Below are positions 1 through 59,764 of a stretch of DNA of 59,764 bases, piece after piece (within the stretch, counting starts at the first letter, position 1; each line of letters begins with the position of its first letter). The stretch is from Bacteroidota bacterium. Lineage in GTDB: Bacteria; Bacteroidota; Ignavibacteria; OLB7. The notes under the pieces were generated by a model. It was not told the origin of the DNA. It saw only the letters and a program-made list of their open reading frames with translations, and searched no databases. Location of the stretch: the NCBI GenBank assembly GCA_018266795.1, contig JAFDZV010000037.1, forward strand, positions 1 through 59,764. The letters are read 5' to 3'. The translations under genes and the position numbers were made by a program.

Positions 1-572
1 GGCATTGTGGCCGGAAGGGCGCTCGGCGTTTTGAGGAACCCTTTGTATACCGAATGTGCTGGCAATGAGCATGGCAACGCGAAAAATTGTTGCATCCAGT
101 ATCAGGATCTCCTAATATTGCACCGCGATTTTCCCAGCGACACCAATATCCAGGGTATTTCGCCCCGCGTGCATCTCTGCATCGCCTGCACGCGAGCACC
201 CCCGAAATGATGCTATTCCCTTCATCCCAATCGTTCCAGCGCAGTTCATCCCGGCGCCGGTTGTTCTTTGCGAGGTTGCTCTCACACTCCTCGTGAATCG
301 TGGTGACTGCGTTTGCAATTGCGTTTCGCCCTGCGGCTCGGGCGTTGCGTTGCAACGGCATGGTTCCTGTTGGAGATTGATGCGTTCCCGGTTGCCTTCG
401 CGGCAGCCGTGACTGCTGCTGTTCACCTCGCCACATATTATCCAACGAAACTCCGACGGCTTCCGTACGGCATTCGGCTCATTGTGATGTTTCTGTTCCC
501 GAGACGGAGTATCACGTGTCGTGCGGTATTTCCGGGTGTTTCTCCTTCTATCCCGTCTTAGGAAGGACCTCA
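1..572. other. Left-edge region without a supported gene
   Basis: No reading frame here has a believable start, family motif or codon pattern. The short frames on both strands are low-complexity and Arg/Pro/Cys-rich, typical of GC-rich noncoding DNA. The end of an upstream gene may lie at the extreme left but cannot be identified. A weak -7-like element (TATTTCCG, 527-534) and a clear AGGAAGG ribosome-binding site (560-566) precede the large gene at 573, so the right part is probably its promoter and leader. Confidence 0.5.
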
Positions 573-3500
573 ATGCAACAAGTTCCTCGTTCGTTCCGGC
601 GGAGTGCGCGCAGGATTTGCGGATCGCTCACGATCGCGCTCGCGGCACTCTTCGTTCTCGCAACGTCTGCCACCGCACAGTTGAACGGTACGTACACCGT
701 TGGCACCGCGGGCAGCAGCTACCCATCGATCGATGCGGCGGTAACCGCGCTCAATGCAGGTGTCAGCGGCCCGGTGACGTTTCTGATTGCCAGCGGCACG
801 TACACACCGCCAACCAACGGCTGGCGCCTCGCCCTCGTCCCGGGCCTCAGTGCCACCAACACCGTCACCTTCCGTCCCGATGTCGGCGCCACGGTTGTGC
901 TCTCCGGTAATACCGGCGTGCTTACCCAGACCGGCGTGTTCACCATTGACGGAGGCAAGTACTACATCATCGATGGCTCCAACGTCTCCGGGGGGACATC
1001 GAAAAACATGACGATCATCTCCACGGAGGTCAACTACAACCCGTCGGTATTCTTCAAGAACAATGCGGACCTGAACACCGTTCGCAACTGTATCCTGTAT
1101 ACGTACGCAACGTCTGCCAATTCCACGTACGGATACGGAGCGATCTTCTTCGGCCCCACGAACACCACTTCGGGCAACGACAGCAATGTGATCCGCAACT
1201 GCACGATCGGCGATCCCTCGGGATCGTACCGCGTGTATGCGAGCGTCGGCATGTACGGATCGAACACCGTCTATCCGAATATCGGCAACAAGGTGGTCGG
1301 CTGCGACATCCTCAACTTCCGGTATTACGGCATCTACTGCGACAACTACAATGTGGGACCGATCTTCCAGAAGAATCTGATCCACATGACCTCCCCCTCG
1401 CCGGTATCGAGCGTCTATGGGATCTATCTGAACGAGACTGCCGGCCAGGCGGCGAACGCCACGATCGACAGCAACAAGTTCTACAAGCTGATGGGGACGT
1501 CCACGAGCAGCCAGAGTGTGTTCGGCATCTACAGCAACACGAGCAGCCTTCCCTCCGGCACGACGCAGATCACCAACAACATGATGTCGTTCTTCGAGGA
1601 CGGATACATCTACTACTACGGTCTGTATATCAACAGCAACTACTCCACGAGCGGAGGGTCCACCCTTACGTACAACGTACGGTACAACAGCATCTATCTG
1701 GGCGGAACCGCCACGCAGTTCGCCCAGGCCATGCCGTTCTACCGGTACGCATACAACTCCGCGGGGGTAGGCGTTGCAAACTCGGTCAACAACCAGAACA
1801 ACATCTACTACTGCGCGCGTGTCGGCGGCTCCAGCACCAGCTATGGTCTGTACGTCTACGCCTCCCCCGTGGGCGGCTGGACATCCAACAACAACCTGAT
1901 CCAGCTCAACTCGGACGCCAACTACTATACCGCGTACTACAACTTCTCGCTCTACCTGACGCTTGCGAGCTATCAGACATCGGGCGTGGATGCACAGTCT
2001 GTCGGAGCCAATCCATGGTTCGTGGATCCTTCGATTGCCGATCTGCATATCCAGACCACGAAGCGTACGCCGGTTGAATCGCGCGGCACGCCGATCGCAG
2101 GGCTCACGACGGACTTCGACGGCCAGACCCGCAGCGCCACCACACCGGATATCGGTGCGGACGAGGGGACGTTCCTTCCAACGATCGCCATCGATGCCGG
2201 TGCGGATCGCTATCAGACTCCGGTTGCCAACGCAACGGTGAAGTCCAACACGCTCTTCTCGCCGATCGGCTACTTCAGCAACATCTCCTCGACCACCCAG
2301 ACCGTTCCCGTACGCACGAGGATTCTGAACTCCTCCAACACGGTTGTGTACAACGATCTGCAGACGTTCTCGGTACCCGCGAACACGCAGCAGCGCGTGA
2401 CGTTCAACCAGACCGGTAACGTTCTGGGAAGCACGTCACTCGCGGCGGGCACCTACACGGTGGAGCTGGGGACGGAGCTCGTGAGTGATGGCGATGCGAC
2501 GAACAACAAGATCACCTACACGATCTTCGTGAAGGATCCGATGAACGGGGCCTACACGATCAACAAGCTGGGAAGCGGCGCGCGCAACTATGTGTCGTTC
2601 ACCAGCGCGGTGAAAGATCTCAACATCCTCGGCGTAACCGGGGCGGTTACGTTCAAGGTTGCCACCGGCGTGTACGATTCCACCACCGAGACCTATCCGC
2701 TGGTGGTCGGCGCGATTACCGGCGTGAGCGCGGTGAACACGGTGACGTTCAAGGCGGACAGCCTGGCGCAGGCCACGCTCACGTATGCCACCGGCACGCC
2801 GCTCGTGGATCTGGTCTCCGCAACGTACGTGACGTTCGACGGCGCGAACAGCGCGCCGAACAATCCGCGCGGAATCAAGGTGATGAACACCGGCAACGGT
2901 CCCGTCTTCCGCATGCAGGAGGGTGCGCAGTTCAACACGCTGAAGAACATGTACCTGCTGGCGAACAACACCACGCTCGCGAGCGGAGTGGTCATCTTCG
3001 GCGCGAGAAGCTCTGCAGTGGTGGGCAATTCGGACAACGTTGTTCAGGGGAACACGATCGGTGACTCCACCGGCAACCTGCGTTCGGCCTGCAACATCTA
3101 CATGAACGGCGATTTCACCTATCGCAATTCACGGAACCGGATCGAGGACAACGACATCATCAACTGGGGCACCACCACGAACAGCGGTGGGTATGCCATC
3201 TACTGGAACAACTACGTGGATTTCGTGAAGGTCTTCCGGAACCGCATCCGCCAGACCACCACGAACAACACCACGAGCTTCGGCGCCAGCTACGGTATCT
3301 ACATCGTCAACACGTACAACAACTCGGATACGATCGCCTACAACAAGATCTGGAATCTGGGTACGTCCAACCTCACGACGACGCAGCTCGGCATCTGGTG
3401 CAATTCGATGGGGCAGTCGTTCCCGACGGTGATCCACAGCAACATGATCACCCTCACGGGCGATCAGGGGACGATGTACGGTATCTACAACACCTGCGCC

Positions 3501-6293
3501 TCGCCGACGGTGTTCTACATCGATCACAACTCGATCTCGATCCGCGGCAACAACACCACGGGCTCGAACTATCTCTCGTGCGGATTCCGCATGACGAGCA
3601 CGGCAAACATCAACTTCCGGAACAACATCGTCACCAACGAACGCGCCTGGATCAGCACGAACTCCAGCTATGCGATCTATCGCAGCACGTCGGGTACGCT
3701 CACGAGCAACTACAACGATCTCTACGTGAGCGGCACCGCCGGCGTGATCGGGTACAACGGCACAACCAACTTCACCACGCTTCCAAGCTGGCAGGTGGTG
3801 TCCGACGCCAACAGCATCGGTACGAAGCCGCCGTTCGTGGATCAGACAACGGGCGATCTGCACATTCAGGTGCAGCCGGTGTTCGGGGGCGAAGGGCAGG
3901 GAACACCGCTCGGCTACGTGAAGGACTTCGATCTGGATACGCGCGATCCGCTTGCTCCGGACATGGGAGCCGATGACGGCAATTTCAACGGCAACGGACT
4001 CGTGATGCTGGCACCGAACGGGAACGAGGTCTACCTCTCCGGCGAGACAACGTCGATGCAGTTCAGTGCGAATCGCATCATGTCCGCTCGCCTGGACTTC
4101 TCGACGGACGGCGTTGCGTGGACGCCGCTGGCAACCGTGAACAGCACGGTGAAGGGAGTGAACAGCGCGCCGGTTACGATCCCGGACGTGGTTGCGTTGA
4201 ACGCGCGCATGCGCGTGATCAGTACGAAGAACCAATACGAGTTCGATACCACGGATGCGCCGTTCCGCGTGATCCGCAAGCTGAAGATCCTCAAGCCGGC
4301 CACCAGCCTGCTGTTCGCGGGCGATACCAACTACATCATCTGGGAGAAGCGGGCAGGAGAGCCGCAGCTGGACGCACTGGATGTCGATTACTCCACCGAC
4401 GGCGGCGCCACGTGGACAACCATCGTACAGCGCGTGCCTCAGTATCTGGACAGCCTGCGCTGGATTGTTCCGAACACGCCCACCAACAACGGCATGCTGC
4501 GTGTGAAGAACACCGCGACCTCGCGCTCGTGGGATACCACCGATGCGATCTTCAAGATCGTCAACCCCACGATTGCCGTAACGACGCCGAATGGCGGCGA
4601 GCGATACGACGAGCTTTCGCCGGTGACCGTGACATGGGTATCGCAGAATGTCTCGCGTCTGAAGGCGGATCTCTCCACCGACGGCGGCGCCTCGTGGACG
4701 ACCGTGGGAAGCAATATCGCCGGAAGCGCCAGCACCTACACGTTCACGCCCACGCCGATCCCGACGCAGCAGGCGTTGATTCGCCTCTCGGACATGGATC
4801 GCCCGCGTGTCAACGACCAGTCCGACCGCTACTGGCAGATCGGCCAGTCGCGCACCGTGATCACGGTCTACACGCCGTCGCAGGGAGACGAGTTCCCGCG
4901 GCAGTCATCGACATCGATTACGTGGGACGCACCGAACGCCTCCTTTGTGAACATTCTCTACAGCTCGAACGGCGGAAACACCTGGACAACGGTGGCCTCC
5001 AACGTTGCAGCCGGTGAGGGAAGCCGCGTGTGGACGGTTCCGAATCAGAACACCACGCAGGGGATCATCCGTATCCAGGATGTGAACAGCAGTGCGCAGG
5101 GGGAGAGCGGAACCTTCTCGATCGTGGATCCGCTTGTACCCACGATTCATGTGAACGCACCCAACGGCGGTGAGAAGTTCATGACGGGCGATTCCGTTGC
5201 CATAACCTGGACATCGTCCGACGTGAAGAACGTCAACGTGCTCTTCAGCGACAACGGCGGCGCAACGTGGCAGACGGTGCAGAACAACGTTCCGGCATCG
5301 CAGGGGAAGGTGACATGGATTGCACCGAACAAGGTGGGCTCCAACTACCTGGCTCGCGTGGTGTCGCTTTCGCCGTCCGCCTCCGATGCCTCCGATGCAC
5401 CGTTCGAGATTCAGCGGCGTCCGCAGCCCAGCATCACCGTGCTGGCTCCGAATGGCGGCGAGGGACTTACCGTGGACTCGATGACCAACATTCAGTGGAC
5501 GTCGCAGGATATCAGCGGGCAGGTTCTGATCGAGTGGTCGCCCGACCACGGCAAGACCTGGGTCACGATCTCGAACGCGGCCGCCAGCCCGTACGCATGG
5601 CAGGTGCCGAACACTCCCACCACCGAGGGGCTGGTGCGCGTGAGCGCTCTCGGTGTAAGCGATGTAAGCGATGGAGTTTTCGAGATCAGCCGCAAGGTTG
5701 TTGACCAGCTTCAGGTGCTGACACCGAACGGCGGCGAGAAGTGGCAGATGGGGACGAAGCACGACATCACCTGGAGGACGGTGTCCAGCGTTGCGAAGAT
5801 CGACATCGATTATTCGGCAGACGGTGGTTCCACCTGGATTCCGGTTGCAGCCGGTGTGCAGATGTCGCCGAGCCTGTACGAGTGGACGGTTCCGACGCTC
5901 TCCACCGAGAGCAACTCCGTGCTTGTCAGGATCAGGAACACGGACAATCCTGCGCAGTCCGATATCTCGGACGGCACGTTCGGCGTTCTCAAGACTGTTG
6001 CCGGCACTGACGATGCGGTTGCCGGAATGGGCGGCCTGAAGGTGCTGGGCAATTATCCGAATCCGTTCAACGGCACAACGGAACTTCGCTGGACGCAGGG
6101 GAAGAGCGGCGATGCGCAGATCCGGTTGTACGGAGTGAACGGCGAACTGGTCCGCTCCTACGATGCCGGCCAGCGCGACGCGGGCGAGCAGCAGATGGTG
6201 ATCAACGCAAGCGGCCTGGAGAGCGGGATGTATCTCTACGAGGTACGCGTTGCTCAGATGCTGGCTCGCGGCGTTATGACCGTGGCGAAGTAG
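573..6293 (+). CDS. Giant secreted beta-helix and PNGGE-repeat protein with T9SS-type C-terminal domain
   Basis: 1,906 residues. The ATG at 573 is preferred over an in-frame start 19 codons upstream because AGGAAGG sits just before it and a signal peptide follows (basic N-terminus, LTIALAALFVLA core, Ala-rich cleavage site near residue 35). Two similar halves follow, each opening with a surface-exposed beta-helix pattern (PSIDAAVTAL; YVSFTSAVKDL), rich in Asn/Tyr/Gly turns, and closing with DIGADEG or DMGADDG. Then come about seven repeats of roughly 90 residues marked by PNGGE and ITW, an Ig-like fold common in secreted proteins of this group. The last 80 or so residues start with NYPNPFNG and end MTVAK, a type A T9SS sorting domain. 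It is probably exported by the Sec system, then moved across the outer membrane and held at the surface. Its ligand is unknown. A strong terminator lies 45 bp downstream, so it looks monocistronic. Confidence 0.93.
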   Translation: MQQVPRSFRRSARRICGSLTIALAALFVLATSATAQLNGTYTVGTAGSSYPSIDAAVTALNAGVSGPVTFLIASGTYTPPTNGWRLALVPGLSATNTVTFRPDVGATVVLSGNTGVLTQTGVFTIDGGKYYIIDGSNVSGGTSKNMTIISTEVNYNPSVFFKNNADLNTVRNCILYTYATSANSTYGYGAIFFGPTNTTSGNDSNVIRNCTIGDPSGSYRVYASVGMYGSNTVYPNIGNKVVGCDILNFRYYGIYCDNYNVGPIFQKNLIHMTSPSPVSSVYGIYLNETAGQAANATIDSNKFYKLMGTSTSSQSVFGIYSNTSSLPSGTTQITNNMMSFFEDGYIYYYGLYINSNYSTSGGSTLTYNVRYNSIYLGGTATQFAQAMPFYRYAYNSAGVGVANSVNNQNNIYYCARVGGSSTSYGLYVYASPVGGWTSNNNLIQLNSDANYYTAYYNFSLYLTLASYQTSGVDAQSVGANPWFVDPSIADLHIQTTKRTPVESRGTPIAGLTTDFDGQTRSATTPDIGADEGTFLPTIAIDAGADRYQTPVANATVKSNTLFSPIGYFSNISSTTQTVPVRTRILNSSNTVVYNDLQTFSVPANTQQRVTFNQTGNVLGSTSLAAGTYTVELGTELVSDGDATNNKITYTIFVKDPMNGAYTINKLGSGARNYVSFTSAVKDLNILGVTGAVTFKVATGVYDSTTETYPLVVGAITGVSAVNTVTFKADSLAQATLTYATGTPLVDLVSATYVTFDGANSAPNNPRGIKVMNTGNGPVFRMQEGAQFNTLKNMYLLANNTTLASGVVIFGARSSAVVGNSDNVVQGNTIGDSTGNLRSACNIYMNGDFTYRNSRNRIEDNDIINWGTTTNSGGYAIYWNNYVDFVKVFRNRIRQTTTNNTTSFGASYGIYIVNTYNNSDTIAYNKIWNLGTSNLTTTQLGIWCNSMGQSFPTVIHSNMITLTGDQGTMYGIYNTCASPTVFYIDHNSISIRGNNTTGSNYLSCGFRMTSTANINFRNNIVTNERAWISTNSSYAIYRSTSGTLTSNYNDLYVSGTAGVIGYNGTTNFTTLPSWQVVSDANSIGTKPPFVDQTTGDLHIQVQPVFGGEGQGTPLGYVKDFDLDTRDPLAPDMGADDGNFNGNGLVMLAPNGNEVYLSGETTSMQFSANRIMSARLDFSTDGVAWTPLATVNSTVKGVNSAPVTIPDVVALNARMRVISTKNQYEFDTTDAPFRVIRKLKILKPATSLLFAGDTNYIIWEKRAGEPQLDALDVDYSTDGGATWTTIVQRVPQYLDSLRWIVPNTPTNNGMLRVKNTATSRSWDTTDAIFKIVNPTIAVTTPNGGERYDELSPVTVTWVSQNVSRLKADLSTDGGASWTTVGSNIAGSASTYTFTPTPIPTQQALIRLSDMDRPRVNDQSDRYWQIGQSRTVITVYTPSQGDEFPRQSSTSITWDAPNASFVNILYSSNGGNTWTTVASNVAAGEGSRVWTVPNQNTTQGIIRIQDVNSSAQGESGTFSIVDPLVPTIHVNAPNGGEKFMTGDSVAITWTSSDVKNVNVLFSDNGGATWQTVQNNVPASQGKVTWIAPNKVGSNYLARVVSLSPSASDASDAPFEIQRRPQPSITVLAPNGGEGLTVDSMTNIQWTSQDISGQVLIEWSPDHGKTWVTISNAAASPYAWQVPNTPTTEGLVRVSALGVSDVSDGVFEISRKVVDQLQVLTPNGGEKWQMGTKHDITWRTVSSVAKIDIDYSADGGSTWIPVAAGVQMSPSLYEWTVPTLSTESNSVLVRIRNTDNPAQSDISDGTFGVLKTVAGTDDAVAGMGGLKVLGNYPNPFNGTTELRWTQGKSGDAQIRLYGVNGELVRSYDAGQRDAGEQQMVINASGLESGMYLYEVRVAQMLARGVMTVAK

Positions 6294-6338
6294 GCCGGCC
6301 CTCTTCACCGGCAACGGCATGGTGAGGAGCAGACGATG

Positions 6339-6380
6339 AACGGCAGCGCCCTTCCGGTGTACCGGGAGGGCGCTGCCGTT
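6339..6380 (+). terminator. Rho-independent-type terminator after the giant secreted protein
   Basis: A stem of about 19 bp with one G-T wobble (arms beginning AACGGCAGCGCCC and ending GGGCGCTGCCGTT) closes on a TGTA loop. The T-tract is short (GTTTC). It lies 45 bp after the stop codon. Confidence 0.8.
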
Positions 6381-6412
6381 TCGGTGAGCCGCAACCGGGG
6401 ATCCGATCGGCG

Positions 6413-6420
6413 TATATTGT
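6413..6420 (+). promoter_or_regulatory. Candidate Bacteroidota-type -7 element (TATATTGT)
   Basis: TATATTGT fits TAnnTTTG at most positions and lies 109 bp upstream of the SRAP gene. No clear -33 TTG is visible, so this is tentative. Confidence 0.35.
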
Positions 6421-6440
6421 CGCGGGCTCATCGTCAGGGG

Positions 6441-6469
6441 GTCTGTTGAAGAGTCGCTGTTCAACAGAC
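6441..6469. promoter_or_regulatory. Perfect 10-bp inverted repeat upstream of the SRAP gene
   Basis: GTCTGTTGAA (6441-6450) and TTCAACAGAC (6460-6469) are exact reverse complements around a 9-nt spacer. They sit between the candidate -7 box and the ATG at 6529. The pair could be an operator or a leader hairpin. No T-tract follows, so a terminator is unlikely. Confidence 0.45.
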
Positions 6470-6528
6470 TGCCGGCATGCGAGTGAGTGGAACCGTGTGA
6501 CGGCGACAAGTTTCCGAGACGAACGCAT

Positions 6529-7221
6529 ATGTGTGGACGTTTTACGCTCACGAAGGATCTTGGACGATTTCTGGAGCAACTCGAGATCGAGTTCCCGCCG
6601 CAGCTGGCGCATCCCCGGCGTTACAACGTTGCGCCGGGACAGCCGGTGATGATCCTCGTTGCCGATCCCGGGCTTCGCGTGGAGATCGCCGAATGGGGAT
6701 TCATACCGACATGGGTTCCATACGATGCTCATGCCCGCGCGGTGATCAATGCCAGAGTGGAGTCGCTTTCGGAGCGGAAGCCATACTTCCGGGGTGCATT
6801 CCGCAGTGCGCGATGTGCGGTGCTGGCCGATGGATTCTTCGAGTGGAAGCGCGAGAAGAAGGGGAAGATCCCGTACCGTATTACGCTTGGCGACGGAGAG
6901 CTCTTCGCGATGGCCGGGCTTTGGGGAATGCCGCATGCCGCCGACGGTGCCGAGCACCCGACGTGCGCCATCATCACTGTTGAGGCCAACGACCTCGTGC
7001 GGCCCATCCACGATCGCATGCCGGCAATTCTTCATCCGGAGGATCTCCTGGTGTGGCTGGACCCGAAAGCAAGCGAACGGAATCTGTTCAAGGCGTTGGA
7101 GCCGTACGAGGCCGGGAGGATGAGAGCGTACGAGGTGGGCCTCGGTGTGAACAACGCTCGCAATGATGTTGCCGAATGCATCGAGCCGGCGAACCCTGGA
7201 GCAACCGGGCTGTTCGACTGA
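6529..7221 (+). CDS. SRAP domain protein (HMCES/YedK type abasic-site shield)
   Basis: 230 residues from ATG 6529, chosen because SRAP proteins need Cys at position 2 and this start gives MCGRFTL. In this family Cys2 becomes the N-terminal residue after Met removal and forms a thiazolidine cross-link with abasic sites in single-stranded DNA, protecting them until repair. The other conserved active-site residues are present: Asn74 (in NARVE), Glu105 (in GFFEWKR) and His161 (in RPIHDRMP). The RYNVAPGQ segment is also typical. Length is normal and no domains are added. It is a cytosolic DNA-damage tolerance factor. The EamA transporter follows after 43 bp and may be cotranscribed, though no functional link is evident. 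Confidence 0.94.
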   Translation: MCGRFTLTKDLGRFLEQLEIEFPPQLAHPRRYNVAPGQPVMILVADPGLRVEIAEWGFIPTWVPYDAHARAVINARVESLSERKPYFRGAFRSARCAVLADGFFEWKREKKGKIPYRITLGDGELFAMAGLWGMPHAADGAEHPTCAIITVEANDLVRPIHDRMPAILHPEDLLVWLDPKASERNLFKALEPYEAGRMRAYEVGLGVNNARNDVAECIEPANPGATGLFD

Positions 7222-7264
7222 TGGTACAGAAGACGGCTCCACATTCCCCGCTAATCCCCTCTCC

Positions 7265-8137
7265 ATGACCGATCGCTCGCGCGGTGTACTGTATCTGGTT
7301 GCCGCTGCCGTACTCTGGAGTTTCGGCGGCCTTCTGATCAAGAAGCTGGGTGGCCTGCACTTCATGGCCACGGCCGGGGGACGCAGCGCCATCGCAGCGG
7401 TGGTACTCTGGTTCGTTGCGCGTCCGATCTCCGCACGGATCACACGCGGGCAGCTTGCGGGGGCCATCTGCTATGCGGGCACGGTGATCTGTTTCGTGCT
7501 TGCCACCACCACGACAACGGCAGCCAATGCAATTCTGCTGCAGTACACGGCCCCCATCTACGTTGCGCTGATCAGCAACCGTCTGCTGGGAGAGCGCATC
7601 ACCGGTGTGGACTGGGGATCCATCGTTGTTGTGCTGGCGGGGATGGGGCTCTTCTTCATGGACCGTCTGAGCGGGGCGGGGATGATCGGCAATGCGTTCG
7701 CCGTGATCAGCGGCATCTTCTTCGCGTTCAACGTCGTGCTGCTCCGGCGCGAACGCCACGGTTCACCGATGGCCATCGTGCTGCTCGGCAATATCATCAC
7801 CGCCCTCGTCGGCCTGCCGTTCCTCTTCGTTACTCCCCCAACCGGCACGGACCTTCTCTACCTGCTTCCGCTCGGCCTGTTTCAGCTCGGCCTTGGCTAC
7901 GTACTCTTCGTACTCGGTGTTCGCTACGTGTCGGCAATCGAGGGAACGTTGATACCGGTGATCGAGCCGCTGCTCAATCCACTCTGGGTGTCGCTCTTCT
8001 TCGGCGAGCAGCCCAGCTTTCATGCGATTATCGGAGGCGCGGTGGTCATCGCTGCCGTGACGGGGCGCGGAGTTGTTCAGGCTCTGCTTTCGCGTCGTGC
8101 GGCGGAGCCGGAGAGCGCACAGGGCTTGCCGCAGTGA
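7265..8137 (+). CDS. EamA/DMT-superfamily inner-membrane transporter
   Basis: 290 residues from ATG 7265. An upstream in-frame start at 7163 would overlap the SRAP gene and add a non-hydrophobic tail. About ten hydrophobic segments are arranged as two EamA halves. The first opens GVLYLVAAAVLWSFGGLLIK and the second begins near residue 145 (GNAFAVISGIFFAFNVVLLRR). The helix with EGTLIPVIEPLLNPLWV matches the conserved end of the second half, where these proteins usually carry E-P and P-x-W motifs. EamA proteins export metabolites or amino acids. The substrate cannot be read from sequence. Confidence 0.92.
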   Translation: MTDRSRGVLYLVAAAVLWSFGGLLIKKLGGLHFMATAGGRSAIAAVVLWFVARPISARITRGQLAGAICYAGTVICFVLATTTTTAANAILLQYTAPIYVALISNRLLGERITGVDWGSIVVVLAGMGLFFMDRLSGAGMIGNAFAVISGIFFAFNVVLLRRERHGSPMAIVLLGNIITALVGLPFLFVTPPTGTDLLYLLPLGLFQLGLGYVLFVLGVRYVSAIEGTLIPVIEPLLNPLWVSLFFGEQPSFHAIIGGAVVIAAVTGRGVVQALLSRRAAEPESAQGLPQ

Positions 8138-8243
8138 CGCCCGCCCGGTACATCGGGGCATTTGTACGCCGAGCGCCGCCGGACTGGTCCGATCGAACCG
8201 TTGCCTGAGAGCGGGCCCGGCTCAGGGCTTCTTGCCTGCAGCC

Positions 8244-8276
8244 GCGGGGGACGCTATCTTGGCCGGCGTCCCCCGC
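8244..8276. promoter_or_regulatory. Perfect inverted repeat enclosing a -7-like promoter element
   Basis: GCGGGGGACG (8244-8253) and CGTCCCCCGC (8267-8276) are exact reverse complements. The 13-nt spacer contains TATCTTGG (8255-8262), which resembles the Bacteroidota -7 element. The start codon of the next gene is 22 bp further on. It could be an operator overlapping the promoter, or the terminator of the EamA gene 107 bp upstream, although no T-run follows. Confidence 0.45.
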
Positions 8277-8298
8277 CAAGCATTCACACAGGATTGCC

Positions 8299-8928
8299 AT
8301 GAGACATGTATTACTGCTCATCGGGATCATGGTGGTGACGCTCCCGGCATACGTCCAGGCACAGCAAGGGAGCACGGCGCATCCGCGCACACTGTTCGTT
8401 GCCTACAACGGATCTCCGGTCTACGATTCGGCAAGTTATCTCTCCACCATCCTCGGCGACCTCGCACTTGGCGACACCGTTCATGTAATCGGCACGTCCG
8501 GGAAGTTCCTTCGCATACTCTATCACGGGCGTCGTGCATACGTGCTGGCCGCGAATGTGAAATCGGGGCCACCGCAGAGGAGCAGGGGAGCGACCGGGAA
8601 TTCCGGTTCGGCGTTGCGCGACAGCACGGCCACACCGCGACGCAAAGCTCCTCCTCCGGTGCCGGACACCTCCGCAACTCCTTCCGTCGCGCCGCACGCA
8701 TGGGATTCGTCCGCCGCACGCCGGATTGAACGGCCGCAGGCCGCCGATGGCGGAACCCCGGGCATCGGCACAGGCGGAGCAGGTGCCGATGGCGCAAGTC
8801 CTGCCGGAACGGCGGGGAGCGGAACGAATGCGGCGCAGACGCAATGCAGGGCGGTCACCAGGTCGGGCAAACGTTGCTCGCGCATGACGTCCGACCCATC
8901 CGGCTACTGCTGGCAGCACCGGAAATAA
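8299..8928 (+). CDS. Secreted SH3-like protein with C-X9-C-X10-C-X2-H tail
   Basis: 209 residues. ATG 8299 follows an AGGA box with good spacing. There is a signal peptide of about 21 residues (LLLIGIMVVTLPAYVQAQ). Residues about 30-90 look like a bacterial SH3 domain (TLFVAYNGSPVYDS, DTVHVIGTSGKFLRI, RRAYV), usually a cell-wall or surface module. A long Ala/Pro/Ser/Gly-rich linker follows. The end carries four regularly spaced metal-ligand-type residues (CRAVTRSGKRC, then SGYCWQH), matching the small DUF5763-like zinc-ribbon type. The same tail ends the neighbour at 9472. The combination suggests an envelope protein with a metal-binding or cross-linked foot. Function is unknown. Confidence 0.85.
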   Translation: MRHVLLLIGIMVVTLPAYVQAQQGSTAHPRTLFVAYNGSPVYDSASYLSTILGDLALGDTVHVIGTSGKFLRILYHGRRAYVLAANVKSGPPQRSRGATGNSGSALRDSTATPRRKAPPPVPDTSATPSVAPHAWDSSAARRIERPQAADGGTPGIGTGGAGADGASPAGTAGSGTNAAQTQCRAVTRSGKRCSRMTSDPSGYCWQHRK

Positions 8929-9050
8929 TGTGCGTGAGATGATTCGCGGCTGCCCATGAGCCGCGATATCCGGATGCACAGGTGCCGCGCAGCTAACAAA
9001 TCGGTTCGCCGCCAGGTTGTATAAACGATACCTGACAGAACGGCCCCGGG

Positions 9051-9128
9051 CGCCTGCAACGGCCGCCTGCAACGGCCGCCTGCAACGGCCGCCTGCAACG
9101 GCCGCCTGCAACGGCCGCCTGCAACGGC
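9051..9128. repeat. Six perfect tandem copies of a 13-bp unit
   Basis: CGCCTGCAACGGC is repeated exactly six times with no spacer. Each unit nearly contains its own dyad (GCC...GGC). Because 13 is not a multiple of 3, all frames remain open through it, which creates spurious reading frames on the minus strand. It lies in the 543-bp gap between the two genes with C-X9-C-X10-C-X2-H tails. Confidence 0.97.
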
Positions 9129-9160
9129 CGTTGACGACCCGTGAGGAGGGTCCCTTTGTA

Positions 9161-9211
9161 CGCCTGCCTTCGGCTCGCAGTGGTTCCTGGTAAGTTGCAA
9201 GAAAGTGTCGG
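9161..9211 (-). repeat. Dispersed repeat, copy A (inverted relative to copy B)
   Basis: The reverse complement of this segment aligns with 16055-16105. Over about 32 bp around TTC-TGCAACT-ACCA-GAAC-AC-GCGAGCC only some five positions differ. Both copies are intergenic. The rest of the 8929-9471 gap holds the 13-bp array and a small hairpin, and I see no gene in it. Confidence 0.6.
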
Positions 9212-9374
9212 GTGGACGGGACAATGTTCCATTGTCTCATCCTGTCTGACAATCGGCGCTTCAGAGCCTGGAGCTATTGTTGCGCAACGTGGTAGTGGCC
9301 GGAACTGTCAGGGCATGCAGCTATCGCGGTGCTAACCGGCAGGAAACTCGCACGGTTCATTGACTGCAACTGGC

Positions 9375-9399
9375 CTCAATCACTCTTCTTGATTGGGGG
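9375..9399. other. Small hairpin upstream of the repeat protein
   Basis: CCTCAATCA and TGATTGGGG pair with one T-G wobble around a 7-nt loop (CTCTTCT). It sits about 75 bp before the ATG at 9472. It may be a leader structure or operator. No T-tract follows. Confidence 0.3.
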
Positions 9400-9471
9400 A
9401 GCACCAGTCTCTAATTTGGAGGGCTCGAACCGCGGGACCTCTCTGCGTCTTCTCACATAATCCGAACAGTC

Positions 9472-10410
9472 ATGACGATGGTCCACAAACTCCTGGTCGC
9501 CCTGCTTGCGTCGTTTCTTCCCGTTGTTGTTACCGCACAGACGGGCGGATCTGCGTCATCCTCCTCCGCTCCCGCGTCGCATTCGATTGGCACACCTGCA
9601 TCGGGGACGGCCGGGCATACCGTGGGAACGGCTTCTTCCCGTGTGAAGAACACCACCGTTCCCGCCAGACCGGTTGCCGGTGGAGCAACCACGGTACACG
9701 CGATCGGCGTGACGGATGCCGAGCATCGGGGGCCGCACAGAGGCAGAGGAAAGCATCATGGAAGGATGGTGTATTCATCGCCCCACTTCATCGGATCAGC
9801 AGGTGGCAGAACGGCGCACCGGCCGCCGCCGGGGTGGCATGGATGGCGCGGAAAGCACAAGGGATGGGAGAAGCGGCATGTACATGGAGAGCGGGCAACC
9901 GTGCACGGCACGGCGCCGAGGGGCAACGTAGGGAACGCTCTGCCATCCCGGAAGTTCATCGGAACGGCCAGGACGCCGCGGTCCACGCCCGCGCCCAGGT
10001 CCGCACCTGTCCAGGCGCCGCAGAAGAATGTCGGCAAGGCATTGCCGTCGCCGAAGTCCATCGGGACGGCCAGGACGCCGCAATCGCCTTCGCCCCCCAG
10101 GTCCGCGCCTGTTCAGGCACCGAAGAAGAACGTCGGCAAGGCATTGCCGGCCCCGAAGTCCATTGGGACGGGTGGAGGGGGAGCGCAATCGGTACCGTCG
10201 GCCGGCGCGGCGCCGAAGATGCCCGTGAAGAGGACATCGCCGATCGGGAATGCGGTTGGAACGGGATCGCACGCGCAGCCCTCGATTGGTAGTGCTGCGC
10301 CCCAGTCGAATCGGAAGGCGGTGCAGTGCAAGGGGATCATGCAGGATGGCACGCGCTGCACGCGCATGACAACCGATGCATCGGGATACTGTCCGTCGCA
10401 CAAGAAATGA
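9472..10410 (+). CDS. Secreted His/Gly/Pro-rich repeat protein with C-X9-C-X10-C-X2-H tail
   Basis: 312 residues. The signal peptide covers about residues 1-22 (LLVALLASFLPVVVTAQ). The mature part is low-complexity. It carries many IGT/VGT motifs, a basic His-rich stretch (GPHRGRGKHHGR, KHKGWEKRHVHGER), then two full and one partial 34-residue repeats starting NVGKALPSPKSIGTARTP. The last 29 residues (CKGIMQDGTRC, SGYCPSH) match the tail of the 8299 product in spacing and in the RM-T-D-SGYC core. The pair are therefore related by shared tail, not by overall fold. The stop codon overlaps the ATG of the PAP2 gene (ATGA), implying translational coupling. Probably an envelope or periplasmic protein. 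Role unknown. Confidence 0.83.
   Translation: MTMVHKLLVALLASFLPVVVTAQTGGSASSSSAPASHSIGTPASGTAGHTVGTASSRVKNTTVPARPVAGGATTVHAIGVTDAEHRGPHRGRGKHHGRMVYSSPHFIGSAGGRTAHRPPPGWHGWRGKHKGWEKRHVHGERATVHGTAPRGNVGNALPSRKFIGTARTPRSTPAPRSAPVQAPQKNVGKALPSPKSIGTARTPQSPSPPRSAPVQAPKKNVGKALPAPKSIGTGGGGAQSVPSAGAAPKMPVKRTSPIGNAVGTGSHAQPSIGSAAPQSNRKAVQCKGIMQDGTRCTRMTTDASGYCPSHKK
9925..10170 (+). repeat. 102-bp in-frame direct repeats (34-residue units)
   Basis: Units begin at 9925, 10027 and 10129 (partial), each encoding NVGxALPSxKxIGTARTP followed by a Pro/Ser-rich part and RSAPVQAP. Exact 102-bp phasing keeps the frame. Confidence 0.9.
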
Positions 10411-11336
10411 GCGGACCGAACTCCTCTTCCGCACCGGTGGGAAGTCTGCGAAGTTGCCTGCAACGGCACCTGCCGGTACACTTTGTCCGCGTACTCCTCG
10501 CCCTGCTGGTTGCGCTTGCAACAGGCGGGCTGTCTCCCCTGCATGCGCTCAGGGCGGCAACGTTCGCCGATGCCGATTCGCTGACGCAGCCGCCTCCGGG
10601 GCCGCCGGCGATCGGCGATACGATCTGGACCGACGTGAAGGAATCCGCCGAGGATGCGGTTCTTCTGTTCTCGCGTCCGGCCCGGTTCGACCGTACGGAC
10701 TGGCTGCTTGCCGGGGGATCGATCGCTGCCACGGGGCTTGGGATGACGGCGGATGATTGGATGCGCAATCGCTTCCGCGGATTTCACAGCACGGCGATGG
10801 ACCATGCAACGGATGCGGGCAACTCCTACGGTACGCCGCTGCCTGCGGCGATCGTTGCAGGCGGGCTGTACCTGACCGGCATCGTGTTCGATCGCCCCGG
10901 AGTGCGGCGTTCAGGACGGCATGTGGTGCAGTCCATTCTGTATGCAAGCGTCATCACGGTGACATTGAAAACCATACTCGGGCGCCACCGTCCGATGTTG
11001 AACCAGGGACCGTTCGTCTACAGCGGCCCGACCGTCAACGACGATTTCAATTCCCTTCCATCCGGCCACACCACGCTTGCATTTGCCCTCTCCTCCACGC
11101 TGGCCGCGGACATCGACAACACCTGGGCTTCGATCGGGTTGTACGGCGTTGCCACGTTGACTGCGGCAAGCCGCATCTATGCCGATCGCCATTGGTTCAG
11201 CGATACGATTCTGGGCGCCGTGATTGGAACCGCGTGCGGATACGGCGTGGTGCATCTGCACGATCCGGATTCGAAACAAACCGGGCTTCTGCTCTATCCA
11301 ACGATCAACGGCATCGGTGCCACCTATCGCTTCTGA
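10407..11336 (+). CDS. PAP2-superfamily membrane phosphatase
   Basis: 309 residues from the ATG at 10407, which overlaps the previous stop in an ATGA junction. An upstream in-frame start would lie inside the preceding gene. The N-terminal hydrophobic stretch (VRVLLALLVALATGGL) is a signal or anchor. The three catalytic motifs of acid phosphatase/PAP2 enzymes are all present: KTILGRHRP (K-x6-RP), PSGH, and SRIYADRHWFSD (SR-x5-H-x3-D). Such enzymes remove phosphate from lipid phosphates such as undecaprenyl pyrophosphate or phosphatidic acid on the outer face of the membrane. The substrate is not determined by sequence. Coupling to the secreted repeat protein suggests an envelope role. Confidence 0.93.
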   Translation: MSGPNSSSAPVGSLRSCLQRHLPVHFVRVLLALLVALATGGLSPLHALRAATFADADSLTQPPPGPPAIGDTIWTDVKESAEDAVLLFSRPARFDRTDWLLAGGSIAATGLGMTADDWMRNRFRGFHSTAMDHATDAGNSYGTPLPAAIVAGGLYLTGIVFDRPGVRRSGRHVVQSILYASVITVTLKTILGRHRPMLNQGPFVYSGPTVNDDFNSLPSGHTTLAFALSSTLAADIDNTWASIGLYGVATLTAASRIYADRHWFSDTILGAVIGTACGYGVVHLHDPDSKQTGLLLYPTINGIGATYRF

Positions 11337-11420
11337 ATGCGGCATCTCCATTGGCCGGTGCGGGCGGCCGCATGCGGTTGAAGCAACCCGGCAACGGGAT
11401 ATCGCGGTACGATATTCCGG

Positions 11421-11888
11421 TTATGAAGCGAGGATGCGGCGCAGGTAGTTGAGCTGGCCCAGATGATAGCCGAGGTGGAAATGAAGCTGCAGGAGAAATC
11501 CCCCGAGCGTATCCATCCCCTCGATGCCGAGCTGCGGCACCGGTATCGGATAGGGATCGTTCAGCGAGCGATCGCCGAATCCGTTGAACGCTGCTGCAAC
11601 GGACCGGCGCGCATTCTCCAGTTCTGCAAGCAGCGCGCTCTTCGTTCGTCCATTGAATTCGAATTCCTGCTCGCGATGCCGAACGTAACCGCTGCCGCCG
11701 ATGCCGTGGCCGATGAAGTGCTGCAGGTTGCCGGCAAGATGCTGCGCAAGTATGCCGGCGGTATTGGCCACGCCGTGCGGTGCCGTCCATAGCAGCTCCT
11801 CCGGCATTGATTCGATCTCGGTGATCGCCGCACGAATGTCTCGTTCGAAGAGCGACTGGAGAAGTTGGATCGTCGTATGTGGATTCAT
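11421..11888 (-). CDS. DinB-like four-helix protein
   Basis: 155 residues. The sequence has the DinB/YfiT pattern: an N-terminal helix, then TAGILAQHLAGNLQHFIGHG with helical histidines, and a final helix LHFHLGYHLGQLNYLRR. The histidines match the metal-binding triad typical of this superfamily, which contains many uncharacterised metal-dependent thiol transferases. It resembles the DUF1572 branch most. It is cytosolic and stands alone, convergent with the PAP2 gene and divergent from the P-type ATPase. Substrate and pathway cannot be named. Confidence 0.85.
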   Translation of the reverse strand: MNPHTTIQLLQSLFERDIRAAITEIESMPEELLWTAPHGVANTAGILAQHLAGNLQHFIGHGIGGSGYVRHREQEFEFNGRTKSALLAELENARRSVAAAFNGFGDRSLNDPYPIPVPQLGIEGMDTLGGFLLQLHFHLGYHLGQLNYLRRILAS

Positions 11889-11939
11889 CCGCTGGCTCGT
11901 TTGTTGAAATCATGATTGCCGCGTTGCGGAGCAACGGCC

Positions 11940-11947
11940 GCAATATA
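11940..11947 (-). promoter_or_regulatory. Candidate -7 element for the DinB-like gene (TATATTGC)
   Basis: On the minus strand TATATTGC lies 52 bp upstream of the ATG at 11888, in the 117-bp divergent region shared with the metal ATPase. No clear -33 box is seen. Confidence 0.35.
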
Positions 11948-12005
11948 GAATGCGCATCCTCGCACGACATGGCGCCGAAATGAAGATGATGGTAACACGG
12001 TTCCT

Positions 12006-14216
12006 ATGACACGCTCGACATTCCATATCGAGAGGATGGACTGCGCAACCGAGGAGCGCATGATACGCGCTGCTCTGGAGGGGATGGACGGGGTTGACGG
12101 CCTGGAGTTCAATCTCATTGCTCGTACGCTTACCGTACAGCATGCATCCGGGATGGCTCCGCGCATCGCAGGCGCCATCGGGCGTCTCGGAATGGAGGCC
12201 GTAGAGCAGCGGCCGCGTTCGCCGGAGGAGGTGGTAATTCCAATGGCGCAGCCTTCCTTCTGGCGCTCCCGGGCAACCGTTCTCACATCCATTGCGCTCC
12301 TGGCGGCGCTGGTTGCGGAGATACTCTCCTGGACGCCGCTCGGTGAGGAATGGATAGGTGTTCGGCTGCTGGCCGTGGTTGCCATTGTTGCGGGGGGATA
12401 TCAGAGTGCGGCAAAGGCATGGCAGTCCGTACGCACGCTTTCGCTCAACATTCACTTCCTGATGGTACTTGCGGTTCTCGGAGCCGTAGCTCTGGGACAG
12501 TGGACGGAGGCGGGGATGGTGATCGCATTGTTTGCGGTTGCCGAATTGGTGGAGTGGCAAAGCCTGAACCGTGCGCGCCGCGCCGTGCGTTCGCTGATGG
12601 AGGTGGCGCCCGGTATCGCAACGGTGATGCGCGGCGGCCGCGCTGTTGTTGTGAACGTGGAGACGATCCGCTGCGGCGAGATTGTCCGGATCAAGCCCGG
12701 TGAACGGCTTCCGGTGGACGGGGTGGTCCAAAGCGGCATGTCCGAAGTGAACCAGGCCGCGATCACCGGCGAATCAATGCCCTCCGTAAAGGGGCCGGGT
12801 GACGAAGTGTTCGCCGGGAGTATCAATGGCTCCGGCACGCTGGACTTCGAGGTTACCCACACTGCCGCGGACTCCACGATCAATCGAATTGCCGAACTGG
12901 TTGAACAGGCCACGGTGAATCGCGGCCGCACGGAGCGTTTCGTTGATCGCTTTGCTCGCTACTATACACCTGCCGTGTTCGTGATGGCGCTGCTGGTTGC
13001 GCTGCTCCCTCCGTTGTTCTTCGGCGGAGGCTGGGAGGCCTGGGCCTATCGCGGCCTGGTGCTATTGGTGATCGGCTGCCCGTGTGCGCTGGTGATCTCC
13101 ACGCCGGTGACCGTGGTGAGCGGACTTGCCAACGCGGCGCGCAGAGGTATTCTGGTGAAGGGAGGCGAGTTCCTGGAGCGTGGCCATGCGCTTCGCGCGA
13201 TTGCCTTCGATAAAACCGGCACGCTTACTGAGGGACGTCCCAGGGTTACCGATCTTCGCGTGTTCGACGGTATGGAGGAGGGAGCATTGCTTCATCTGGC
13301 GGCGGCAGTGGAGGCACGATCGGAGCATCCGATTGCCGGCGCCATCGTTGCCGAGCACGAGCTCCGGCATGCGGACGAGGGAGAGATTGCCGTGGAATCC
13401 TTCGAAGCCCTGGTGGGGCGCGGCGCTCGCGGCACGGTGAACGGGCAGCCGATCTACGTGGGCAATCATCGGCTTGCTCACGATCTCGGCGTCTGCTCCG
13501 ATCGCGTTGAGGAACATCTCTTCTCACTCGAGCGGGATGGGAAGACAACGGTGGTTGTGATGAACGATCACGCGGTTCTAGGCGTGATCGGCATCGCCGA
13601 CGCCGTTCGTGCATCGAGCGCGGAGGCAATTGCGGAGCTGCGGGGGGTTGGTGTTCACACCGCCATTCTCACCGGCGACAACGGCGTCACCGCCAGAGCC
13701 ATCGCGCGCGAACTCGCCATCGAGGATATCTATGCGGACCTGCTTCCTCAGGGAAAGATCGAGGCGCTCGCGGAGCTCCAGACGCGACATGGCGCCCCGG
13801 TAGGAATGGTAGGCGAGGGAGTGAACGATGTGCCTGCACTTGCTCGCGCATCCGTGGGATTCGTGATGGGGGCCGCCGGAGTGGACGTTGCTCTGGAGAC
13901 GGCCGATGTTGCGTTGATGGATGACGATCTGCGGAAGATTCCGGAGTTCATCCGCCTGTCTCATCGCACGCTGAGAGTATTGAAGCAGAACATTGCGATC
14001 GCTCTTGCATTGAAGCTGATCTTCTTCGTGCTTGCGGTGGCCGGAGCCGCGACGCTCTGGATGGCGGTCTTCGCGGATATGGGGGCGTCGCTGATCGTGG
14101 TGGCAAACGGATTGCGGCTGCTGCGGGGAGGAATGCCTCAGGGAAGGAAACCATCAGCCGCGGACCATCTCGCCGGGATGGCCGGCGTAGAGGCTGCGAA
14201 CGCGACTGGAGCGTGA
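12006..14216 (+). CDS. P1B-type heavy-metal ATPase (Cd/Zn/Pb exporter type)
   Basis: 736 residues. The N-terminal metal-associated domain has MDCATEE, the single-Cys form seen in a subset of Cd/Zn exporters, rather than CxxC. About eight membrane helices follow. Functional motifs in order are TGES (actuator), CPC at 358-360 (transmembrane metal site), D402KTGTLT (phosphorylated Asp), SEHP (nucleotide-binding His-Pro) and TGDN. The hinge motif normally reads GDGxNDxP; here it is G603-E604-G605-V-N607-D608-V-P, an Asp-to-Glu change at a Mg-coordinating position. The CPC and MDC motifs favour divalent soft metals, exported from the cytosol with ATP. The 3' end overlaps the convergent gene at 14154 by 63 bp. 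No metalloregulator gene is adjacent. Confidence 0.94.
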   Translation: MTRSTFHIERMDCATEERMIRAALEGMDGVDGLEFNLIARTLTVQHASGMAPRIAGAIGRLGMEAVEQRPRSPEEVVIPMAQPSFWRSRATVLTSIALLAALVAEILSWTPLGEEWIGVRLLAVVAIVAGGYQSAAKAWQSVRTLSLNIHFLMVLAVLGAVALGQWTEAGMVIALFAVAELVEWQSLNRARRAVRSLMEVAPGIATVMRGGRAVVVNVETIRCGEIVRIKPGERLPVDGVVQSGMSEVNQAAITGESMPSVKGPGDEVFAGSINGSGTLDFEVTHTAADSTINRIAELVEQATVNRGRTERFVDRFARYYTPAVFVMALLVALLPPLFFGGGWEAWAYRGLVLLVIGCPCALVISTPVTVVSGLANAARRGILVKGGEFLERGHALRAIAFDKTGTLTEGRPRVTDLRVFDGMEEGALLHLAAAVEARSEHPIAGAIVAEHELRHADEGEIAVESFEALVGRGARGTVNGQPIYVGNHRLAHDLGVCSDRVEEHLFSLERDGKTTVVVMNDHAVLGVIGIADAVRASSAEAIAELRGVGVHTAILTGDNGVTARAIARELAIEDIYADLLPQGKIEALAELQTRHGAPVGMVGEGVNDVPALARASVGFVMGAAGVDVALETADVALMDDDLRKIPEFIRLSHRTLRVLKQNIAIALALKLIFFVLAVAGAATLWMAVFADMGASLIVVANGLRLLRGGMPQGRKPSAADHLAGMAGVEAANATGA

Positions 14217-14756
14217 GTGGAGCGGAACGGCAAGATCTGCGAGAACGCAGAGCACATCCTCGAACCCGTCGAGATCGTGCATCAGATGAATCCGTTCGCG
14301 GCCCGACCCTTTCAGCATCAATCCATGCCATGCCCTGCGGTCCTGCTCCGTAGTTCTGGAGGAGAGCAGGCTCGGCGTGGACCATGTTTCGTGAGCGCTC
14401 AGGCCGGGCCATCCGATCGTTATGCTTCGATTATCCGGCATGATGCCGCTGATCCCTTCGTTGGAAACGAAGATCATGGTGGGTGTTTCGTGCCGGCGGC
14501 GGTGCATCATGTACGTGCGCCAGCACCAGAGCATGCCGCTCATGAGAATGATTGCGATGCCGGTCCACATCACCTGAAGACCGCCCCCGAGAAGTCCCGT
14601 TGCGGCAACAATTGCACCAGCCAGAAGAAAGCCGAACGCATCGAGCATGATGCCATGTCTGATGGCGGCAAAGCGATGTTTGAGGATGGGGCCGTGCATC
14701 AGCAACAGGGTGCCGTGCGCCAGACGTGCGGAATATGGTTCGAACGGTTCCACCAT
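14154..14756 (-). CDS. Two-TM membrane protein with PH-like cytoplasmic part, function unknown
   Basis: 200 residues from ATG 14756; a TTG two codons upstream is less likely. An initial soluble segment of about 30 residues is followed by two membrane helices (FGFLLAGAIVAATGLLGGGL and VMWTGIAIILMSGMLW). The remainder is soluble, with beta-strand-like segments (TMIFVSNEGISGIMP, SITIGWPGLSAHET) resembling small bacterial PH-like membrane proteins. That similarity is weak. The 3' end overlaps the convergent ATPase by 63 bp. moaA lies upstream on the same strand. Confidence 0.72.
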   Translation of the reverse strand: MVEPFEPYSARLAHGTLLLMHGPILKHRFAAIRHGIMLDAFGFLLAGAIVAATGLLGGGLQVMWTGIAIILMSGMLWCWRTYMMHRRRHETPTMIFVSNEGISGIMPDNRSITIGWPGLSAHETWSTPSLLSSRTTEQDRRAWHGLMLKGSGRERIHLMHDLDGFEDVLCVLADLAVPLHSRSSRVRSLYAGHPGEMVRG

Positions 14757-14838
14757 TTCCAACTACAACACACGAATCAGGGCATTGTTTCGATGACCAC
14801 GAAGATGGGGAAATGTCGAGGAGCGATACGCCGACGGT

Positions 14839-15837
14839 TCAACCGCCGATCTGAATCATGACACGGTTCAACTGGCCAAGCATTTCATGCGCGTCCGGAT
14901 GTTCCTTCGGTTTGGCGCCAACGGCATCCATGAACACCCGTGCCAGTGCCGCGTCATCGGCTCCGGAGCGAAGCGGGGCGCGGAGATCGAACTCCAGCGG
15001 CGAATGGAGGCAGGGCATCACCTTCCCCTCGGCGGTAAGGCGCAGACGGGAACAGCTGCTGCAGAACGGCTGCGACATCGAGGCGATCACCCCCACCGTG
15101 CCGGCATGCCGCAATCCGGTGGATCGATTCATCACTGCGAAATCACGGCTGATCGGTGAGGGATCGTCCGGCAGACGGGTGAGTTCGAAATCGCGTTCGA
15201 TCACGTTCAGCATATCGTTCATCGGCATGCACTGCGCATCGTTCCAGCTGTTGCCGGCGAAGGGCATGAACTCGATGAAGCGGACGGCCACCGGACGCGA
15301 CGCGGTGTACTGTACGAAGTCGCACAGTTCGTCATCGTTGACTCCACGAATCACCACCGCATTCAGCTTGATGTTGCGATAGCCGGCGTCCAGTGCCGCC
15401 TCGATCCCATCCAGCACGTCCGGGAGCGCATCGCGGCGGGTAAGCTCGATGAAGCGATGGCGGTGGAACGTATCGAGCGAAATGTTGAGGTTGTCCACGG
15501 ACTCGCGAATCACGGGAAGCTTCCGTTTCAGCAGGACCGCATTCGTGGTAAGGCCGATTGTTCGGAGGCCCGGGATTGAACGCAGGCCGGTGAGCAGCCG
15601 TTCGATATCCGTGCGGACCAGCGGCTCGCCGCCGGTGATTCGTACCTTCTCGATGCCCATGCCGGCCGCCACGCGCGCAACGCGAATGATCTCCTCGTAG
15701 CTCAGGATCTCTTCGCGGCGCTTCCAGGCCATTTCCTCCTGCGGCATGCAATACGTGCACCGGAGATTGCACCGGTCGGTAACCGAAATGCGGAGATAGG
15801 TGTGGCGCCTGCCATATCGATCAATCAGTTCGGACAT
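14839..15837 (-). CDS. moaA: GTP 3',8-cyclase MoaA (molybdenum cofactor step 1)
   Basis: 332 residues from ATG 15837. A longer in-frame start at 15978 is rejected because it adds 47 atypical residues. MoaA is a radical SAM enzyme that converts GTP to 3',8-cyclo-dihydro-GTP. The N-terminal [4Fe-4S] cluster ligands are C23, C27 and C30 (DRCNLRCTYC). The second cluster uses FCSSCSRLRL plus a later Cys in VMPCL. The SAM-binding GGEP motif (ITGGEPLVRTD) is present, and the chain ends in the Gly-Gly tail needed for catalysis. No moaC, moaE or mog gene is in the window, so the pathway must be completed elsewhere. A -7-like box ends only 6 bp before the ATG. Confidence 0.96.
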   Translation of the reverse strand: MSELIDRYGRRHTYLRISVTDRCNLRCTYCMPQEEMAWKRREEILSYEEIIRVARVAAGMGIEKVRITGGEPLVRTDIERLLTGLRSIPGLRTIGLTTNAVLLKRKLPVIRESVDNLNISLDTFHRHRFIELTRRDALPDVLDGIEAALDAGYRNIKLNAVVIRGVNDDELCDFVQYTASRPVAVRFIEFMPFAGNSWNDAQCMPMNDMLNVIERDFELTRLPDDPSPISRDFAVMNRSTGLRHAGTVGVIASMSQPFCSSCSRLRLTAEGKVMPCLHSPLEFDLRAPLRSGADDAALARVFMDAVGAKPKEHPDAHEMLGQLNRVMIQIGG

Positions 15838-15843
15838 CGAAAA

Positions 15844-15851
15844 CAAGATAG
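15844..15851 (-). promoter_or_regulatory. Candidate -7 element abutting moaA (TATCTTGT)
   Basis: TATCTTGT on the minus strand ends 6 bp before the moaA ATG. If used, the transcript would be leaderless or nearly so. Confidence 0.3.
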
Positions 15852-15976
15852 GAAATCCATTGCACCGGGTTCGCAACCAATGATAGCATCTCAGTTCGAA
15901 AGCTGCGCGCCGTCCCGTGCCTGCAGTCTCACCCTGAGGCGGCTTGCGGCGCACGGCGAGCCGCCGATGCGCGTAC

Positions 15977-16035
15977 AACGAACCAGGCTCCCGGTTGTGC
16001 AGCGCGCCGTCGGCAACGCGCCCGGCCGCATGGGA
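15977..16035 (+). repeat. Direct repeat, copy 1 (59 bp)
   Basis: This shares AACGAACCAGGCTCCCGG through GCCGCATGGGA with 16102-16158, differing by a 2-bp indel and one substitution. It lies in the 328-bp intergenic region between moaA and the anti-sigma gene. The rest of that gap holds only copy 2 and the dispersed repeat, and I see no gene. Confidence 0.9.
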
Positions 16036-16054
16036 AGCCGTTGTCCAGGATCAT

Positions 16055-16105
16055 TGCATGTCTTCGTGCAACTGACCAAGAACTACAGCGAGCCAAGGGC
16101 GAACG
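16055..16105 (+). repeat. Dispersed repeat, copy B
   Basis: Similar to the reverse complement of 9161-9211 (about 85 % over 32 bp). It sits exactly between the two 57-59-bp direct repeat copies and slightly overlaps the second. It has no convincing coding capacity. Confidence 0.6.
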
Positions 16106-16158
16106 AACCAGGCTCCCGGTTGTGCAGTGCCGTCGGCAACGCGCCCGGCCGCATGGGA
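16102..16158 (+). repeat. Direct repeat, copy 2 (57 bp)
   Basis: Near-identical to 15977-16035. It ends 8 bp from the 3' end of the anti-sigma gene. Confidence 0.9.
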
Positions 16159-16165
16159 CCTATCC

Positions 16166-17074
16166 TTATGTGTTCACACGGCCAAGGAACGCCCGCATCT
16201 CCGGTGCGATTGCCCGGGAGATGGCGCCGTTTTCCGGTTCATCCTTTTCGGAAATCACGAAGGCAAGGAAACGATCGGTCTCGAACGCAGTGACATCGAA
16301 CTCGCGGATATCCTGCAGCCGCATATGCACCGGGGGAACGGAGTCCGCGGAGGCGACCGCGCCGGTACGAAGGGTTTCCCCCTGCTTCCTCGTGACAACC
16401 ACCGATATCACGTTCTCTCCTCTGCGAAGAATCAGATGCACGAACGGCCTGCCGTTGGCCTCGCAGCGATGGGCACTGACAATCTCGAACGCGCCGGCGT
16501 GCGACCGTACGAGTTGTACGAGGCCGAAGTAATCGGAACCAACGGCCGCGTTCATCTGCTCGAGCGTCATCCGGCTATCGCCCTGTCTGTGAAGAATGGC
16601 GCAGTGCACGTGATCGCTCAACCCCAGACGCAACACGTCGGAGACCGGAGTCGCCGGGATGCTTCGCTTCTCCGGCTGCGGGTTGTATGTGGTGATACGA
16701 TCCGGACGCTCACCGCTCAGGTAGCGTATCGTGCCCCACGCCGCGATGGCAATCAGAAGCATGGCCGCCGCGGCGTAGCCGAAACGGAAGCGCGGTTCGA
16801 GCGTGAAGATTGACGCACCGCCTCGTCTGCTTCGCAGCGATTCGCGAATTCTTCCCTCCAATTCGAAAGGGAGCGTCTCGGCGTTCACAGCGTGCTTCAC
16901 GCCTGCGGCAAGGCGCCGCCGATCGTGGAGGATCCGTCCGCAGTCAGGACATTCCGCTGCGTGCTCCTCGATGGCATGCGCGATATCGCCCGGCAGCTCG
17001 CGGCTCAGATAGCGATCGACAAGTTCCTGTGTGGTTGTGCAGCCACGCGGGCGATCATGCTCCGTTGGTGTCAT
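16166..17074 (-). CDS. Zinc-finger (ZAS/zf-HC2) membrane anti-sigma factor
   Basis: 302 residues. The N-terminal zinc-binding anti-sigma signature HAAECPDC (H-x3-C-x2-C) lies at about residues 38-45. One membrane helix follows near residues 99-115 (GYAAAAMLLIAIAAWGTI), then a periplasmic domain of about 185 residues without a recognisable family. Such proteins hold an ECF sigma factor at the membrane and release it on an envelope or redox signal. The ATG overlaps the sigma stop codon (ATGA), so the pair is translationally coupled, the usual arrangement for cognate partners. The periplasmic part has Cys in VHCAI and AHRCEA, so redox sensing is possible but not shown. Confidence 0.88.
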   Translation of the reverse strand: MTPTEHDRPRGCTTTQELVDRYLSRELPGDIAHAIEEHAAECPDCGRILHDRRRLAAGVKHAVNAETLPFELEGRIRESLRSRRGGASIFTLEPRFRFGYAAAAMLLIAIAAWGTIRYLSGERPDRITTYNPQPEKRSIPATPVSDVLRLGLSDHVHCAILHRQGDSRMTLEQMNAAVGSDYFGLVQLVRSHAGAFEIVSAHRCEANGRPFVHLILRRGENVISVVVTRKQGETLRTGAVASADSVPPVHMRLQDIREFDVTAFETDRFLAFVISEKDEPENGAISRAIAPEMRAFLGRVNT

Positions 17075-17619
17075 CGCCCTCCCTCCTTCATATTCCTGAT
17101 CCCGTATCCTCGTGCTATATCGGCAAGCTCTATGCGCAGAAGCTTCCGTCCACGGCTGATGCGCGACATCACCGTGCCGATCGGAATCCCGAGGATCTCC
17201 GCAATCTCCTTGTATGCGAACTCCTGTACATCTGCCAGAAGGATCACCTCGCGATAGTCCGCCGGGATCTTGTCCAGAGCCATCAGCACCTCCTCGTCGC
17301 GAATCTGCTCCGGCACCGGAGGCTCATAGGCGGCCACCTCACGCAGGAACTCCTCGGCATCCTTCACCAGCTTCGAGTTGTAGCGGGCCCGGTGATAGTG
17401 GTGCAGCTTGTTGAAGAGAATCTTGAACAGCCATGCGCGGCAGTTCGTCCCAAGCTGAAAACGATCGAATGATTTCCATGCCTGCAGATAGACATCCTGC
17501 ACGAGATCCTGCGCAGAGGACTTGTCGCCCGTGATGCGTGATGCCGTGCGAAAGATGTCGTTCAGATATGGAAGCGCCTCGGTCTCGAAGTCCTCGACGC
17601 TTATCGAATGGCTTGCCAC
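17071..17619 (-). CDS. ECF sigma factor
   Basis: 182 residues from GTG 17619. Region 2 reads YLNDIFRTASRITGDKSSAQDLVQDVYLQAWKSF in pieces (SSAQDLVQDVYLQAW and the AWLFKILFNKL helix). Region 4 has IPADYREVILL, EFAYKEIAEILGIPIGTVMSRISRGRKLL, a clear helix-turn-helix. A longer ATG start at 17745 is possible, but the added 42 residues look noncoding and a good Bacteroidota-type promoter (TTG, 18 bp, TACATTCG) lies inside them, 57-85 bp upstream of the GTG, with GGGAG near that start. It directs RNA polymerase to stress or envelope genes. It is coupled to the zinc-finger anti-sigma downstream. Confidence 0.9.
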   Translation of the reverse strand: MASHSISVEDFETEALPYLNDIFRTASRITGDKSSAQDLVQDVYLQAWKSFDRFQLGTNCRAWLFKILFNKLHHYHRARYNSKLVKDAEEFLREVAAYEPPVPEQIRDEEVLMALDKIPADYREVILLADVQEFAYKEIAEILGIPIGTVMSRISRGRKLLRIELADIARGYGIRNMKEGGR

Positions 17620-17675
17620 TGCGTGAATGCTCCCGGAGAACGTGCCGCCTGCAGCACGATTGCGGATGTTCGGAA

Positions 17676-17704
17676 CGAATGTACGCTCAACTACCTTCAC
17701 ACAA
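17676..17704 (-). promoter_or_regulatory. Candidate -33/-7 promoter for the sigma/anti-sigma operon
   Basis: On the minus strand TTG (17704-17702) is separated by 18 bp from TACATTCG (17683-17676), close to the TTTG-N19-TAnnTTTG pattern known for Bacteroidota housekeeping promoters. It lies 57 bp before the GTG start. Confidence 0.45.
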
Positions 17705-17784
17705 TTCCCGGCGTTTGCGGAATTATTCCCGGACGGTTGCTCCATCTCCGGGCACGGGGCCGATGCAGCTTTGCCGGCCCCGCG

Positions 17785-17792
17785 TATATTCG
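17785..17792 (+). promoter_or_regulatory. Candidate -7 element for the PPC-domain gene (TATATTCG)
   Basis: TATATTCG lies 63 bp upstream of the ATG at 17856. A TTTG occurs only 11 bp upstream, closer than the usual 19 bp. Confidence 0.35.
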
Positions 17793-17855
17793 CAACGCCG
17801 AGCGCGTAGCGTTCCGGCGATTGAACCGCACGAGTTATCAAGGCGACGGTGCAAC

Positions 17856-18320
17856 ATGATCCGAAAGCCATACATACAGGGACGCGTCTTCGTAGGGCGC
17901 CTGCCGGGAGGTGTGGACCTGGTGGCAGCCATTACGCACATTGCCAACGAGGAGGGGATCAAGCTTGCCTCGGTGAGCGCGTACGGCATTCTCAACCGCG
18001 TTGCGCTGACGCAGTTCGATGCGGAGAATCCGCTGGCAGCACCGGTTCAACATGACGAGCCGATGGAGATCGCCTCGCTGAGCGGCACCATCTCGCAGTT
18101 CAAGGGACGTTCGATGGCCCGTCTGAACGGAGTGTTCGTGCCGAAGAGCGGAATGCCCATTGGGGGGAGTGTGGCGCTTGGGACGATGGTCCATGCCTGC
18201 GAAGTGGTGATCAGCGAGCTGGAAGGCGCAACGTTGTCGCGTGACTTCGACATGGAAACCGGGCTGCCGCTGTGGAAGGAATCGTCGCTCCTGATTGAAC
18301 GCCCCAATGGCTCGGCATGA
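17856..18320 (+). CDS. PPC/DUF296-domain protein
   Basis: 154 residues from ATG 17856; the longer frame from 17538 is Arg/Cys-rich noise. The sequence matches the PPC (DUF296) fold: FVGRLPGGVDLVAAITHIANEEGIKLASVSAYGILN read in pieces, then HVSL-type strands around SLSGTISQF, and an AHHGG-like region replaced by VFVPKSGMPIGGSVALGTMVHACEV. Family members form trimers. Some are fused to AT-hook DNA-binding domains in plants; bacterial stand-alone copies have no settled function. No DNA-binding segment is seen here. It is divergent from the sigma operon. Confidence 0.82.
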   Translation: MIRKPYIQGRVFVGRLPGGVDLVAAITHIANEEGIKLASVSAYGILNRVALTQFDAENPLAAPVQHDEPMEIASLSGTISQFKGRSMARLNGVFVPKSGMPIGGSVALGTMVHACEVVISELEGATLSRDFDMETGLPLWKESSLLIERPNGSA

Positions 18321-18518
18321 CCCGCGTGCAAACAGGCGGATGTTCCGCCAGCAGTACGAATCCCATCGCCTCGCATGTGTCGCCTGGCCGGCCGGATGAG
18401 CCGCGGCATGCCCGATGTCCCGGCCGTGCCGGTGGTGCGGCGCTGTCCGCTCTGTCGACAACTCTGCATTATACTCTCTCCTGACAATACATCCGTCAAC
18501 AACACTACTGGAAAACGA

Positions 18519-19400
18519 ATGAAGAACATTCTGACCAATGGCATTGCCCTGACGCTGAGCGCGCTCGTTGCGTTCGGCTGCGGTGGCGGGGCCAAGAAGA
18601 AGGAGTCCGCAGGCACGAGCGAATCGGGAAAGCAGGTCGTTACCGAAAAGGGCTCGGACACGATGGTGCTGCTCGCGCAGGCCTGGGCTGAGGCGTTCGG
18701 CAGCAAGCATGCGGACATTCAGGTACAGGTAACCGGCGGCGGCAGCGGCACCGGCATCGCCGCGTTGATTGGCGGCACAACGGATATCGCAAACGCATCG
18801 CGTCCCATGAGCCCCGAGGAGCGCGCGCAGATCAAGCAGAAGTTCGGCTCCGACGTCCTGGAGATCCCCGTGGCGAAGGACGGCATCGGCATCTATGTCA
18901 ATCCGGACAACCCCGTTCAGTCGCTCACCACGGAGCAGCTGCGCGGCATCTATACCGGCACCATCAAGGACTGGAAGGATGTTGGCGGCAAGCCTGGGGC
19001 GATTATTCTCTACGGGCGCGAAAACAGCTCCGGGACCTATGTCTTCTTCAAGGAGCATGTTCTCAACAAGGGTGACTTTGCGAAGAACACGCAGGCACTG
19101 CCGGGAACTGCTGCCATCGTGAACTCCGTGAGCAAGGACAAGGCCGGCATCGGCTACGGCGGCGAAGCCTACGCAAAGGGAGTGAAGGTGCTCGGCATCG
19201 CCGGTGCCGATGGCAAGGCCGTGTCGCTCTCCGAGGAGACGGTTCGTTCGGGAGCGTACCCGCTCTCCCGCAGCCTGTTCTTCTATCTTCGCCAGGCGCC
19301 CTCCGGCGGGGTGAAGACCTATGTGGACTGGGTGTTGAGCCCGGATGGCCAGGCGGTGGTGAAGAAGGCCGGCTATTATCCGATCGCAGCCGGGGCGTAG
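18519..19400 (+). CDS. pstS: PstS-type phosphate-binding lipoprotein
   Basis: 293 residues from ATG 18519. The N-terminal segment ends in a lipoprotein-like Cys (LVAFGC at about residue 21). The mature part has the PBP2_PstS pattern: GSDTM near the start of the phosphate site, VTGGGSGTGIAALIGGTTDIANASRPM in pieces (GGGSGTGI and DIANASRPM hold the phosphate-coordinating Ser/Thr/Arg), DGIGIYVNPDNP, LRGIYTG, GRENSSGTYVFF and AGIGYGG. In this family it delivers phosphate to the PstCAB transporter. No pstCAB, phoU or phoR lies next to it in this window, so it is either an orphan or a phosphate sensor. Confidence 0.93.
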   Translation: MKNILTNGIALTLSALVAFGCGGGAKKKESAGTSESGKQVVTEKGSDTMVLLAQAWAEAFGSKHADIQVQVTGGGSGTGIAALIGGTTDIANASRPMSPEERAQIKQKFGSDVLEIPVAKDGIGIYVNPDNPVQSLTTEQLRGIYTGTIKDWKDVGGKPGAIILYGRENSSGTYVFFKEHVLNKGDFAKNTQALPGTAAIVNSVSKDKAGIGYGGEAYAKGVKVLGIAGADGKAVSLSEETVRSGAYPLSRSLFFYLRQAPSGGVKTYVDWVLSPDGQAVVKKAGYYPIAAGA

Positions 19401-19637
19401 CAGACCGCTCCGGGTAGACGCTGAAGCATCAACGCGGGGCGGGGGGCAACCTTCGTCCCGCGTGCGTATCCGCATGCCGCTCCTGTCCGTCCGGCGGTCG
19501 CAGCGCGCGGCCAGCGCACGGCATGGTGTGCAGGCCCGATTGAAACCACTGTGATGGAGTGCCGGTGGTGGTGTATGTTGCATGCCGGTACACTTTGCAC
19601 TGCACGCCGCATGCGTGCGCATCAAGCTGGTAGAGGA

Positions 19638-20090
19638 ATGATCGATACGGATCCGGCTCAGTTGAACAGGCCTCGTGCCGCCGCCGTTCTGCGCGGCGGA
19701 GCGTATGCAACCATCACCGCGATACTGGCCATCGTCGTCATCCGTGCGGTGGTTGTTCTGTTTTTCAAGGCGCCGGAGGATCGGGAGATTCTGGGCCTTG
19801 CACAGGCTGCGATTGCAATCGTGATCGGTGCTGTTGCGGCCACCGGCACCTACCTTCTTCTCAACCTCGCCACCAGACATGCACGCGTTATCTACAATGT
19901 TCTCGGCGTCGTGTTCCTTCTCCTCTCGCTCATGTGGCCCATTGGCGGGCACCTGAAGCGGATGCCGGACGGTCGTCTGATTGGAACCGGCGCGATGATC
20001 GTCCTGATAGGTTTTCATATCGTGGCCGGCACAATACTGATCGTGCTGCTTCCACGTTTCGCGTCGGCCGATCCCGCCGGCCGTACGTGA
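19638..20090 (+). CDS. Four-TM membrane protein, function unknown
   Basis: 150 residues from ATG 19638, which follows a GAGG box; the longer frame from 19551 is rejected. There are four hydrophobic helices (AYATITAILAIVVIRAVVVLFF, AAIAIVIGAVAATGTYLLLNLA, VIYNVLGVVFLLLSLMWPI, GAMIVLIGFHIVAGTILIVLL). The architecture recalls the small DUF6069-type membrane proteins, but I cannot confirm it. No catalytic residues stand out. It lies between pstS and the two-component pair, on the same strand. Confidence 0.75.
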   Translation: MIDTDPAQLNRPRAAAVLRGGAYATITAILAIVVIRAVVVLFFKAPEDREILGLAQAAIAIVIGAVAATGTYLLLNLATRHARVIYNVLGVVFLLLSLMWPIGGHLKRMPDGRLIGTGAMIVLIGFHIVAGTILIVLLPRFASADPAGRT

Positions 20091-20258
20091 TCACCCGTTC
20101 CGTTCCATCGTTCGTTGCATGCGCATCGCCGGCCGTGTGTACGCTGCCGGCGGTCTGCGTACCGGCGGCCTGCGCGTGTTGCCGCCATTGTTCGTCCGCA
20201 CGGCCCCGCGCCGTGGACTGCCGTGGTTGTTGTTGTGACTCTTGACAGGATTGGCGCC

Positions 20259-20933
20259 ATGCGAATACTCATCGTTGAAGACGATCCGAACATTGCCGGC
20301 GAGATCAGCCGTGCGCTGGTTGAAGGGCATTATCTGGTGGACATCGCGCAGGATGGCGAGGAAGGCGAGGATCTTGCGCTGAGCAACGATTACGATCTGA
20401 TCCTTCTGGACATCATGCTTCCCAAACGTGACGGACGTGCGGTGTGCAAGGCGATCCGCGATGAAGGTATTGCCACTCCCATCCTGATGATGACCGCCAT
20501 GGGGCAGGATGAGGATGTGATTCACGGTCTGGACGTTGGCGCCGATGACTACCTGGTGAAGCCGTTCCGCATGGGAGTGCTGCTGGCCAGGGTGCGTTCG
20601 CTTACGCGACGGCGTTCGGAGCAGAAGACCACACAGCTCACGGCGGCGGATCTGGTGCTGGATACCGTGAAGCGGACGGTGTCGCGCAGCGGTGTCGTGA
20701 TCGATCTGACGGCGAAGGAGTTTGCGCTGCTGGAATATTTCCTGATGAACAAGGGGCGTGTGCTGACGCGTGAGATGATTTCCGAACATGTCTGGGACAT
20801 GAACTTCGATCCGCGTTCCAACGTGGTGGACTCGCTCGTGCGCTTCCTCAGGCAGCGCATCGACAAGGACTTCTCGCCCGTGCTGATTCACACGGTGCGC
20901 GGCGTGGGGTATCGCCTAATGGACGAGGAATAA
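20259..20933 (+). CDS. OmpR/PhoB-family response regulator
   Basis: 224 residues from ATG 20259. The receiver domain has the acidic pocket EDD (residues 7-9), phospho-acceptor Asp51 in LILLDIMLP, the TA switch (LMMTAMG) and DDYLVKPF with the conserved Lys. The C-terminal winged helix has LTAKEFALLEYFLMNKGRVLTRE and HTVRGVGYRL, typical of OmpR-type regulators. It is phosphorylated by the kinase encoded 5 bp downstream and binds promoter DNA. The target is unknown, but the kinase subtype and the His-rich gene downstream suggest a metal response. Confidence 0.95.
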   Translation: MRILIVEDDPNIAGEISRALVEGHYLVDIAQDGEEGEDLALSNDYDLILLDIMLPKRDGRAVCKAIRDEGIATPILMMTAMGQDEDVIHGLDVGADDYLVKPFRMGVLLARVRSLTRRRSEQKTTQLTAADLVLDTVKRTVSRSGVVIDLTAKEFALLEYFLMNKGRVLTREMISEHVWDMNFDPRSNVVDSLVRFLRQRIDKDFSPVLIHTVRGVGYRLMDEE

Positions 20934-20938
20934 TCGGC

Positions 20939-22324
20939 ATGTTCACGATCACGACGCGGCTCACTCTCGGCAACCTGATCAGCTTCGGTCTGGTCATGAG
21001 CATCATCGCCACGCTGACCTATCTGATCTTTGCCGCGAACGAACGTGCAACGCTGGATCAGGGATTGCGCGACTATGCCGGGCTGTTGATCGACGAGGTG
21101 GACACGCGCACCGCGAACGTCTCCGATCTGTTCGACAAGCTGGAGGAGGTAACCGGGCAGGCGAATCTTCGTTTCCGTTCGATGCGGTTCGTACTGCTGA
21201 CGAACGACAGCCTCATCTTCGAAGGCGATTCGCAGATGGAACCGTTGGCGGATACACTGGAATCGGTGTTGAAGACGGGGGACCCCTCCCGGTTCCATAC
21301 GCTTGATCTGGGCAACGCGGAGTACCGGGTGTACTCGCAGGAGGTATGGTGGCACGGCAACAAGGAGGAACTGCAGTTGGTGGTGATCGGGTCCATGGCC
21401 CGCCTGCAGGACTCGCTCGTGAACTTCAGGCGTTTCCTGATGATCATCGTTCCATCGGCGGTGCTGCTTGCCAGTATCGGCGGTTGGCTTACCGCGCGGC
21501 GCGCTCTGCGCCCGGTATCGGTGTTGCGGGAAACCGCCGCGGCGATCACGACAAGCAATCTCCATGAACGAGTGCCGATCGGGACCTCGAACGACGAGCT
21601 CTCCGACCTTGCCACGACCTTCAACGAGATGATTGCCCGAATCGAGGAGACGTTCAACGCGCAGCGCCGCTTCGTGGCCGACGCCTCGCACGATCTTCGC
21701 ACGCCGTTGATGGTGATTCAGACAAAGCTGGAGCGGCTGCTCCGTCTGGCCGATCTCACCGGACCCGTTCGCGACGATCTTCGGCATTGCCGGAGCGAGG
21801 TGGAGCATCTGGCGCGTATTGCAAGCGATCTTCTGGTGCTGGCCCGCGCCGAATCGCATCAGCTGCAGCTGGCGCACGATCGCAACCGTCTGGACGAGCT
21901 GTTGATGGAGTGTGTGGAGAAGATGAGCAGCATTGCGCATGATCGGCAGATCGGACTTCGCATGGACATCGACGATCCCGTCGTGGTGTTGTGCGATCGC
22001 CCGATGCTTCAGCGCGTGCTGATGAACATTCTCGATAATGCCATTGCCTACTCGCCGGACAACGGAACGATCGCGGTGCATCTTGCCGAGCAGGAGGGCG
22101 TTGCGCGGCTGACAGTGACGGACGACGGCCCGGGAATTCCTGCGGAGGATCTTCCGCACATCTTCGATCGTTTCTACCGCAGCGACCGGACGCGGACAAC
22201 CCGCGGATCGGGGCTCGGGCTGGCGATCGCCAAAACCATCATCGAAGCCCACGGCGGCAGCGTTGCCATAACCTCCGTGCTCGGCATCGGAACAACGGTC
22301 ACCGTAACGCTCCCCCTTGCCTGA
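20939..22324 (+). CDS. Membrane sensor histidine kinase (CusS-like heavy-metal sensor type)
   Basis: 461 residues starting 5 bp after the regulator. The first membrane helix is at about 10-32, followed by a periplasmic sensor of some 125 residues, a second helix near 164-185 (FLMIIVPSAVLLASIGGWL), then HAMP (TARRALRPVSVLRETA, DELSDLATTFNEMIARIE). The catalytic core has FVADASH251DLRTP (H-box), NILDNAIAYS (N-box), DDGPGIP (G1), FDRFYRSD (F-box) and GSGLGLAI (G2). The FNxMxxRxExxFxxQRRFVADASHxLRTP block is characteristic of copper/silver-type sensors such as CusS; substrate assignment is inference. No metal-ligand cluster is obvious in the sensor domain. Confidence 0.95.
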   Translation: MFTITTRLTLGNLISFGLVMSIIATLTYLIFAANERATLDQGLRDYAGLLIDEVDTRTANVSDLFDKLEEVTGQANLRFRSMRFVLLTNDSLIFEGDSQMEPLADTLESVLKTGDPSRFHTLDLGNAEYRVYSQEVWWHGNKEELQLVVIGSMARLQDSLVNFRRFLMIIVPSAVLLASIGGWLTARRALRPVSVLRETAAAITTSNLHERVPIGTSNDELSDLATTFNEMIARIEETFNAQRRFVADASHDLRTPLMVIQTKLERLLRLADLTGPVRDDLRHCRSEVEHLARIASDLLVLARAESHQLQLAHDRNRLDELLMECVEKMSSIAHDRQIGLRMDIDDPVVVLCDRPMLQRVLMNILDNAIAYSPDNGTIAVHLAEQEGVARLTVTDDGPGIPAEDLPHIFDRFYRSDRTRTTRGSGLGLAIAKTIIEAHGGSVAITSVLGIGTTVTVTLPLA

Positions 22325-22450
22325 GGTTCAACCATCGAGCGACCATTGCGGGTATGGTTGGAACTCCGGCCGGCACTCTCCGACTGCGATACATGGCTTC
22401 GGAGCATGCGGAATGTCATGTTCCATCATCATTCCATCATTTTCCAACGG

Positions 22451-22458
22451 TAAGTTCG
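22451..22458 (+). promoter_or_regulatory. Candidate -7 element for the His-rich gene (TAAGTTCG)
   Basis: TAAGTTCG matches TAnnTTTG at all but one defined position and lies 68 bp upstream of the ATG at 22527. No -33 TTG is visible. Confidence 0.35.
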
Positions 22459-22526
22459 CAGCCGTCAAGTAATGACAAACGGGCAACCGTTTTGAGTCCC
22501 AACAATCCCAAACCTGGAGAACTTCC

Positions 22527-22730
22527 ATGTCGATCAAGAATCTCACCGTCGTGGCTCTTGCTGCACTCCTCACCTTCGGCGCCACGAGCGCATTCGCACA
22601 GGGCGGAAAGCCTGCCAAGCCGGCTGCTGCTGCTGATGGCGGCGCGAAGATGAAGCACGGCAAGGGCCATCATCATCATCATGGCCACAAGGGCAAGGGC
22701 AAGGGCAAGAAGGCCGACGCCGGCAAGTAA
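22527..22730 (+). CDS. Tiny secreted His/Lys/Gly-rich protein
   Basis: 67 residues. It begins 7 nt after a GGAG box. The signal peptide covers residues 1-24 (LTVVALAALLTFGATSAFAQ), leaving a mature peptide of about 42 residues that is almost only Gly, Lys, Ala, Pro and His. It has a five-His run (GHHHHHGHKGKGKGKK). The composition predicts an unfolded, strongly basic periplasmic peptide that could bind soft or borderline metals such as Ni, Cu or Zn, by analogy with His-rich storage proteins. It follows a metal-sensor-like two-component pair by 200 bp. Function is inferred from composition only. Confidence 0.8.
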   Translation: MSIKNLTVVALAALLTFGATSAFAQGGKPAKPAAAADGGAKMKHGKGHHHHHGHKGKGKGKKADAGK

Positions 22731-23101
22731 TTAACCCTTGATTGTATGAGATCTGCCCTGTTTCTTCAGGGCGGTGATCGACAGCCATGACGCACTGAAA
22801 AACGTGCCTCCGCGTTAGTGGAGTGGGGCCGACGCGCGAGGTAGGCGGTAAGGATGGGTACGACTGTCATTAGTCTCGCAAGGGACATGATATCGTGCCC
22901 TTCTTCCGTTTATGCCTCGAACAGAGATGCGCCTGCGCCGTGATGGTGTCGCAGTACGATATAACGAAGCCCCGCTTCGACCTGGTCGAGGCGGGGCTTC
23001 GTATTTGGCAGGCGCAGGCAGGCAGCAATCGATGGTACGGCATGATTGCCGGCCGGCCCGGGCCTGCCACTGGCTCCGGCCAACTGGTTCCGCCTATCTA
23101 A
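22731..23101. other. Intergenic region with a nested RNA-like fold
   Basis: No supported gene. Inside 22928-23016 an outer 9-bp stem (TGCGCCTGC at 22928-22936 with GCAGGCGCA at 23008-23016) encloses the 17-bp hairpin described separately. A weak hairpin (GCCCTG at 22755-22760, CAGGGC at 22767-22772) just after the His-rich gene may terminate it. I recognise no riboswitch class. Confidence 0.5.
22964..23002 (-). terminator. Long GC-rich hairpin, likely terminator of the minus-strand operon
   Basis: ACGAAGCCCCGC and GCGGGGCTTCGT are exact complements, extended inward by a T-G wobble and four more pairs to a stem of 17 bp with a 5-nt loop (CCTGG). It lies 100 bp past the 3' end of the minus-strand anti-sigma gene. 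The T-tract is poor on either strand. Confidence 0.65.
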
Positions 23102-23764
23102 CTAATGGCGATCGCGCAGGTCCATGCGGATGTGAACGCTATCCTCCCGGAACACCGCGGGCGCACCATGCCTCGGTGCGCGCACCGCTTCGTGCTCTGC
23201 CCGATCCGGCTCCAACGGATGCCCGACGGCAATGCCGGGCTGCTTCCGGTCAAGGTGCCTTTCTCCGGGCGTCGCCATACGGTCGGTGTGGGCCCTGTGT
23301 GTGCCATCGGATGCCGTACTCTCTGAAGCATGGTAGCCCGCGGCCTGCGCGATGCCCAGGCCAAGAGCGCCGCCCTGGTTCAGGAGGAGCAACGCTGCTG
23401 CGGGGGCCGGCTGGTGCTGCGTCTCCGGCAGGGGGCCGATGGAGGCGATCGTCACCACCACCGCGAGGACCGTGGCTGCCAGGCCGAAGAGAATGACCTT
23501 CATGTCATGAACTCCCGCACGCGATGCTGCGGCGTGCGTGGCTGTATTGCCGAGCCGGGCAAGCAGCGACGGAGCCGGCTGGGGAGAGAGCACCGGGATG
23601 GATGTACGGTCGGACTGCACCGCACTGTTGATTATCCGTTCGGCTGCCAGCATTCGCGCTGCGGCAGGATCGCTTGCGGCCTGCTCCAGGAAGCGGGCCT
23701 CTTCGGCCGGACTCATGCGTCCGTCCACAAGGCGCTCTATCGATCGGTCGTATTGGCTTCGCAT
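23102..23764 (-). CDS. Cysteine-free membrane anti-sigma-like protein (module A)
   Basis: 220 residues from ATG 23764; a TTG at 23821 would add 19 residues. A helical N-terminal domain (YDRSIERLVDGRMSPAEEARFL, ending AERIINSAVQSDRTSIP) matches that of the 28228 product (AEQLISMAVRNDRASLP) but lacks the His/Cys zinc motif of classical anti-sigmas. One membrane helix (MKVILFGLAATVLAVVVTIA) precedes a His/Ala-rich periplasmic tail with HQPAP and several isolated His residues. Position downstream of an ECF sigma gene on the same strand, with a 92-bp gap, supports an anti-sigma role. That role is inferred from context and shared domain only. Confidence 0.78.
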   Translation of the reverse strand: MRSQYDRSIERLVDGRMSPAEEARFLEQAASDPAAARMLAAERIINSAVQSDRTSIPVLSPQPAPSLLARLGNTATHAAASRAGVHDMKVILFGLAATVLAVVVTIASIGPLPETQHQPAPAAALLLLNQGGALGLGIAQAAGYHASESTASDGTHRAHTDRMATPGERHLDRKQPGIAVGHPLEPDRAEHEAVRAPRHGAPAVFREDSVHIRMDLRDRH

Positions 23765-23856
23765 GGATCTCACCAGTTCCTGTAGAACTCTCGAACACGT
23801 TGTTGAAGGTTTGCCGTTCAAGGGCTTCCGGCGGCAGGGTGCCGCGGAGCCCTTTG

Positions 23857-24471
23857 CTACGGGTCCTCCGTTCGCGACCGGCTTGGTCGCTTCCCGGCCA
23901 AAGGCTGGCTGGGGGGCGGGGCGTCGATTGCTGCGGCCACCAGCTTTCGGAGTTGAGCTCGTGCCCGCGAGGCCCGAGCCCAGATTGCATCCGGTGTCTT
24001 GCCGGTCATGGCGGCAATCTCATCGAAGCGATAGCCGCAGTAGAGATTGAGAATCAGCACCTCGCGATACTCGAACTGCAATCGGTCCAGCATGGCCAGC
24101 GCAAGCTCTTCGAGGTCGGAGGGGGCCGAACGCGTGCCCATCATCGTCTCAATGTTCTCCACATCCTCCAGCGGCACCATCGGGCGTTGTTTCCGGATGT
24201 GGTCGATGCAGAGGTTGCGTGCAATCCGAAGGAACAGGCCGCCGGGGTTGCGAACCTGCTGCGGCGACTGGCGCAGCCCGATCACCCGTTCCCACATTCC
24301 CTGCGTCATGTCCTGGGCAGCCTGGGCATCGCCGACGACTTTCACGCAATACACGAACAGCCGCTGATTGTACTTGCGGAAGAGCGATACAAACGCTTCG
24401 TTTTCTCCGTCGAGGAACCGACTGAAGAGAGTGGCGTCGTCAGAGGTTATTCCATCCGCTTCTGATGTCAC
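23857..24471 (-). CDS. ECF sigma factor (module A)
   Basis: 204 residues from GTG 24471; no in-frame ATG precedes the sigma domain. Region 2 includes NEAFVSLFRKYNQRLFVYCVKVVGD, AQDMTQGMWERVI and GLFLRIARNLCIDHIRKQR. Region 4 includes QFEYREVLILNLYCGYRFDEIAAMTGKTPDAIWARASRARAQL. The YREVLIL-LY-GYR-DEIA-M core is shared closely with the sigma at 28992, so the two are paralogues. It is divergent, with a 246-bp gap, from the lipoprotein gene at 24718, a likely target. Confidence 0.92.
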   Translation of the reverse strand: MTSEADGITSDDATLFSRFLDGENEAFVSLFRKYNQRLFVYCVKVVGDAQAAQDMTQGMWERVIGLRQSPQQVRNPGGLFLRIARNLCIDHIRKQRPMVPLEDVENIETMMGTRSAPSDLEELALAMLDRLQFEYREVLILNLYCGYRFDEIAAMTGKTPDAIWARASRARAQLRKLVAAAIDAPPPSQPLAGKRPSRSRTEDP

Positions 24472-24717
24472 GGGTGCCGGTACTTACGATATGCCGCTGA
24501 TGCCTTCCGCATCACGAACGCTGCGCGATTGTTCCAGGTGTCGTTACTCGGAAAGACGGAAACTCAATGCCGTACCTGACGCCGTCCGTTGTCGCGAACT
24601 ATTTTATTCGGCGTGTCAGGGAAGAAAACGAGAGTACGTCTTTCAGAAAACATCGGCAAGTGCGCGTGCCTGCACATGGATCGGAACAATGAGAACAAAC
24701 TTCGAGGAACATATATC

Positions 24718-26007
24718 ATGAAAACGGCTCTTCATGTGCTGGCCATAGTGGCGGTGCTTGCGGTTGCGGGATGCCACGACTCGTTTCCGCCGACGGATCC
24801 CAGGCACACCAACGACACGGCAACTCCTGCGCTGACCGCGACGCGCTGGTGCCTGGAATCCATTACCAGTCCGGACAGTCTTTCGGTTCCCTCGGTCGAT
24901 CCCGCACTGGGCATCTATCTGGAGCTTGATGGTACCGGGGAGATGCGCGCATTTGGTGGCTGCAACTTATTCAGCGGCTATTATCAGACGGCGGCGGGCG
25001 GCGTGATTCATGTCTCCAGTCTGGTGGGGACGAAGATTCATTGCCAGGATGGGGCCACGCTCGAAGCGCTGTACTCAACATCGCTGCTCGGTGCGCTCAC
25101 GTACCGGTTGGATGGCACTCATCTGACCATGATCTGCAGTAGTGGTACGGACAATGCGTCGCAGCGTATGCTCCGCTTCGTTGCGTGCAAGCCGAGCCCG
25201 CCTCCTCCGCCATCTTCATCCGGCAGCATCGCCGGCAGGCGCTGGTGCCTGCAGCAGATTCGGAATTCCTACAGTGGGAATTCGGATGTGTCGGTGAATC
25301 AGTGGGTTGGGATGTACGTCGAGTTCGAGAACTCCGGCAAGGTTGACGGCTATACCGACAGCTGCCGCATCTCGGGGGGATACACCGTGAACGGTGCCGG
25401 CCTTACGACGTGGAGCATCGGTACGGCGCCGATCACACCGAACGCCGCCGCGGTCAGCGACTGGCAGCAGCTTTCGGGATGGCATGTCGGAGCGCGTTTC
25501 CTTGCTGCGCTGCGTGCATCGGTAAAGTATCGAATCGATGACGCAACCCAGATCCTGTACATATTTGCCGGCGATTCCAATGCGAGTACAACGATTGCGG
25601 ATACGCTGGTGCTGACGGAGTGCACACCGGCCAACGTGGACACAGTGTTTCCGGGAATGCCCTTCCAGACGAAGATTGGTCGCCTGGAGAAAGTTGCCGG
25701 TGAGCCGCTCTCCCTCAGGATTGCCGGCGGGCCCTTGGAGGATAGTCGCTGCCCGTCCGGTACGCAATGCGTTCAGGCCGGCAGGGCTGCCGTGCCGTTG
25801 TATCTCATGCTGGGCGTTGTACCGAGAAACGCGACGCTTGCAACGACCGGCGAGGTGCAGACGCGCGACTCGCTCCTCTACCCCAACATGCTGGGCAATC
25901 CGAACTATCTTATCCAGCTTCTCTCGGTCTATCCGTATCCGCTGCCGGGTGTTACGGTACAGCCGGCGGACTATGTGGTGAACATGACCGTGGAGAGGAT
26001 ACCCTGA
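24718..26007 (+). CDS. Lipoprotein with two META/HslJ-like domains and a C-terminal DSRCP domain
   Basis: 429 residues from ATG 24718, after a GAGG box. The lipobox LAVAGC places lipidated Cys19. Residues about 39-155 and 185-312 are two META-like domains. The first keeps the YLELDGTGEMRAFGGCN pattern. The second is degenerate (GMYVEFENSGKVDGYTDSC). The last part, about 315-429, contains EDSRCPSGTQCVQAGRA, a motif common in small Bacteroidota envelope domains. Paired cysteines suggest disulphides in the periplasm. It is probably an outer-membrane or periplasmic lipoprotein, divergent from the module A sigma and followed by the OmpA-type gene after 203 bp. Confidence 0.88.
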   Translation: MKTALHVLAIVAVLAVAGCHDSFPPTDPRHTNDTATPALTATRWCLESITSPDSLSVPSVDPALGIYLELDGTGEMRAFGGCNLFSGYYQTAAGGVIHVSSLVGTKIHCQDGATLEALYSTSLLGALTYRLDGTHLTMICSSGTDNASQRMLRFVACKPSPPPPPSSSGSIAGRRWCLQQIRNSYSGNSDVSVNQWVGMYVEFENSGKVDGYTDSCRISGGYTVNGAGLTTWSIGTAPITPNAAAVSDWQQLSGWHVGARFLAALRASVKYRIDDATQILYIFAGDSNASTTIADTLVLTECTPANVDTVFPGMPFQTKIGRLEKVAGEPLSLRIAGGPLEDSRCPSGTQCVQAGRAAVPLYLMLGVVPRNATLATTGEVQTRDSLLYPNMLGNPNYLIQLLSVYPYPLPGVTVQPADYVVNMTVERIP

Positions 26008-26210
26008 TCCCGAGGATGTTAGGGATGCCATGAGTCGCCGGCATTCGCATGACTCGCAGGGGCCGTACACGGGGCGGTCCGGCAAGTTGCGCGATGCGGC
26101 ACATGGGTGAACCAATCGGCAGGCTGGTGTTTCGGCATCGGCCTGCCGATAATGTATTTCGAAGCGGGAGAATCATTATTCACGGGGAACAGTTCCACAC
26201 TCTGCCTGGA

Positions 26211-28145
26211 ATGTGTCTGCGCCAGCCAGTGAGGTTCGTGGCAATTGCGGCTGCGCTGTTCTGCATCCTGTCGTGTTGCGATATGCATGCGCAACTGCTC
26301 GTGGAGCCGGCAGTCGGCAGTGGCTACGAGTTCGGGGTGCCGCTTGCCGCGTCGCGCATTCCAGGGCAGGTTAATCGTGTCGGTGCGCCCGGTACCGGCG
26401 CCTCCTTCAACAACACGTGGTATGCATCCGGTGCGCTTCTGTTTCGCGATCTGATTGCGCGCGGTGTCTCGCCGTTTGCGCGTCTCTCGCTTGCCCTCTC
26501 CATCGGCCGCTTCACCTCCGATTCATACAACTCGCCATTCTACCTGTTGCCCGGCGGGCCGGACTCGGCCCGGCGTCAGTTTCAACTCTACAGCTCGCTT
26601 GGAATCGTTCAACTCGATGTTCCGATTCTCTTCGCGATCGGCGGCGGATGGTCTGTCGGTGCCGGCCCCTGGGCCAGCTATCGCCTCACGTCGTCGTTGA
26701 TCGCAACGGAACGGATCGCCGCGCCGGACTCCGCACTCTTCTTCGACGGCACGCAGCAGCGCGTGATCGATGCCGGCGAAACCCTGAGCACCAGCCGGTT
26801 TCGTTTCGGAGGCATGCTCTCCGCCGGCCGGCGCATCCCGCTTGGAATGCGGTTGGCATTGCTCCCGGAACTGTACGGCCGTCTGGATGCAGGCTCGTTG
26901 CGTGACGGACTTGGATCGCGTGCTCTCAGCGGCGGCGTTTCGTTTGCGCTCCTGTTCGATCTCTCGGAGGGAGCCGAACGGCGGCGCGATACTGCAACGG
27001 TGCCGCCTCCGTCTGCACCATCCACGCGAGTCCTTCGCGCAACGATCGGCCTCGCGGCCCAGGACGGAGGGCATCGCGCATTGATCCGACCGGAGCGCGT
27101 GCTGTACCGGTCCGTGATGCCTTTGATCCCGACCGTGTACTTCGACGAAGGGACGGCCGACCTGCCCGAGCGCTACCGCCGCATGAGCCGCGAGCGGGCC
27201 GTTGGGTTCAGCGAGGCGATGCTGGCTCGTAGTGGGTTCAACGATCAGTACGATCACCTGCTGGATATCGTTGGTTCGCGCATGCGCGACAACGCCGGGC
27301 TTCGACTCGTGCTTCGAGGCTCTGCGGAACGTACGGAGCCGGCCGGGCTTGCACGCCGGCGGGCCGCAGCAGTTCGCGGCTACCTCGAGGAGGTGTGGAG
27401 CATTGCCGCCTCGCGCATCCTGATGGAGGCCGAACCTGGCGGTGCTCCTGCACGCCAGGGTGTCCAGACGCGCAGCGTTGCGTTTGCATTGCAATCCACG
27501 GAGCCGGCCGCTCCGGTTCGCAGCGAATGGATTGTTGAACGATGGCATGCCGAGCCGGTGAAACTGGCCCATACGGTGCAGGCCGATGCCGGGCTCGCCT
27601 CGTGGGCGTTGACTGTTCGCCAGGGGCCGGCACTGATTGCGCGATCCACCGATCGCGATGGCGATCTGCCCGATCATGTGGAGGGTGTGATCACTGCCGC
27701 CGCAGGCACGGAGCCGCTGGTTGCGGAATTGATGGTGGAGGATAGCACCGGGGAGCGGGCGGTTTCACGCGACACGCTGAGCATTGTGCGCGCGGCGCTC
27801 GATGCCGATGCGCCGCAGGAGGAGATCTCAACCTATCTCTTTACCGGCTCGCGCGAGGAGGTCGGCCGGATGTCGGAGGAACTGGCGCTCGACACCCGCG
27901 ACAGTGCCATCGTCCGCATATCGACCACGGGCGATCGGGGCATCGACTCCGCCTCGTTCGTGGTTATCGGGCAGATATCGCTATCGCTGGAACGGCACGG
28001 CCGGCACGTGCGAACGCTGCAGACGATGCGCAGCACGGAGGGGGAGCGCATCCCGGGCACCGAGGCCCCGATGAACAACCTTCCGCCGGTGCCCGCGGAT
28101 GATGTCGTCATTGTCACCGTGGAGCAGAGCGGAGCCGCCCGCTGA
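26211..28145 (+). CDS. Outer-membrane beta-barrel plus OmpA-like protein (module A)
   Basis: 644 residues from ATG 26211 with a signal peptide ending near MHAQ (residue 28). Residues 30-260 alternate like a barrel (YEFGVPL, LALLPELYGRL). A Pro/Ser linker (PPPSAPS) leads to an OmpA-like domain at about 300-430: IPTVYFDEGTADLPERY, VLRGSAE, then ARRRAAAVRGYL with the conserved peptidoglycan-binding Arg. The remaining 200 residues (including ELMVEDSTGERAVSRDTL) match the tail of the 31134 product and have no family I recognise. The protein would anchor the outer membrane to the wall. It is a paralogue of 31134, in the same position of a duplicated module. Confidence 0.87.
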   Translation: MCLRQPVRFVAIAAALFCILSCCDMHAQLLVEPAVGSGYEFGVPLAASRIPGQVNRVGAPGTGASFNNTWYASGALLFRDLIARGVSPFARLSLALSIGRFTSDSYNSPFYLLPGGPDSARRQFQLYSSLGIVQLDVPILFAIGGGWSVGAGPWASYRLTSSLIATERIAAPDSALFFDGTQQRVIDAGETLSTSRFRFGGMLSAGRRIPLGMRLALLPELYGRLDAGSLRDGLGSRALSGGVSFALLFDLSEGAERRRDTATVPPPSAPSTRVLRATIGLAAQDGGHRALIRPERVLYRSVMPLIPTVYFDEGTADLPERYRRMSRERAVGFSEAMLARSGFNDQYDHLLDIVGSRMRDNAGLRLVLRGSAERTEPAGLARRRAAAVRGYLEEVWSIAASRILMEAEPGGAPARQGVQTRSVAFALQSTEPAAPVRSEWIVERWHAEPVKLAHTVQADAGLASWALTVRQGPALIARSTDRDGDLPDHVEGVITAAAGTEPLVAELMVEDSTGERAVSRDTLSIVRAALDADAPQEEISTYLFTGSREEVGRMSEELALDTRDSAIVRISTTGDRGIDSASFVVIGQISLSLERHGRHVRTLQTMRSTEGERIPGTEAPMNNLPPVPADDVVIVTVEQSGAAR

Positions 28146-28164
28146 AGTGGCGCCGAAAACGAAA

Positions 28165-28194
28165 CGTGGCCGCCCCCATTCGGATGCGGCCACG
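28165..28194. terminator. Bidirectional terminator hairpin between convergent genes
   Basis: CGTGGCCGC (28165-28173) pairs exactly with GCGGCCACG (28186-28194) around a 12-nt loop. It lies between the stop of the OmpA-type gene and the end of the minus-strand anti-sigma gene. The T-tracts are weak. Confidence 0.65.
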
Positions 28195-28227
28195 AACTTC
28201 CAAGTGTGTGGGATGGATCTCGTTCTG

Positions 28228-28992
28228 CTACTTGATGTGAGGCTGGCGTTTACGAATGGAGCCGTTCCCAGCCTCTTCATATGTCGGCACGGATTTTTCC
28301 GGATGCGTTGATGCACTGGCGCCCGCTGCTCTCCGGCCGTGCTCTCCTTGAACAACGGGTCCGGAGTGTACCATCTCCGATTCGCGTACGTTCTGGCGGC
28401 GTGTACTCTGCCGTACCGGTGCGGTCTCAGAAGCTTGCGCATCGTTGCCCGGCTGCTCCCGGACTGGTGCTGCCAGCGGCTGCGTGCCCGATTCAGCCGG
28501 GGCACTGGGGGCCGGAGCCAGGGAGGGGGCGGTGGCAGGGGCTGATGGTGCCGATGACGTGGCCGGAGCACCGGGTGCGGTCGAGGCGCCCGGGTTCTGA
28601 GCCGGTGTGGTTTCATTCCGCTCCGTCAGGCGCGGCGCAAGGAGAAGGGCGAATGCAACGATCAGGGCGCCGGCACCGGCCCAGGGAAGGAAGCGTGCCA
28701 ATCCTCTTCCACCGATGTCGGAGGAAGGCGAGCCAATCCTGCCTGCACCTTCGGGTTCGAGTTCGGATGATACCGCACCGAGCATTGTAAGGAAGCGCGT
28801 TCGCGACGCCGCCGATGGTTCCGGGAGCGAGGCGCGATCGTTCCGAACGGCCATGGAAATCAGTTGCTCGGCGCCAAGCGCGCGCTGTAACTGAGGGTCT
28901 CCCTTCGAGCGTTCAAGCAACGCCTGCCGTTCTTCCTGCGACATGTCGCCGTTGCGAAAGCGCTCCATCAAGTTCTCACGATCATCCATCAT
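28228..28992 (-). CDS. Cysteine-free membrane anti-sigma-like protein (module B)
   Basis: 254 residues. The N-terminal helical domain (ENLMERFRNGDMSQEERQALLE, AEQLISMAVRNDRASLP) is clearly related to the module A protein at 23102 and has no Cys. The membrane helix is near residues 98-118 (FLPWAGAGALIVAFALLLA). The periplasmic tail is an extended Ala/Pro/Ser-rich region, then a basic end (RKRQPHIK). The start overlaps the sigma stop by one base, so translation is coupled. Likely the cognate anti-sigma of the 28992 product, inferred from context and paralogy. Tail composition predicts an unfolded spacer reaching toward the cell wall. Confidence 0.8.
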   Translation of the reverse strand: MMDDRENLMERFRNGDMSQEERQALLERSKGDPQLQRALGAEQLISMAVRNDRASLPEPSAASRTRFLTMLGAVSSELEPEGAGRIGSPSSDIGGRGLARFLPWAGAGALIVAFALLLAPRLTERNETTPAQNPGASTAPGAPATSSAPSAPATAPSLAPAPSAPAESGTQPLAAPVREQPGNDAQASETAPVRQSTRRQNVRESEMVHSGPVVQGEHGRRAAGASASTHPEKSVPTYEEAGNGSIRKRQPHIK

Positions 28993-29666
28993 TACCCGTT
29001 TGCCTCCATGTCACTCATGTCGTTGCGTGAAAGCAACGTTGCGGGATCAACTCCCGATTCCTGGATCAAGGCCATAACTCGCTCGCGTAACTGTAGGCGT
29101 GCACGTGATGCACGCTTTCGAATGGCGTCCGGTGACTTTTCGAGCATGGTTGCGATCTCGTCCAATCGGTAGCCACTATACAAACTCAGTATCAGTACCT
29201 CGCGATAATCATCGGGGAGGGAGTGGAGCGCGCGTACCGCGATATCCTCGAGTTCCGACAGCTCGTGTTGCGAGGTCTTCGGCAGGGCGCCTTCGTGTAC
29301 GTCATCGAGCGAAGATGTACGCCGACGAGCTTTCAACTGATTCAGACAAAGGTTGCGCGCGATGCGCAGAAGGAATCCGGTCGGGTTCAGCACATGTTGC
29401 GGCCGCGCTCGCAGGCGGGCAATCCGTTCCCAGATCTCCTGTGTCAGGTCCTCCGCCTGCTCACCATTGCCGAGCAGCTTCAGGCAATACATGTACAGGC
29501 GCCGGTTGTGGCGATCGTACAATGTCACGAGCGCATTGGTATTACCGCTGAAGAGATAGCTCTCCAGCAGTGCGACATCATCGCTCGGGTCCATGGCGGA
29601 CACGGTATTGATTGCGTTGCGCTCCGTGTTCACCGAAGATGAAAGCGTCAACTGAAAGTGACTCAT
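28992..29666 (-). CDS. ECF sigma factor (module B)
   Basis: 224 residues from ATG 29666, with GGAG 11 nt upstream. The start may instead be ATG 29594, which removes 24 residues. Region 2 (TLYDRHNRRLYMYCLKLLGN, AEDLTQEIWERIARL, GFLLRIARNLCLNQLKARRR) and region 4 (DDYREVLILSLYSGYRLDEIATMLEKSPDAIRKRASRARLQL) are complete and close to the module A sigma. It is divergent from the lipoprotein at 29969 across a 302-bp region with a -7-like box, which is where its own target promoter might be expected. Confidence 0.92.
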   Translation of the reverse strand: MSHFQLTLSSSVNTERNAINTVSAMDPSDDVALLESYLFSGNTNALVTLYDRHNRRLYMYCLKLLGNGEQAEDLTQEIWERIARLRARPQHVLNPTGFLLRIARNLCLNQLKARRRTSSLDDVHEGALPKTSQHELSELEDIAVRALHSLPDDYREVLILSLYSGYRLDEIATMLEKSPDAIRKRASRARLQLRERVMALIQESGVDPATLLSRNDMSDMEANG

Positions 29667-29931
29667 TCAGAAAAGCTCCAGGAAGCTACTCACCCCCGAT
29701 GACAATTGCCAGCAGGAGCGTGTGACAGTGGCATAAACCGTGGTCAACCAAATAGCTGTACGATACGTCCACTTCGAGGGGGCGCGGCAACATCGAGCGT
29801 GGAGGCGTGTTGTTCACACGAGAGGAACGAATCGTTCGGAGGCATACAACGGCCGGCCAACCGGCCCTCTCCGGCGGAACGTGCGCCGGTTGCCCATTGC
29901 TTCAGGCCTTCCTCTGTGGGCTCTTTTCCCG

Positions 29932-29939
29932 TATTCTTG
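29932..29939 (+). promoter_or_regulatory. Candidate -7 element for the propeller lipoprotein (TATTCTTG)
   Basis: TATTCTTG (one mismatch to TAnnTTTG) lies 29 bp before the ATG at 29969, in the 302-bp divergent region between the module B sigma and lipoprotein genes. I see no gene in that region. Confidence 0.35.
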
Positions 29940-29968
29940 CAGATATCCCCTTCGGAGTCGAGCAGCAC

Positions 29969-31132
29969 ATGCAGAAACCGAAACGGCAACTCTTTATCGC
30001 ATTGGCGTTTGCATCGGCCGCAGTTGGTGCCATTGGCGGCTGCAGCGATCCTGTTGCTACTTCGCCCCCTGATTCCTTCTGGAGCCGGGGGGGCCCAATT
30101 CTGTATACTCGCCAGGCCAGCGTCGTGGATGCCGGGCAGGTGCGGGTGATCGGACCGGACGGTGCGGGGGATACGTCGCGATGGGCCGGGACTATCCCAT
30201 GCCCTCCGCGGCTTGGGCATGCGATCATCGTCAATTACCTGGCCAAGACGCTCTCCGTTGTCCCGATCCCCGATGCCGGTACGCCCCGCCAGTTCCGCGT
30301 GGAGGCCGGCGGAACGATCACCGCCGTGGCCTATGCACCGGATGCGGCCAGGGTGGCATATGTGGTGCGCGCAAACGGAACCCCGCCGCTCTCGTCGTTA
30401 TATATCTGCGACACCAACGGCACCGCGGCTCCGATGGCCGCCGACGTTGCCAACTCCTCCTATCCGGTGTTCTCGCCGGATGGAAACAGGGTGGCCTTCT
30501 ATGCCGGAGCGGACCAGAGCGAGATTCATGTGCTGGACCTGAAGAGCCAGCGGATCGATACGATCGCTGCCGGTGCGTTCCCATGGACGATCGAAAACGT
30601 GGACTGGTCGCCGGGCGGCGACTCGATTCTCTTCGCGGGAAGGAGCAACGATGGTGGAACACGGCATATATGCATCGTGAGCGCCTCAGGCGGACCGCAG
30701 CGCTCGCTTACCGCCGGCATCGGCGGCGACAACCGATGGCCGTTGTGGTCGCCCGATGGAGGCCGGATTGCATTCATTCACAACAACGAGCTCTGGGTGA
30801 TGAAGGCTGATGGCACCGATGGCGAGCAGCTCACCCATATCTCTTCCTCGCCAACGCAGTACCGCATCGCGATCAATCCGCAGTGGTCGCCGGATGCCTC
30901 GATGATCGTGTTCTCCGCGATCGCAGGCAATCCGCTTCAGGGCGTGCTACAGGTTGTGGATGTGTCGACGCATCGTGTAAATGTTCTGGCGCGAGATGTT
31001 CTACCAGGCTTCTGGTGCCCCCCGAACCTTCATGCATCCTGCCGTGCACCCGAGCGTCCTCGTCTCGTTGCACGGGCCGCCGTGCATGTCACCAAAAACC
31101 AGTGGAGACCGATGCAACGTGCAGCGACGTGA
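29969..31132 (+). CDS. Lipoprotein with TolB/PD40-type beta-propeller (module B)
   Basis: 387 residues from ATG 29969. The lipobox is AIGGC (Cys near residue 25). The body has repeated PD40 motifs: YPVFSPDGNRVAFYAG, ENVDWSPGGDSILFAG, RWPLWSPDGGRIAFIH and INPQWSPDASMIVFSA, each a blade of a TolB-like propeller. It is probably a periplasmic or outer-membrane lipoprotein mediating protein contacts. The last 40 or so residues after LPGFWCP are Arg/Pro/Cys-rich and unlike the propeller, so the natural end may have been altered by a small frameshift or an insertion. Its stop is one base before the next ATG, so the two genes are surely cotranscribed. Confidence 0.88.
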   Translation: MQKPKRQLFIALAFASAAVGAIGGCSDPVATSPPDSFWSRGGPILYTRQASVVDAGQVRVIGPDGAGDTSRWAGTIPCPPRLGHAIIVNYLAKTLSVVPIPDAGTPRQFRVEAGGTITAVAYAPDAARVAYVVRANGTPPLSSLYICDTNGTAAPMAADVANSSYPVFSPDGNRVAFYAGADQSEIHVLDLKSQRIDTIAAGAFPWTIENVDWSPGGDSILFAGRSNDGGTRHICIVSASGGPQRSLTAGIGGDNRWPLWSPDGGRIAFIHNNELWVMKADGTDGEQLTHISSSPTQYRIAINPQWSPDASMIVFSAIAGNPLQGVLQVVDVSTHRVNVLARDVLPGFWCPPNLHASCRAPERPRLVARAAVHVTKNQWRPMQRAAT

Positions 31133-31133
31133 C

Positions 31134-33134
31134 ATGAAATTCTTCCGTCATGTACGATTGCTTCTGCTTCTGCTCGCCGTGCACGCAACCGTTGCACATG
31201 CGCAGCAGCCGGCGGAAGCAGGCATTGTCGTTTCCTATCGCTTCGGAGTTCCGCTCGAATTGCTCCGCTCCGTGGGGCATGTCAACGGGCTTGCCGCTGG
31301 CGGCATTGGGAGTTCCTATACGAACATTGTGGGTGGAGGACTACATGCTGCGTTCGGGTCGCTTCTCTCTGAACGGTTCGGTCTCGATATGTCCGGGGAA
31401 GTGCTCGTTGCCGCAGGCCGGTTCCGTTCGGCCGTGTATGCCGGCGATCGCGAGCTGGATCCGCTTACAGGCCAGATCGTTCCTGCGCAGTATCAGTCTC
31501 TGATCTCATCCACACGAACCGCACTCGACGCGCAGCTGCGCATCTGTTATTCACTGGCCACCAATTCCCGGTTGTCTGCCGGCATATGGGGCACGCCACA
31601 ACTGTCGGCGACATACAACTACGCGATTCGAAAGCTCGCGCCGCTTGTGCCGAACAGTACCGTTCCGGATTCCGTGCCTCCTGCCTTCGTGACAACGGAA
31701 CCATCCGCTGCACTACGCTATGGTTTGGGAGCTGCCGGCTCGATGGAACTACCTGTCGGCACCGGCCTGCTGCGGCCGGAACTCGGAGCGCGCCTCGATC
31801 TGCCGGCTTTGGCGGACGGCCTGGGGATACGTTCGCTCAGCGTTCGGGCGTCGCTGGCTTGGGTGTTCCTTCGCCGTCAATCGGTGGACAGCGTCTCACC
31901 GCCTCCTCAACCTCCGGTGATCGCCAGAGGGGCGGATGATATCTCCGTGCGGAGATCCGCTGTTCCATTCAACGCAACCGATCCTGCCGTAGGACCTGAG
32001 TCGCGCGACCTCACGGCGAAGCCTCGTCTCGTTGCGTCGATCGATCTGTTCAGTCCGGGCGAGGGAGGCATACGCCTGCAGACCGCTCAGGTGCATCCGG
32101 AAATCATTCAGCATCAGATCTGGATGGCGTTTCCGACGCTGCTCTATTGCGATGCCGGCATCACCGGAATCCCGGAGCGATACCGGCAGTTCACGCCGGA
32201 GCATGCCGCCTCCTTCGCGCCTGCCGAACTCGTTCATCGATCGCCTGCGGATATCTACTGTCACGCTCTGGACCTTCTCGGGTATCGGATGCGGCTGGAT
32301 CAGTCAACCACGGTTACGCTTGTGGGAAATCGTTCGGTCGATGAGCGGCCCGGGATCGCACAGGCCAGAGCTGACGCGGCGCGCGCCTATCTTCATGATG
32401 TCTGGGGCATTGCTTCGGAGCGAATTGCAACCAAGCGGGGGCTGGGGTATGGGATGGGGGATGACCATGTTGAACGGTGCGTGGTGATAGAAGGTCCGGT
32501 GGAATCCCTGCTTGCGCCGGTGGTTGTCGAGTGGCGCTCGCGAGCGTACCGGCTGCCTCCGTTGGATATCGATCCGGAGATCGAGGCGCAGGCCGGTGTA
32601 CGGAACTGGACGATTACCGTACGTCAGGATGGTCATGTGGTGACCAGCTATTCAAGCAGCGACAATGAGGATGGGAATACGGATATCCATCTTGCCATCC
32701 CCGAAGATTACGCAGGGGGGGTGTTGCCCCCGCTCGTTGCTGAAATGGCCGTGGAGGATTCGAGCGGTCAGAAGTGTGCAGTGCATGATACGCTGCCACT
32801 GGTGATAGGTGCGGGCAACGACTCCGCTGTTTCCACGGACCGCGCGAACCGACTCTACGTTGTTCCCGACGGCAGCGAACGCCGGGCGAAGCTGCGGGAA
32901 ATTGCCGCCGGTGTGCACGACGGCGAGAGCATCACGGTTCGAGGCATCGAAGCTGCCGAGATCGCATCGACGTTGCGTACCATCGTGGATGCACGCCGCC
33001 GTAATGTCGTCTGGACTGTGGATGTCTCGGACGGCGGCATCGGCGGGCTTCCAACGGCAGAGGAGCATCACGTCAATGAGTGCGGGCTCGTGGAGCTTGC
33101 AGCGGTCCATGAAGGCGACAGTGATGGACGGTGA
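31134..33134 (+). CDS. Outer-membrane beta-barrel plus OmpA-like protein (module B)
   Basis: 666 residues from ATG 31134, starting one base after the propeller lipoprotein. The signal peptide ends near AHAQ (residue 24). The barrel part carries YRFGVPL and DGLGIRSLSVRASLA, matching YEFGVPL and DGLGSRALSGGVSFA of the 26211 paralogue. The OmpA-like domain at about 320-440 has FPTLLYCDAGITGIPERY and a RADAARAYLHDVWGI helix with the conserved Arg. The usual F/Y-D/E start is less canonical than in the paralogue (YCDAG for YFDEG). The C-terminal part shares EMAVEDSSGQKCAVHDTLPL with ELMVEDSTGERAVSRDTL. Role: envelope tethering, probably under the divergent ECF sigma. Confidence 0.87.
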   Translation: MKFFRHVRLLLLLLAVHATVAHAQQPAEAGIVVSYRFGVPLELLRSVGHVNGLAAGGIGSSYTNIVGGGLHAAFGSLLSERFGLDMSGEVLVAAGRFRSAVYAGDRELDPLTGQIVPAQYQSLISSTRTALDAQLRICYSLATNSRLSAGIWGTPQLSATYNYAIRKLAPLVPNSTVPDSVPPAFVTTEPSAALRYGLGAAGSMELPVGTGLLRPELGARLDLPALADGLGIRSLSVRASLAWVFLRRQSVDSVSPPPQPPVIARGADDISVRRSAVPFNATDPAVGPESRDLTAKPRLVASIDLFSPGEGGIRLQTAQVHPEIIQHQIWMAFPTLLYCDAGITGIPERYRQFTPEHAASFAPAELVHRSPADIYCHALDLLGYRMRLDQSTTVTLVGNRSVDERPGIAQARADAARAYLHDVWGIASERIATKRGLGYGMGDDHVERCVVIEGPVESLLAPVVVEWRSRAYRLPPLDIDPEIEAQAGVRNWTITVRQDGHVVTSYSSSDNEDGNTDIHLAIPEDYAGGVLPPLVAEMAVEDSSGQKCAVHDTLPLVIGAGNDSAVSTDRANRLYVVPDGSERRAKLREIAAGVHDGESITVRGIEAAEIASTLRTIVDARRRNVVWTVDVSDGGIGGLPTAEEHHVNECGLVELAAVHEGDSDGR

Positions 33135-33500
33135 CCGATCGTCCTGAATACCACCCAATTGCCGTTACTGCATCGATCAAAATCTGCATGCCACGAGGTG
33201 CAGGCCGATACCGATACAGCCACTCTCGAGGTCCTAATCCGGCGGCCGAGACTGCGGTTTTCCGTAGAAATCGGTCATCTACAGCAGCTGGTCGCTGCTG
33301 GCTGGACGTTGCGGGCGGCGATGTCGAAGTCTGTGTGATCACAGTTACGTGCGGGAGAGTAACTCGCTTCTTGGGGCATCACACCCCGTTACATATATTT
33401 AACGCTCTCTCTCCGTGGTAGTTCGTGGGCTATCGCGCTGGGCGCAGTGACCTCTGGACCGGCCGCTGGTTTTGTTGCACCGTCAGCTTGGAGCTCGTAT
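33135..33500. other. Intergenic region with promoter of the giant adhesin
   Basis: A GTG-started frame overlapping the previous stop (33131-33421) was considered and rejected. The right part holds the promoter candidate at 33371-33401. No terminator-like hairpin was found. Confidence 0.4.
33371..33401 (+). promoter_or_regulatory. Candidate -33/-7 promoter for the giant adhesin
   Basis: TTG (33371-33373) is followed after 20 bp by TATATTTA (33394-33401), close to TTTG-N19-TAnnTTTG. A short dyad GGGG-N7-CCCC lies between the two boxes. The ATG is 99 bp further on. Confidence 0.45.
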
Positions 33501-36500
33501 ATGCATCTGAACCGTACACCCCTGCCCATTCTGCTCTTGCTATTTCTGTTTGTGACGCCGATCGTTGTCAAGGCACAACGATCGGAGACGCGACATCAGC
33601 ATCGCGGCGTTGCAGCTGCCGGGAGTCATCATGACGATGATGGGCCACGGCATGACGGATTGCGCCGTATCAACGGAAGCACGCTCAAGTTCACCGAGAA
33701 TCGCGGTCAGCTGATCGATATCAACGGCAAGCCCGTTCCCGATGTGCTCTACTCAGCGAGTTCCGGGGATGCCATGGTCTTTTTCGAGAAGGGACGCCTG
33801 ATCTATGAGTTCAGTCGCCTCGATGGAGACATGAACTACTACAGCGATCGGTGCCAGAACGGCTACATGCGCGGGAACAATGGTGCGAAAGGCTATTACA
33901 TAGACGAGCCGATACTCAATCTGCATCGCATGGACATGGAACTGGTCGGGGCGAATCCCGACGTTCGTGTGGAGCCTGCGGAGCAGTTGGATTCGTACGA
34001 GAACTACTATCTGGCGCAGTGCCGCGACGGAATCACCGGCGTCCATTCCTGGCGGCGTCTCGTCTATCATGACGTGTACCCGCACATCGACATGACAGTA
34101 GGCGCAGGAGAGAACGGCGCGAAGATCGACTTCGTAGTACACCCGGGCGGCCGGATCTCCGATATCCAGATGCGATATGTCGGTGCGGACAGCGTACGGC
34201 TCGGCAAGGATGCGTCGTTGCGGGTGCAGACGCCGCTTGGCTATCTGCAGGCTGCCAGTCCCTACTGTTTTCAGACGCAGGGAGTCTTCGGAGCGATCAC
34301 CAGCCGTTACGGGCTCGACAACAACGTGGTGACCTTCGCGGTCTCCGGCTACGATCCCTCTCAGGATCTCGTCATCGATCCGTTCCAGCTCTGGGCGACC
34401 TTCTACGGCAACAGCAACTCCGAGCAGTTGAGCGGTGGTGATCCGACGGAGGTGGACCGCAAGGGCAATGCCCTGATCGCCGGTTCCACGCGCACCACGT
34501 TCCCGATCGTGACGCAGCCGGGTGGGTATACACAGGGATTCTCCGGCGGCGACGAGGCATTCGTTGCACGGTTCAGCGCAGACGGCCGGCTCCGCTGGTC
34601 CACTATCTATGGCGGACCACAGGACGAGCTTGCCCACGGCGTTGCAACGGATACGGATCTGAACGTCTTCATCACAGGCCATACCTTCAGTACCGGTACC
34701 GGGTTCCCGACATCCGCCGGCGCATTCCAGTCCTCATTCGCGGGCGTGCGTGATGCGTTTGCCGTGAAGTTCGATTCCAATGGCGTCCGGTTGTGGGGTA
34801 CCCTGTATGGCGGAAGCCAGTTCGACGACGGCTACGGATTTGCTGTTGACAGCTCGAAAAACGTTGCGCTCCTGGTGACAACGCAGAGCAGCGGCATGCA
34901 AACTCCGCCGCTGGCTGCATACCACGGCAACTACGACGTCATCGTGGTGAAGTTCAATGCCGGCGGCAATCGCGTATGGGCGGAATACTTCGGCGGTTCG
35001 GGCGAGGACTACGGTTACGCTGCGGCAACGGACGTGAACGACAACATCCTCATATCCGGCTATACCTACAGTACGTCGCCGAGCTGGACGATGGTGAGCG
35101 CTGCGCAGGCGCAGAACGGCGGCAATGGGGATGCCTTTGTCGTGAAGATGACATCTGCCGGGGCGGTGATATGGTCCACCTATTACGGCGGTCCGGGGAC
35201 AGAGAACAACGACGCCGTTGCAATCGCCTACAACGGATTGGCAACCAATATCAACGGCGATATTTTTCTCGGCGGCACCACGTACAAGAATGCGCTTGCG
35301 AACCCCGGGTTCCCGGTTACCGGCGGCGCGTTTCAGACTACGTACGGAGGCGGTACGTGTGATGCATACGTCACGAAGTTCGATTCCAACGGAGTTGTAG
35401 TCTGGTCCACATATGTAGGAGGCAGCGGCGCCGATTATGGAACGGGCGTTGCCTCCAATGCATCCGGAGGTGTGCTGCTGACAGGGTTCACCTCCACGGC
35501 CAATGCTACATTCCCGACACTCGCGGCGGCGGGTGCCAAGCCGGGAGCCTTCCAACAGAATGCGAATGCCGGCGGCAACGATGCGTTCATCGTAAAGTTG
35601 AACGGGGCTGGCATTCAGAAGTGGGGGACGTTCTTCGGCGGCAACGGGGATGACCGAGGGGAAGGTATCTCGTTCGATCCCTATGGCTCCATCGTGATTG
35701 GCGGCCAGACGACGACCGCCAATCTCAACGGCCAGGCGCCGTTTGCGATGTCGATCACAGCGAATCCCATCATCCAGGCCAACTATGGCGGCGTGCAGGA
35801 TGCCTTCGTCAGCGTTCTATGCGATCCCGATCCTGCGCCCATTGATTCCAGTGGTCCGCATAAGCTGTGTGACGGCGATACGGTGACGCTATCGGTACGT
35901 CCCGGTTATTCGAGCGTCAAGTGGTACAAGAAGGATCCGCCGCCCAGCGGCGCTGTCAACGAGCTGGTTGCTGCGCGTAATATCGATTCGATCATTATCT
36001 CGGAAACGGGACGCTTCTGGGCAATCGTTCAGAACGCAGGCGGCTGCGAGTCCAGCACGGACTCTATCGATATCACGAAGCTGCAACGGGTGAATCCATT
36101 GATTGCTCCTGCGTCACCGGCCTCGGTCTGCACAGGTGATACTCTGATACTCTCGGTCTCTGCGGTCCAGACGCTTGCCAAGTATGCATGGCTTCGAGGC
36201 CCAGGCCCGACCGACACTGTCTCTACTCTCTCCACAGCGAAGGTGACGGCCCCGGGCAATTTCCCAACCGGCGTGTACAAAGTGTACGTGGTTACCGTTG
36301 ACGGCTGTCGCGACTCCACGACGGTTCAGGTGAACGAGTACCCGAAGCCGACGCCGATTGTGGTTGCGTCTGATACGTCGATCTGCGAGGACGATATGGC
36401 CAACCTCGCTTCGTCAGGAGGCACCGGAGGGGCGATTACGTGGTTCAAGGTTGGCACGGTGCCGGCCGTTGGCGGCGGGCCTCAGTACTCCACGAAGATT

Positions 36501-39362
36501 GCAGGTACGTACTATGCGATCTCCACGTCGCCGAACGGTTGTACGCGGACTTCCAATCGCATCACCGTGAAGGTGAACAAGAAACCGGTCCCCAAGATCA
36601 CGGCGCTGACCCCCATCTCCTTCTGCGAAGGCGACAGCGTGGTGCTCGACGTGTTCCCGAAGGCGGGCGATGCCGTGCATCCGGATTTCTCGTATGCGAA
36701 GTACGATTGGTCCAACGGCGCCTCGACGCGGCGCATCGTGCTGCGAGAGAGCGCGACGCTCACGGTTACCGTCACGGATACGAACGGATGTATGGGGATC
36801 GATCAGATTACGGTGACGAAGAATCTGAAGCCTCACCCGAAGATCACGTATGCGCCGGATACCGTCCTTTGCGAGGGTGATACCGTCACACTGAGTGCTG
36901 ACGCCAACTACGACAGCTACGGCTGGAACAACGGGAGCACGGATCGTTCCATCAAGGTTTGGAGAACGGGAGCCTATGTTCTCCTGGCAACCAATTCCGG
37001 ATGCACCGGCATGTCGGATACTGTTCATGTGATCGTGAAGCCGCGGCCACTCGCAACGATCAGCGGTGCAACGGCGGTCTGCACCAACACGCCTGCGCAG
37101 TACAGCGTGCCGGCCGGTACCGGCATGACGTATGATTGGCAGGTTGTCGGTCCAAGCGGATCGGTGAGTTCGGGAGCAGGCACCAATACCATCCAGGTGA
37201 ACTGGGGCCCGGCGGGCGCAAACAAGGTTATCGTGATGGTGACCGATCCGAGCAGCGGCTGCAAGTCGTACGACACCGTCAACGTGACGGTTGGTTCGGT
37301 GCTGGTGCCGAATATCACACCGAGCAGATCGCCACAGCTCTGTGCCGGCGACAGCGTAACGTTGGATGCCGGGCCGGGCTACTCCAAGTACAAGTGGTCC
37401 ACGGGCGACTCCGTGCGAACGATCACGGTGAAGACTGCCGGCCAGTACACGGTGTCCGTGGAAAATGCTACCGGATGCTCTGGCTCGTCCAATCCGTTTA
37501 CGGTGACCATCGAGGCACCGCCGAAGCCGGTGATTACGCCGAGCCCATCGCTCAGTGTCTGCCCGGGCGATACGGTGGAGCTCGATGCCGGAAGCAACTA
37601 TCGTGACTATCTCTGGAGCAACGGCGCGACCATTCAGAAGATCAAGGTTACTACATCGGGCACGTATGCGGTCGTGGTAACGGATACCAATGGATGTCGT
37701 GGCCTGTCCGACTCGGTGACCGTGGTGGTGAATCTTCCGCCGTCGCCCGTGATCAACGGTCCGAACTCCGTCTGCATCAATTCGGCGGATGATTACGTGG
37801 CAGCCGGCAATCCTGTTGATGCATACAGTTGGAACGTTATCGGTCCGGGCGCAGTGATTCAATCCGGCCAGGGTACGCCAACCATCAATGTCAAGTGGAG
37901 TTCGCCGGGTGATGACACCCTGGAGGTGACCGTAACGAGTGCATCCACAGGCTGTGTCGGTACCTTCCGTTATGTGGTGAACGTCGGCACCAGTCTCAAG
38001 CCGCAGGTAACGGCCAATGGCACGCTTCCGTTCTGCTTCGGCGACAGTATCGTGATCACGGCCCCGAATGGCTATAAGACCTACGACTGGTATCTGATGC
38101 CCGACAGCACGAACTCCATCGGCTCGCAGCAGACGTTCACCGTGAAGGCTCCGGGCCTGTACCGTGTGACGGTCAGCGATGCCGGCGGCTGCAAGGGGTC
38201 CGGCGACCTCGACGTAACGCAGAAGGCGCAGATCATCCCGGTGATCAGCCCGAGCACGAACGTTGGCATCTGCCCCGGCGACAGCGCGTTGCTTACCGCT
38301 CCGGCCGGCTATGCGAAGTACAAGTGGTCTACGGGTGAGTCTACCCGGGCCATCTATGTGAAGGCGGCGGGCAACTACAACGTTACCGTGTTCGATGCAG
38401 ATGGCTGCTCCGGTACATCGGCCGACGTGACCGTTACCGGCTATGCTGCTCCGATCAAGCCGGTGGTTGTGCAGGTTGGCGATCAGATGACCGCGGTGGT
38501 TGATTCCGTGAACGGTCCGAAGGTAACCGGCTACTCGTGGAGCCTGGATGGCAATGTGATTCCGGGTGCCGTGACTCCGCAAATACAGGCTGTGGTTGTC
38601 GGGATGTACTCCGTTACCGTGGTGACCGCGAACGGTTGCAAGGCAACATCCGATCCGGTAAAGCCAGTGCTTGCCACGGCCACAGAGATCGAGGTGCCGC
38701 AGCTTACTGCTGCTCCGGGCGAGCGTGTACTGGTTCCGCTGACATTGAAGTCATCCACGAACCTCGACAAGAACAACGTGGAGAACTTCCAGGCGAAGCT
38801 GCGCTTCCACAAGACATTGCTGATCCCGGTGCCCAGTTCCTCGACCACGAGCACGATCGTTGGTGACGATCGCGTGGTAACCGTGACCGGTGCTCGTAAG
38901 GCCGGCATGGCGACGGGGGATTTGATCACATTGGAGTTCACGGCTGCACTCGGCGACGTGATGCAGACGCCGCTGACGCTGGAGACATTCCGTTGGCTCG
39001 ATACGACGAACGGCCCCGTGCCGGTGATGGTAACGAGCGGCATCTTCACGTTGACCAATGTCTGTGAGAACGGTGGCGAGCGGCTGCTTTCGGTATCCGG
39101 CGCCACGAAGTTGAATGCGGCCCGCCCAAACCCGACCAGCGGCATGACCGATATCGAGTATGAAGTGGTGGAGCGTGGGCGTACGAGCCTGGTGCTCGTG
39201 GACATGTACGGTAACACGGTCAAGACTCTGGTGGATGGATCGATCGATGCAGGCAGCTACAAGGTGCAGTTCGATGCCCGTGAGCTTCCGAGCGGTTCGT
39301 ACTTCTGTGTTCTGCAGACGCCGACACAGCGTCTGAGCAGATTGATGCAGGTGGTGCGCTGA
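33501..39362 (+). CDS. Giant SBBP-propeller and Ig-like adhesin with T9SS-type C-terminal domain
   Basis: 1,953 residues from ATG 33501, which follows GGAG by 7 nt; the longer frame from 33447 is rejected. The signal peptide ends near VKAQ (about residue 26). Next is the ENRGQ-type N-terminal domain (LKFTENRGQLIDING) that usually precedes SBBP repeats. About seven SBBP repeats follow (W-T-Y-GG... D-N-GN), for instance WSTIYGGPQDELAHGVATD. From about residue 790 run eight to ten Ig/PKD-like units marked by CPGDSVTLDAG-type starts and YKWSTGDS. The end (LNAARPNPTSG ... LSRLMQVVR) is a T9SS type A sorting domain. It is a secreted or surface adhesin of unknown ligand. A strong terminator follows. 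Confidence 0.94.
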   Translation: MHLNRTPLPILLLLFLFVTPIVVKAQRSETRHQHRGVAAAGSHHDDDGPRHDGLRRINGSTLKFTENRGQLIDINGKPVPDVLYSASSGDAMVFFEKGRLIYEFSRLDGDMNYYSDRCQNGYMRGNNGAKGYYIDEPILNLHRMDMELVGANPDVRVEPAEQLDSYENYYLAQCRDGITGVHSWRRLVYHDVYPHIDMTVGAGENGAKIDFVVHPGGRISDIQMRYVGADSVRLGKDASLRVQTPLGYLQAASPYCFQTQGVFGAITSRYGLDNNVVTFAVSGYDPSQDLVIDPFQLWATFYGNSNSEQLSGGDPTEVDRKGNALIAGSTRTTFPIVTQPGGYTQGFSGGDEAFVARFSADGRLRWSTIYGGPQDELAHGVATDTDLNVFITGHTFSTGTGFPTSAGAFQSSFAGVRDAFAVKFDSNGVRLWGTLYGGSQFDDGYGFAVDSSKNVALLVTTQSSGMQTPPLAAYHGNYDVIVVKFNAGGNRVWAEYFGGSGEDYGYAAATDVNDNILISGYTYSTSPSWTMVSAAQAQNGGNGDAFVVKMTSAGAVIWSTYYGGPGTENNDAVAIAYNGLATNINGDIFLGGTTYKNALANPGFPVTGGAFQTTYGGGTCDAYVTKFDSNGVVVWSTYVGGSGADYGTGVASNASGGVLLTGFTSTANATFPTLAAAGAKPGAFQQNANAGGNDAFIVKLNGAGIQKWGTFFGGNGDDRGEGISFDPYGSIVIGGQTTTANLNGQAPFAMSITANPIIQANYGGVQDAFVSVLCDPDPAPIDSSGPHKLCDGDTVTLSVRPGYSSVKWYKKDPPPSGAVNELVAARNIDSIIISETGRFWAIVQNAGGCESSTDSIDITKLQRVNPLIAPASPASVCTGDTLILSVSAVQTLAKYAWLRGPGPTDTVSTLSTAKVTAPGNFPTGVYKVYVVTVDGCRDSTTVQVNEYPKPTPIVVASDTSICEDDMANLASSGGTGGAITWFKVGTVPAVGGGPQYSTKIAGTYYAISTSPNGCTRTSNRITVKVNKKPVPKITALTPISFCEGDSVVLDVFPKAGDAVHPDFSYAKYDWSNGASTRRIVLRESATLTVTVTDTNGCMGIDQITVTKNLKPHPKITYAPDTVLCEGDTVTLSADANYDSYGWNNGSTDRSIKVWRTGAYVLLATNSGCTGMSDTVHVIVKPRPLATISGATAVCTNTPAQYSVPAGTGMTYDWQVVGPSGSVSSGAGTNTIQVNWGPAGANKVIVMVTDPSSGCKSYDTVNVTVGSVLVPNITPSRSPQLCAGDSVTLDAGPGYSKYKWSTGDSVRTITVKTAGQYTVSVENATGCSGSSNPFTVTIEAPPKPVITPSPSLSVCPGDTVELDAGSNYRDYLWSNGATIQKIKVTTSGTYAVVVTDTNGCRGLSDSVTVVVNLPPSPVINGPNSVCINSADDYVAAGNPVDAYSWNVIGPGAVIQSGQGTPTINVKWSSPGDDTLEVTVTSASTGCVGTFRYVVNVGTSLKPQVTANGTLPFCFGDSIVITAPNGYKTYDWYLMPDSTNSIGSQQTFTVKAPGLYRVTVSDAGGCKGSGDLDVTQKAQIIPVISPSTNVGICPGDSALLTAPAGYAKYKWSTGESTRAIYVKAAGNYNVTVFDADGCSGTSADVTVTGYAAPIKPVVVQVGDQMTAVVDSVNGPKVTGYSWSLDGNVIPGAVTPQIQAVVVGMYSVTVVTANGCKATSDPVKPVLATATEIEVPQLTAAPGERVLVPLTLKSSTNLDKNNVENFQAKLRFHKTLLIPVPSSSTTSTIVGDDRVVTVTGARKAGMATGDLITLEFTAALGDVMQTPLTLETFRWLDTTNGPVPVMVTSGIFTLTNVCENGGERLLSVSGATKLNAARPNPTSGMTDIEYEVVERGRTSLVLVDMYGNTVKTLVDGSIDAGSYKVQFDARELPSGSYFCVLQTPTQRLSRLMQVVR

Positions 39363-39408
39363 TCCATCCGGATTGGCGTCCCACGTTGGTCTGCATTGAA
39401 ACGAACAA

Positions 39409-39442
39409 CCAAGGGGAGGCGAGCTTGCTCGCCTCCCCTTGG
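39409..39442 (+). terminator. Strong terminator hairpin after the giant adhesin
   Basis: CCAAGGGGAGGCGAGC (39409-39424) and GCTCGCCTCCCCTTGG (39427-39442) are perfect complements. About 14 bp pair around a GCTTGC-like loop. It is followed by TATTGAT. Confidence 0.85.
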
Positions 39443-39495
39443 TATTGATAGTGGCCGGCATTTGAATCAAACGACGATAGCTGATAGGTTGCAGC

Positions 39496-40824
39496 ATGGC
39501 TTCAGTACAACACCCTCCCGGCCCACGCGGCAACCTTCTCGCGGGGCACTTGGCTCGAATGCGTCGCGATCCTCTTCCGTTTCTCACACAGAATGCTCGG
39601 ACCTACGGTGATATCGTTTTCATGCGACTGGCCACCATACCTGTCTATCTCCTGAGCCATCCGGATGACATTGAATACGTACTGCTTGCCGCCAATCGAA
39701 AGTTCATCAAGCCGCGTCTTCTGCGCGATGCCGGCGAGGTGCTGGGAAACGGACTTCTGACGAGCGAGGGAGATCTGTGGTTGCGGCAGCGGCGTCTGAT
39801 GCAGCCTGCGTTTCATCGCGATCGCATCAATGCCTACGGTGAGACGATGGTGGAGCTGACGCTTCATATGCTCGATGACTGGAGCGATGGGCTGGAGTGC
39901 GACATCCACGATCAGATGATGCATCTTACCCTTGCGATCGTGGTGCGCACGCTGTTTGGAACGGATATCGGCATGCGAGGTTCCGAGGTAGGTGCAGCAC
40001 TGAACGTTGCGCTGGAGCGGTTCGTGGATCGCCTCAGCCTGAAGCGACTGCTGGATTCCATTCCCTTCCTTCCGCGCAACAGGCGGTTTCAACGTGCTCG
40101 TGCCCGGCTGGATGAAATCATCTACGAGATCATCAACCAGCGACGGAGCAATCCAGGTGGAACGGACCTCCTTTCGCTGTTGCTTGCTGCTCGAGACGAG
40201 GATGGAAGTCGCATGGACGATCGTCAACTGCGTGATGAAGCGATCACCCTTTTCCTTGCAGGGCATGAGACGACGGCAATTGCGCTTACCTGGACATGGT
40301 ACCTGCTTGCTCAGCATCCCGAGGTGGAGGAGAAACTGACGGCCGAACTCGATCGCGAACTGGGCGGCGCCCCTCCCGCCGTTGCCGATCTGTCGCGGCT
40401 GCGCTACACGGAGATGGTTGTGAAGGAGTCCATGCGGCTGTATCCACCTGCTTGGCGAATTGGTCGTGAGGCGATCGAGGAATGTACCATCCGCGGGTAC
40501 CGGATCCCGCAAGGCGCCCAGGTTGTCATGAGCCAGTGGATTGTGCATCGCGATCCGAGGTTCTTTGCCGATGCCGATCAGTTTCGCCCCGAGCGTTGGG
40601 AGGACATTCCGGGTACCCTTCCCAGGTATGCCTATTTCCCATTCGGCGGAGGCGCCCGGCGCTGCATCGGTGATACGTTTGCCATGATGGAAGCGCGGCT
40701 CATCGTTGCCGCTGTCCACCAGCGCTTTCGGCTGCGATTGCTACCGGACCAGCGCATCGATCTCTGGCCCTCAATCACCCTGCGGCCACGTCACGGGGTT
40801 CGGATGCAGCTGCTTAGACGATAG
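39496..40824 (+). CDS. Cytochrome P450 monooxygenase
   Basis: 442 residues. All P450 hallmarks are present: the I-helix oxygen-activation motif AGHETT, the K-helix ExxR (KESMRLYPPAWRIGR), the PERF-type motif FRPERWED, and the heme-binding loop FPFGGGARRCIG with Cys390 as the thiolate ligand. There is no membrane anchor (PPGPRGN follows directly), so it is a soluble class I type enzyme needing separate ferredoxin and reductase partners, none of which is nearby. The sequence resembles fatty-acid/terpene hydroxylase-like bacterial P450s in general form, but the substrate is not inferable. It requires O2. Confidence 0.95.
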   Translation: MASVQHPPGPRGNLLAGHLARMRRDPLPFLTQNARTYGDIVFMRLATIPVYLLSHPDDIEYVLLAANRKFIKPRLLRDAGEVLGNGLLTSEGDLWLRQRRLMQPAFHRDRINAYGETMVELTLHMLDDWSDGLECDIHDQMMHLTLAIVVRTLFGTDIGMRGSEVGAALNVALERFVDRLSLKRLLDSIPFLPRNRRFQRARARLDEIIYEIINQRRSNPGGTDLLSLLLAARDEDGSRMDDRQLRDEAITLFLAGHETTAIALTWTWYLLAQHPEVEEKLTAELDRELGGAPPAVADLSRLRYTEMVVKESMRLYPPAWRIGREAIEECTIRGYRIPQGAQVVMSQWIVHRDPRFFADADQFRPERWEDIPGTLPRYAYFPFGGGARRCIGDTFAMMEARLIVAAVHQRFRLRLLPDQRIDLWPSITLRPRHGVRMQLLRR

Positions 40825-40952
40825 AGGCATGGAGAAGGGCGACCGCGATGCGAAGCGCCACGTTGATGGAACAGGTGAACAGTGCTGCGGGACGGAGTGG
40901 GGCAATACGTGGCTGCGACTGCAGACATGAAAAAATAATTCGGATTGTAGTC

Positions 40953-40988
40953 AAAATCGGCGATTCCAGATCGGGATCGCCGATTTTT
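40953..40988 (+). terminator. Intrinsic terminator after the P450 gene
   Basis: AAAATCGGCGAT (40953-40964) pairs exactly with ATCGCCGATTTT (40976-40987) around an 11-nt loop and runs into a T-rich end (TTTTTAT). It is 128 bp past the stop codon. Confidence 0.88.
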
Positions 40989-41491
40989 ATGTCCGGCAGA
41001 CGACAGCGCATTCGCGATTTGAGCACGATTCCGGGAGCTTGGGACGGTAACTTGGTGCCGTTCTTTCTACGGCGGCAACCCGACGTGAACGAGTATGCGA
41101 GAGCGCAGCGGCACCCTGGCCGGCATGTCGCCCTTGCCCGGGAATGGTTCCAGCCACCCTCGTCGCGTTTCCTTCCGGTTCGCTGCATCAACAAAATGTC
41201 CACAACAATCGGTGCACGTGCAATTGCCGCAGTGGTGGTGGCATGTACGCAGTACCAGTATGCGGATGGGAGCGGGGAGCCGTGCAATCTGCAAGCATGG
41301 CCCCGGTGTCCATGGTTCAAAGGGGACCAGCGATGGCTCGTGCTGCCGGTTGACCCTTCCGGTATCGGATTATGGCCATCGGGTCACGACGGCAGGCCGG
41401 TGTATGGCGCGTCAACCCGATCCGTATCGGTTCATAAAGACGCAGGGAGAAGAGTGACCGCACTCTTCGAGATAACACCACCTCCTGGAGT

Positions 41492-41527
41492 AGGCTGGGA
41501 GAGCCCATCTCCCAGCCTTTCTATTTT
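41492..41527 (+). terminator. Intrinsic terminator with no assigned upstream gene
   Basis: AGGCTGGGAGA (41492-41502) pairs exactly with TCTCCCAGCCT (41508-41518) around GCCCA and is followed by TTCTATTTT. The T-rich side is on the plus strand. The nearest recognised plus-strand gene ends 668 bp upstream and already has its own terminator. Confidence 0.85.
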
Positions 41528-41937
41528 CCGCTCCGTGTGATCATCCTGTGATGCCCGGGCATCTGAGACACCATTGCCATCCGTGAGGCCGCAGGCGAAA
41601 TCCCGCCCCGCGACAGTCGGAATCCGACCGTGATGTCGGGAGAATCGCAATGATGCGGGTGCCGTGCCAGAAGATGCTCCGCGCGCAGGGAGCGGCAGAT
41701 CGAAATTCCACCACACCACTCTCCATTGTGAGATACGTGCTCCAATAACTAATTTTCGATACAACCCGTTATAAGCGAATACGTCCGGATCGCAGCGGCG
41801 ATTCCGGAAGGGTTGGCTGTTAATGCCGTTCCGGCACGCCGGAATCCAGTCCCCCGCGATTCAGGCCAACTGATATACCTGGCTGCCAACGTCAACAATG
41901 CTCCCGGACGATTCACCGACCCCCCAGGGAGGGATCA

Positions 41938-43488
41938 ATGAACTACCGACACGTACTTACCCTTGTTACCTTCATCGTACTACCGTTCATAGCGGCGCCG
42001 GTCAACGCCCAGATGCCCAGAACAATCAGCTATCAGGGTGTACTTACTCAGCCGAACGGAACGCTTGTTGCGGATGGCAACTACGCCATCACGGTTGCGC
42101 TCTACGATAACATTGCAGCCGCCACCCCGATCTACAGCGAGGCACATGCGAGTGTGGCCGTTGTTCATGGGCTGTTCAACATGATCATCGGCTCGCAGAC
42201 GCCGCTCCCTTCGTCGCTCGCGTTCGACAGGGCATATTTTCTCGGCGTCACGCTGAACGGAACGGAGCTCGCACCTCGCACGCCGTTGACCGCGGCACCG
42301 TATGCGCTGCGTGCTGCCGTAGCTGACCAGGCTGCATCGCTTGCGCCGGGAGCTACCGGCGTTGTCACCAGCCTCAATGGGACCGGTGGTGCGTTGTTGC
42401 TGCGTGGTGGGGGAGCGACCACTGTGAATCGCAACGGCGATACGATAACGGTTTCATCGAGCGGCGGCGGCGGCGGGAGCGGCATTCAGGGTGTGCAGAG
42501 CCCGGGCAATACTATTGCCGTCTCTAACGCGAATGGGCCGGTGGCGAGCCTGGATATAGCAGACGGCGGGGTTACCACGGCGAAGCTTGCAAACAATGCG
42601 GTGACCGCAGCAAAGATTGCCGACGGAAGCGTCACCAGCGGCAAGATCGCCGACGGCGGGGTTACCACCGCGAAGCTTCAGGATAGTTCCGTGACAACGG
42701 CAAAGTTGCGTGCCGGTTCCGTGACGCAGGACAAACTGGCTGCCAATGTGAGCTTCCCGCCCACCGGACCTGCAGGCGGCGATCTCACCGGCACCTATCC
42801 CAATCCATTGCTTGGTACCAACGTTGTTGCGACTGCCAAGATTCAGGATAGTGCGGTAACCACGGCTAAGCTTGCGAGCGGTGCGGTAACCACGGCAAAG
42901 CTTGCGAACGATGCGGTGACCTCCGCAAAAATTGCCGACGGCTCCATTGTGGGCGCAGATATCAGCAACGCTGCCAACGTGGGCGTTGCATCGCTTGCCA
43001 CAACAGGAAGCCTGAGCGCCGGCACCGTAACCGGTGGTTCGCGCCTTTCGGTAAAGGGTGCCGGAGTCACGAACGCAACCTCGTCGTTCGAAGTGGTCAA
43101 CGGCAACAACCGGATGCTCATGTTCGTGCGGGATGATGGCAACGTGGGCCTCGGCACGCCAAATCCCGGCTCGACACTTGAGATTCAAGGCGTAGCAGCG
43201 ATGGGACTCTCCGTGTTGAACGGCGGCACCGCCCTGTCAACCATAGCCATTCCGGCGGCGGCGAATGTCAACGTCCCGGTGAACGCAAGCATTGTACGCA
43301 TTACGGACGATGGCGCCAACGTGAACATCGCCGTTGCATTCCCGGCCGGACTTCCCGGGCAGATCATCATCGTCTCCAACGATGACGCCATCAACGTTGC
43401 CGGCGTCATTGCCGCTGCAACGCCGATCAATCCGGGGCAGACCCGCATGTTCGTATTCAACGGCGCAGCATGGAAGCTTGTGAACTGA
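41938..43488 (+). CDS. Secreted repeat protein with [13 protein letters not shown] decapeptide repeats
   Basis: 516 residues from ATG 41938, after a GGGAGG ribosome-binding site. The signal peptide ends near VNAQ (residue 25). Residues 27-125 ([20 protein letters not shown] ... APYALRA in pieces) form the conserved N-terminal domain found in many secreted Bacteroidota and deltaproteobacterial repeat proteins. A Ser/Gly linker ([10 protein letters not shown]) precedes about ten decapeptide-like units such as [20 protein letters not shown] and [10 protein letters not shown], probably a beta-solenoid. The tail resembles a phage-tail or collar-like end ([19 protein letters not shown]). No T9SS tail. 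Probably a surface or appendage protein. A strong terminator follows. Confidence 0.87.
42565..42950 (+). repeat. 30-bp periodic coding repeats
   Basis: The DNA repeats in units of about 30 bp around GTTACCACGGCGAAGCTTGC, interrupted by a non-repeat stretch at about 42,730-42,835. It encodes the TTAKL decapeptides. Confidence 0.85.
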
Positions 43489-43579
43489 GGATGCTGCTGC
43501 CGCTGCCGCATCGGTGGATTGATCGTACGCAGTGAGAGATCGATCCTGAAGAATCGCTGCCGGCTTACAGGATCCAGAG

Positions 43580-43618
43580 ACGCCGGCCGGGGTGAATCAC
43601 ACCCCGGCCGGCGTTGTT
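43580..43618 (+). terminator. Strong terminator after the repeat protein
   Basis: ACGCCGGCCGGGGTG (43580-43594) pairs exactly with CACCCCGGCCGGCGT (43600-43614) around AATCA, followed by TGTTGTAT. It can serve both this gene and the convergent gene ending at 43638. Confidence 0.9.
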
Positions 43619-43637
43619 GTATGCGAGGATGTACGGT

Positions 43638-44687
43638 TCAGTGCGGTGATGTCGGGTTTACAGATGCGTGCGGCCAACGGCGTCGTGTTAGGCCGCCGAT
43701 CGGGATTACCGGGCGAAATTGTTCAGGGGAGTCGGATGGCTGATAATACGAGATGATCCGTCGAGTAATGATCGTGCGGTTCCGCGTTGTCGGAGCATGG
43801 GAGGGCTCACCGCCATTTACGGTTATTGATGACTGGCGCTCAGTCCAATTGCCGTAGCGGTCGTATCTGTACGATCGACTGGTGGAATCCACCTTGCCAT
43901 GACATTCGCTGCATTCGCTTACGATCAAGACTGGGTTGCCGAGACTATCGTTGATAAACACCTCTGTTGTTGTCAGAGAAGCGACGGAGTCATTCGGGCG
44001 AAACCCATCGAATTTCTTACGCAGGAGAAAACCGTTACTGTCGAATTTCATCGTGGAACGGCTCCAGGAGCTGTCGTCATTCCACGTAAGCGCGGTAACC
44101 GAAAAGTCCCCGCCACGCTCTACGTGTGTCGTCGATTCCTCAACTAGGCGATTACCTTCGCCTTCCTTGATCGTCTCTGCGGCGATGGTGCCATCTGCAT
44201 GGAATGTACGCACGATCTCCAGCTGTCGTGAACGTTCAGGCAGGTGATACGTGCGGATGGTATCGTGAGTTTGATCGGCGGAATATGCGAATTCATATAA
44301 GTACGTGTCCAGCCCAACACCGCGTGGATGTTTAAAAATGCTTCTCGGAATTGTTGTTACGGATGTTGTCGGGCGACAAGCCGTCGAATATGCATATACT
44401 ACCGTGGTGGTTAGAGTGTCTTGATCGCTTCCCCAGCGTTCTACATTCCCACAGGGGTCATACCAGGCATGGAATGCAGAAATCCCGGAGGGCGGGATAT
44501 CATTGAGGAGGGAGTCCGTCGTATTGAACTCCACGACATGCATTACAGGGCCGCGGATGTCGGGGCACGGGTCAGGAAGAGCCACCAAGGCATTCTGAGC
44601 GAAACATGCTATGGCGCAACAGGGGAAGGTCGCCACTAGCGTAGCGATAATTCTCCCAATGTATGTATGGGGTCTCGTTGTCAGCAC
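43638..44687 (-). CDS. Secreted protein with RHS-like YD motifs, function unknown
   Basis: 349 residues from GTG 44687, which overlaps the previous stop by 7 bp; a TTG at 44714 is an alternative. The N-terminus is hydrophobic with cysteines (IIATLVATFPCCAIACFAQ), consistent with a signal peptide or lipidation site. The mature part has strand-rich pieces like YRYDRYGNWTER, MKFDSNGFLLRKKF and YEFAYSADQTHDTIRTYH, resembling the YD-repeat style of RHS and related secreted proteins, but without an RHS core or toxin tail. It is the last gene of a three-gene, lower-GC, minus-strand group. Function unknown. Confidence 0.75.
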   Translation of the reverse strand: MLTTRPHTYIGRIIATLVATFPCCAIACFAQNALVALPDPCPDIRGPVMHVVEFNTTDSLLNDIPPSGISAFHAWYDPCGNVERWGSDQDTLTTTVVYAYSTACRPTTSVTTIPRSIFKHPRGVGLDTYLYEFAYSADQTHDTIRTYHLPERSRQLEIVRTFHADGTIAAETIKEGEGNRLVEESTTHVERGGDFSVTALTWNDDSSWSRSTMKFDSNGFLLRKKFDGFRPNDSVASLTTTEVFINDSLGNPVLIVSECSECHGKVDSTSRSYRYDRYGNWTERQSSITVNGGEPSHAPTTRNRTIITRRIISYYQPSDSPEQFRPVIPIGGLTRRRWPHASVNPTSPH

Positions 44688-45637
44688 GGTTTGAGGATAA
44701 GTGATTGAATCCAATTACGATCGCGTTTCCAGTCGTCCGACTGAGAAGTAAACAATATAGTAATTACCCCATTCGGAGCGGTGTTGGTTGATCCCGGAAT
44801 TGCCAATGACATGACGGACCCATCCGCTGGACTCCACATCACATATTTTCCGAAAATTACCTTTGTGCCGTCGGCGAGAAGCTTGATGCAGTAATCTCGT
44901 ATGTCGGAATAATATTGACTTAAATCTTCGTACGGTTTGTGCGGGAAGCAATATGATGTGATAGAGATGGCGTCGACCTCATTCCCTCCCGACGCATGAA
45001 TCAATTCGTGCAGCAATTTCTCAACGATAAAATTAGGATCGAAGTTCGGGTTTGATGCATTGATTGATCGATCGATTGTGTCGTCGCAAAGAGAGAGTAC
45101 TTCGTTCTCATATCGGGAATACAGAAGATATCCATTCCCAAGCTCACACTCTGTCGGCGGTAGGCATGAGACGATGATCTTCCGAAATGCCTGTGTGATA
45201 TCTTCGAGTAGCCCTGGAAAGATGAGGCGGGAAAGGCAGGGAAGTGAAAGGATCTGCTTGTAGGCATTTCTGATGGCCTGCTTCTGCGCGCTTGAGCAGC
45301 AATCAATGACCTTCCGGCTCTTGGTCAGGCATTTCCCCCATCCGCGCGGCTCTTGCGGACTCTTGGAGTCGGACGAATAGCCTGGCAGGCTCGGATCGCT
45401 GGATCCTCCACCAATGATGCCGGAACCGCCGAGTATGGGGGGGATATACCCTCCGGCGCCGATAAATGGGTCGGCATCTATTGGCTCGTCGACGTCGATT
45501 AGCGGATGAGGCTTGATCCCGGGCTCGAGCGGATTTGAACCGATTCTGGTAACTTGGAAAGTCTCGTTGCTCTTGCGAACGCCGATCTGTAATGGTCCAA
45601 GTTCAGTGCCGTAATTGAATGGGGCGTAGGGATTCAT
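44681..45637 (-). CDS. HELIH-motif putative metalloprotease, lower GC
   Basis: 318 residues from ATG 45637; GTG 45694 would give 337 and overlap the upstream gene by 19 bp. A Gly/Pro/Ser-rich N-terminal third (GGSGIIGGGSSDPSLPG) leads to a Cys-rich domain (about ten Cys overall). The zinc-protease motif His210-Glu-Leu-Ile-His214 sits in a helix (EKLLHELIHASGGNEVDA), and Glu220 is a plausible third ligand. No signal peptide is visible. The sequence is AT-richer than its neighbours. Family not recognised. It may be a processing enzyme or an effector for its neighbours. It overlaps the downstream secreted protein by 7 bp. Confidence 0.75.
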   Translation of the reverse strand: MNPYAPFNYGTELGPLQIGVRKSNETFQVTRIGSNPLEPGIKPHPLIDVDEPIDADPFIGAGGYIPPILGGSGIIGGGSSDPSLPGYSSDSKSPQEPRGWGKCLTKSRKVIDCCSSAQKQAIRNAYKQILSLPCLSRLIFPGLLEDITQAFRKIIVSCLPPTECELGNGYLLYSRYENEVLSLCDDTIDRSINASNPNFDPNFIVEKLLHELIHASGGNEVDAISITSYCFPHKPYEDLSQYYSDIRDYCIKLLADGTKVIFGKYVMWSPADGSVMSLAIPGSTNTAPNGVITILFTSQSDDWKRDRNWIQSLILKPC

Positions 45638-45675
45638 CGTGGTTGCTTGCAAAGATAAATGTATTGGTTCCGTTG

Positions 45676-46353
45676 TTACGGTACTATTACCCACTCCATT
45701 TCGTGCATGTAATACTTGCCGGAGTTGTCAATCAGGCGAATGCCTATTGCGGCCCGCCCGGTTTGGCTTAAAGATATCTGGAGATTGGTAGAGCCCGCGA
45801 ACCCCACACTGGTCCATGATATTGTTGGAACTGTCCCGGAATAGTCGCCGCGAGTTGCTGCATTATCTCTGAAACTGAGTTGAATGTCAGTAAACGTTGT
45901 ACCGCCAAAATTGATGGGGATGCTCATTTGCCATTGCGTGCCGCCACGAAGGAACATGAGCTTTTGAAGAGGAGGCGGAAGAGCCGAGGAAAGATTGACT
46001 GTCTGATGTTGGAAGTTCCACTGATCGGCATCAGCAACCAAAAGCTGATTGTCGGTTCCCAATGCAGAGCAGGTCGCTTGGCCTGTAACAATGAGCGGAC
46101 TATTGTACCATGTTCCGGAAGTCAAATATGACGTACTATTCAAGAACGTGCCTTGTGCGGCACCGATCTTTGCATTGACAATCAGGTCCAGCGGATTGCG
46201 CGGCTTCATGTTGGTGAGATCGAGCCAGCTTTCGATGACATCGGAACCTTCGCATCCGCATGGGCGTTTCGTGAATCGAGAAGAGTACGTCATAGAGGTT
46301 GAGGGTGTTTGTGAAGTGAGATTGTTCAACTCGCGATGAATATAGGATGCCAT
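45676..46353 (-). CDS. Hypothetical strand-rich protein, lower GC
   Basis: 225 residues from ATG 46353; earlier in-frame ATGs at 46386 and 46473 exist, but the added residues look noncoding. The sequence has no recognised family. It is rich in Ser/Thr/Asn and beta-strand patterns (TFTDIQLSFRDNAATRGDYSG, GFAGSTNLQISLSQTG), with a Cys motif near the start (RPCGCEG). No confident signal peptide. It is the first gene of the three-gene low-GC group. Not enough to assign a role. Confidence 0.65.
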   Translation of the reverse strand: MASYIHRELNNLTSQTPSTSMTYSSRFTKRPCGCEGSDVIESWLDLTNMKPRNPLDLIVNAKIGAAQGTFLNSTSYLTSGTWYNSPLIVTGQATCSALGTDNQLLVADADQWNFQHQTVNLSSALPPPLQKLMFLRGGTQWQMSIPINFGGTTFTDIQLSFRDNAATRGDYSGTVPTISWTSVGFAGSTNLQISLSQTGRAAIGIRLIDNSGKYYMHEMEWVIVP

Positions 46354-46525
46354 TATCAACACAGCAAGTGAATTGCCAACTCTCATGGGGGGTGCTGGTA
46401 TTGTACGTCGGCGGCTGGTATCGAACCGGCGCATTCCCACTGTGGGATGTCGCTTTGGAGCAGTGGGTGCCATAGGCTGATCTGCAGCGATCGCGGTTGT
46501 CCAATTTCCCTAGGTAGACCTCGTC

Positions 46526-47797
46526 ATGAAAACTATGACAAATGCCTACGTCCCCTCTCTGTTTGCTCTTGTTGCGACGCTCATTCTCTGGCTCGGAACC
46601 CTGCTGCTCGTCTGGCTGCTGAACCATCAGTGGTGGGAGCTTGTGACGTTGAAGCGCTACCGGATGCTTACTCCGTTGGCAGGCCTGGCCTCGGCAGCGA
46701 TCTGGTCGCTTGGCATTCTGACGGGAGTGCGCTGGATCAGCACTGTTGGTTCCTTTGCCGCTGCGGGAATCCTCGTGTTGCTGGTGGCGCTGCTTGCGGC
46801 ACTTCCGGTTAGTGGGATCATTCTGACTACGGCACGAATTGCCCAGGCATTTCGCCGGCGGAACGAACGCCGTGCGGCTGCGCCTTCACCCACCTACTCA
46901 GGAACGGGTGCTGTGGCGATTCAGCCTGAGCCTGGGACCACTGTCAGCCGGCGCTCCTTCCTGACGAAGGCCAGTGCTGCGATCCCGGCCGCCACGTTAT
47001 CCACAGCCGCATTCGGGTTGATCAGTGCCGAGGGCTCGGTGCGCATGCCTGAGATTCCGCTCTACTTCCCAGGGCTGCATCCCGCTCTCGATGGCTTGCG
47101 CATCCTTCATATCTCCGATATCCACCTTGGCAACTTCACGGGGCTTGGCACTCTGGAATCCCTTCTGCAGGATGCTGCGGGAGGGAGGCCGGATCTCGTG
47201 CTCGTCTCGGGCGATATCGCAGACGATCTGGCGCAGCTCCCGGATGCACTGCGGATGATGGCCGCCCTGCGTCCACGTTACGGCATCTTCGCAACGCTGG
47301 GCAACCATGAGTACTTTCATGATATAAGCCATGTGGTCAGGATAATCGAGGCCGGGCCGATCCCGCTGCTGCGCAACACGGGCGCCATCGTGCCCATTGC
47401 CAATACGCAGCTGTACATCGGTGGTGCCGACGATCCTGTCTCGCTGAGTGCTCGCGAACGCAACCACCAGTTCCTCCAGAAGTCCGTTGCTGCCGCGTTC
47501 AACGGTGCTCCGTCCGATGCATTCCATCTGTTGATGAGCCATCGTCCGGAGGGGTTCGATGTGGCGCGCGAGATGGGGATTGCGATGACGGTATCCGGGC
47601 ACACACATGGTGCGCAGCTTGGCTTCAACGGGCGGAGCATGTTGGAACCGTTCATGCCGGATCGATATCTCTGGGGGCATTACGAGCGCGCGGGTTCTCA
47701 ACTCTATACGTCGGCCGGTGTGGGGCATTGGTTCCCGTTCCGGCTGGGCTGTCCGGCCGAGGCACCGCTCTACGTTCTGCGGCGGGCGCAGGCATAA
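46526..47797 (+). CDS. Membrane-associated metallophosphoesterase with internal Tat-like motif
   Basis: 423 residues. Three hydrophobic helices at the N-terminus (LFALVATLILWLGTLLLVWLL, LTPLAGLASAAIWSLGILTG, AAGILVLLVALLAALPVSGI). About residue 142 there is a twin-arginine-like motif SRRSFLTK followed by an Ala-rich hydrophobic stretch, as in related phosphoesterases. The catalytic domain, about 190-423, has all calcineurin-like motifs: HISDIHLG, SGDIADD, GNHEYF, SHRPEGF and SGHTHGAQ, which bind two metal ions. Substrate unknown; YaeI/YkuE-type relatives act on envelope lipids such as UDP-diacylglucosamine, inferred only. It probably works at the outer face of the inner membrane. Confidence 0.92.
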   Translation: MKTMTNAYVPSLFALVATLILWLGTLLLVWLLNHQWWELVTLKRYRMLTPLAGLASAAIWSLGILTGVRWISTVGSFAAAGILVLLVALLAALPVSGIILTTARIAQAFRRRNERRAAAPSPTYSGTGAVAIQPEPGTTVSRRSFLTKASAAIPAATLSTAAFGLISAEGSVRMPEIPLYFPGLHPALDGLRILHISDIHLGNFTGLGTLESLLQDAAGGRPDLVLVSGDIADDLAQLPDALRMMAALRPRYGIFATLGNHEYFHDISHVVRIIEAGPIPLLRNTGAIVPIANTQLYIGGADDPVSLSARERNHQFLQKSVAAAFNGAPSDAFHLLMSHRPEGFDVAREMGIAMTVSGHTHGAQLGFNGRSMLEPFMPDRYLWGHYERAGSQLYTSAGVGHWFPFRLGCPAEAPLYVLRRAQA

Positions 47798-47879
47798 GGC
47801 GGTGCGGGCAGTCCGTATCGGTCGGCGCCAACTGGGTTGGAGTATATCCGACGAATGTTCGACGATAGTGAAAACGAAT

Positions 47880-47914
47880 GCGGGGCGATCCGAGAGTTGT
47901 TCGGATCGCCCCGC
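47880..47914. terminator. Bidirectional terminator between the phosphoesterase and icd
   Basis: GCGGGGCGATCCGA (47880-47893) pairs exactly with TCGGATCGCCCCGC (47901-47914) around a 7-nt loop. On the minus strand ATTCGTTTT follows, a better T-tract than on the plus strand, so it serves icd at least. Confidence 0.85.
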
Positions 47915-47943
47915 TTCGTATGATTTCGGAGTAAGATCTTCGC

Positions 47944-49266
<1,323 letters not shown>

Positions 49267-49361
49267 AGGTTCTGCCAGGAGTTTGAGAGAGGTTCGAAAG
49301 GATCGCGGCGCAGCGGCGCTCGCAGTTCGAGGTGTGCCAACGCGGTTGCACGGTCAGCGGC

Positions 49362-49369
49362 CGAAAATA
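49362..49369 (-). promoter_or_regulatory. Candidate -7 element for icd (TATTTTCG)
   Basis: TATTTTCG on the minus strand lies 95 bp upstream of the icd ATG and matches TAnnTTTG except one base. No -33 TTG at the usual spacing. Confidence 0.4.
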
Positions 49370-49436
49370 GAAAGCCGGCTCCGAACGCGCACGGAAACTG
49401 TTGTGTACGATGGTGAGCGCACGGCACCGTGCTTCG

Positions 49437-50618
49437 TCAGGTGCCGGGCTGCACCCTGCTTCTGCGTGCGCTCGTGGCCAGCCCAGCGGTTGCGACGAGG
49501 GCAACGCATGCGGTAACCAGCAGCGGCACCATTCCTCCTGCATACGTCCAGACAAAGCCGGTCCAGGTGCTTGCCACGAGTGTGCCAATGCTTGCAAGCG
49601 CTGTCTGAAGACCAATCGCCCGGCCGCGCTGATCGTTGGGTATCATGTCGCTGATCCAGGCCTTCGATACACCATCGGTGAGCGCGGAGAAGAGACCGTA
49701 GAGTGTGAACGCTGCCCATATCATGATGCTGCCGGCGGCGACCGCGAAGAGTACGTAGGCGGCTGCAAAGATCACGAGACCGGTCACCAGAATACGTCGG
49801 CGCCCAAACCTGTCCGAAAGCCGTCCGGCCGGAAGGGCTGCCAATGCAAAGATCAGGTTGTAGATCACATATGCGCCGATCGTTCCGGTGTCGCCGAATC
49901 CCGCGCCGCGGGCGCGCAACAGGAGAAAGGCATCGCTGGAGTTAGCGACGGCAAAGAGAGTAAGCCAGATCACGACAACACGGTAATCGCCGGATGCTTC
50001 GCGCCAGAACCTGAACAGCTCAGCCAGCCCGGTCCGTCTTATGGTAGGTGTGAAGCGCTTCTCCCGAATGCCGAGCGTTGCCAGTGTCGCAAGGATGCCG
50101 GGAATGATTGCGATCAGATAGATCGTCACGTAGTCGCCTGGGTGCCACGCCAGATACATCAATGCGATACATGGGCCGATGGCGGCTCCGATGGTATCCA
50201 TTGCACGATGAAAGCCGAAGACCGCGCCACGGGTTTCGGGTGTGGAGTGGCCGGCGAGGAGGGCATCACGCGGTGCGGTCCGAATTCCCTTGCCGACGCG
50301 ATCCACCACGCGCGAAGTAAGCACGCTTGCAACGGATCCGAAAATGCCGGGGAGCGGCTTGCTCAGCGCCGACAATCCGTATCCCAGCGTGACAAACGGC
50401 CGCCGTCTTCCGCTGGCATCGGAGAGCGCTCCGAAGTATCCTTTCGACAACCCCGAGATCGCCTCGGCAATGCCTTCGATGATCCCCAGCCATGCCATCG
50501 AAGCGCCCAATACTACCGTGAGATAGATCGGGCCCACGGGATAGAGCATCTCGCTCGCAACGTCCATGAACAGCGATACGATGCCGAGGAGAATAACTGC
50601 GCGTGAGAATCTTGCCAT
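49437..50618 (-). CDS. MFS transporter
   Basis: 393 residues from ATG 50618; an in-frame start ten codons upstream is less likely. About 12 hydrophobic helices. The MFS loop motif between helices 2 and 3 reads GALSDASGRRRPFV and recurs between helices 8 and 9 as GRLSDRFGRRRIL, showing the two-fold repeat. The RTAPRDALLAGHST stretch after helix 4 is typical of the family that includes putative drug and metabolite exporters. Substrate unknown. It stands alone between icd and the subtilase, all on the same strand. Confidence 0.92.
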   Translation of the reverse strand: MARFSRAVILLGIVSLFMDVASEMLYPVGPIYLTVVLGASMAWLGIIEGIAEAISGLSKGYFGALSDASGRRRPFVTLGYGLSALSKPLPGIFGSVASVLTSRVVDRVGKGIRTAPRDALLAGHSTPETRGAVFGFHRAMDTIGAAIGPCIALMYLAWHPGDYVTIYLIAIIPGILATLATLGIREKRFTPTIRRTGLAELFRFWREASGDYRVVVIWLTLFAVANSSDAFLLLRARGAGFGDTGTIGAYVIYNLIFALAALPAGRLSDRFGRRRILVTGLVIFAAAYVLFAVAAGSIMIWAAFTLYGLFSALTDGVSKAWISDMIPNDQRGRAIGLQTALASIGTLVASTWTGFVWTYAGGMVPLLVTACVALVATAGLATSARRSRVQPGT

Positions 50619-50711
50619 GGCCGGGAATGTATGGTACGGGCGCAGCACACAGATGCGCTGCGCCCGAAAGGATGGTTGCCGGGTGCCGTGAATCAGCGGA
50701 CCGTGCCGGGC

Positions 50712-53700
50712 TCAGCGCACAATGAGCATGCGTCGGGCAAGTGTCTGGCCATCAGTCTCCAGAGAGTAATAGTATGCTCCCGGTGCCAGATGGTCCACGG
50801 CTGCATCGATTTGATGCTCTCCACGCTCCATCATGCCGTCGAACAGGCTCATGACCTGCATGCCGAGTGCATCGTACATCACGATGCGGACATGGCCGGC
50901 CGTGCGCAACTCGAGCGGAATGGTGGTGCTGCGGCTGCACGGATTCGGGACGTTCTGGCCGAGCATGGCAAGAGAGTTCACTGCTGTGAGGTTGCGCGCG
51001 TCAGGCACGGCAAGTGGCGTGGTTGCAACGGAATCACGGTAGAATTCCAGCTGCGTATAGGCATTGGTACTGAAGGATGTCACCTGTCCGTTTGCATCCG
51101 CTGCAGTTGAGAAGTAGGTGCCGGCGAAAAGAATTGGTGGCACTGCCATCTGCTTCCACGAGGCACCGAAGTCGCCTGTCTCGTAGACGCCGTTCTGGGT
51201 GCCGACAAATGCGCGCGTCGTGCCCGGTTCAAACGTTACGCCTGAGACCTGGGCACCGGAGAACGGGAGTTGTGCGGCGCGCCAGGTTTTGCCTCCGTCG
51301 TGTGAGGTGGCAACCATGTAACTGCCGCTGCCGGTGGAGAGCGGGGCAAACGTTGCCATCCCGTCGTTGCCGGTGCAGAATGCAATACCGAACGAGTTGG
51401 TGCTGGGTGTTGTGCCGAACGTCCAGGTGCGACCGCGATCCACCGAACGATAGATCCTGCTGTTGTTGGTGCCGAACCAAAGCGTATCGCCGACTGCCAT
51501 GAACGAATTGTTCCAGCCGGCTTCCGTAGATGTTCCTGTAATCAGCGGAGACGCGAGTGGTGCCCACGATGCTCCCGCGTTGGCGGTAAGGCCGATCCCC
51601 CACTTTCCGTTCAGCGGGTCACCAATAAAGATGCCGTTCTGGTCATCGAAGAAATAGATGGCATCGACGAACGGAGTGATTGTTGATACGCTGGTTCGCT
51701 GCCAAGACGACGGACCGGTTGTTGTACGGAAGACGGCGGCCTGGCCGGACGTGGGGCCGCTGCCTGCCCAAGCGCGCTTGTCATCGAGAGCGGTGATGCA
51801 GTAGAGCCCATCACCGTTGGTTGCCACCTGTTGGAATGCTGACCATGTCAGGCCGTTCAGTGAGCGCGCGACGATCGGCGTCTCCGTGGTCTGGGAGGTG
51901 GAGACGTTGGATACGGTCCAAGCAAGGGTAGGCTTCACGGCGCAAAGGCCCGAACCGACTATCTGTTGAAGGGAACCGGCCGCCAGCGCATCGTATTGGA
52001 GATGCCAGCCGGGCAGTCGAACGGGAATGCGGACAACGACGTAATCCTCATAGTTCGATGCGCTCAGTTTCAACACCAGTTGCAGGTCACCCTCGGAGTA
52101 GAGCACGCCGCTGTTCGGAACCATCGTAACCTGCAGATCCTGTACAGTTGTCTGCAATGTTCCGATGGAGGCGATGCTGACCGGTGCTGCGAGCGAGAGC
52201 GTCTGGCCTGCAACGGCCTCGATCGTGAGATTCGAAACCGGCGAGAGCAGATTCTTCAAGGTGAGCCGAACGGTCACATTCTGATTGACGTCGCGAATGG
52301 TGTCGCTCGACTTGCCGTTGATGCTGTAACTGTCAATCGCCACACCAGGGATGCCCGTTGGATCGCCGGGTGCCAGCGTTGTGTTGAGTGCAACTGCGCG
52401 GTAGGCATTGGCGCGGCGATAGAAGTAGGGCGCGAGCGATGGTGTCCGCACTCTGACGCGATCGCCAGTGACACGGATCTGCATGGCGACCTGATCGGGT
52501 GTCCAGTCCTTGTGGCGTGCGGTAACCAGGCCGGCAATGCCCGAGACGATCGGCGATGCGAACGACGTGCCACTGATCGATCCGCCGTTGATCGAGGAAC
52601 CATAGCCGTTTCCGGGTGTGGTGGTGTAGATATCCGTGCCCGGTGCCCAGACACCAACGGAGACACCATACTCCGAGAAATTGGCCGCCGAATCCTGAGG
52701 AGTCGTTGCGCCAACCGAAAGCACGTGCCGCAGGTTGGCAGGGAAGCTGGGAGCCAGATCATTGTTCGTGCCGGCATTCCCGCTTGCCGCCACAACGAGA
52801 GCTCCCTTTGTGTATGCATAGTCCACAACGGCCTGCATGGCCGCCACCTGCGATGGGTCCGACGGGCCGCCCCAACTGCAGTTGATGACGCGTGCGCCCA
52901 TGTCCGCGGCGAAGCGGATACCATCGTACCCGGCAACCACGCTGTTCGTTCCGATGGAGTCGGCTGCACATTTCACCCCGATGAGCCTTGTCAAGAATCC
53001 GATGCCTGAGACTCCCTTGCCGTTGTCGCCCCGCGCGGAGGCGCAACCGGCCACGGTGGTGCCATGATATCCTTCATAGCCTGCAACGTTGTTCGGTCTT
53101 GGCGACGGATCGTTGTCGGGGTGAAATGCACCGCTCTGCAGCTCATTCAGCGTGGGGTTGCCCACGAAATCCCAGCCATGATAGTCATCGACGAAGCCAT
53201 CGTTATCGTCGTCGATGCCGTTGGTTCGCTTGTCCTTTCCCTGGGCATCCAGACCGGTCTCGCCTGGATTTATCCAGATATTCGGCCCAAGGTCTTCGTG
53301 CGGCCAGTCGACACCCGTATCAACAATGCCAATGGATACCGTGCTGTCTCCCTTGGTGATATCCCATGCTTCCTGCGCATGAATAATTGTGAGCCAGCTC
53401 TGCTGTCCGAGAAGCGGATCGTTGGGCGTGTACGCAAGTTGGAAGGTGTAATATGGCTCCGCGAATTCAACCAGACCTGTTGCCCGAATTTCAGTGCCCA
53501 GGGCGATTGGATCGTATGGTCCGGAGTATGTGACCACATAGATGCGATCGAATCCGGTGGTAATGTGCTCCTGTGGGCTGTTCTGCTGTTCAACTTCCGG
53601 GTACTGTGCCATCGGCAGGAGTGCACGGCGCGAGGTAATGCCCGATCGATCGAGAATTGCATCCAGTGCCGGAAGTTCAAAACGAACATTCCGACGGAGG

Positions 53701-53873
53701 TTCGGAACGCCTGGTGCCAGTTTCACGATGATTGTGCCTGCGAGGTACTGCGGCGAGGCAGCGGCTCGGGCGGCAACCAAGCCGCGTGCCTGCGCACCAT
53801 CGCCGGCAAGCATGACGGGAGATGCCAGAAGAACGAGCAGGAGTGGGATGAGGGGACGAAGTGAAAACGTCAT
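50712..53873 (-). CDS. Secreted S8 subtilase with Ca-binding insert and T9SS-type C-terminal domain
   Basis: 1,053 residues from ATG 53873. The signal peptide ends at about residue 30. An N-terminal inhibitor-like region precedes the catalytic domain: Asp185 (IVDTGVDWPHED), His270 (GYHGTTVAG), oxyanion Asn366 (ASGNAGT) and Ser437 (SGTSFASPIVSG). DDDNDGFVDD at 221-230 looks like a Ca site. After the protease come an Ig-like domain and a beta-propeller-like module with photosystem/BNR-type motifs (RSVDRGRTWTFG, SHDGGKTWRAAQ, TGDFGASWKQM). The last 85 residues (GQNVPNPCSRS ... ARRMLIVR) form a type A T9SS tail. It is probably surface-attached or released and digests proteins outside the cell. 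Confidence 0.95.
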   Translation of the reverse strand: MTFSLRPLIPLLLVLLASPVMLAGDGAQARGLVAARAAASPQYLAGTIIVKLAPGVPNLRRNVRFELPALDAILDRSGITSRRALLPMAQYPEVEQQNSPQEHITTGFDRIYVVTYSGPYDPIALGTEIRATGLVEFAEPYYTFQLAYTPNDPLLGQQSWLTIIHAQEAWDITKGDSTVSIGIVDTGVDWPHEDLGPNIWINPGETGLDAQGKDKRTNGIDDDNDGFVDDYHGWDFVGNPTLNELQSGAFHPDNDPSPRPNNVAGYEGYHGTTVAGCASARGDNGKGVSGIGFLTRLIGVKCAADSIGTNSVVAGYDGIRFAADMGARVINCSWGGPSDPSQVAAMQAVVDYAYTKGALVVAASGNAGTNNDLAPSFPANLRHVLSVGATTPQDSAANFSEYGVSVGVWAPGTDIYTTTPGNGYGSSINGGSISGTSFASPIVSGIAGLVTARHKDWTPDQVAMQIRVTGDRVRVRTPSLAPYFYRRANAYRAVALNTTLAPGDPTGIPGVAIDSYSINGKSSDTIRDVNQNVTVRLTLKNLLSPVSNLTIEAVAGQTLSLAAPVSIASIGTLQTTVQDLQVTMVPNSGVLYSEGDLQLVLKLSASNYEDYVVVRIPVRLPGWHLQYDALAAGSLQQIVGSGLCAVKPTLAWTVSNVSTSQTTETPIVARSLNGLTWSAFQQVATNGDGLYCITALDDKRAWAGSGPTSGQAAVFRTTTGPSSWQRTSVSTITPFVDAIYFFDDQNGIFIGDPLNGKWGIGLTANAGASWAPLASPLITGTSTEAGWNNSFMAVGDTLWFGTNNSRIYRSVDRGRTWTFGTTPSTNSFGIAFCTGNDGMATFAPLSTGSGSYMVATSHDGGKTWRAAQLPFSGAQVSGVTFEPGTTRAFVGTQNGVYETGDFGASWKQMAVPPILFAGTYFSTAADANGQVTSFSTNAYTQLEFYRDSVATTPLAVPDARNLTAVNSLAMLGQNVPNPCSRSTTIPLELRTAGHVRIVMYDALGMQVMSLFDGMMERGEHQIDAAVDHLAPGAYYYSLETDGQTLARRMLIVR

Positions 53874-53950
53874 CGCGGTGCCAGATAATTGATCGGAGCG
53901 TGCCGCTGCAAGGCGCCGCGCACCGGTTGATGATGTGGGTAACAAGAGGG

Positions 53951-53958
53951 CGAAGATA
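53951..53958 (-). promoter_or_regulatory. Candidate -7 element for the subtilase (TATCTTCG)
   Basis: TATCTTCG on the minus strand lies 77 bp upstream of the ATG at 53873. It matches TAnnTTTG except one base. Confidence 0.4.
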
Positions 53959-54014
53959 GGGAGTGGTGGGGCGCGATAAAAGGGGAGAGCAATGTGGTGA
54001 TTTCCTCGCCGGAA

Positions 54015-54452
54015 CTATCCATCTTCCCGCCACTTACGTTCAGCCTTACGCTCGGACTGCCGCTTCTTCACATGCAGTCTGCGTTGTTTGGAAGCCGTTG
54101 TCGGTTTGGTGGGAACGCGTGGTTTTTCATATGCCAGAGCGTTGTTGAGAATACGCTCCAGGCGTTCCAATGCAGCAATCTTGTTCGCCCGCTGCGAACG
54201 TTCAACGCTGCTCGAGACGCGAATGGCTCCATTTGAGTCGACTCGAGCGGCAAGCTTCTCGAGCAATCGTCCCTGCGTTGCCTCCCTGAGCCATGGCGAT
54301 CCTGCGATCACGAGACGAAGGCTAACTTTCGTCTCCACCTTGTTCACATTCTGTCCGCCGGGACCACCGCTTCTGCTGGTGGTAACGTCGAGCTCGGAGA
54401 ACGGGATCGTCTCCCCGGTGATCAGAAGAATCGTATCGTCGCCTGCAGGCAT
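54015..54452 (-). CDS. arfB: ArfB-type peptidyl-tRNA hydrolase (ribosome rescue)
   Basis: 145 residues from ATG 54452, close to the usual length; a longer start at 54527 adds 25 atypical residues. The catalytic GGQ motif lies at 32-34 in TSRSGGPGGQNVNKVETKV. The C-terminal tail KRQRSERKAERK-like (RRLHVKKRQSERKAERKW) is basic and would enter the mRNA channel of stalled ribosomes, as in ArfB/YaeJ. It hydrolyses peptidyl-tRNA on ribosomes lacking a stop codon. No tmRNA gene is seen nearby. Confidence 0.94.
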   Translation of the reverse strand: MPAGDDTILLITGETIPFSELDVTTSRSGGPGGQNVNKVETKVSLRLVIAGSPWLREATQGRLLEKLAARVDSNGAIRVSSSVERSQRANKIAALERLERILNNALAYEKPRVPTKPTTASKQRRLHVKKRQSERKAERKWREDG

Positions 54453-54578
54453 AATCCGGAGGTTCCGACTGTTGTTCGTGAATGATTCGGTACACTTCAA
54501 AAGTACGTCGCCTTCATCATTCGGCATCTGCCCGGCTGGATGGGCCCGCGGCTCAACTCATGACTTTGGAGACTCGGT

Positions 54579-54863
54579 ATGAAGAACGTTCTCGGCATCA
54601 TCGCCATCGTGGCTGCGGTTGCGGTGCTTGGCTACTGGTATTTTGACGGCGCACACGTCTACAATGTCGATACTGTGAAGGTGGAGAAGGTGGACCCGCT
54701 GTTCGGCACGAAGTACACGGAGTGGGTGGCCGATCCCCACGTCGGACTGTTGCCGGCAATCGGGCCGATTGTAGGCGGATTGTTCGTAGTGGGATGCGTT
54801 CTGCTCATTATGGGCGCGCGCGACCGCGCAAGGACACGAACTACTCCAGTTGGAAGTGTGTAG
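54579..54863 (+). CDS. Small two-TM membrane protein, function unknown
   Basis: 94 residues; GGAG lies 9 nt before ATG 54579. Helix 1 is at the extreme N-terminus (VLGIIAIVAAVAVLGYWYF) and helix 2 near 58-79 (LPAIGPIVGGLFVVGCVLLIM), with a loop of about 35 residues between them. A short basic tail follows (GARDRARTR). No family recognised. It is divergent from arfB and followed by a strong terminator, so it is a stand-alone gene. Confidence 0.75.
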   Translation: MKNVLGIIAIVAAVAVLGYWYFDGAHVYNVDTVKVEKVDPLFGTKYTEWVADPHVGLLPAIGPIVGGLFVVGCVLLIMGARDRARTRTTPVGSV

Positions 54864-54878
54864 GAGCATTGAGAATGC

Positions 54879-54914
54879 ACGTGGCCAGGCGTCGTACCAC
54901 GCCTGGCCACGTGT
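54879..54914. terminator. Strong terminator hairpin after the small membrane protein
   Basis: CACGTGGCCAGGCGT (54879-54893) pairs exactly with ACGCCTGGCCACGTG (54900-54914) around a 6-nt loop. No clear T-tract, but the stem is 15 bp and very GC-rich. It can also stop the convergent anti-sigma transcript. Confidence 0.75.
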
Positions 54915-55005
54915 GGTCCAGGAAGCCCTCATCCTACCAGATGAGACGCATCACTAATAATTGCAGAAGCAGACTCCGACGACGCATTGCCGACCGCGGC
55001 CTATA

Positions 55006-55665
55006 TCAGCGTGAATGGCGCCGGCGTGCGACAAGCAGTTTGGCTGCCTTGCTGCCGGTAGGATCATCGGGCACCCGCGCGATATGCCGACGCGTTCCGC
55101 TCCGGTGCGAAACCAATGCGTTCGCGCGCTGAACCGAATCGCGCACAGCCGCAATCGATGCCATCGCGATCGAATCGCAGTTACATGGTGCTGTAGCAAT
55201 CGAAGCCGGGAGAGGCGCTGGTGATGTAGAGTGAATCGACATAACCTGTTGTGGTACCGAAGGCGGAGCTACGGCACCATGCCCTACATAGCCGGCCGTT
55301 CCACCCACCATAAGAGCTCCGACGATCAATCCCCACGCAGCCGGACCAAGTCGTTTGCCCGTTGCCTGGCTCGGAGCCGAGGCATTGGAGGAACCAGGAT
55401 GCTCGCCAGCACCCTCCTGTGCAGAAGGACTGCTCGAAGCAACCCCGCCGAGGCCAATTGCTGCGTTGAGACGGACAAGCATATCCAGTTCCTCTTGTGA
55501 TGACATTGTGTCATGCACTTCGTTGCGGGAGAGCGCTCCATGGAGCTTCAATTGCTGCATGAAGGCGGCACGTTCTTCGCTGTTGACTATGAGGGACTGA
55601 AACATGTCAACGGCATCACTGTCCGAGAGATCGCCGTCGAGCAGATGGTACACCTTTTCGTTCAT
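55006..55665 (-). CDS. Membrane anti-sigma-like protein
   Basis: 219 residues; ATG 55665 overlaps the sigma stop (ATGA). The N-terminal domain (VYHLLDGDLSDSDAVDMFQ, KLHGALSRNEVHD) is helical and looks like the module A/B anti-sigma-like proteins, again without the zinc motif. The membrane helix is near residues 110-130 (GPAAWGLIVGALMVGGTAGYVG). The periplasmic part has CNCD and ends in a basic stretch (ARRRHSR). Translational coupling makes it the likely partner of the sigma at 55662. The function is inferred from context. Confidence 0.8.
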   Translation of the reverse strand: MNEKVYHLLDGDLSDSDAVDMFQSLIVNSEERAAFMQQLKLHGALSRNEVHDTMSSQEELDMLVRLNAAIGLGGVASSSPSAQEGAGEHPGSSNASAPSQATGKRLGPAAWGLIVGALMVGGTAGYVGHGAVAPPSVPQQVMSIHSTSPAPLPASIATAPCNCDSIAMASIAAVRDSVQRANALVSHRSGTRRHIARVPDDPTGSKAAKLLVARRRHSR

Positions 55666-56285
55666 TGGTCCTGAAGATAGAGGGCAAGGCGCTGGCGCAG
55701 GGTGTCGCGCGCCTTGAATATCCGGAACTTGACCGTTGAAATTGCCGTTCCTGTGATCTTAGCGATTTCGTCATACGAATGTCCTTGCACATCTCGTAGG
55801 ATCACAGCTTCACGGTAGATAGCTGGCAGCCGTTCAATCTCGCCGGTCAAGGCATCCTGCAACATGACATCCGGTGTATATTCAGGTACCGGAAGCTGCA
55901 GGTCATCGATTGTATCGTGCTCCTTTCGTGCTCTGATCATATCGATACAGACGTTGCGGGTCAGACGAAATAACCACGCCGCAACGTTTGTACCATCCTG
56001 GTACATTCCTGCGTTCTGATACGCCTTCAACAACGATTCCTGCATTGCGTCTTTGGCTCGCTCGCGATCGCCAATCATGCGGCAGCAATACGTAAAAAGC
56101 CGCTCACGATATCGATCGTAAAGGCCAAGGAACGACTGCTTATCACCACTTGCGATACGACGAAGCAGTTCATCGTCGGAGGTCAGCGTTTGCCGATTCG
56201 TGCGTGCAGACAAAACGAACCCGTTCAGCTTGTGATTCTGACTGGAAGATGTAGAAGGTATGAACCTCAACAGCTTCCGTGCCAT
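55662..56285 (-). CDS. ECF sigma factor
   Basis: 207 residues from ATG 56285. Region 2 (FLGLYDRYRERLFTYCCRMIGD, AKDAMQESLLKAYQNAG, AAWLFRLTRNVCIDMIRARK) and region 4 (LPAIYREAVILRDVQGHSYDEIAKITGTAISTVKFRIFKARDTL) are complete. An N-terminal extension of about 35 residues is unusual for an ECF factor, and the start may be further downstream. It differs more from the module A and B sigmas than these differ from each other. Coupled to the anti-sigma gene. Confidence 0.92.
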   Translation of the reverse strand: MARKLLRFIPSTSSSQNHKLNGFVLSARTNRQTLTSDDELLRRIASGDKQSFLGLYDRYRERLFTYCCRMIGDRERAKDAMQESLLKAYQNAGMYQDGTNVAAWLFRLTRNVCIDMIRARKEHDTIDDLQLPVPEYTPDVMLQDALTGEIERLPAIYREAVILRDVQGHSYDEIAKITGTAISTVKFRIFKARDTLRQRLALYLQDQ

Positions 56286-56491
56286 TCACCGACGAAGCCA
56301 TTCTGGAGCCTCAATCGGTAAACGAATTGGGGGGGTGGAATGTTAGTCGTACAAGGCTATTCAACGACCCGAAGCCATGTTTGGTTTCATCAACCTGCCA
56401 TCTGTACACCATTAATTTCCTGACATCCATACAGCGACGCCCGCAGTACCACCTGCGAGATCTCTGCTCTGGGATGAAAACCGGCAATATC

Positions 56492-58804
56492 TCACGATTC
56501 CCGGTGGCTCAGTGCATCCATAACGTCCGAGGAAATCGGATGACCAGTTCGGTCCCAGGCCTCGGTGACTGTAATCGCCACCATGTTGACGATGTCCTGC
56601 ACCTGGCTGGAGTTCTGGATCACATGGACGGGTTTATTCATGCCCATAAGAATTGGGCCAATGGCCTCACATTCACCAATGCGCATGAGAAGCTTATAGG
56701 CGATGTTGCCGGCGTCGATGTTGGGGAAGATAAGGACATTTGCGGCCTGCCCGCCGAGAGTATTGAATGGATAGAGGGCGTTCAGCATTTCCGGGGAAAC
56801 AGCCGTGTCGGCGTGCATCTCTCCGTCCACCATCAGGTGAGGATGTTCGGACTTTACGAGCTCCGTTGCGCGGCGCATTTTCGTGGCAGCAGGGTGCTTC
56901 GAGTCGCCAAAGTTCGAGAACGAGAGCATGGCAACTCGAGGCGTGGCCCCGAATCGTTGGGCGATCTCGGCAGCCATCATGGCAATCTCGGCAAGCTCTT
57001 CGGCCGGTGGATCGATATTCACCGTTGTATCGGCCAGGAAGAACTGGCCGCCGGACTTCGGCATCATCACGTACAATCCTGCAACGCGTGAATACCGGTG
57101 GTCGCGTCCAACAACCTGCAGTGCCGGGCGGATCACTTCCGGGTACGCGATCGACGCGCCCGCCACAAGTCCGTCGGCATCCCCCTGTCGTACCATCATG
57201 AGGCCGAAGTACATCGTTCGCTGCATCAGGCGACGTGCACCGGCTGCGTTGATCCCCTTCCGGGAACGAGTCTCGAAGAATGCGTCTGCGTATCCGAGTC
57301 GTCGCCCATCGTCCATCGGATTGGTCAGCTCCACTCCTTTGAGATCGATATGGTTCTCCTCGGCAATCGATCGCATCAGGTGGCGACGACCAAGCAGAAC
57401 CGGTTGGCATATCCCTTCCTCGACAAGCCGCTGCGCAGCCCGCAGTACAACAGTCTCCTCGCCTTCCGGAAGCACGATTCTCTTGAGCGGCCGTCTACGC
57501 TGAGCACGATTGATGATCGGGACCATGAATCCGCGCGATTTGCCGAGGCGGCTTTCCAGATCATCGGTATATGCATCCCAGTCGGTGATCGGCTTTCGAG
57601 CTACGCCGCTCTCCATTGCGGCACGGGCAACGGCCGGCGCCACCCATAGCAGCACGCGCTGGTCGAACGGCTTTGGGATGATATACTCCGGACCGAAACT
57701 GAGCGGCTTGTCGCCGTAGCTTCGGATCACCGAGTCCGCAACGTCCTCGCGTGTCAGGGCGGCAATGGCCCGTGCCGCGGCAAGCTTCATTTCATCATTG
57801 ATGGCGCGAGCGCGTACGTCAAGCGCGCCCCTGAAGATGAAGGGAAAGCCGAGCACATTGTTCACCTGATTCGGATAATCGCTGCGCCCGGTTGCCATGA
57901 TGATGTCGCTCCGGACCGACGTTGCGTCATCGTAGCTAATCTCCGGATCAGGGTTGGCCATCGCGAACACGATTGCATTGGGAGCCATGGATGACACCAT
58001 CGGTTTTGTGACCAGGCCTGCCTGCGAAAGGCCGATGAAGACGTCCGCTCCCGCCATCATCTCGCCCAACGTGGCGTGATCATCTCCATTGACAAACTCC
58101 TGCTTGTATTTGTTCAGATCATCGCGCTTGCGATGAATCAATCCCTTGGAGTCGCACATGTAGATGTTGCTGCGGTTCGCCCCCAGAAGCACATAGAATC
58201 GCGCGCAACTGATCGCCGAAGCGCCGGCTCCGGATATCACGATCTTGACTTGATCGATCTTCTTCCCCTGGATCTCCAACGCATTGATCAACGCCGCGCC
58301 GGAGATGATCGCGGTTCCATGTTGGTCGTCGTGAAACACTGGAATGTTCATCCGGCGTTTGAGGGCCTCCTCAACTTCGAAGCACTCCGGGGCCTTGATA
58401 TCCTCGAGGTTGATGCCACCGAACGTAGGCTCCAGAGCTGCGATCGTCTCGATGATCGCCTCGGTTTCGGATGAAGATATCTCGATATCGAATACATCGA
58501 TATCCGCGAACTTCTTGAAGAGCACGCCCTTCCCCTCCATTACCGGCTTGCCTGCAGCCGGGCCTATGTTCCCCAGGCCCAAGACGGCGGTACCGTTGGA
58601 GATAACGGCAACTAGATTCCCCTTTGCTGTATACTCGTATACCTTCTCCTCATCCGCGGCGATTTCACGGCACGGTTCGGCAACGCCGGGACTGTAGGCC
58701 AGTGAGAGGTCGCGTTGTGTAGAGACGGGTTTCGTGGAGATCACTTCGATCTTACCACGTCGACCCATTCGATGATATTCGAGTGCTTCCTCGCGCTTGA
58801 TCAT
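56492..58804 (-). CDS. maeB: NADP-malic enzyme fused to phosphotransacetylase-like domain (MaeB type)
   Basis: 770 residues from ATG 58804; a TTG three codons upstream is less likely. The first 430 or so residues are the malic enzyme: [49 protein letters not shown] and the Rossmann dinucleotide site [18 protein letters not shown]. It converts malate to pyruvate and CO2, making NADPH. From about 435 on is a phosphate acetyl/butyryltransferase-like domain ([30 protein letters not shown]), which in MaeB does not act as a transacetylase but tunes the enzyme with acetyl-CoA. Length is like the E. coli enzyme (759). A perfect TAACTTTG box is 139 bp upstream. Confidence 0.96.
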
Positions 58805-59571
58805 ATGGTTCAATGGATGTGGCTGTCCGGACCGGCAATCCCTCGAACAGGTTCATACAGCCGACGCTTGGGCGTCGGTTCGCACACGGTCATGGAAGGT
58901 TGCCGGGTGTGATCGAAGTGTGCCGATAACGCAATTGAGCGGCAAAGTTAGAAGAAAACGTGCGCGCAGCCCCATCGATTTCTTCCGGCAACACCTGCCA
59001 GGGCGATGCTTGCGGCAACGAGCCGGGCGGCTGCCTCACGAGGCGGATGAAAGGTCCGCAACTTCCCGGGCTGTCGGCCGGCATCCGCCATTCGATCGGG
59101 ATGCCCGGAAAGAGCGTTCGACTCGTTTGGGAGTAGGACGGCTCTGCACGGGCCGGACATTCAGTGCGCCTGTGCAATGGGGTGGAAACGTTGGAGCCCG
59201 TGTCGGTGGGCAGAAGTTACCGGTGCACAGAAGTTAATGGGCCCACTTCGCTTCCCTGATGAGTTTGGGGCTCGAAGTTCGCCTATAAGTTCCGTAAGTT
59301 AGGAGCTCTGGTGGTTGTTTGAATACCATCCCTCGTCGGCGGTCGCATTCCGTACATGCGAACGTCCGATCCCGCTGTAATGTCGTCGATTGGGCTGCAT
59401 GCTGAGCCCTTGAATCATGCGGCGACTTGGCTCCGCGGCACCATGGCCACATGGTGCATGATGATGCAAACCGTACTGCTAACCGCCTGCGACCTGATGC
59501 GTTGTATAGGTTGAACACCTGCGTGTGCGTCGATAGGACCTGATGGCCAGGCCTGAATCTTCTCGTAATAC
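58805..59571. other. Intergenic region upstream of maeB and the right-edge gene
   Basis: No supported gene. Frames on the minus strand (for example 59234-59518) lack motifs and are Arg/Ser-rich. It contains the maeB promoter candidate and a short direct repeat CAGAAGTTA (about 59211 and 59228). Confidence 0.45.
58943..58950 (-). promoter_or_regulatory. Perfect -7 element for maeB (TAACTTTG)
   Basis: TAACTTTG on the minus strand matches TAnnTTTG exactly and lies 138 bp upstream of the maeB ATG. No -33 TTTG at 19 bp is clear. Confidence 0.45.
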
Positions 59572-59764
59572 GTGGCTCTTTCTACGCTCATTCCAGATAG
59601 AATCCTGCGTTTTCTGAATGCGTTACCGGTGTCGGGTGACCCGTTCGAATGGATTCCCGTGTTCCGCGACGAGTTGTGTCTGCTACTTGGCGATGTTGAC
59701 AGGGTAACCGTAAACGTCAATGTTGTGTGCGATCTTCAGAAGGGCTTGTCCCGCCGACAGTTGA
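59572..59764 (+). CDS. Partial gene running off the right edge
   Basis: An open frame of 64 codons starts at a GTG (59572), two codons after an in-frame stop, and continues past the window end. The translation (VALSTLIPDRILRFLNALPVS, then FEWIPVFRDELCLLLGDVDRV in pieces) has a protein-like mix of hydrophobic and acidic residues, unlike the shadow frames nearby. No family can be named from 64 residues. The start is uncertain. Confidence 0.5.
   Translation, partial: MALSTLIPDRILRFLNALPVSGDPFEWIPVFRDELCLLLGDVDRVTVNVNVVCDLQKGLSRRQL

Follow-up and report, generated by a model that had tools for sequence, protein, structure and literature searches.

Two related four-gene modules in the window

The window (the whole 59,764 nucleotide stretch of DNA that was analyzed) carries two four-gene blocks between positions 23102 and 33134, in each of which an ECF sigma factor gene and an anti-sigma gene on the minus strand are transcribed away from a lipoprotein gene and a gene for an OmpA-like outer-membrane protein on the plus strand. 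The initial annotation had described this order as occurring twice within 10 kb, and the list of open reading frames bears it out for all eight genes at the coordinates that follow. In module 1, ECF sigma factor 1 (23857..24471, minus strand) was identified by its Pfam matches (Sigma70_r2, 2.6e-10; Sigma70_r4_2, 4e-10) and its place in the sigma tree (below), and its recognition-helix stretch is TPDAIWARASRAR. Anti-sigma 1 (23102..23764, minus strand) has an N-terminal block predicted to be cytoplasmic, one predicted transmembrane helix and a putatively periplasmic tail whose last residues are REDSVHIRMDLRDRH; it was taken to start at the ATG at 23764, and an alternative TTG start at 23821 is possible. 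On the plus strand, lipoprotein 1 (24718..26007) contains META domains (Pfam, 2.1e-17) and, with its lipobox assigned by reading, would have the mature N-terminus C-H-D-S-F-P-P; it is followed by OmpA-like protein 1 (26211..28145), in which barrel and OmpA-like domains were recognized by alignment.

In module 2 the corresponding minus strand genes are ECF sigma factor 2 (28992..29666; Sigma70_r2, 2.9e-15; Sigma70_r4_2, 1.1e-11; recognition-helix stretch SPDAIRKRASRAR) and anti-sigma 2 (28228..28992), and the one-base overlap between the anti-sigma 2 start codon and the sigma 2 stop codon suggests that their translation may be coupled. On the plus strand lie lipoprotein 2 (29969..31132; mature N-terminus C-S-D-P-V-A-T), which has a PD40/TolB-type propeller (Pfam PD40, 7e-12; NCBIfam propeller_TolB, 1.4e-21, far under that model's cut-off), and OmpA-like protein 2 (31134..33134). 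A large DUF7948/SBBP/PKD surface protein (Pfam) is encoded 3' of the latter on the same strand (33447..39362), with a type IX secretion tail that scores just below the Pfam cut-off; it is a possible extra member of module 2, and the same OmpA-DUF7948 pairing is found at three other loci (L057, L058 and L064).

The components of the two modules are related to different degrees, in agreement with what had been noticed at first reading. The two sigma factors are 48% identical over 174 amino acids (E 5e-57), both Sigma70 regions as well as the NCBIfam sigma70-ECF superfamily score above cut-off in both, and both are ECF sigma factors, with regions 2 and 4 present and larger domains absent. The two anti-sigma proteins, each with a predicted transmembrane helix and each free of cysteine (module 1 counted from the ATG at 23764), can be aligned in a 49 amino acid N-terminal block only (E 2e-9), and no Pfam family matched their anti-sigma domain. 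The OmpA-like proteins are 29% identical over 560 amino acids (E 7e-44) and share the motifs YxFGVPL, [IL]PERY and VEDSxGxxxxxDTL. The two lipoproteins, reported as unlike, gave no alignment with one another in the pairwise comparison.

Predicted structures of the OmpA-like and anti-sigma proteins

Neither window OmpA-like protein contains an OmpA domain that scores above the Pfam cut-off, so that the barrel/OmpA label originally given to them stands on two other lines, the predicted fold and an alignment of the family in which 16 of 21 members match at E 0.01. An AlphaFold2 model of OmpA-like protein 2 (mean pLDDT 72, pTM 0.44) has a beta-barrel at residues 27-246, a linker, an OmpA/Pal-like domain at 329-457, a beta-sandwich and a degenerate second OmpA-like domain. 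The predicted barrel superimposes on OprF with Z 15.7 (2.1 Å over 126 residues), which is the top score among the chains compared, tied with others, and the first predicted periplasmic domain superimposes on Pal with Z 12.8 (1.8 Å over 97 residues). The canonical peptidoglycan motif TD..G..N..LS..RA, searched as a strict pattern in the C-terminal part, is absent from both window proteins, and by the same search it is present in 0 of 16 OmpA-like proteins of the main divergent group (below) versus 15 of 39 others.

The model of anti-sigma 2 has four predicted helices (2-14, 19-31, 33-55 and 61-78, mostly of high confidence), then a membrane helix and a low-confidence, probably disordered tail. 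Class I anti-sigma (ASDI) domains are built as a three-helix bundle plus a fourth helix that binds sigma (PMC7406223). Comparison of the anti-sigma 2 model with solved structures gave no convincing match, an absence that is no sign of a different fold, and its sequence matches no solved anti-sigma.

Recurrence and ancestry of the cassette

Are these genes kept together elsewhere, and are the two modules the product of a recent duplication? The 5.97 Mb genome (71 contigs) of this Kapabacteria/Chlorobiota-type bacterium encodes eight close sigma paralogues of the window group, the two window sigmas included, and some two dozen regions in it match OmpA-like protein 2. Related loci were gathered by similarity to the sigma factor and not to the OmpA-like protein, and after identical sigma domains had been dropped 80 remained above the chosen score; those of named relatives are mostly from metagenome-assembled genomes labelled Chlorobiota, Kapaibacterium, Ignavibacteria or Bacteroidota, with one set labelled Armatimonadetes. 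An anti-sigma gene is adjacent to the sigma gene at 75 of the 80, which is consistent with each anti-sigma binding and inhibiting the sigma encoded beside it. The order first noticed in the window recurs in these relatives: an OmpA-like gene is present at 51 loci, divergent at 26 and downstream on the same strand at 25, and all but one of the latter are less than 240 bp from the anti-sigma gene. Strong matches to the OmpA-like family are spread over many families within the class to which the window belongs, and are rare outside that class in the sampled phylum.

In the sigma tree the divergent and the same-strand loci are split by a well-supported branch. Sigma 1 falls with L088 and L174 and sigma 2 falls beside L080, none of which is from the window's own genome, and since the nearest sister of each window sigma lies in another genome the pair of modules is old; the description of the locus as a tandem duplication thus holds for the arrangement, and a recent event was dropped. 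Over 20 divergent loci, the distances between sigma factors rise with those between OmpA-like proteins (Mantel r 0.78, p 0.001). On these sequence comparisons, the cassette has multiplied within the lineage, with the sigma, the anti-sigma and the OmpA-like protein kept together while the cargo gene between sigma and barrel diverged.

The genes could simply be co-located, with the sigma regulating something else and the order of surface genes maintained by descent. No OmpA-like gene is within reach at 29 of the 80 loci (some owing to contig ends), and unrelated genes adjoin the sigma/anti-sigma pair at some of them, as such a reading would expect. We consider it improbable in the face of the linkage held in divergent and same-strand arrangements alike, the co-divergence of sigma and OmpA-like protein, and the paired promoter-like elements of the divergent intergenic regions (below).

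SigX-OprF of Pseudomonas is, by analogy, one of two close parallels to the window modules (PMC3832394; the other is discussed below), and in the passages of that source consulted SigX of Pseudomonas aeruginosa is listed with the sigmas that have no anti-sigma or transducer encoded beside them. A loop of this type would make the window sigmas agents of envelope homeostasis that maintain the level of the OmpA-like protein and lipoprotein in response to wall or membrane stress, with no contact between anti-sigma and barrel. That OprF heads the barrel comparison, if only in a tie, and that about half of the OmpA-linked relatives have sigma, anti-sigma and OmpA-like genes on one strand both speak for this reading. 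SigX-OprF is, as far as those passages go, a single-copy system with no divergent lipoprotein cargo, whereas the window cassettes exist in several copies with differing cargo, which ill suits a single housekeeping porin, and the canonical peptidoglycan motif is missing throughout the main divergent group; we regard a SigX-type loop as possible but on the whole unlikely.

Variable cargo between the sigma and OmpA-like genes

The cargo encoded between the sigma and OmpA-like genes includes PD40 propellers, META domains, META plus PD40, and sulfatase-modifying-factor-like, laminin-G-like, BNR and other proteins. At some loci the divergent gene instead codes for a large protein bearing DUF7948 or a tail for type IX secretion, and at others there is no cargo gene at all. 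The initial annotation took the unlike lipoproteins to be a recognition component that had been swapped, and as a statement about variation in cargo this is borne out; the two window cargos are nevertheless not fully separate choices, since L174, a close relative of module 1, has META and PD40 joined within one lipoprotein. Position +3 relative to the cysteine is Asp in all 20 listed module lipoproteins and in 12 of 32 other lipoprotein-like starts, a comparison in which the module list was picked by hand. This Asp is similar to the Bacteroidetes surface-export signal, in which a polar or charged residue and then acidic residues come right after the lipidated cysteine (PMC5080379), and most of the hand-listed module lipoproteins have one acidic residue only in this region.

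Back-to-back promoter-like elements

The divergent intergenic region of module 1 contains two back-to-back promoter-like elements, CGTCAGG-N16-CGTC directed toward sigma 1 (24555..24581, minus strand) and TGTCAGG-N16-CGTC directed toward lipoprotein 1 (24614..24640, plus strand). Related loci were searched for such pairs as TGT[C/A/T]AGG or TGTGA[C/T]G, a 16 bp spacer and [C/T]GT[C/T], with no more than one mismatch tolerated in either element and the two strands read back to back. Matching elements are present on both strands at 20 of 79 loci, with every spacer exactly 16, while other spacers from 10 to 22 gave paired elements at 0-3 loci; a stricter form of the element has a background of about 0.02 per strand per locus. 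None of 2370 dinucleotide shuffles met the pair test, a result that is largely post hoc because the pattern was framed on loci later counted (15 of the 20 had been inspected beforehand, the five newcomers being L108, L182, L184, L207 and L217). Dyad counts limited to the eight intergenic regions of the window's own genome showed no excess over shuffles, and the signal emerged with relatives added and the spacer fixed; a more general back-to-back test is significant at some loci and not at C29, C33 or module 2.

It is the pairing that stands out, as the exact single element TGT[AC]AGG-N16-[CT]GTC occurs five times in the genome (one of them at lipoprotein 1) versus nine times for a reversed control. 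Three further exact sites in the genome were examined; one lies 5' of a gene for a secreted repeat-like protein and one 5' of an aminotransferase-like gene, and nothing supports either of these two as a target.

The -35 word varies with the sigma recognition helix: all 16 TGT[C/A/T]AGG pairs accompany an IWxRAS-like helix and all four TGTGA[C/T]G pairs an RTRAW helix, although the loci are related by descent and so do not represent 20 independent events. A third word, CGTTAC[C/T]TT, was seen by reading at three loci with the helix SVKMRAMRAR.

Module 2 is not among the 20 paired loci. A weak element with two mismatches to the consensus, TGTCACA-N16-TGTC, is directed toward sigma 2 (29701..29727, minus strand), no lipoprotein-side element was found in 29667-29968, and a search for a promoter common to module 2 and L080 found the weak sigma-side element alone. 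By reading, TGTCACG-N16-GGTC lies 5' of the sister sigma in L080 and is similar to the sigma-side element of module 2. The suggestion that the two divergent regions share an ECF-type promoter thus stands for module 1 and many homologues, and for module 2 it is reduced to the weak sigma-side candidate.

A probably autoregulated cassette with exchangeable surface cargo

The view that we favor is of each block as an ECF sigma cassette under its own control, driving an outer-membrane operon of its own whose surface cargo is exchangeable. We regard the cassette as real, recurrent and probably autoregulated, from the gene order, its recurrence, the paired elements and the co-divergence seen in the DNA, together with the envelope character of the parts. 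A signal, for which we infer the envelope as the source, would set the sigma free from the adjacent membrane anti-sigma that presumably holds it, and the freed sigma would read the two back-to-back elements as promoters, one giving more of the sigma's own operon and the other giving the surface cargo (a lipoprotein in the window) and the OmpA-like outer-membrane barrel protein. Divergence of the promoter and recognition helix together between paralogues should limit cross-firing. The initial proposal, in which each sigma governs the lipoprotein/OmpA pair divergent from it, is partly supported: the promoter-like elements argue for it in module 1, and the lipoprotein/OmpA side of module 2 offers nothing comparable. 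We found no description of this composite cassette in a search of open-licence papers, in keeping with the first impression that it had not been described.

Comparison with surface signalling and Dma systems

How might the state of the envelope reach the sigma? In FecI/FecR/FecA cell-surface signalling a sigma, a membrane anti-sigma and an outer-membrane protein act together, according to the abstract of PMC9249621, and the window modules are alike in having these three kinds of component; they differ in that Pfam found no FecR or TonB-dependent receptor domain in the ten window proteins scanned. The other close parallel is Dma of Bacteroides, in which an anti-sigma domain, a transmembrane helix, a long disordered tether and a C-terminal barrel form one chain (PMC13088901). 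The window modules resemble it in that an ECF sigma lies beside an anti-sigma with a putative cytoplasmic domain, a predicted membrane helix and a long low-complexity tail that may serve as a tether, in that an outer-membrane barrel is part of the system, and in that there are several paralogues per genome; the order of the anti-sigma parts and the low model confidence of the tail would suit the Dma plan. They differ from it in that barrel and anti-sigma are separate genes and not one polypeptide, in that OmpA-like periplasmic domains are joined to the barrel, and in that many copies carry a lipoprotein gene, or another gene for a surface protein, that varies and stands between sigma and barrel. 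Lacking the one-chain feature, the window modules are not Dma, and we infer by analogy that they may work like it.

One form of this idea is a dual-membrane anti-sigma split in two, in which the anti-sigma tail would cross the periplasm and dock by its end on the OmpA-like barrel, so that both proteins jointly signal the condition of the outer membrane to the sigma; it would add a sensing mechanism to the autoregulated cassette and would not replace it. Fused proteins of apparent Dma order adjoin ECF sigmas in the same genome (L074 and L079) and in relatives (L215 and L218), which suggests a possible two-protein version of Dma, with the qualification that in these fused proteins the barrel was assigned by reading and had no family match. 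Anti-sigma 2 can be aligned with the L074 protein from the N-terminus to the membrane helix (E 1e-5, a single comparison), while anti-sigma 1 is marginal (E 0.043). Each of the 23 anti-sigmas inspected from divergent loci carries a membrane helix, followed by a tail (median length 116 residues) in which disorder-promoting residues are abundant; a tail of 110-135 residues could be long enough to cross the periplasm or could fall short. Many of the tails end in a DS[VI]xxxVxV-like stretch; this ending is not universal, and that of anti-sigma 2, GNGSIRKRQPHIK, is unlike it. We entertain the split anti-sigma as a possibility, less likely than not. A fuller version, a multiplied two-protein counterpart of Dma whose tails dock on separate OmpA-like barrels and whose paralogue-specific promoter pairs and cargo make several insulated outer-membrane reporting circuits per genome, is doubtful.

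The cassettes may connect the Dma anti-sigmas, described only recently, with barrels that have genes of their own, and if the split reading is true, they would show how a pair of proteins, in place of a single one, can inform the cytoplasm of the state of the outer membrane. They also offer, within one genome, a family of sigma circuits open to testing, whose promoter type, recognition helix and cargo change sometimes jointly and sometimes independently.

Genes around module 1 and other ECF sigma genes

Immediately upstream of module 1, the first of the two sigma/anti-sigma/lipoprotein/OmpA-like blocks, lie genes for a lipoprotein that by reading is like phosphate-binding proteins, a response regulator and a histidine kinase (18519-22324, plus strand). 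Genes resembling this set flank two of the compared loci, L080 and L092, and the surroundings of module 1 therefore look partly conserved. Additional ECF sigma genes are present in the window outside the modules, both on the minus strand, at 16166-17871 and 55662-56285. The gene that follows the former sigma has an HxxxCxxC motif in its N-terminal part, whereas the anti-sigmas of the modules are cysteine-free.

Related loci elsewhere

The OmpA-like gene is adjoined in several copies by one for a large DUF7948 protein (33447-39362, plus strand, in the window, and L057, L058 and L064); at L055 the sigma's divergent gene itself encodes a large DUF7948 protein, and by reading a DUF7948 protein holds this position at L095 as well. 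The starts of contigs C33 and C61 of the same genome (L055:1-157 and L057:1-157), which lie upstream of paralogous OmpA-like genes, are identical at 155 of 157 bases, and this shared start is probably an assembly break inside a repeat.

A distinct clade of the same sigmas (L087, L090, L091, L093, L094, L096, L097, L101 and L102) has the anti-sigma and no OmpA within reach; its neighborhood is conserved: upstream there is a gene encoding ~480-500 aa, and downstream one for a membrane protein of ~620-640 aa.

The JADZEY01 contigs (L081, L092, L099, L104 and L109) belong to a MAG labelled Armatimonadetes, and their loci closely resemble those of JAEUSP01, a Chlorobiota MAG, so the Armatimonadetes label appears to be mistaken.

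Elsewhere in the genome, at L223, an exact copy of TGTCAGG-N16-CGTC, the promoter-like element that faces lipoprotein 1, occurs ~250 bp upstream of the gene for a secreted repeat-like protein, a possible extra target.
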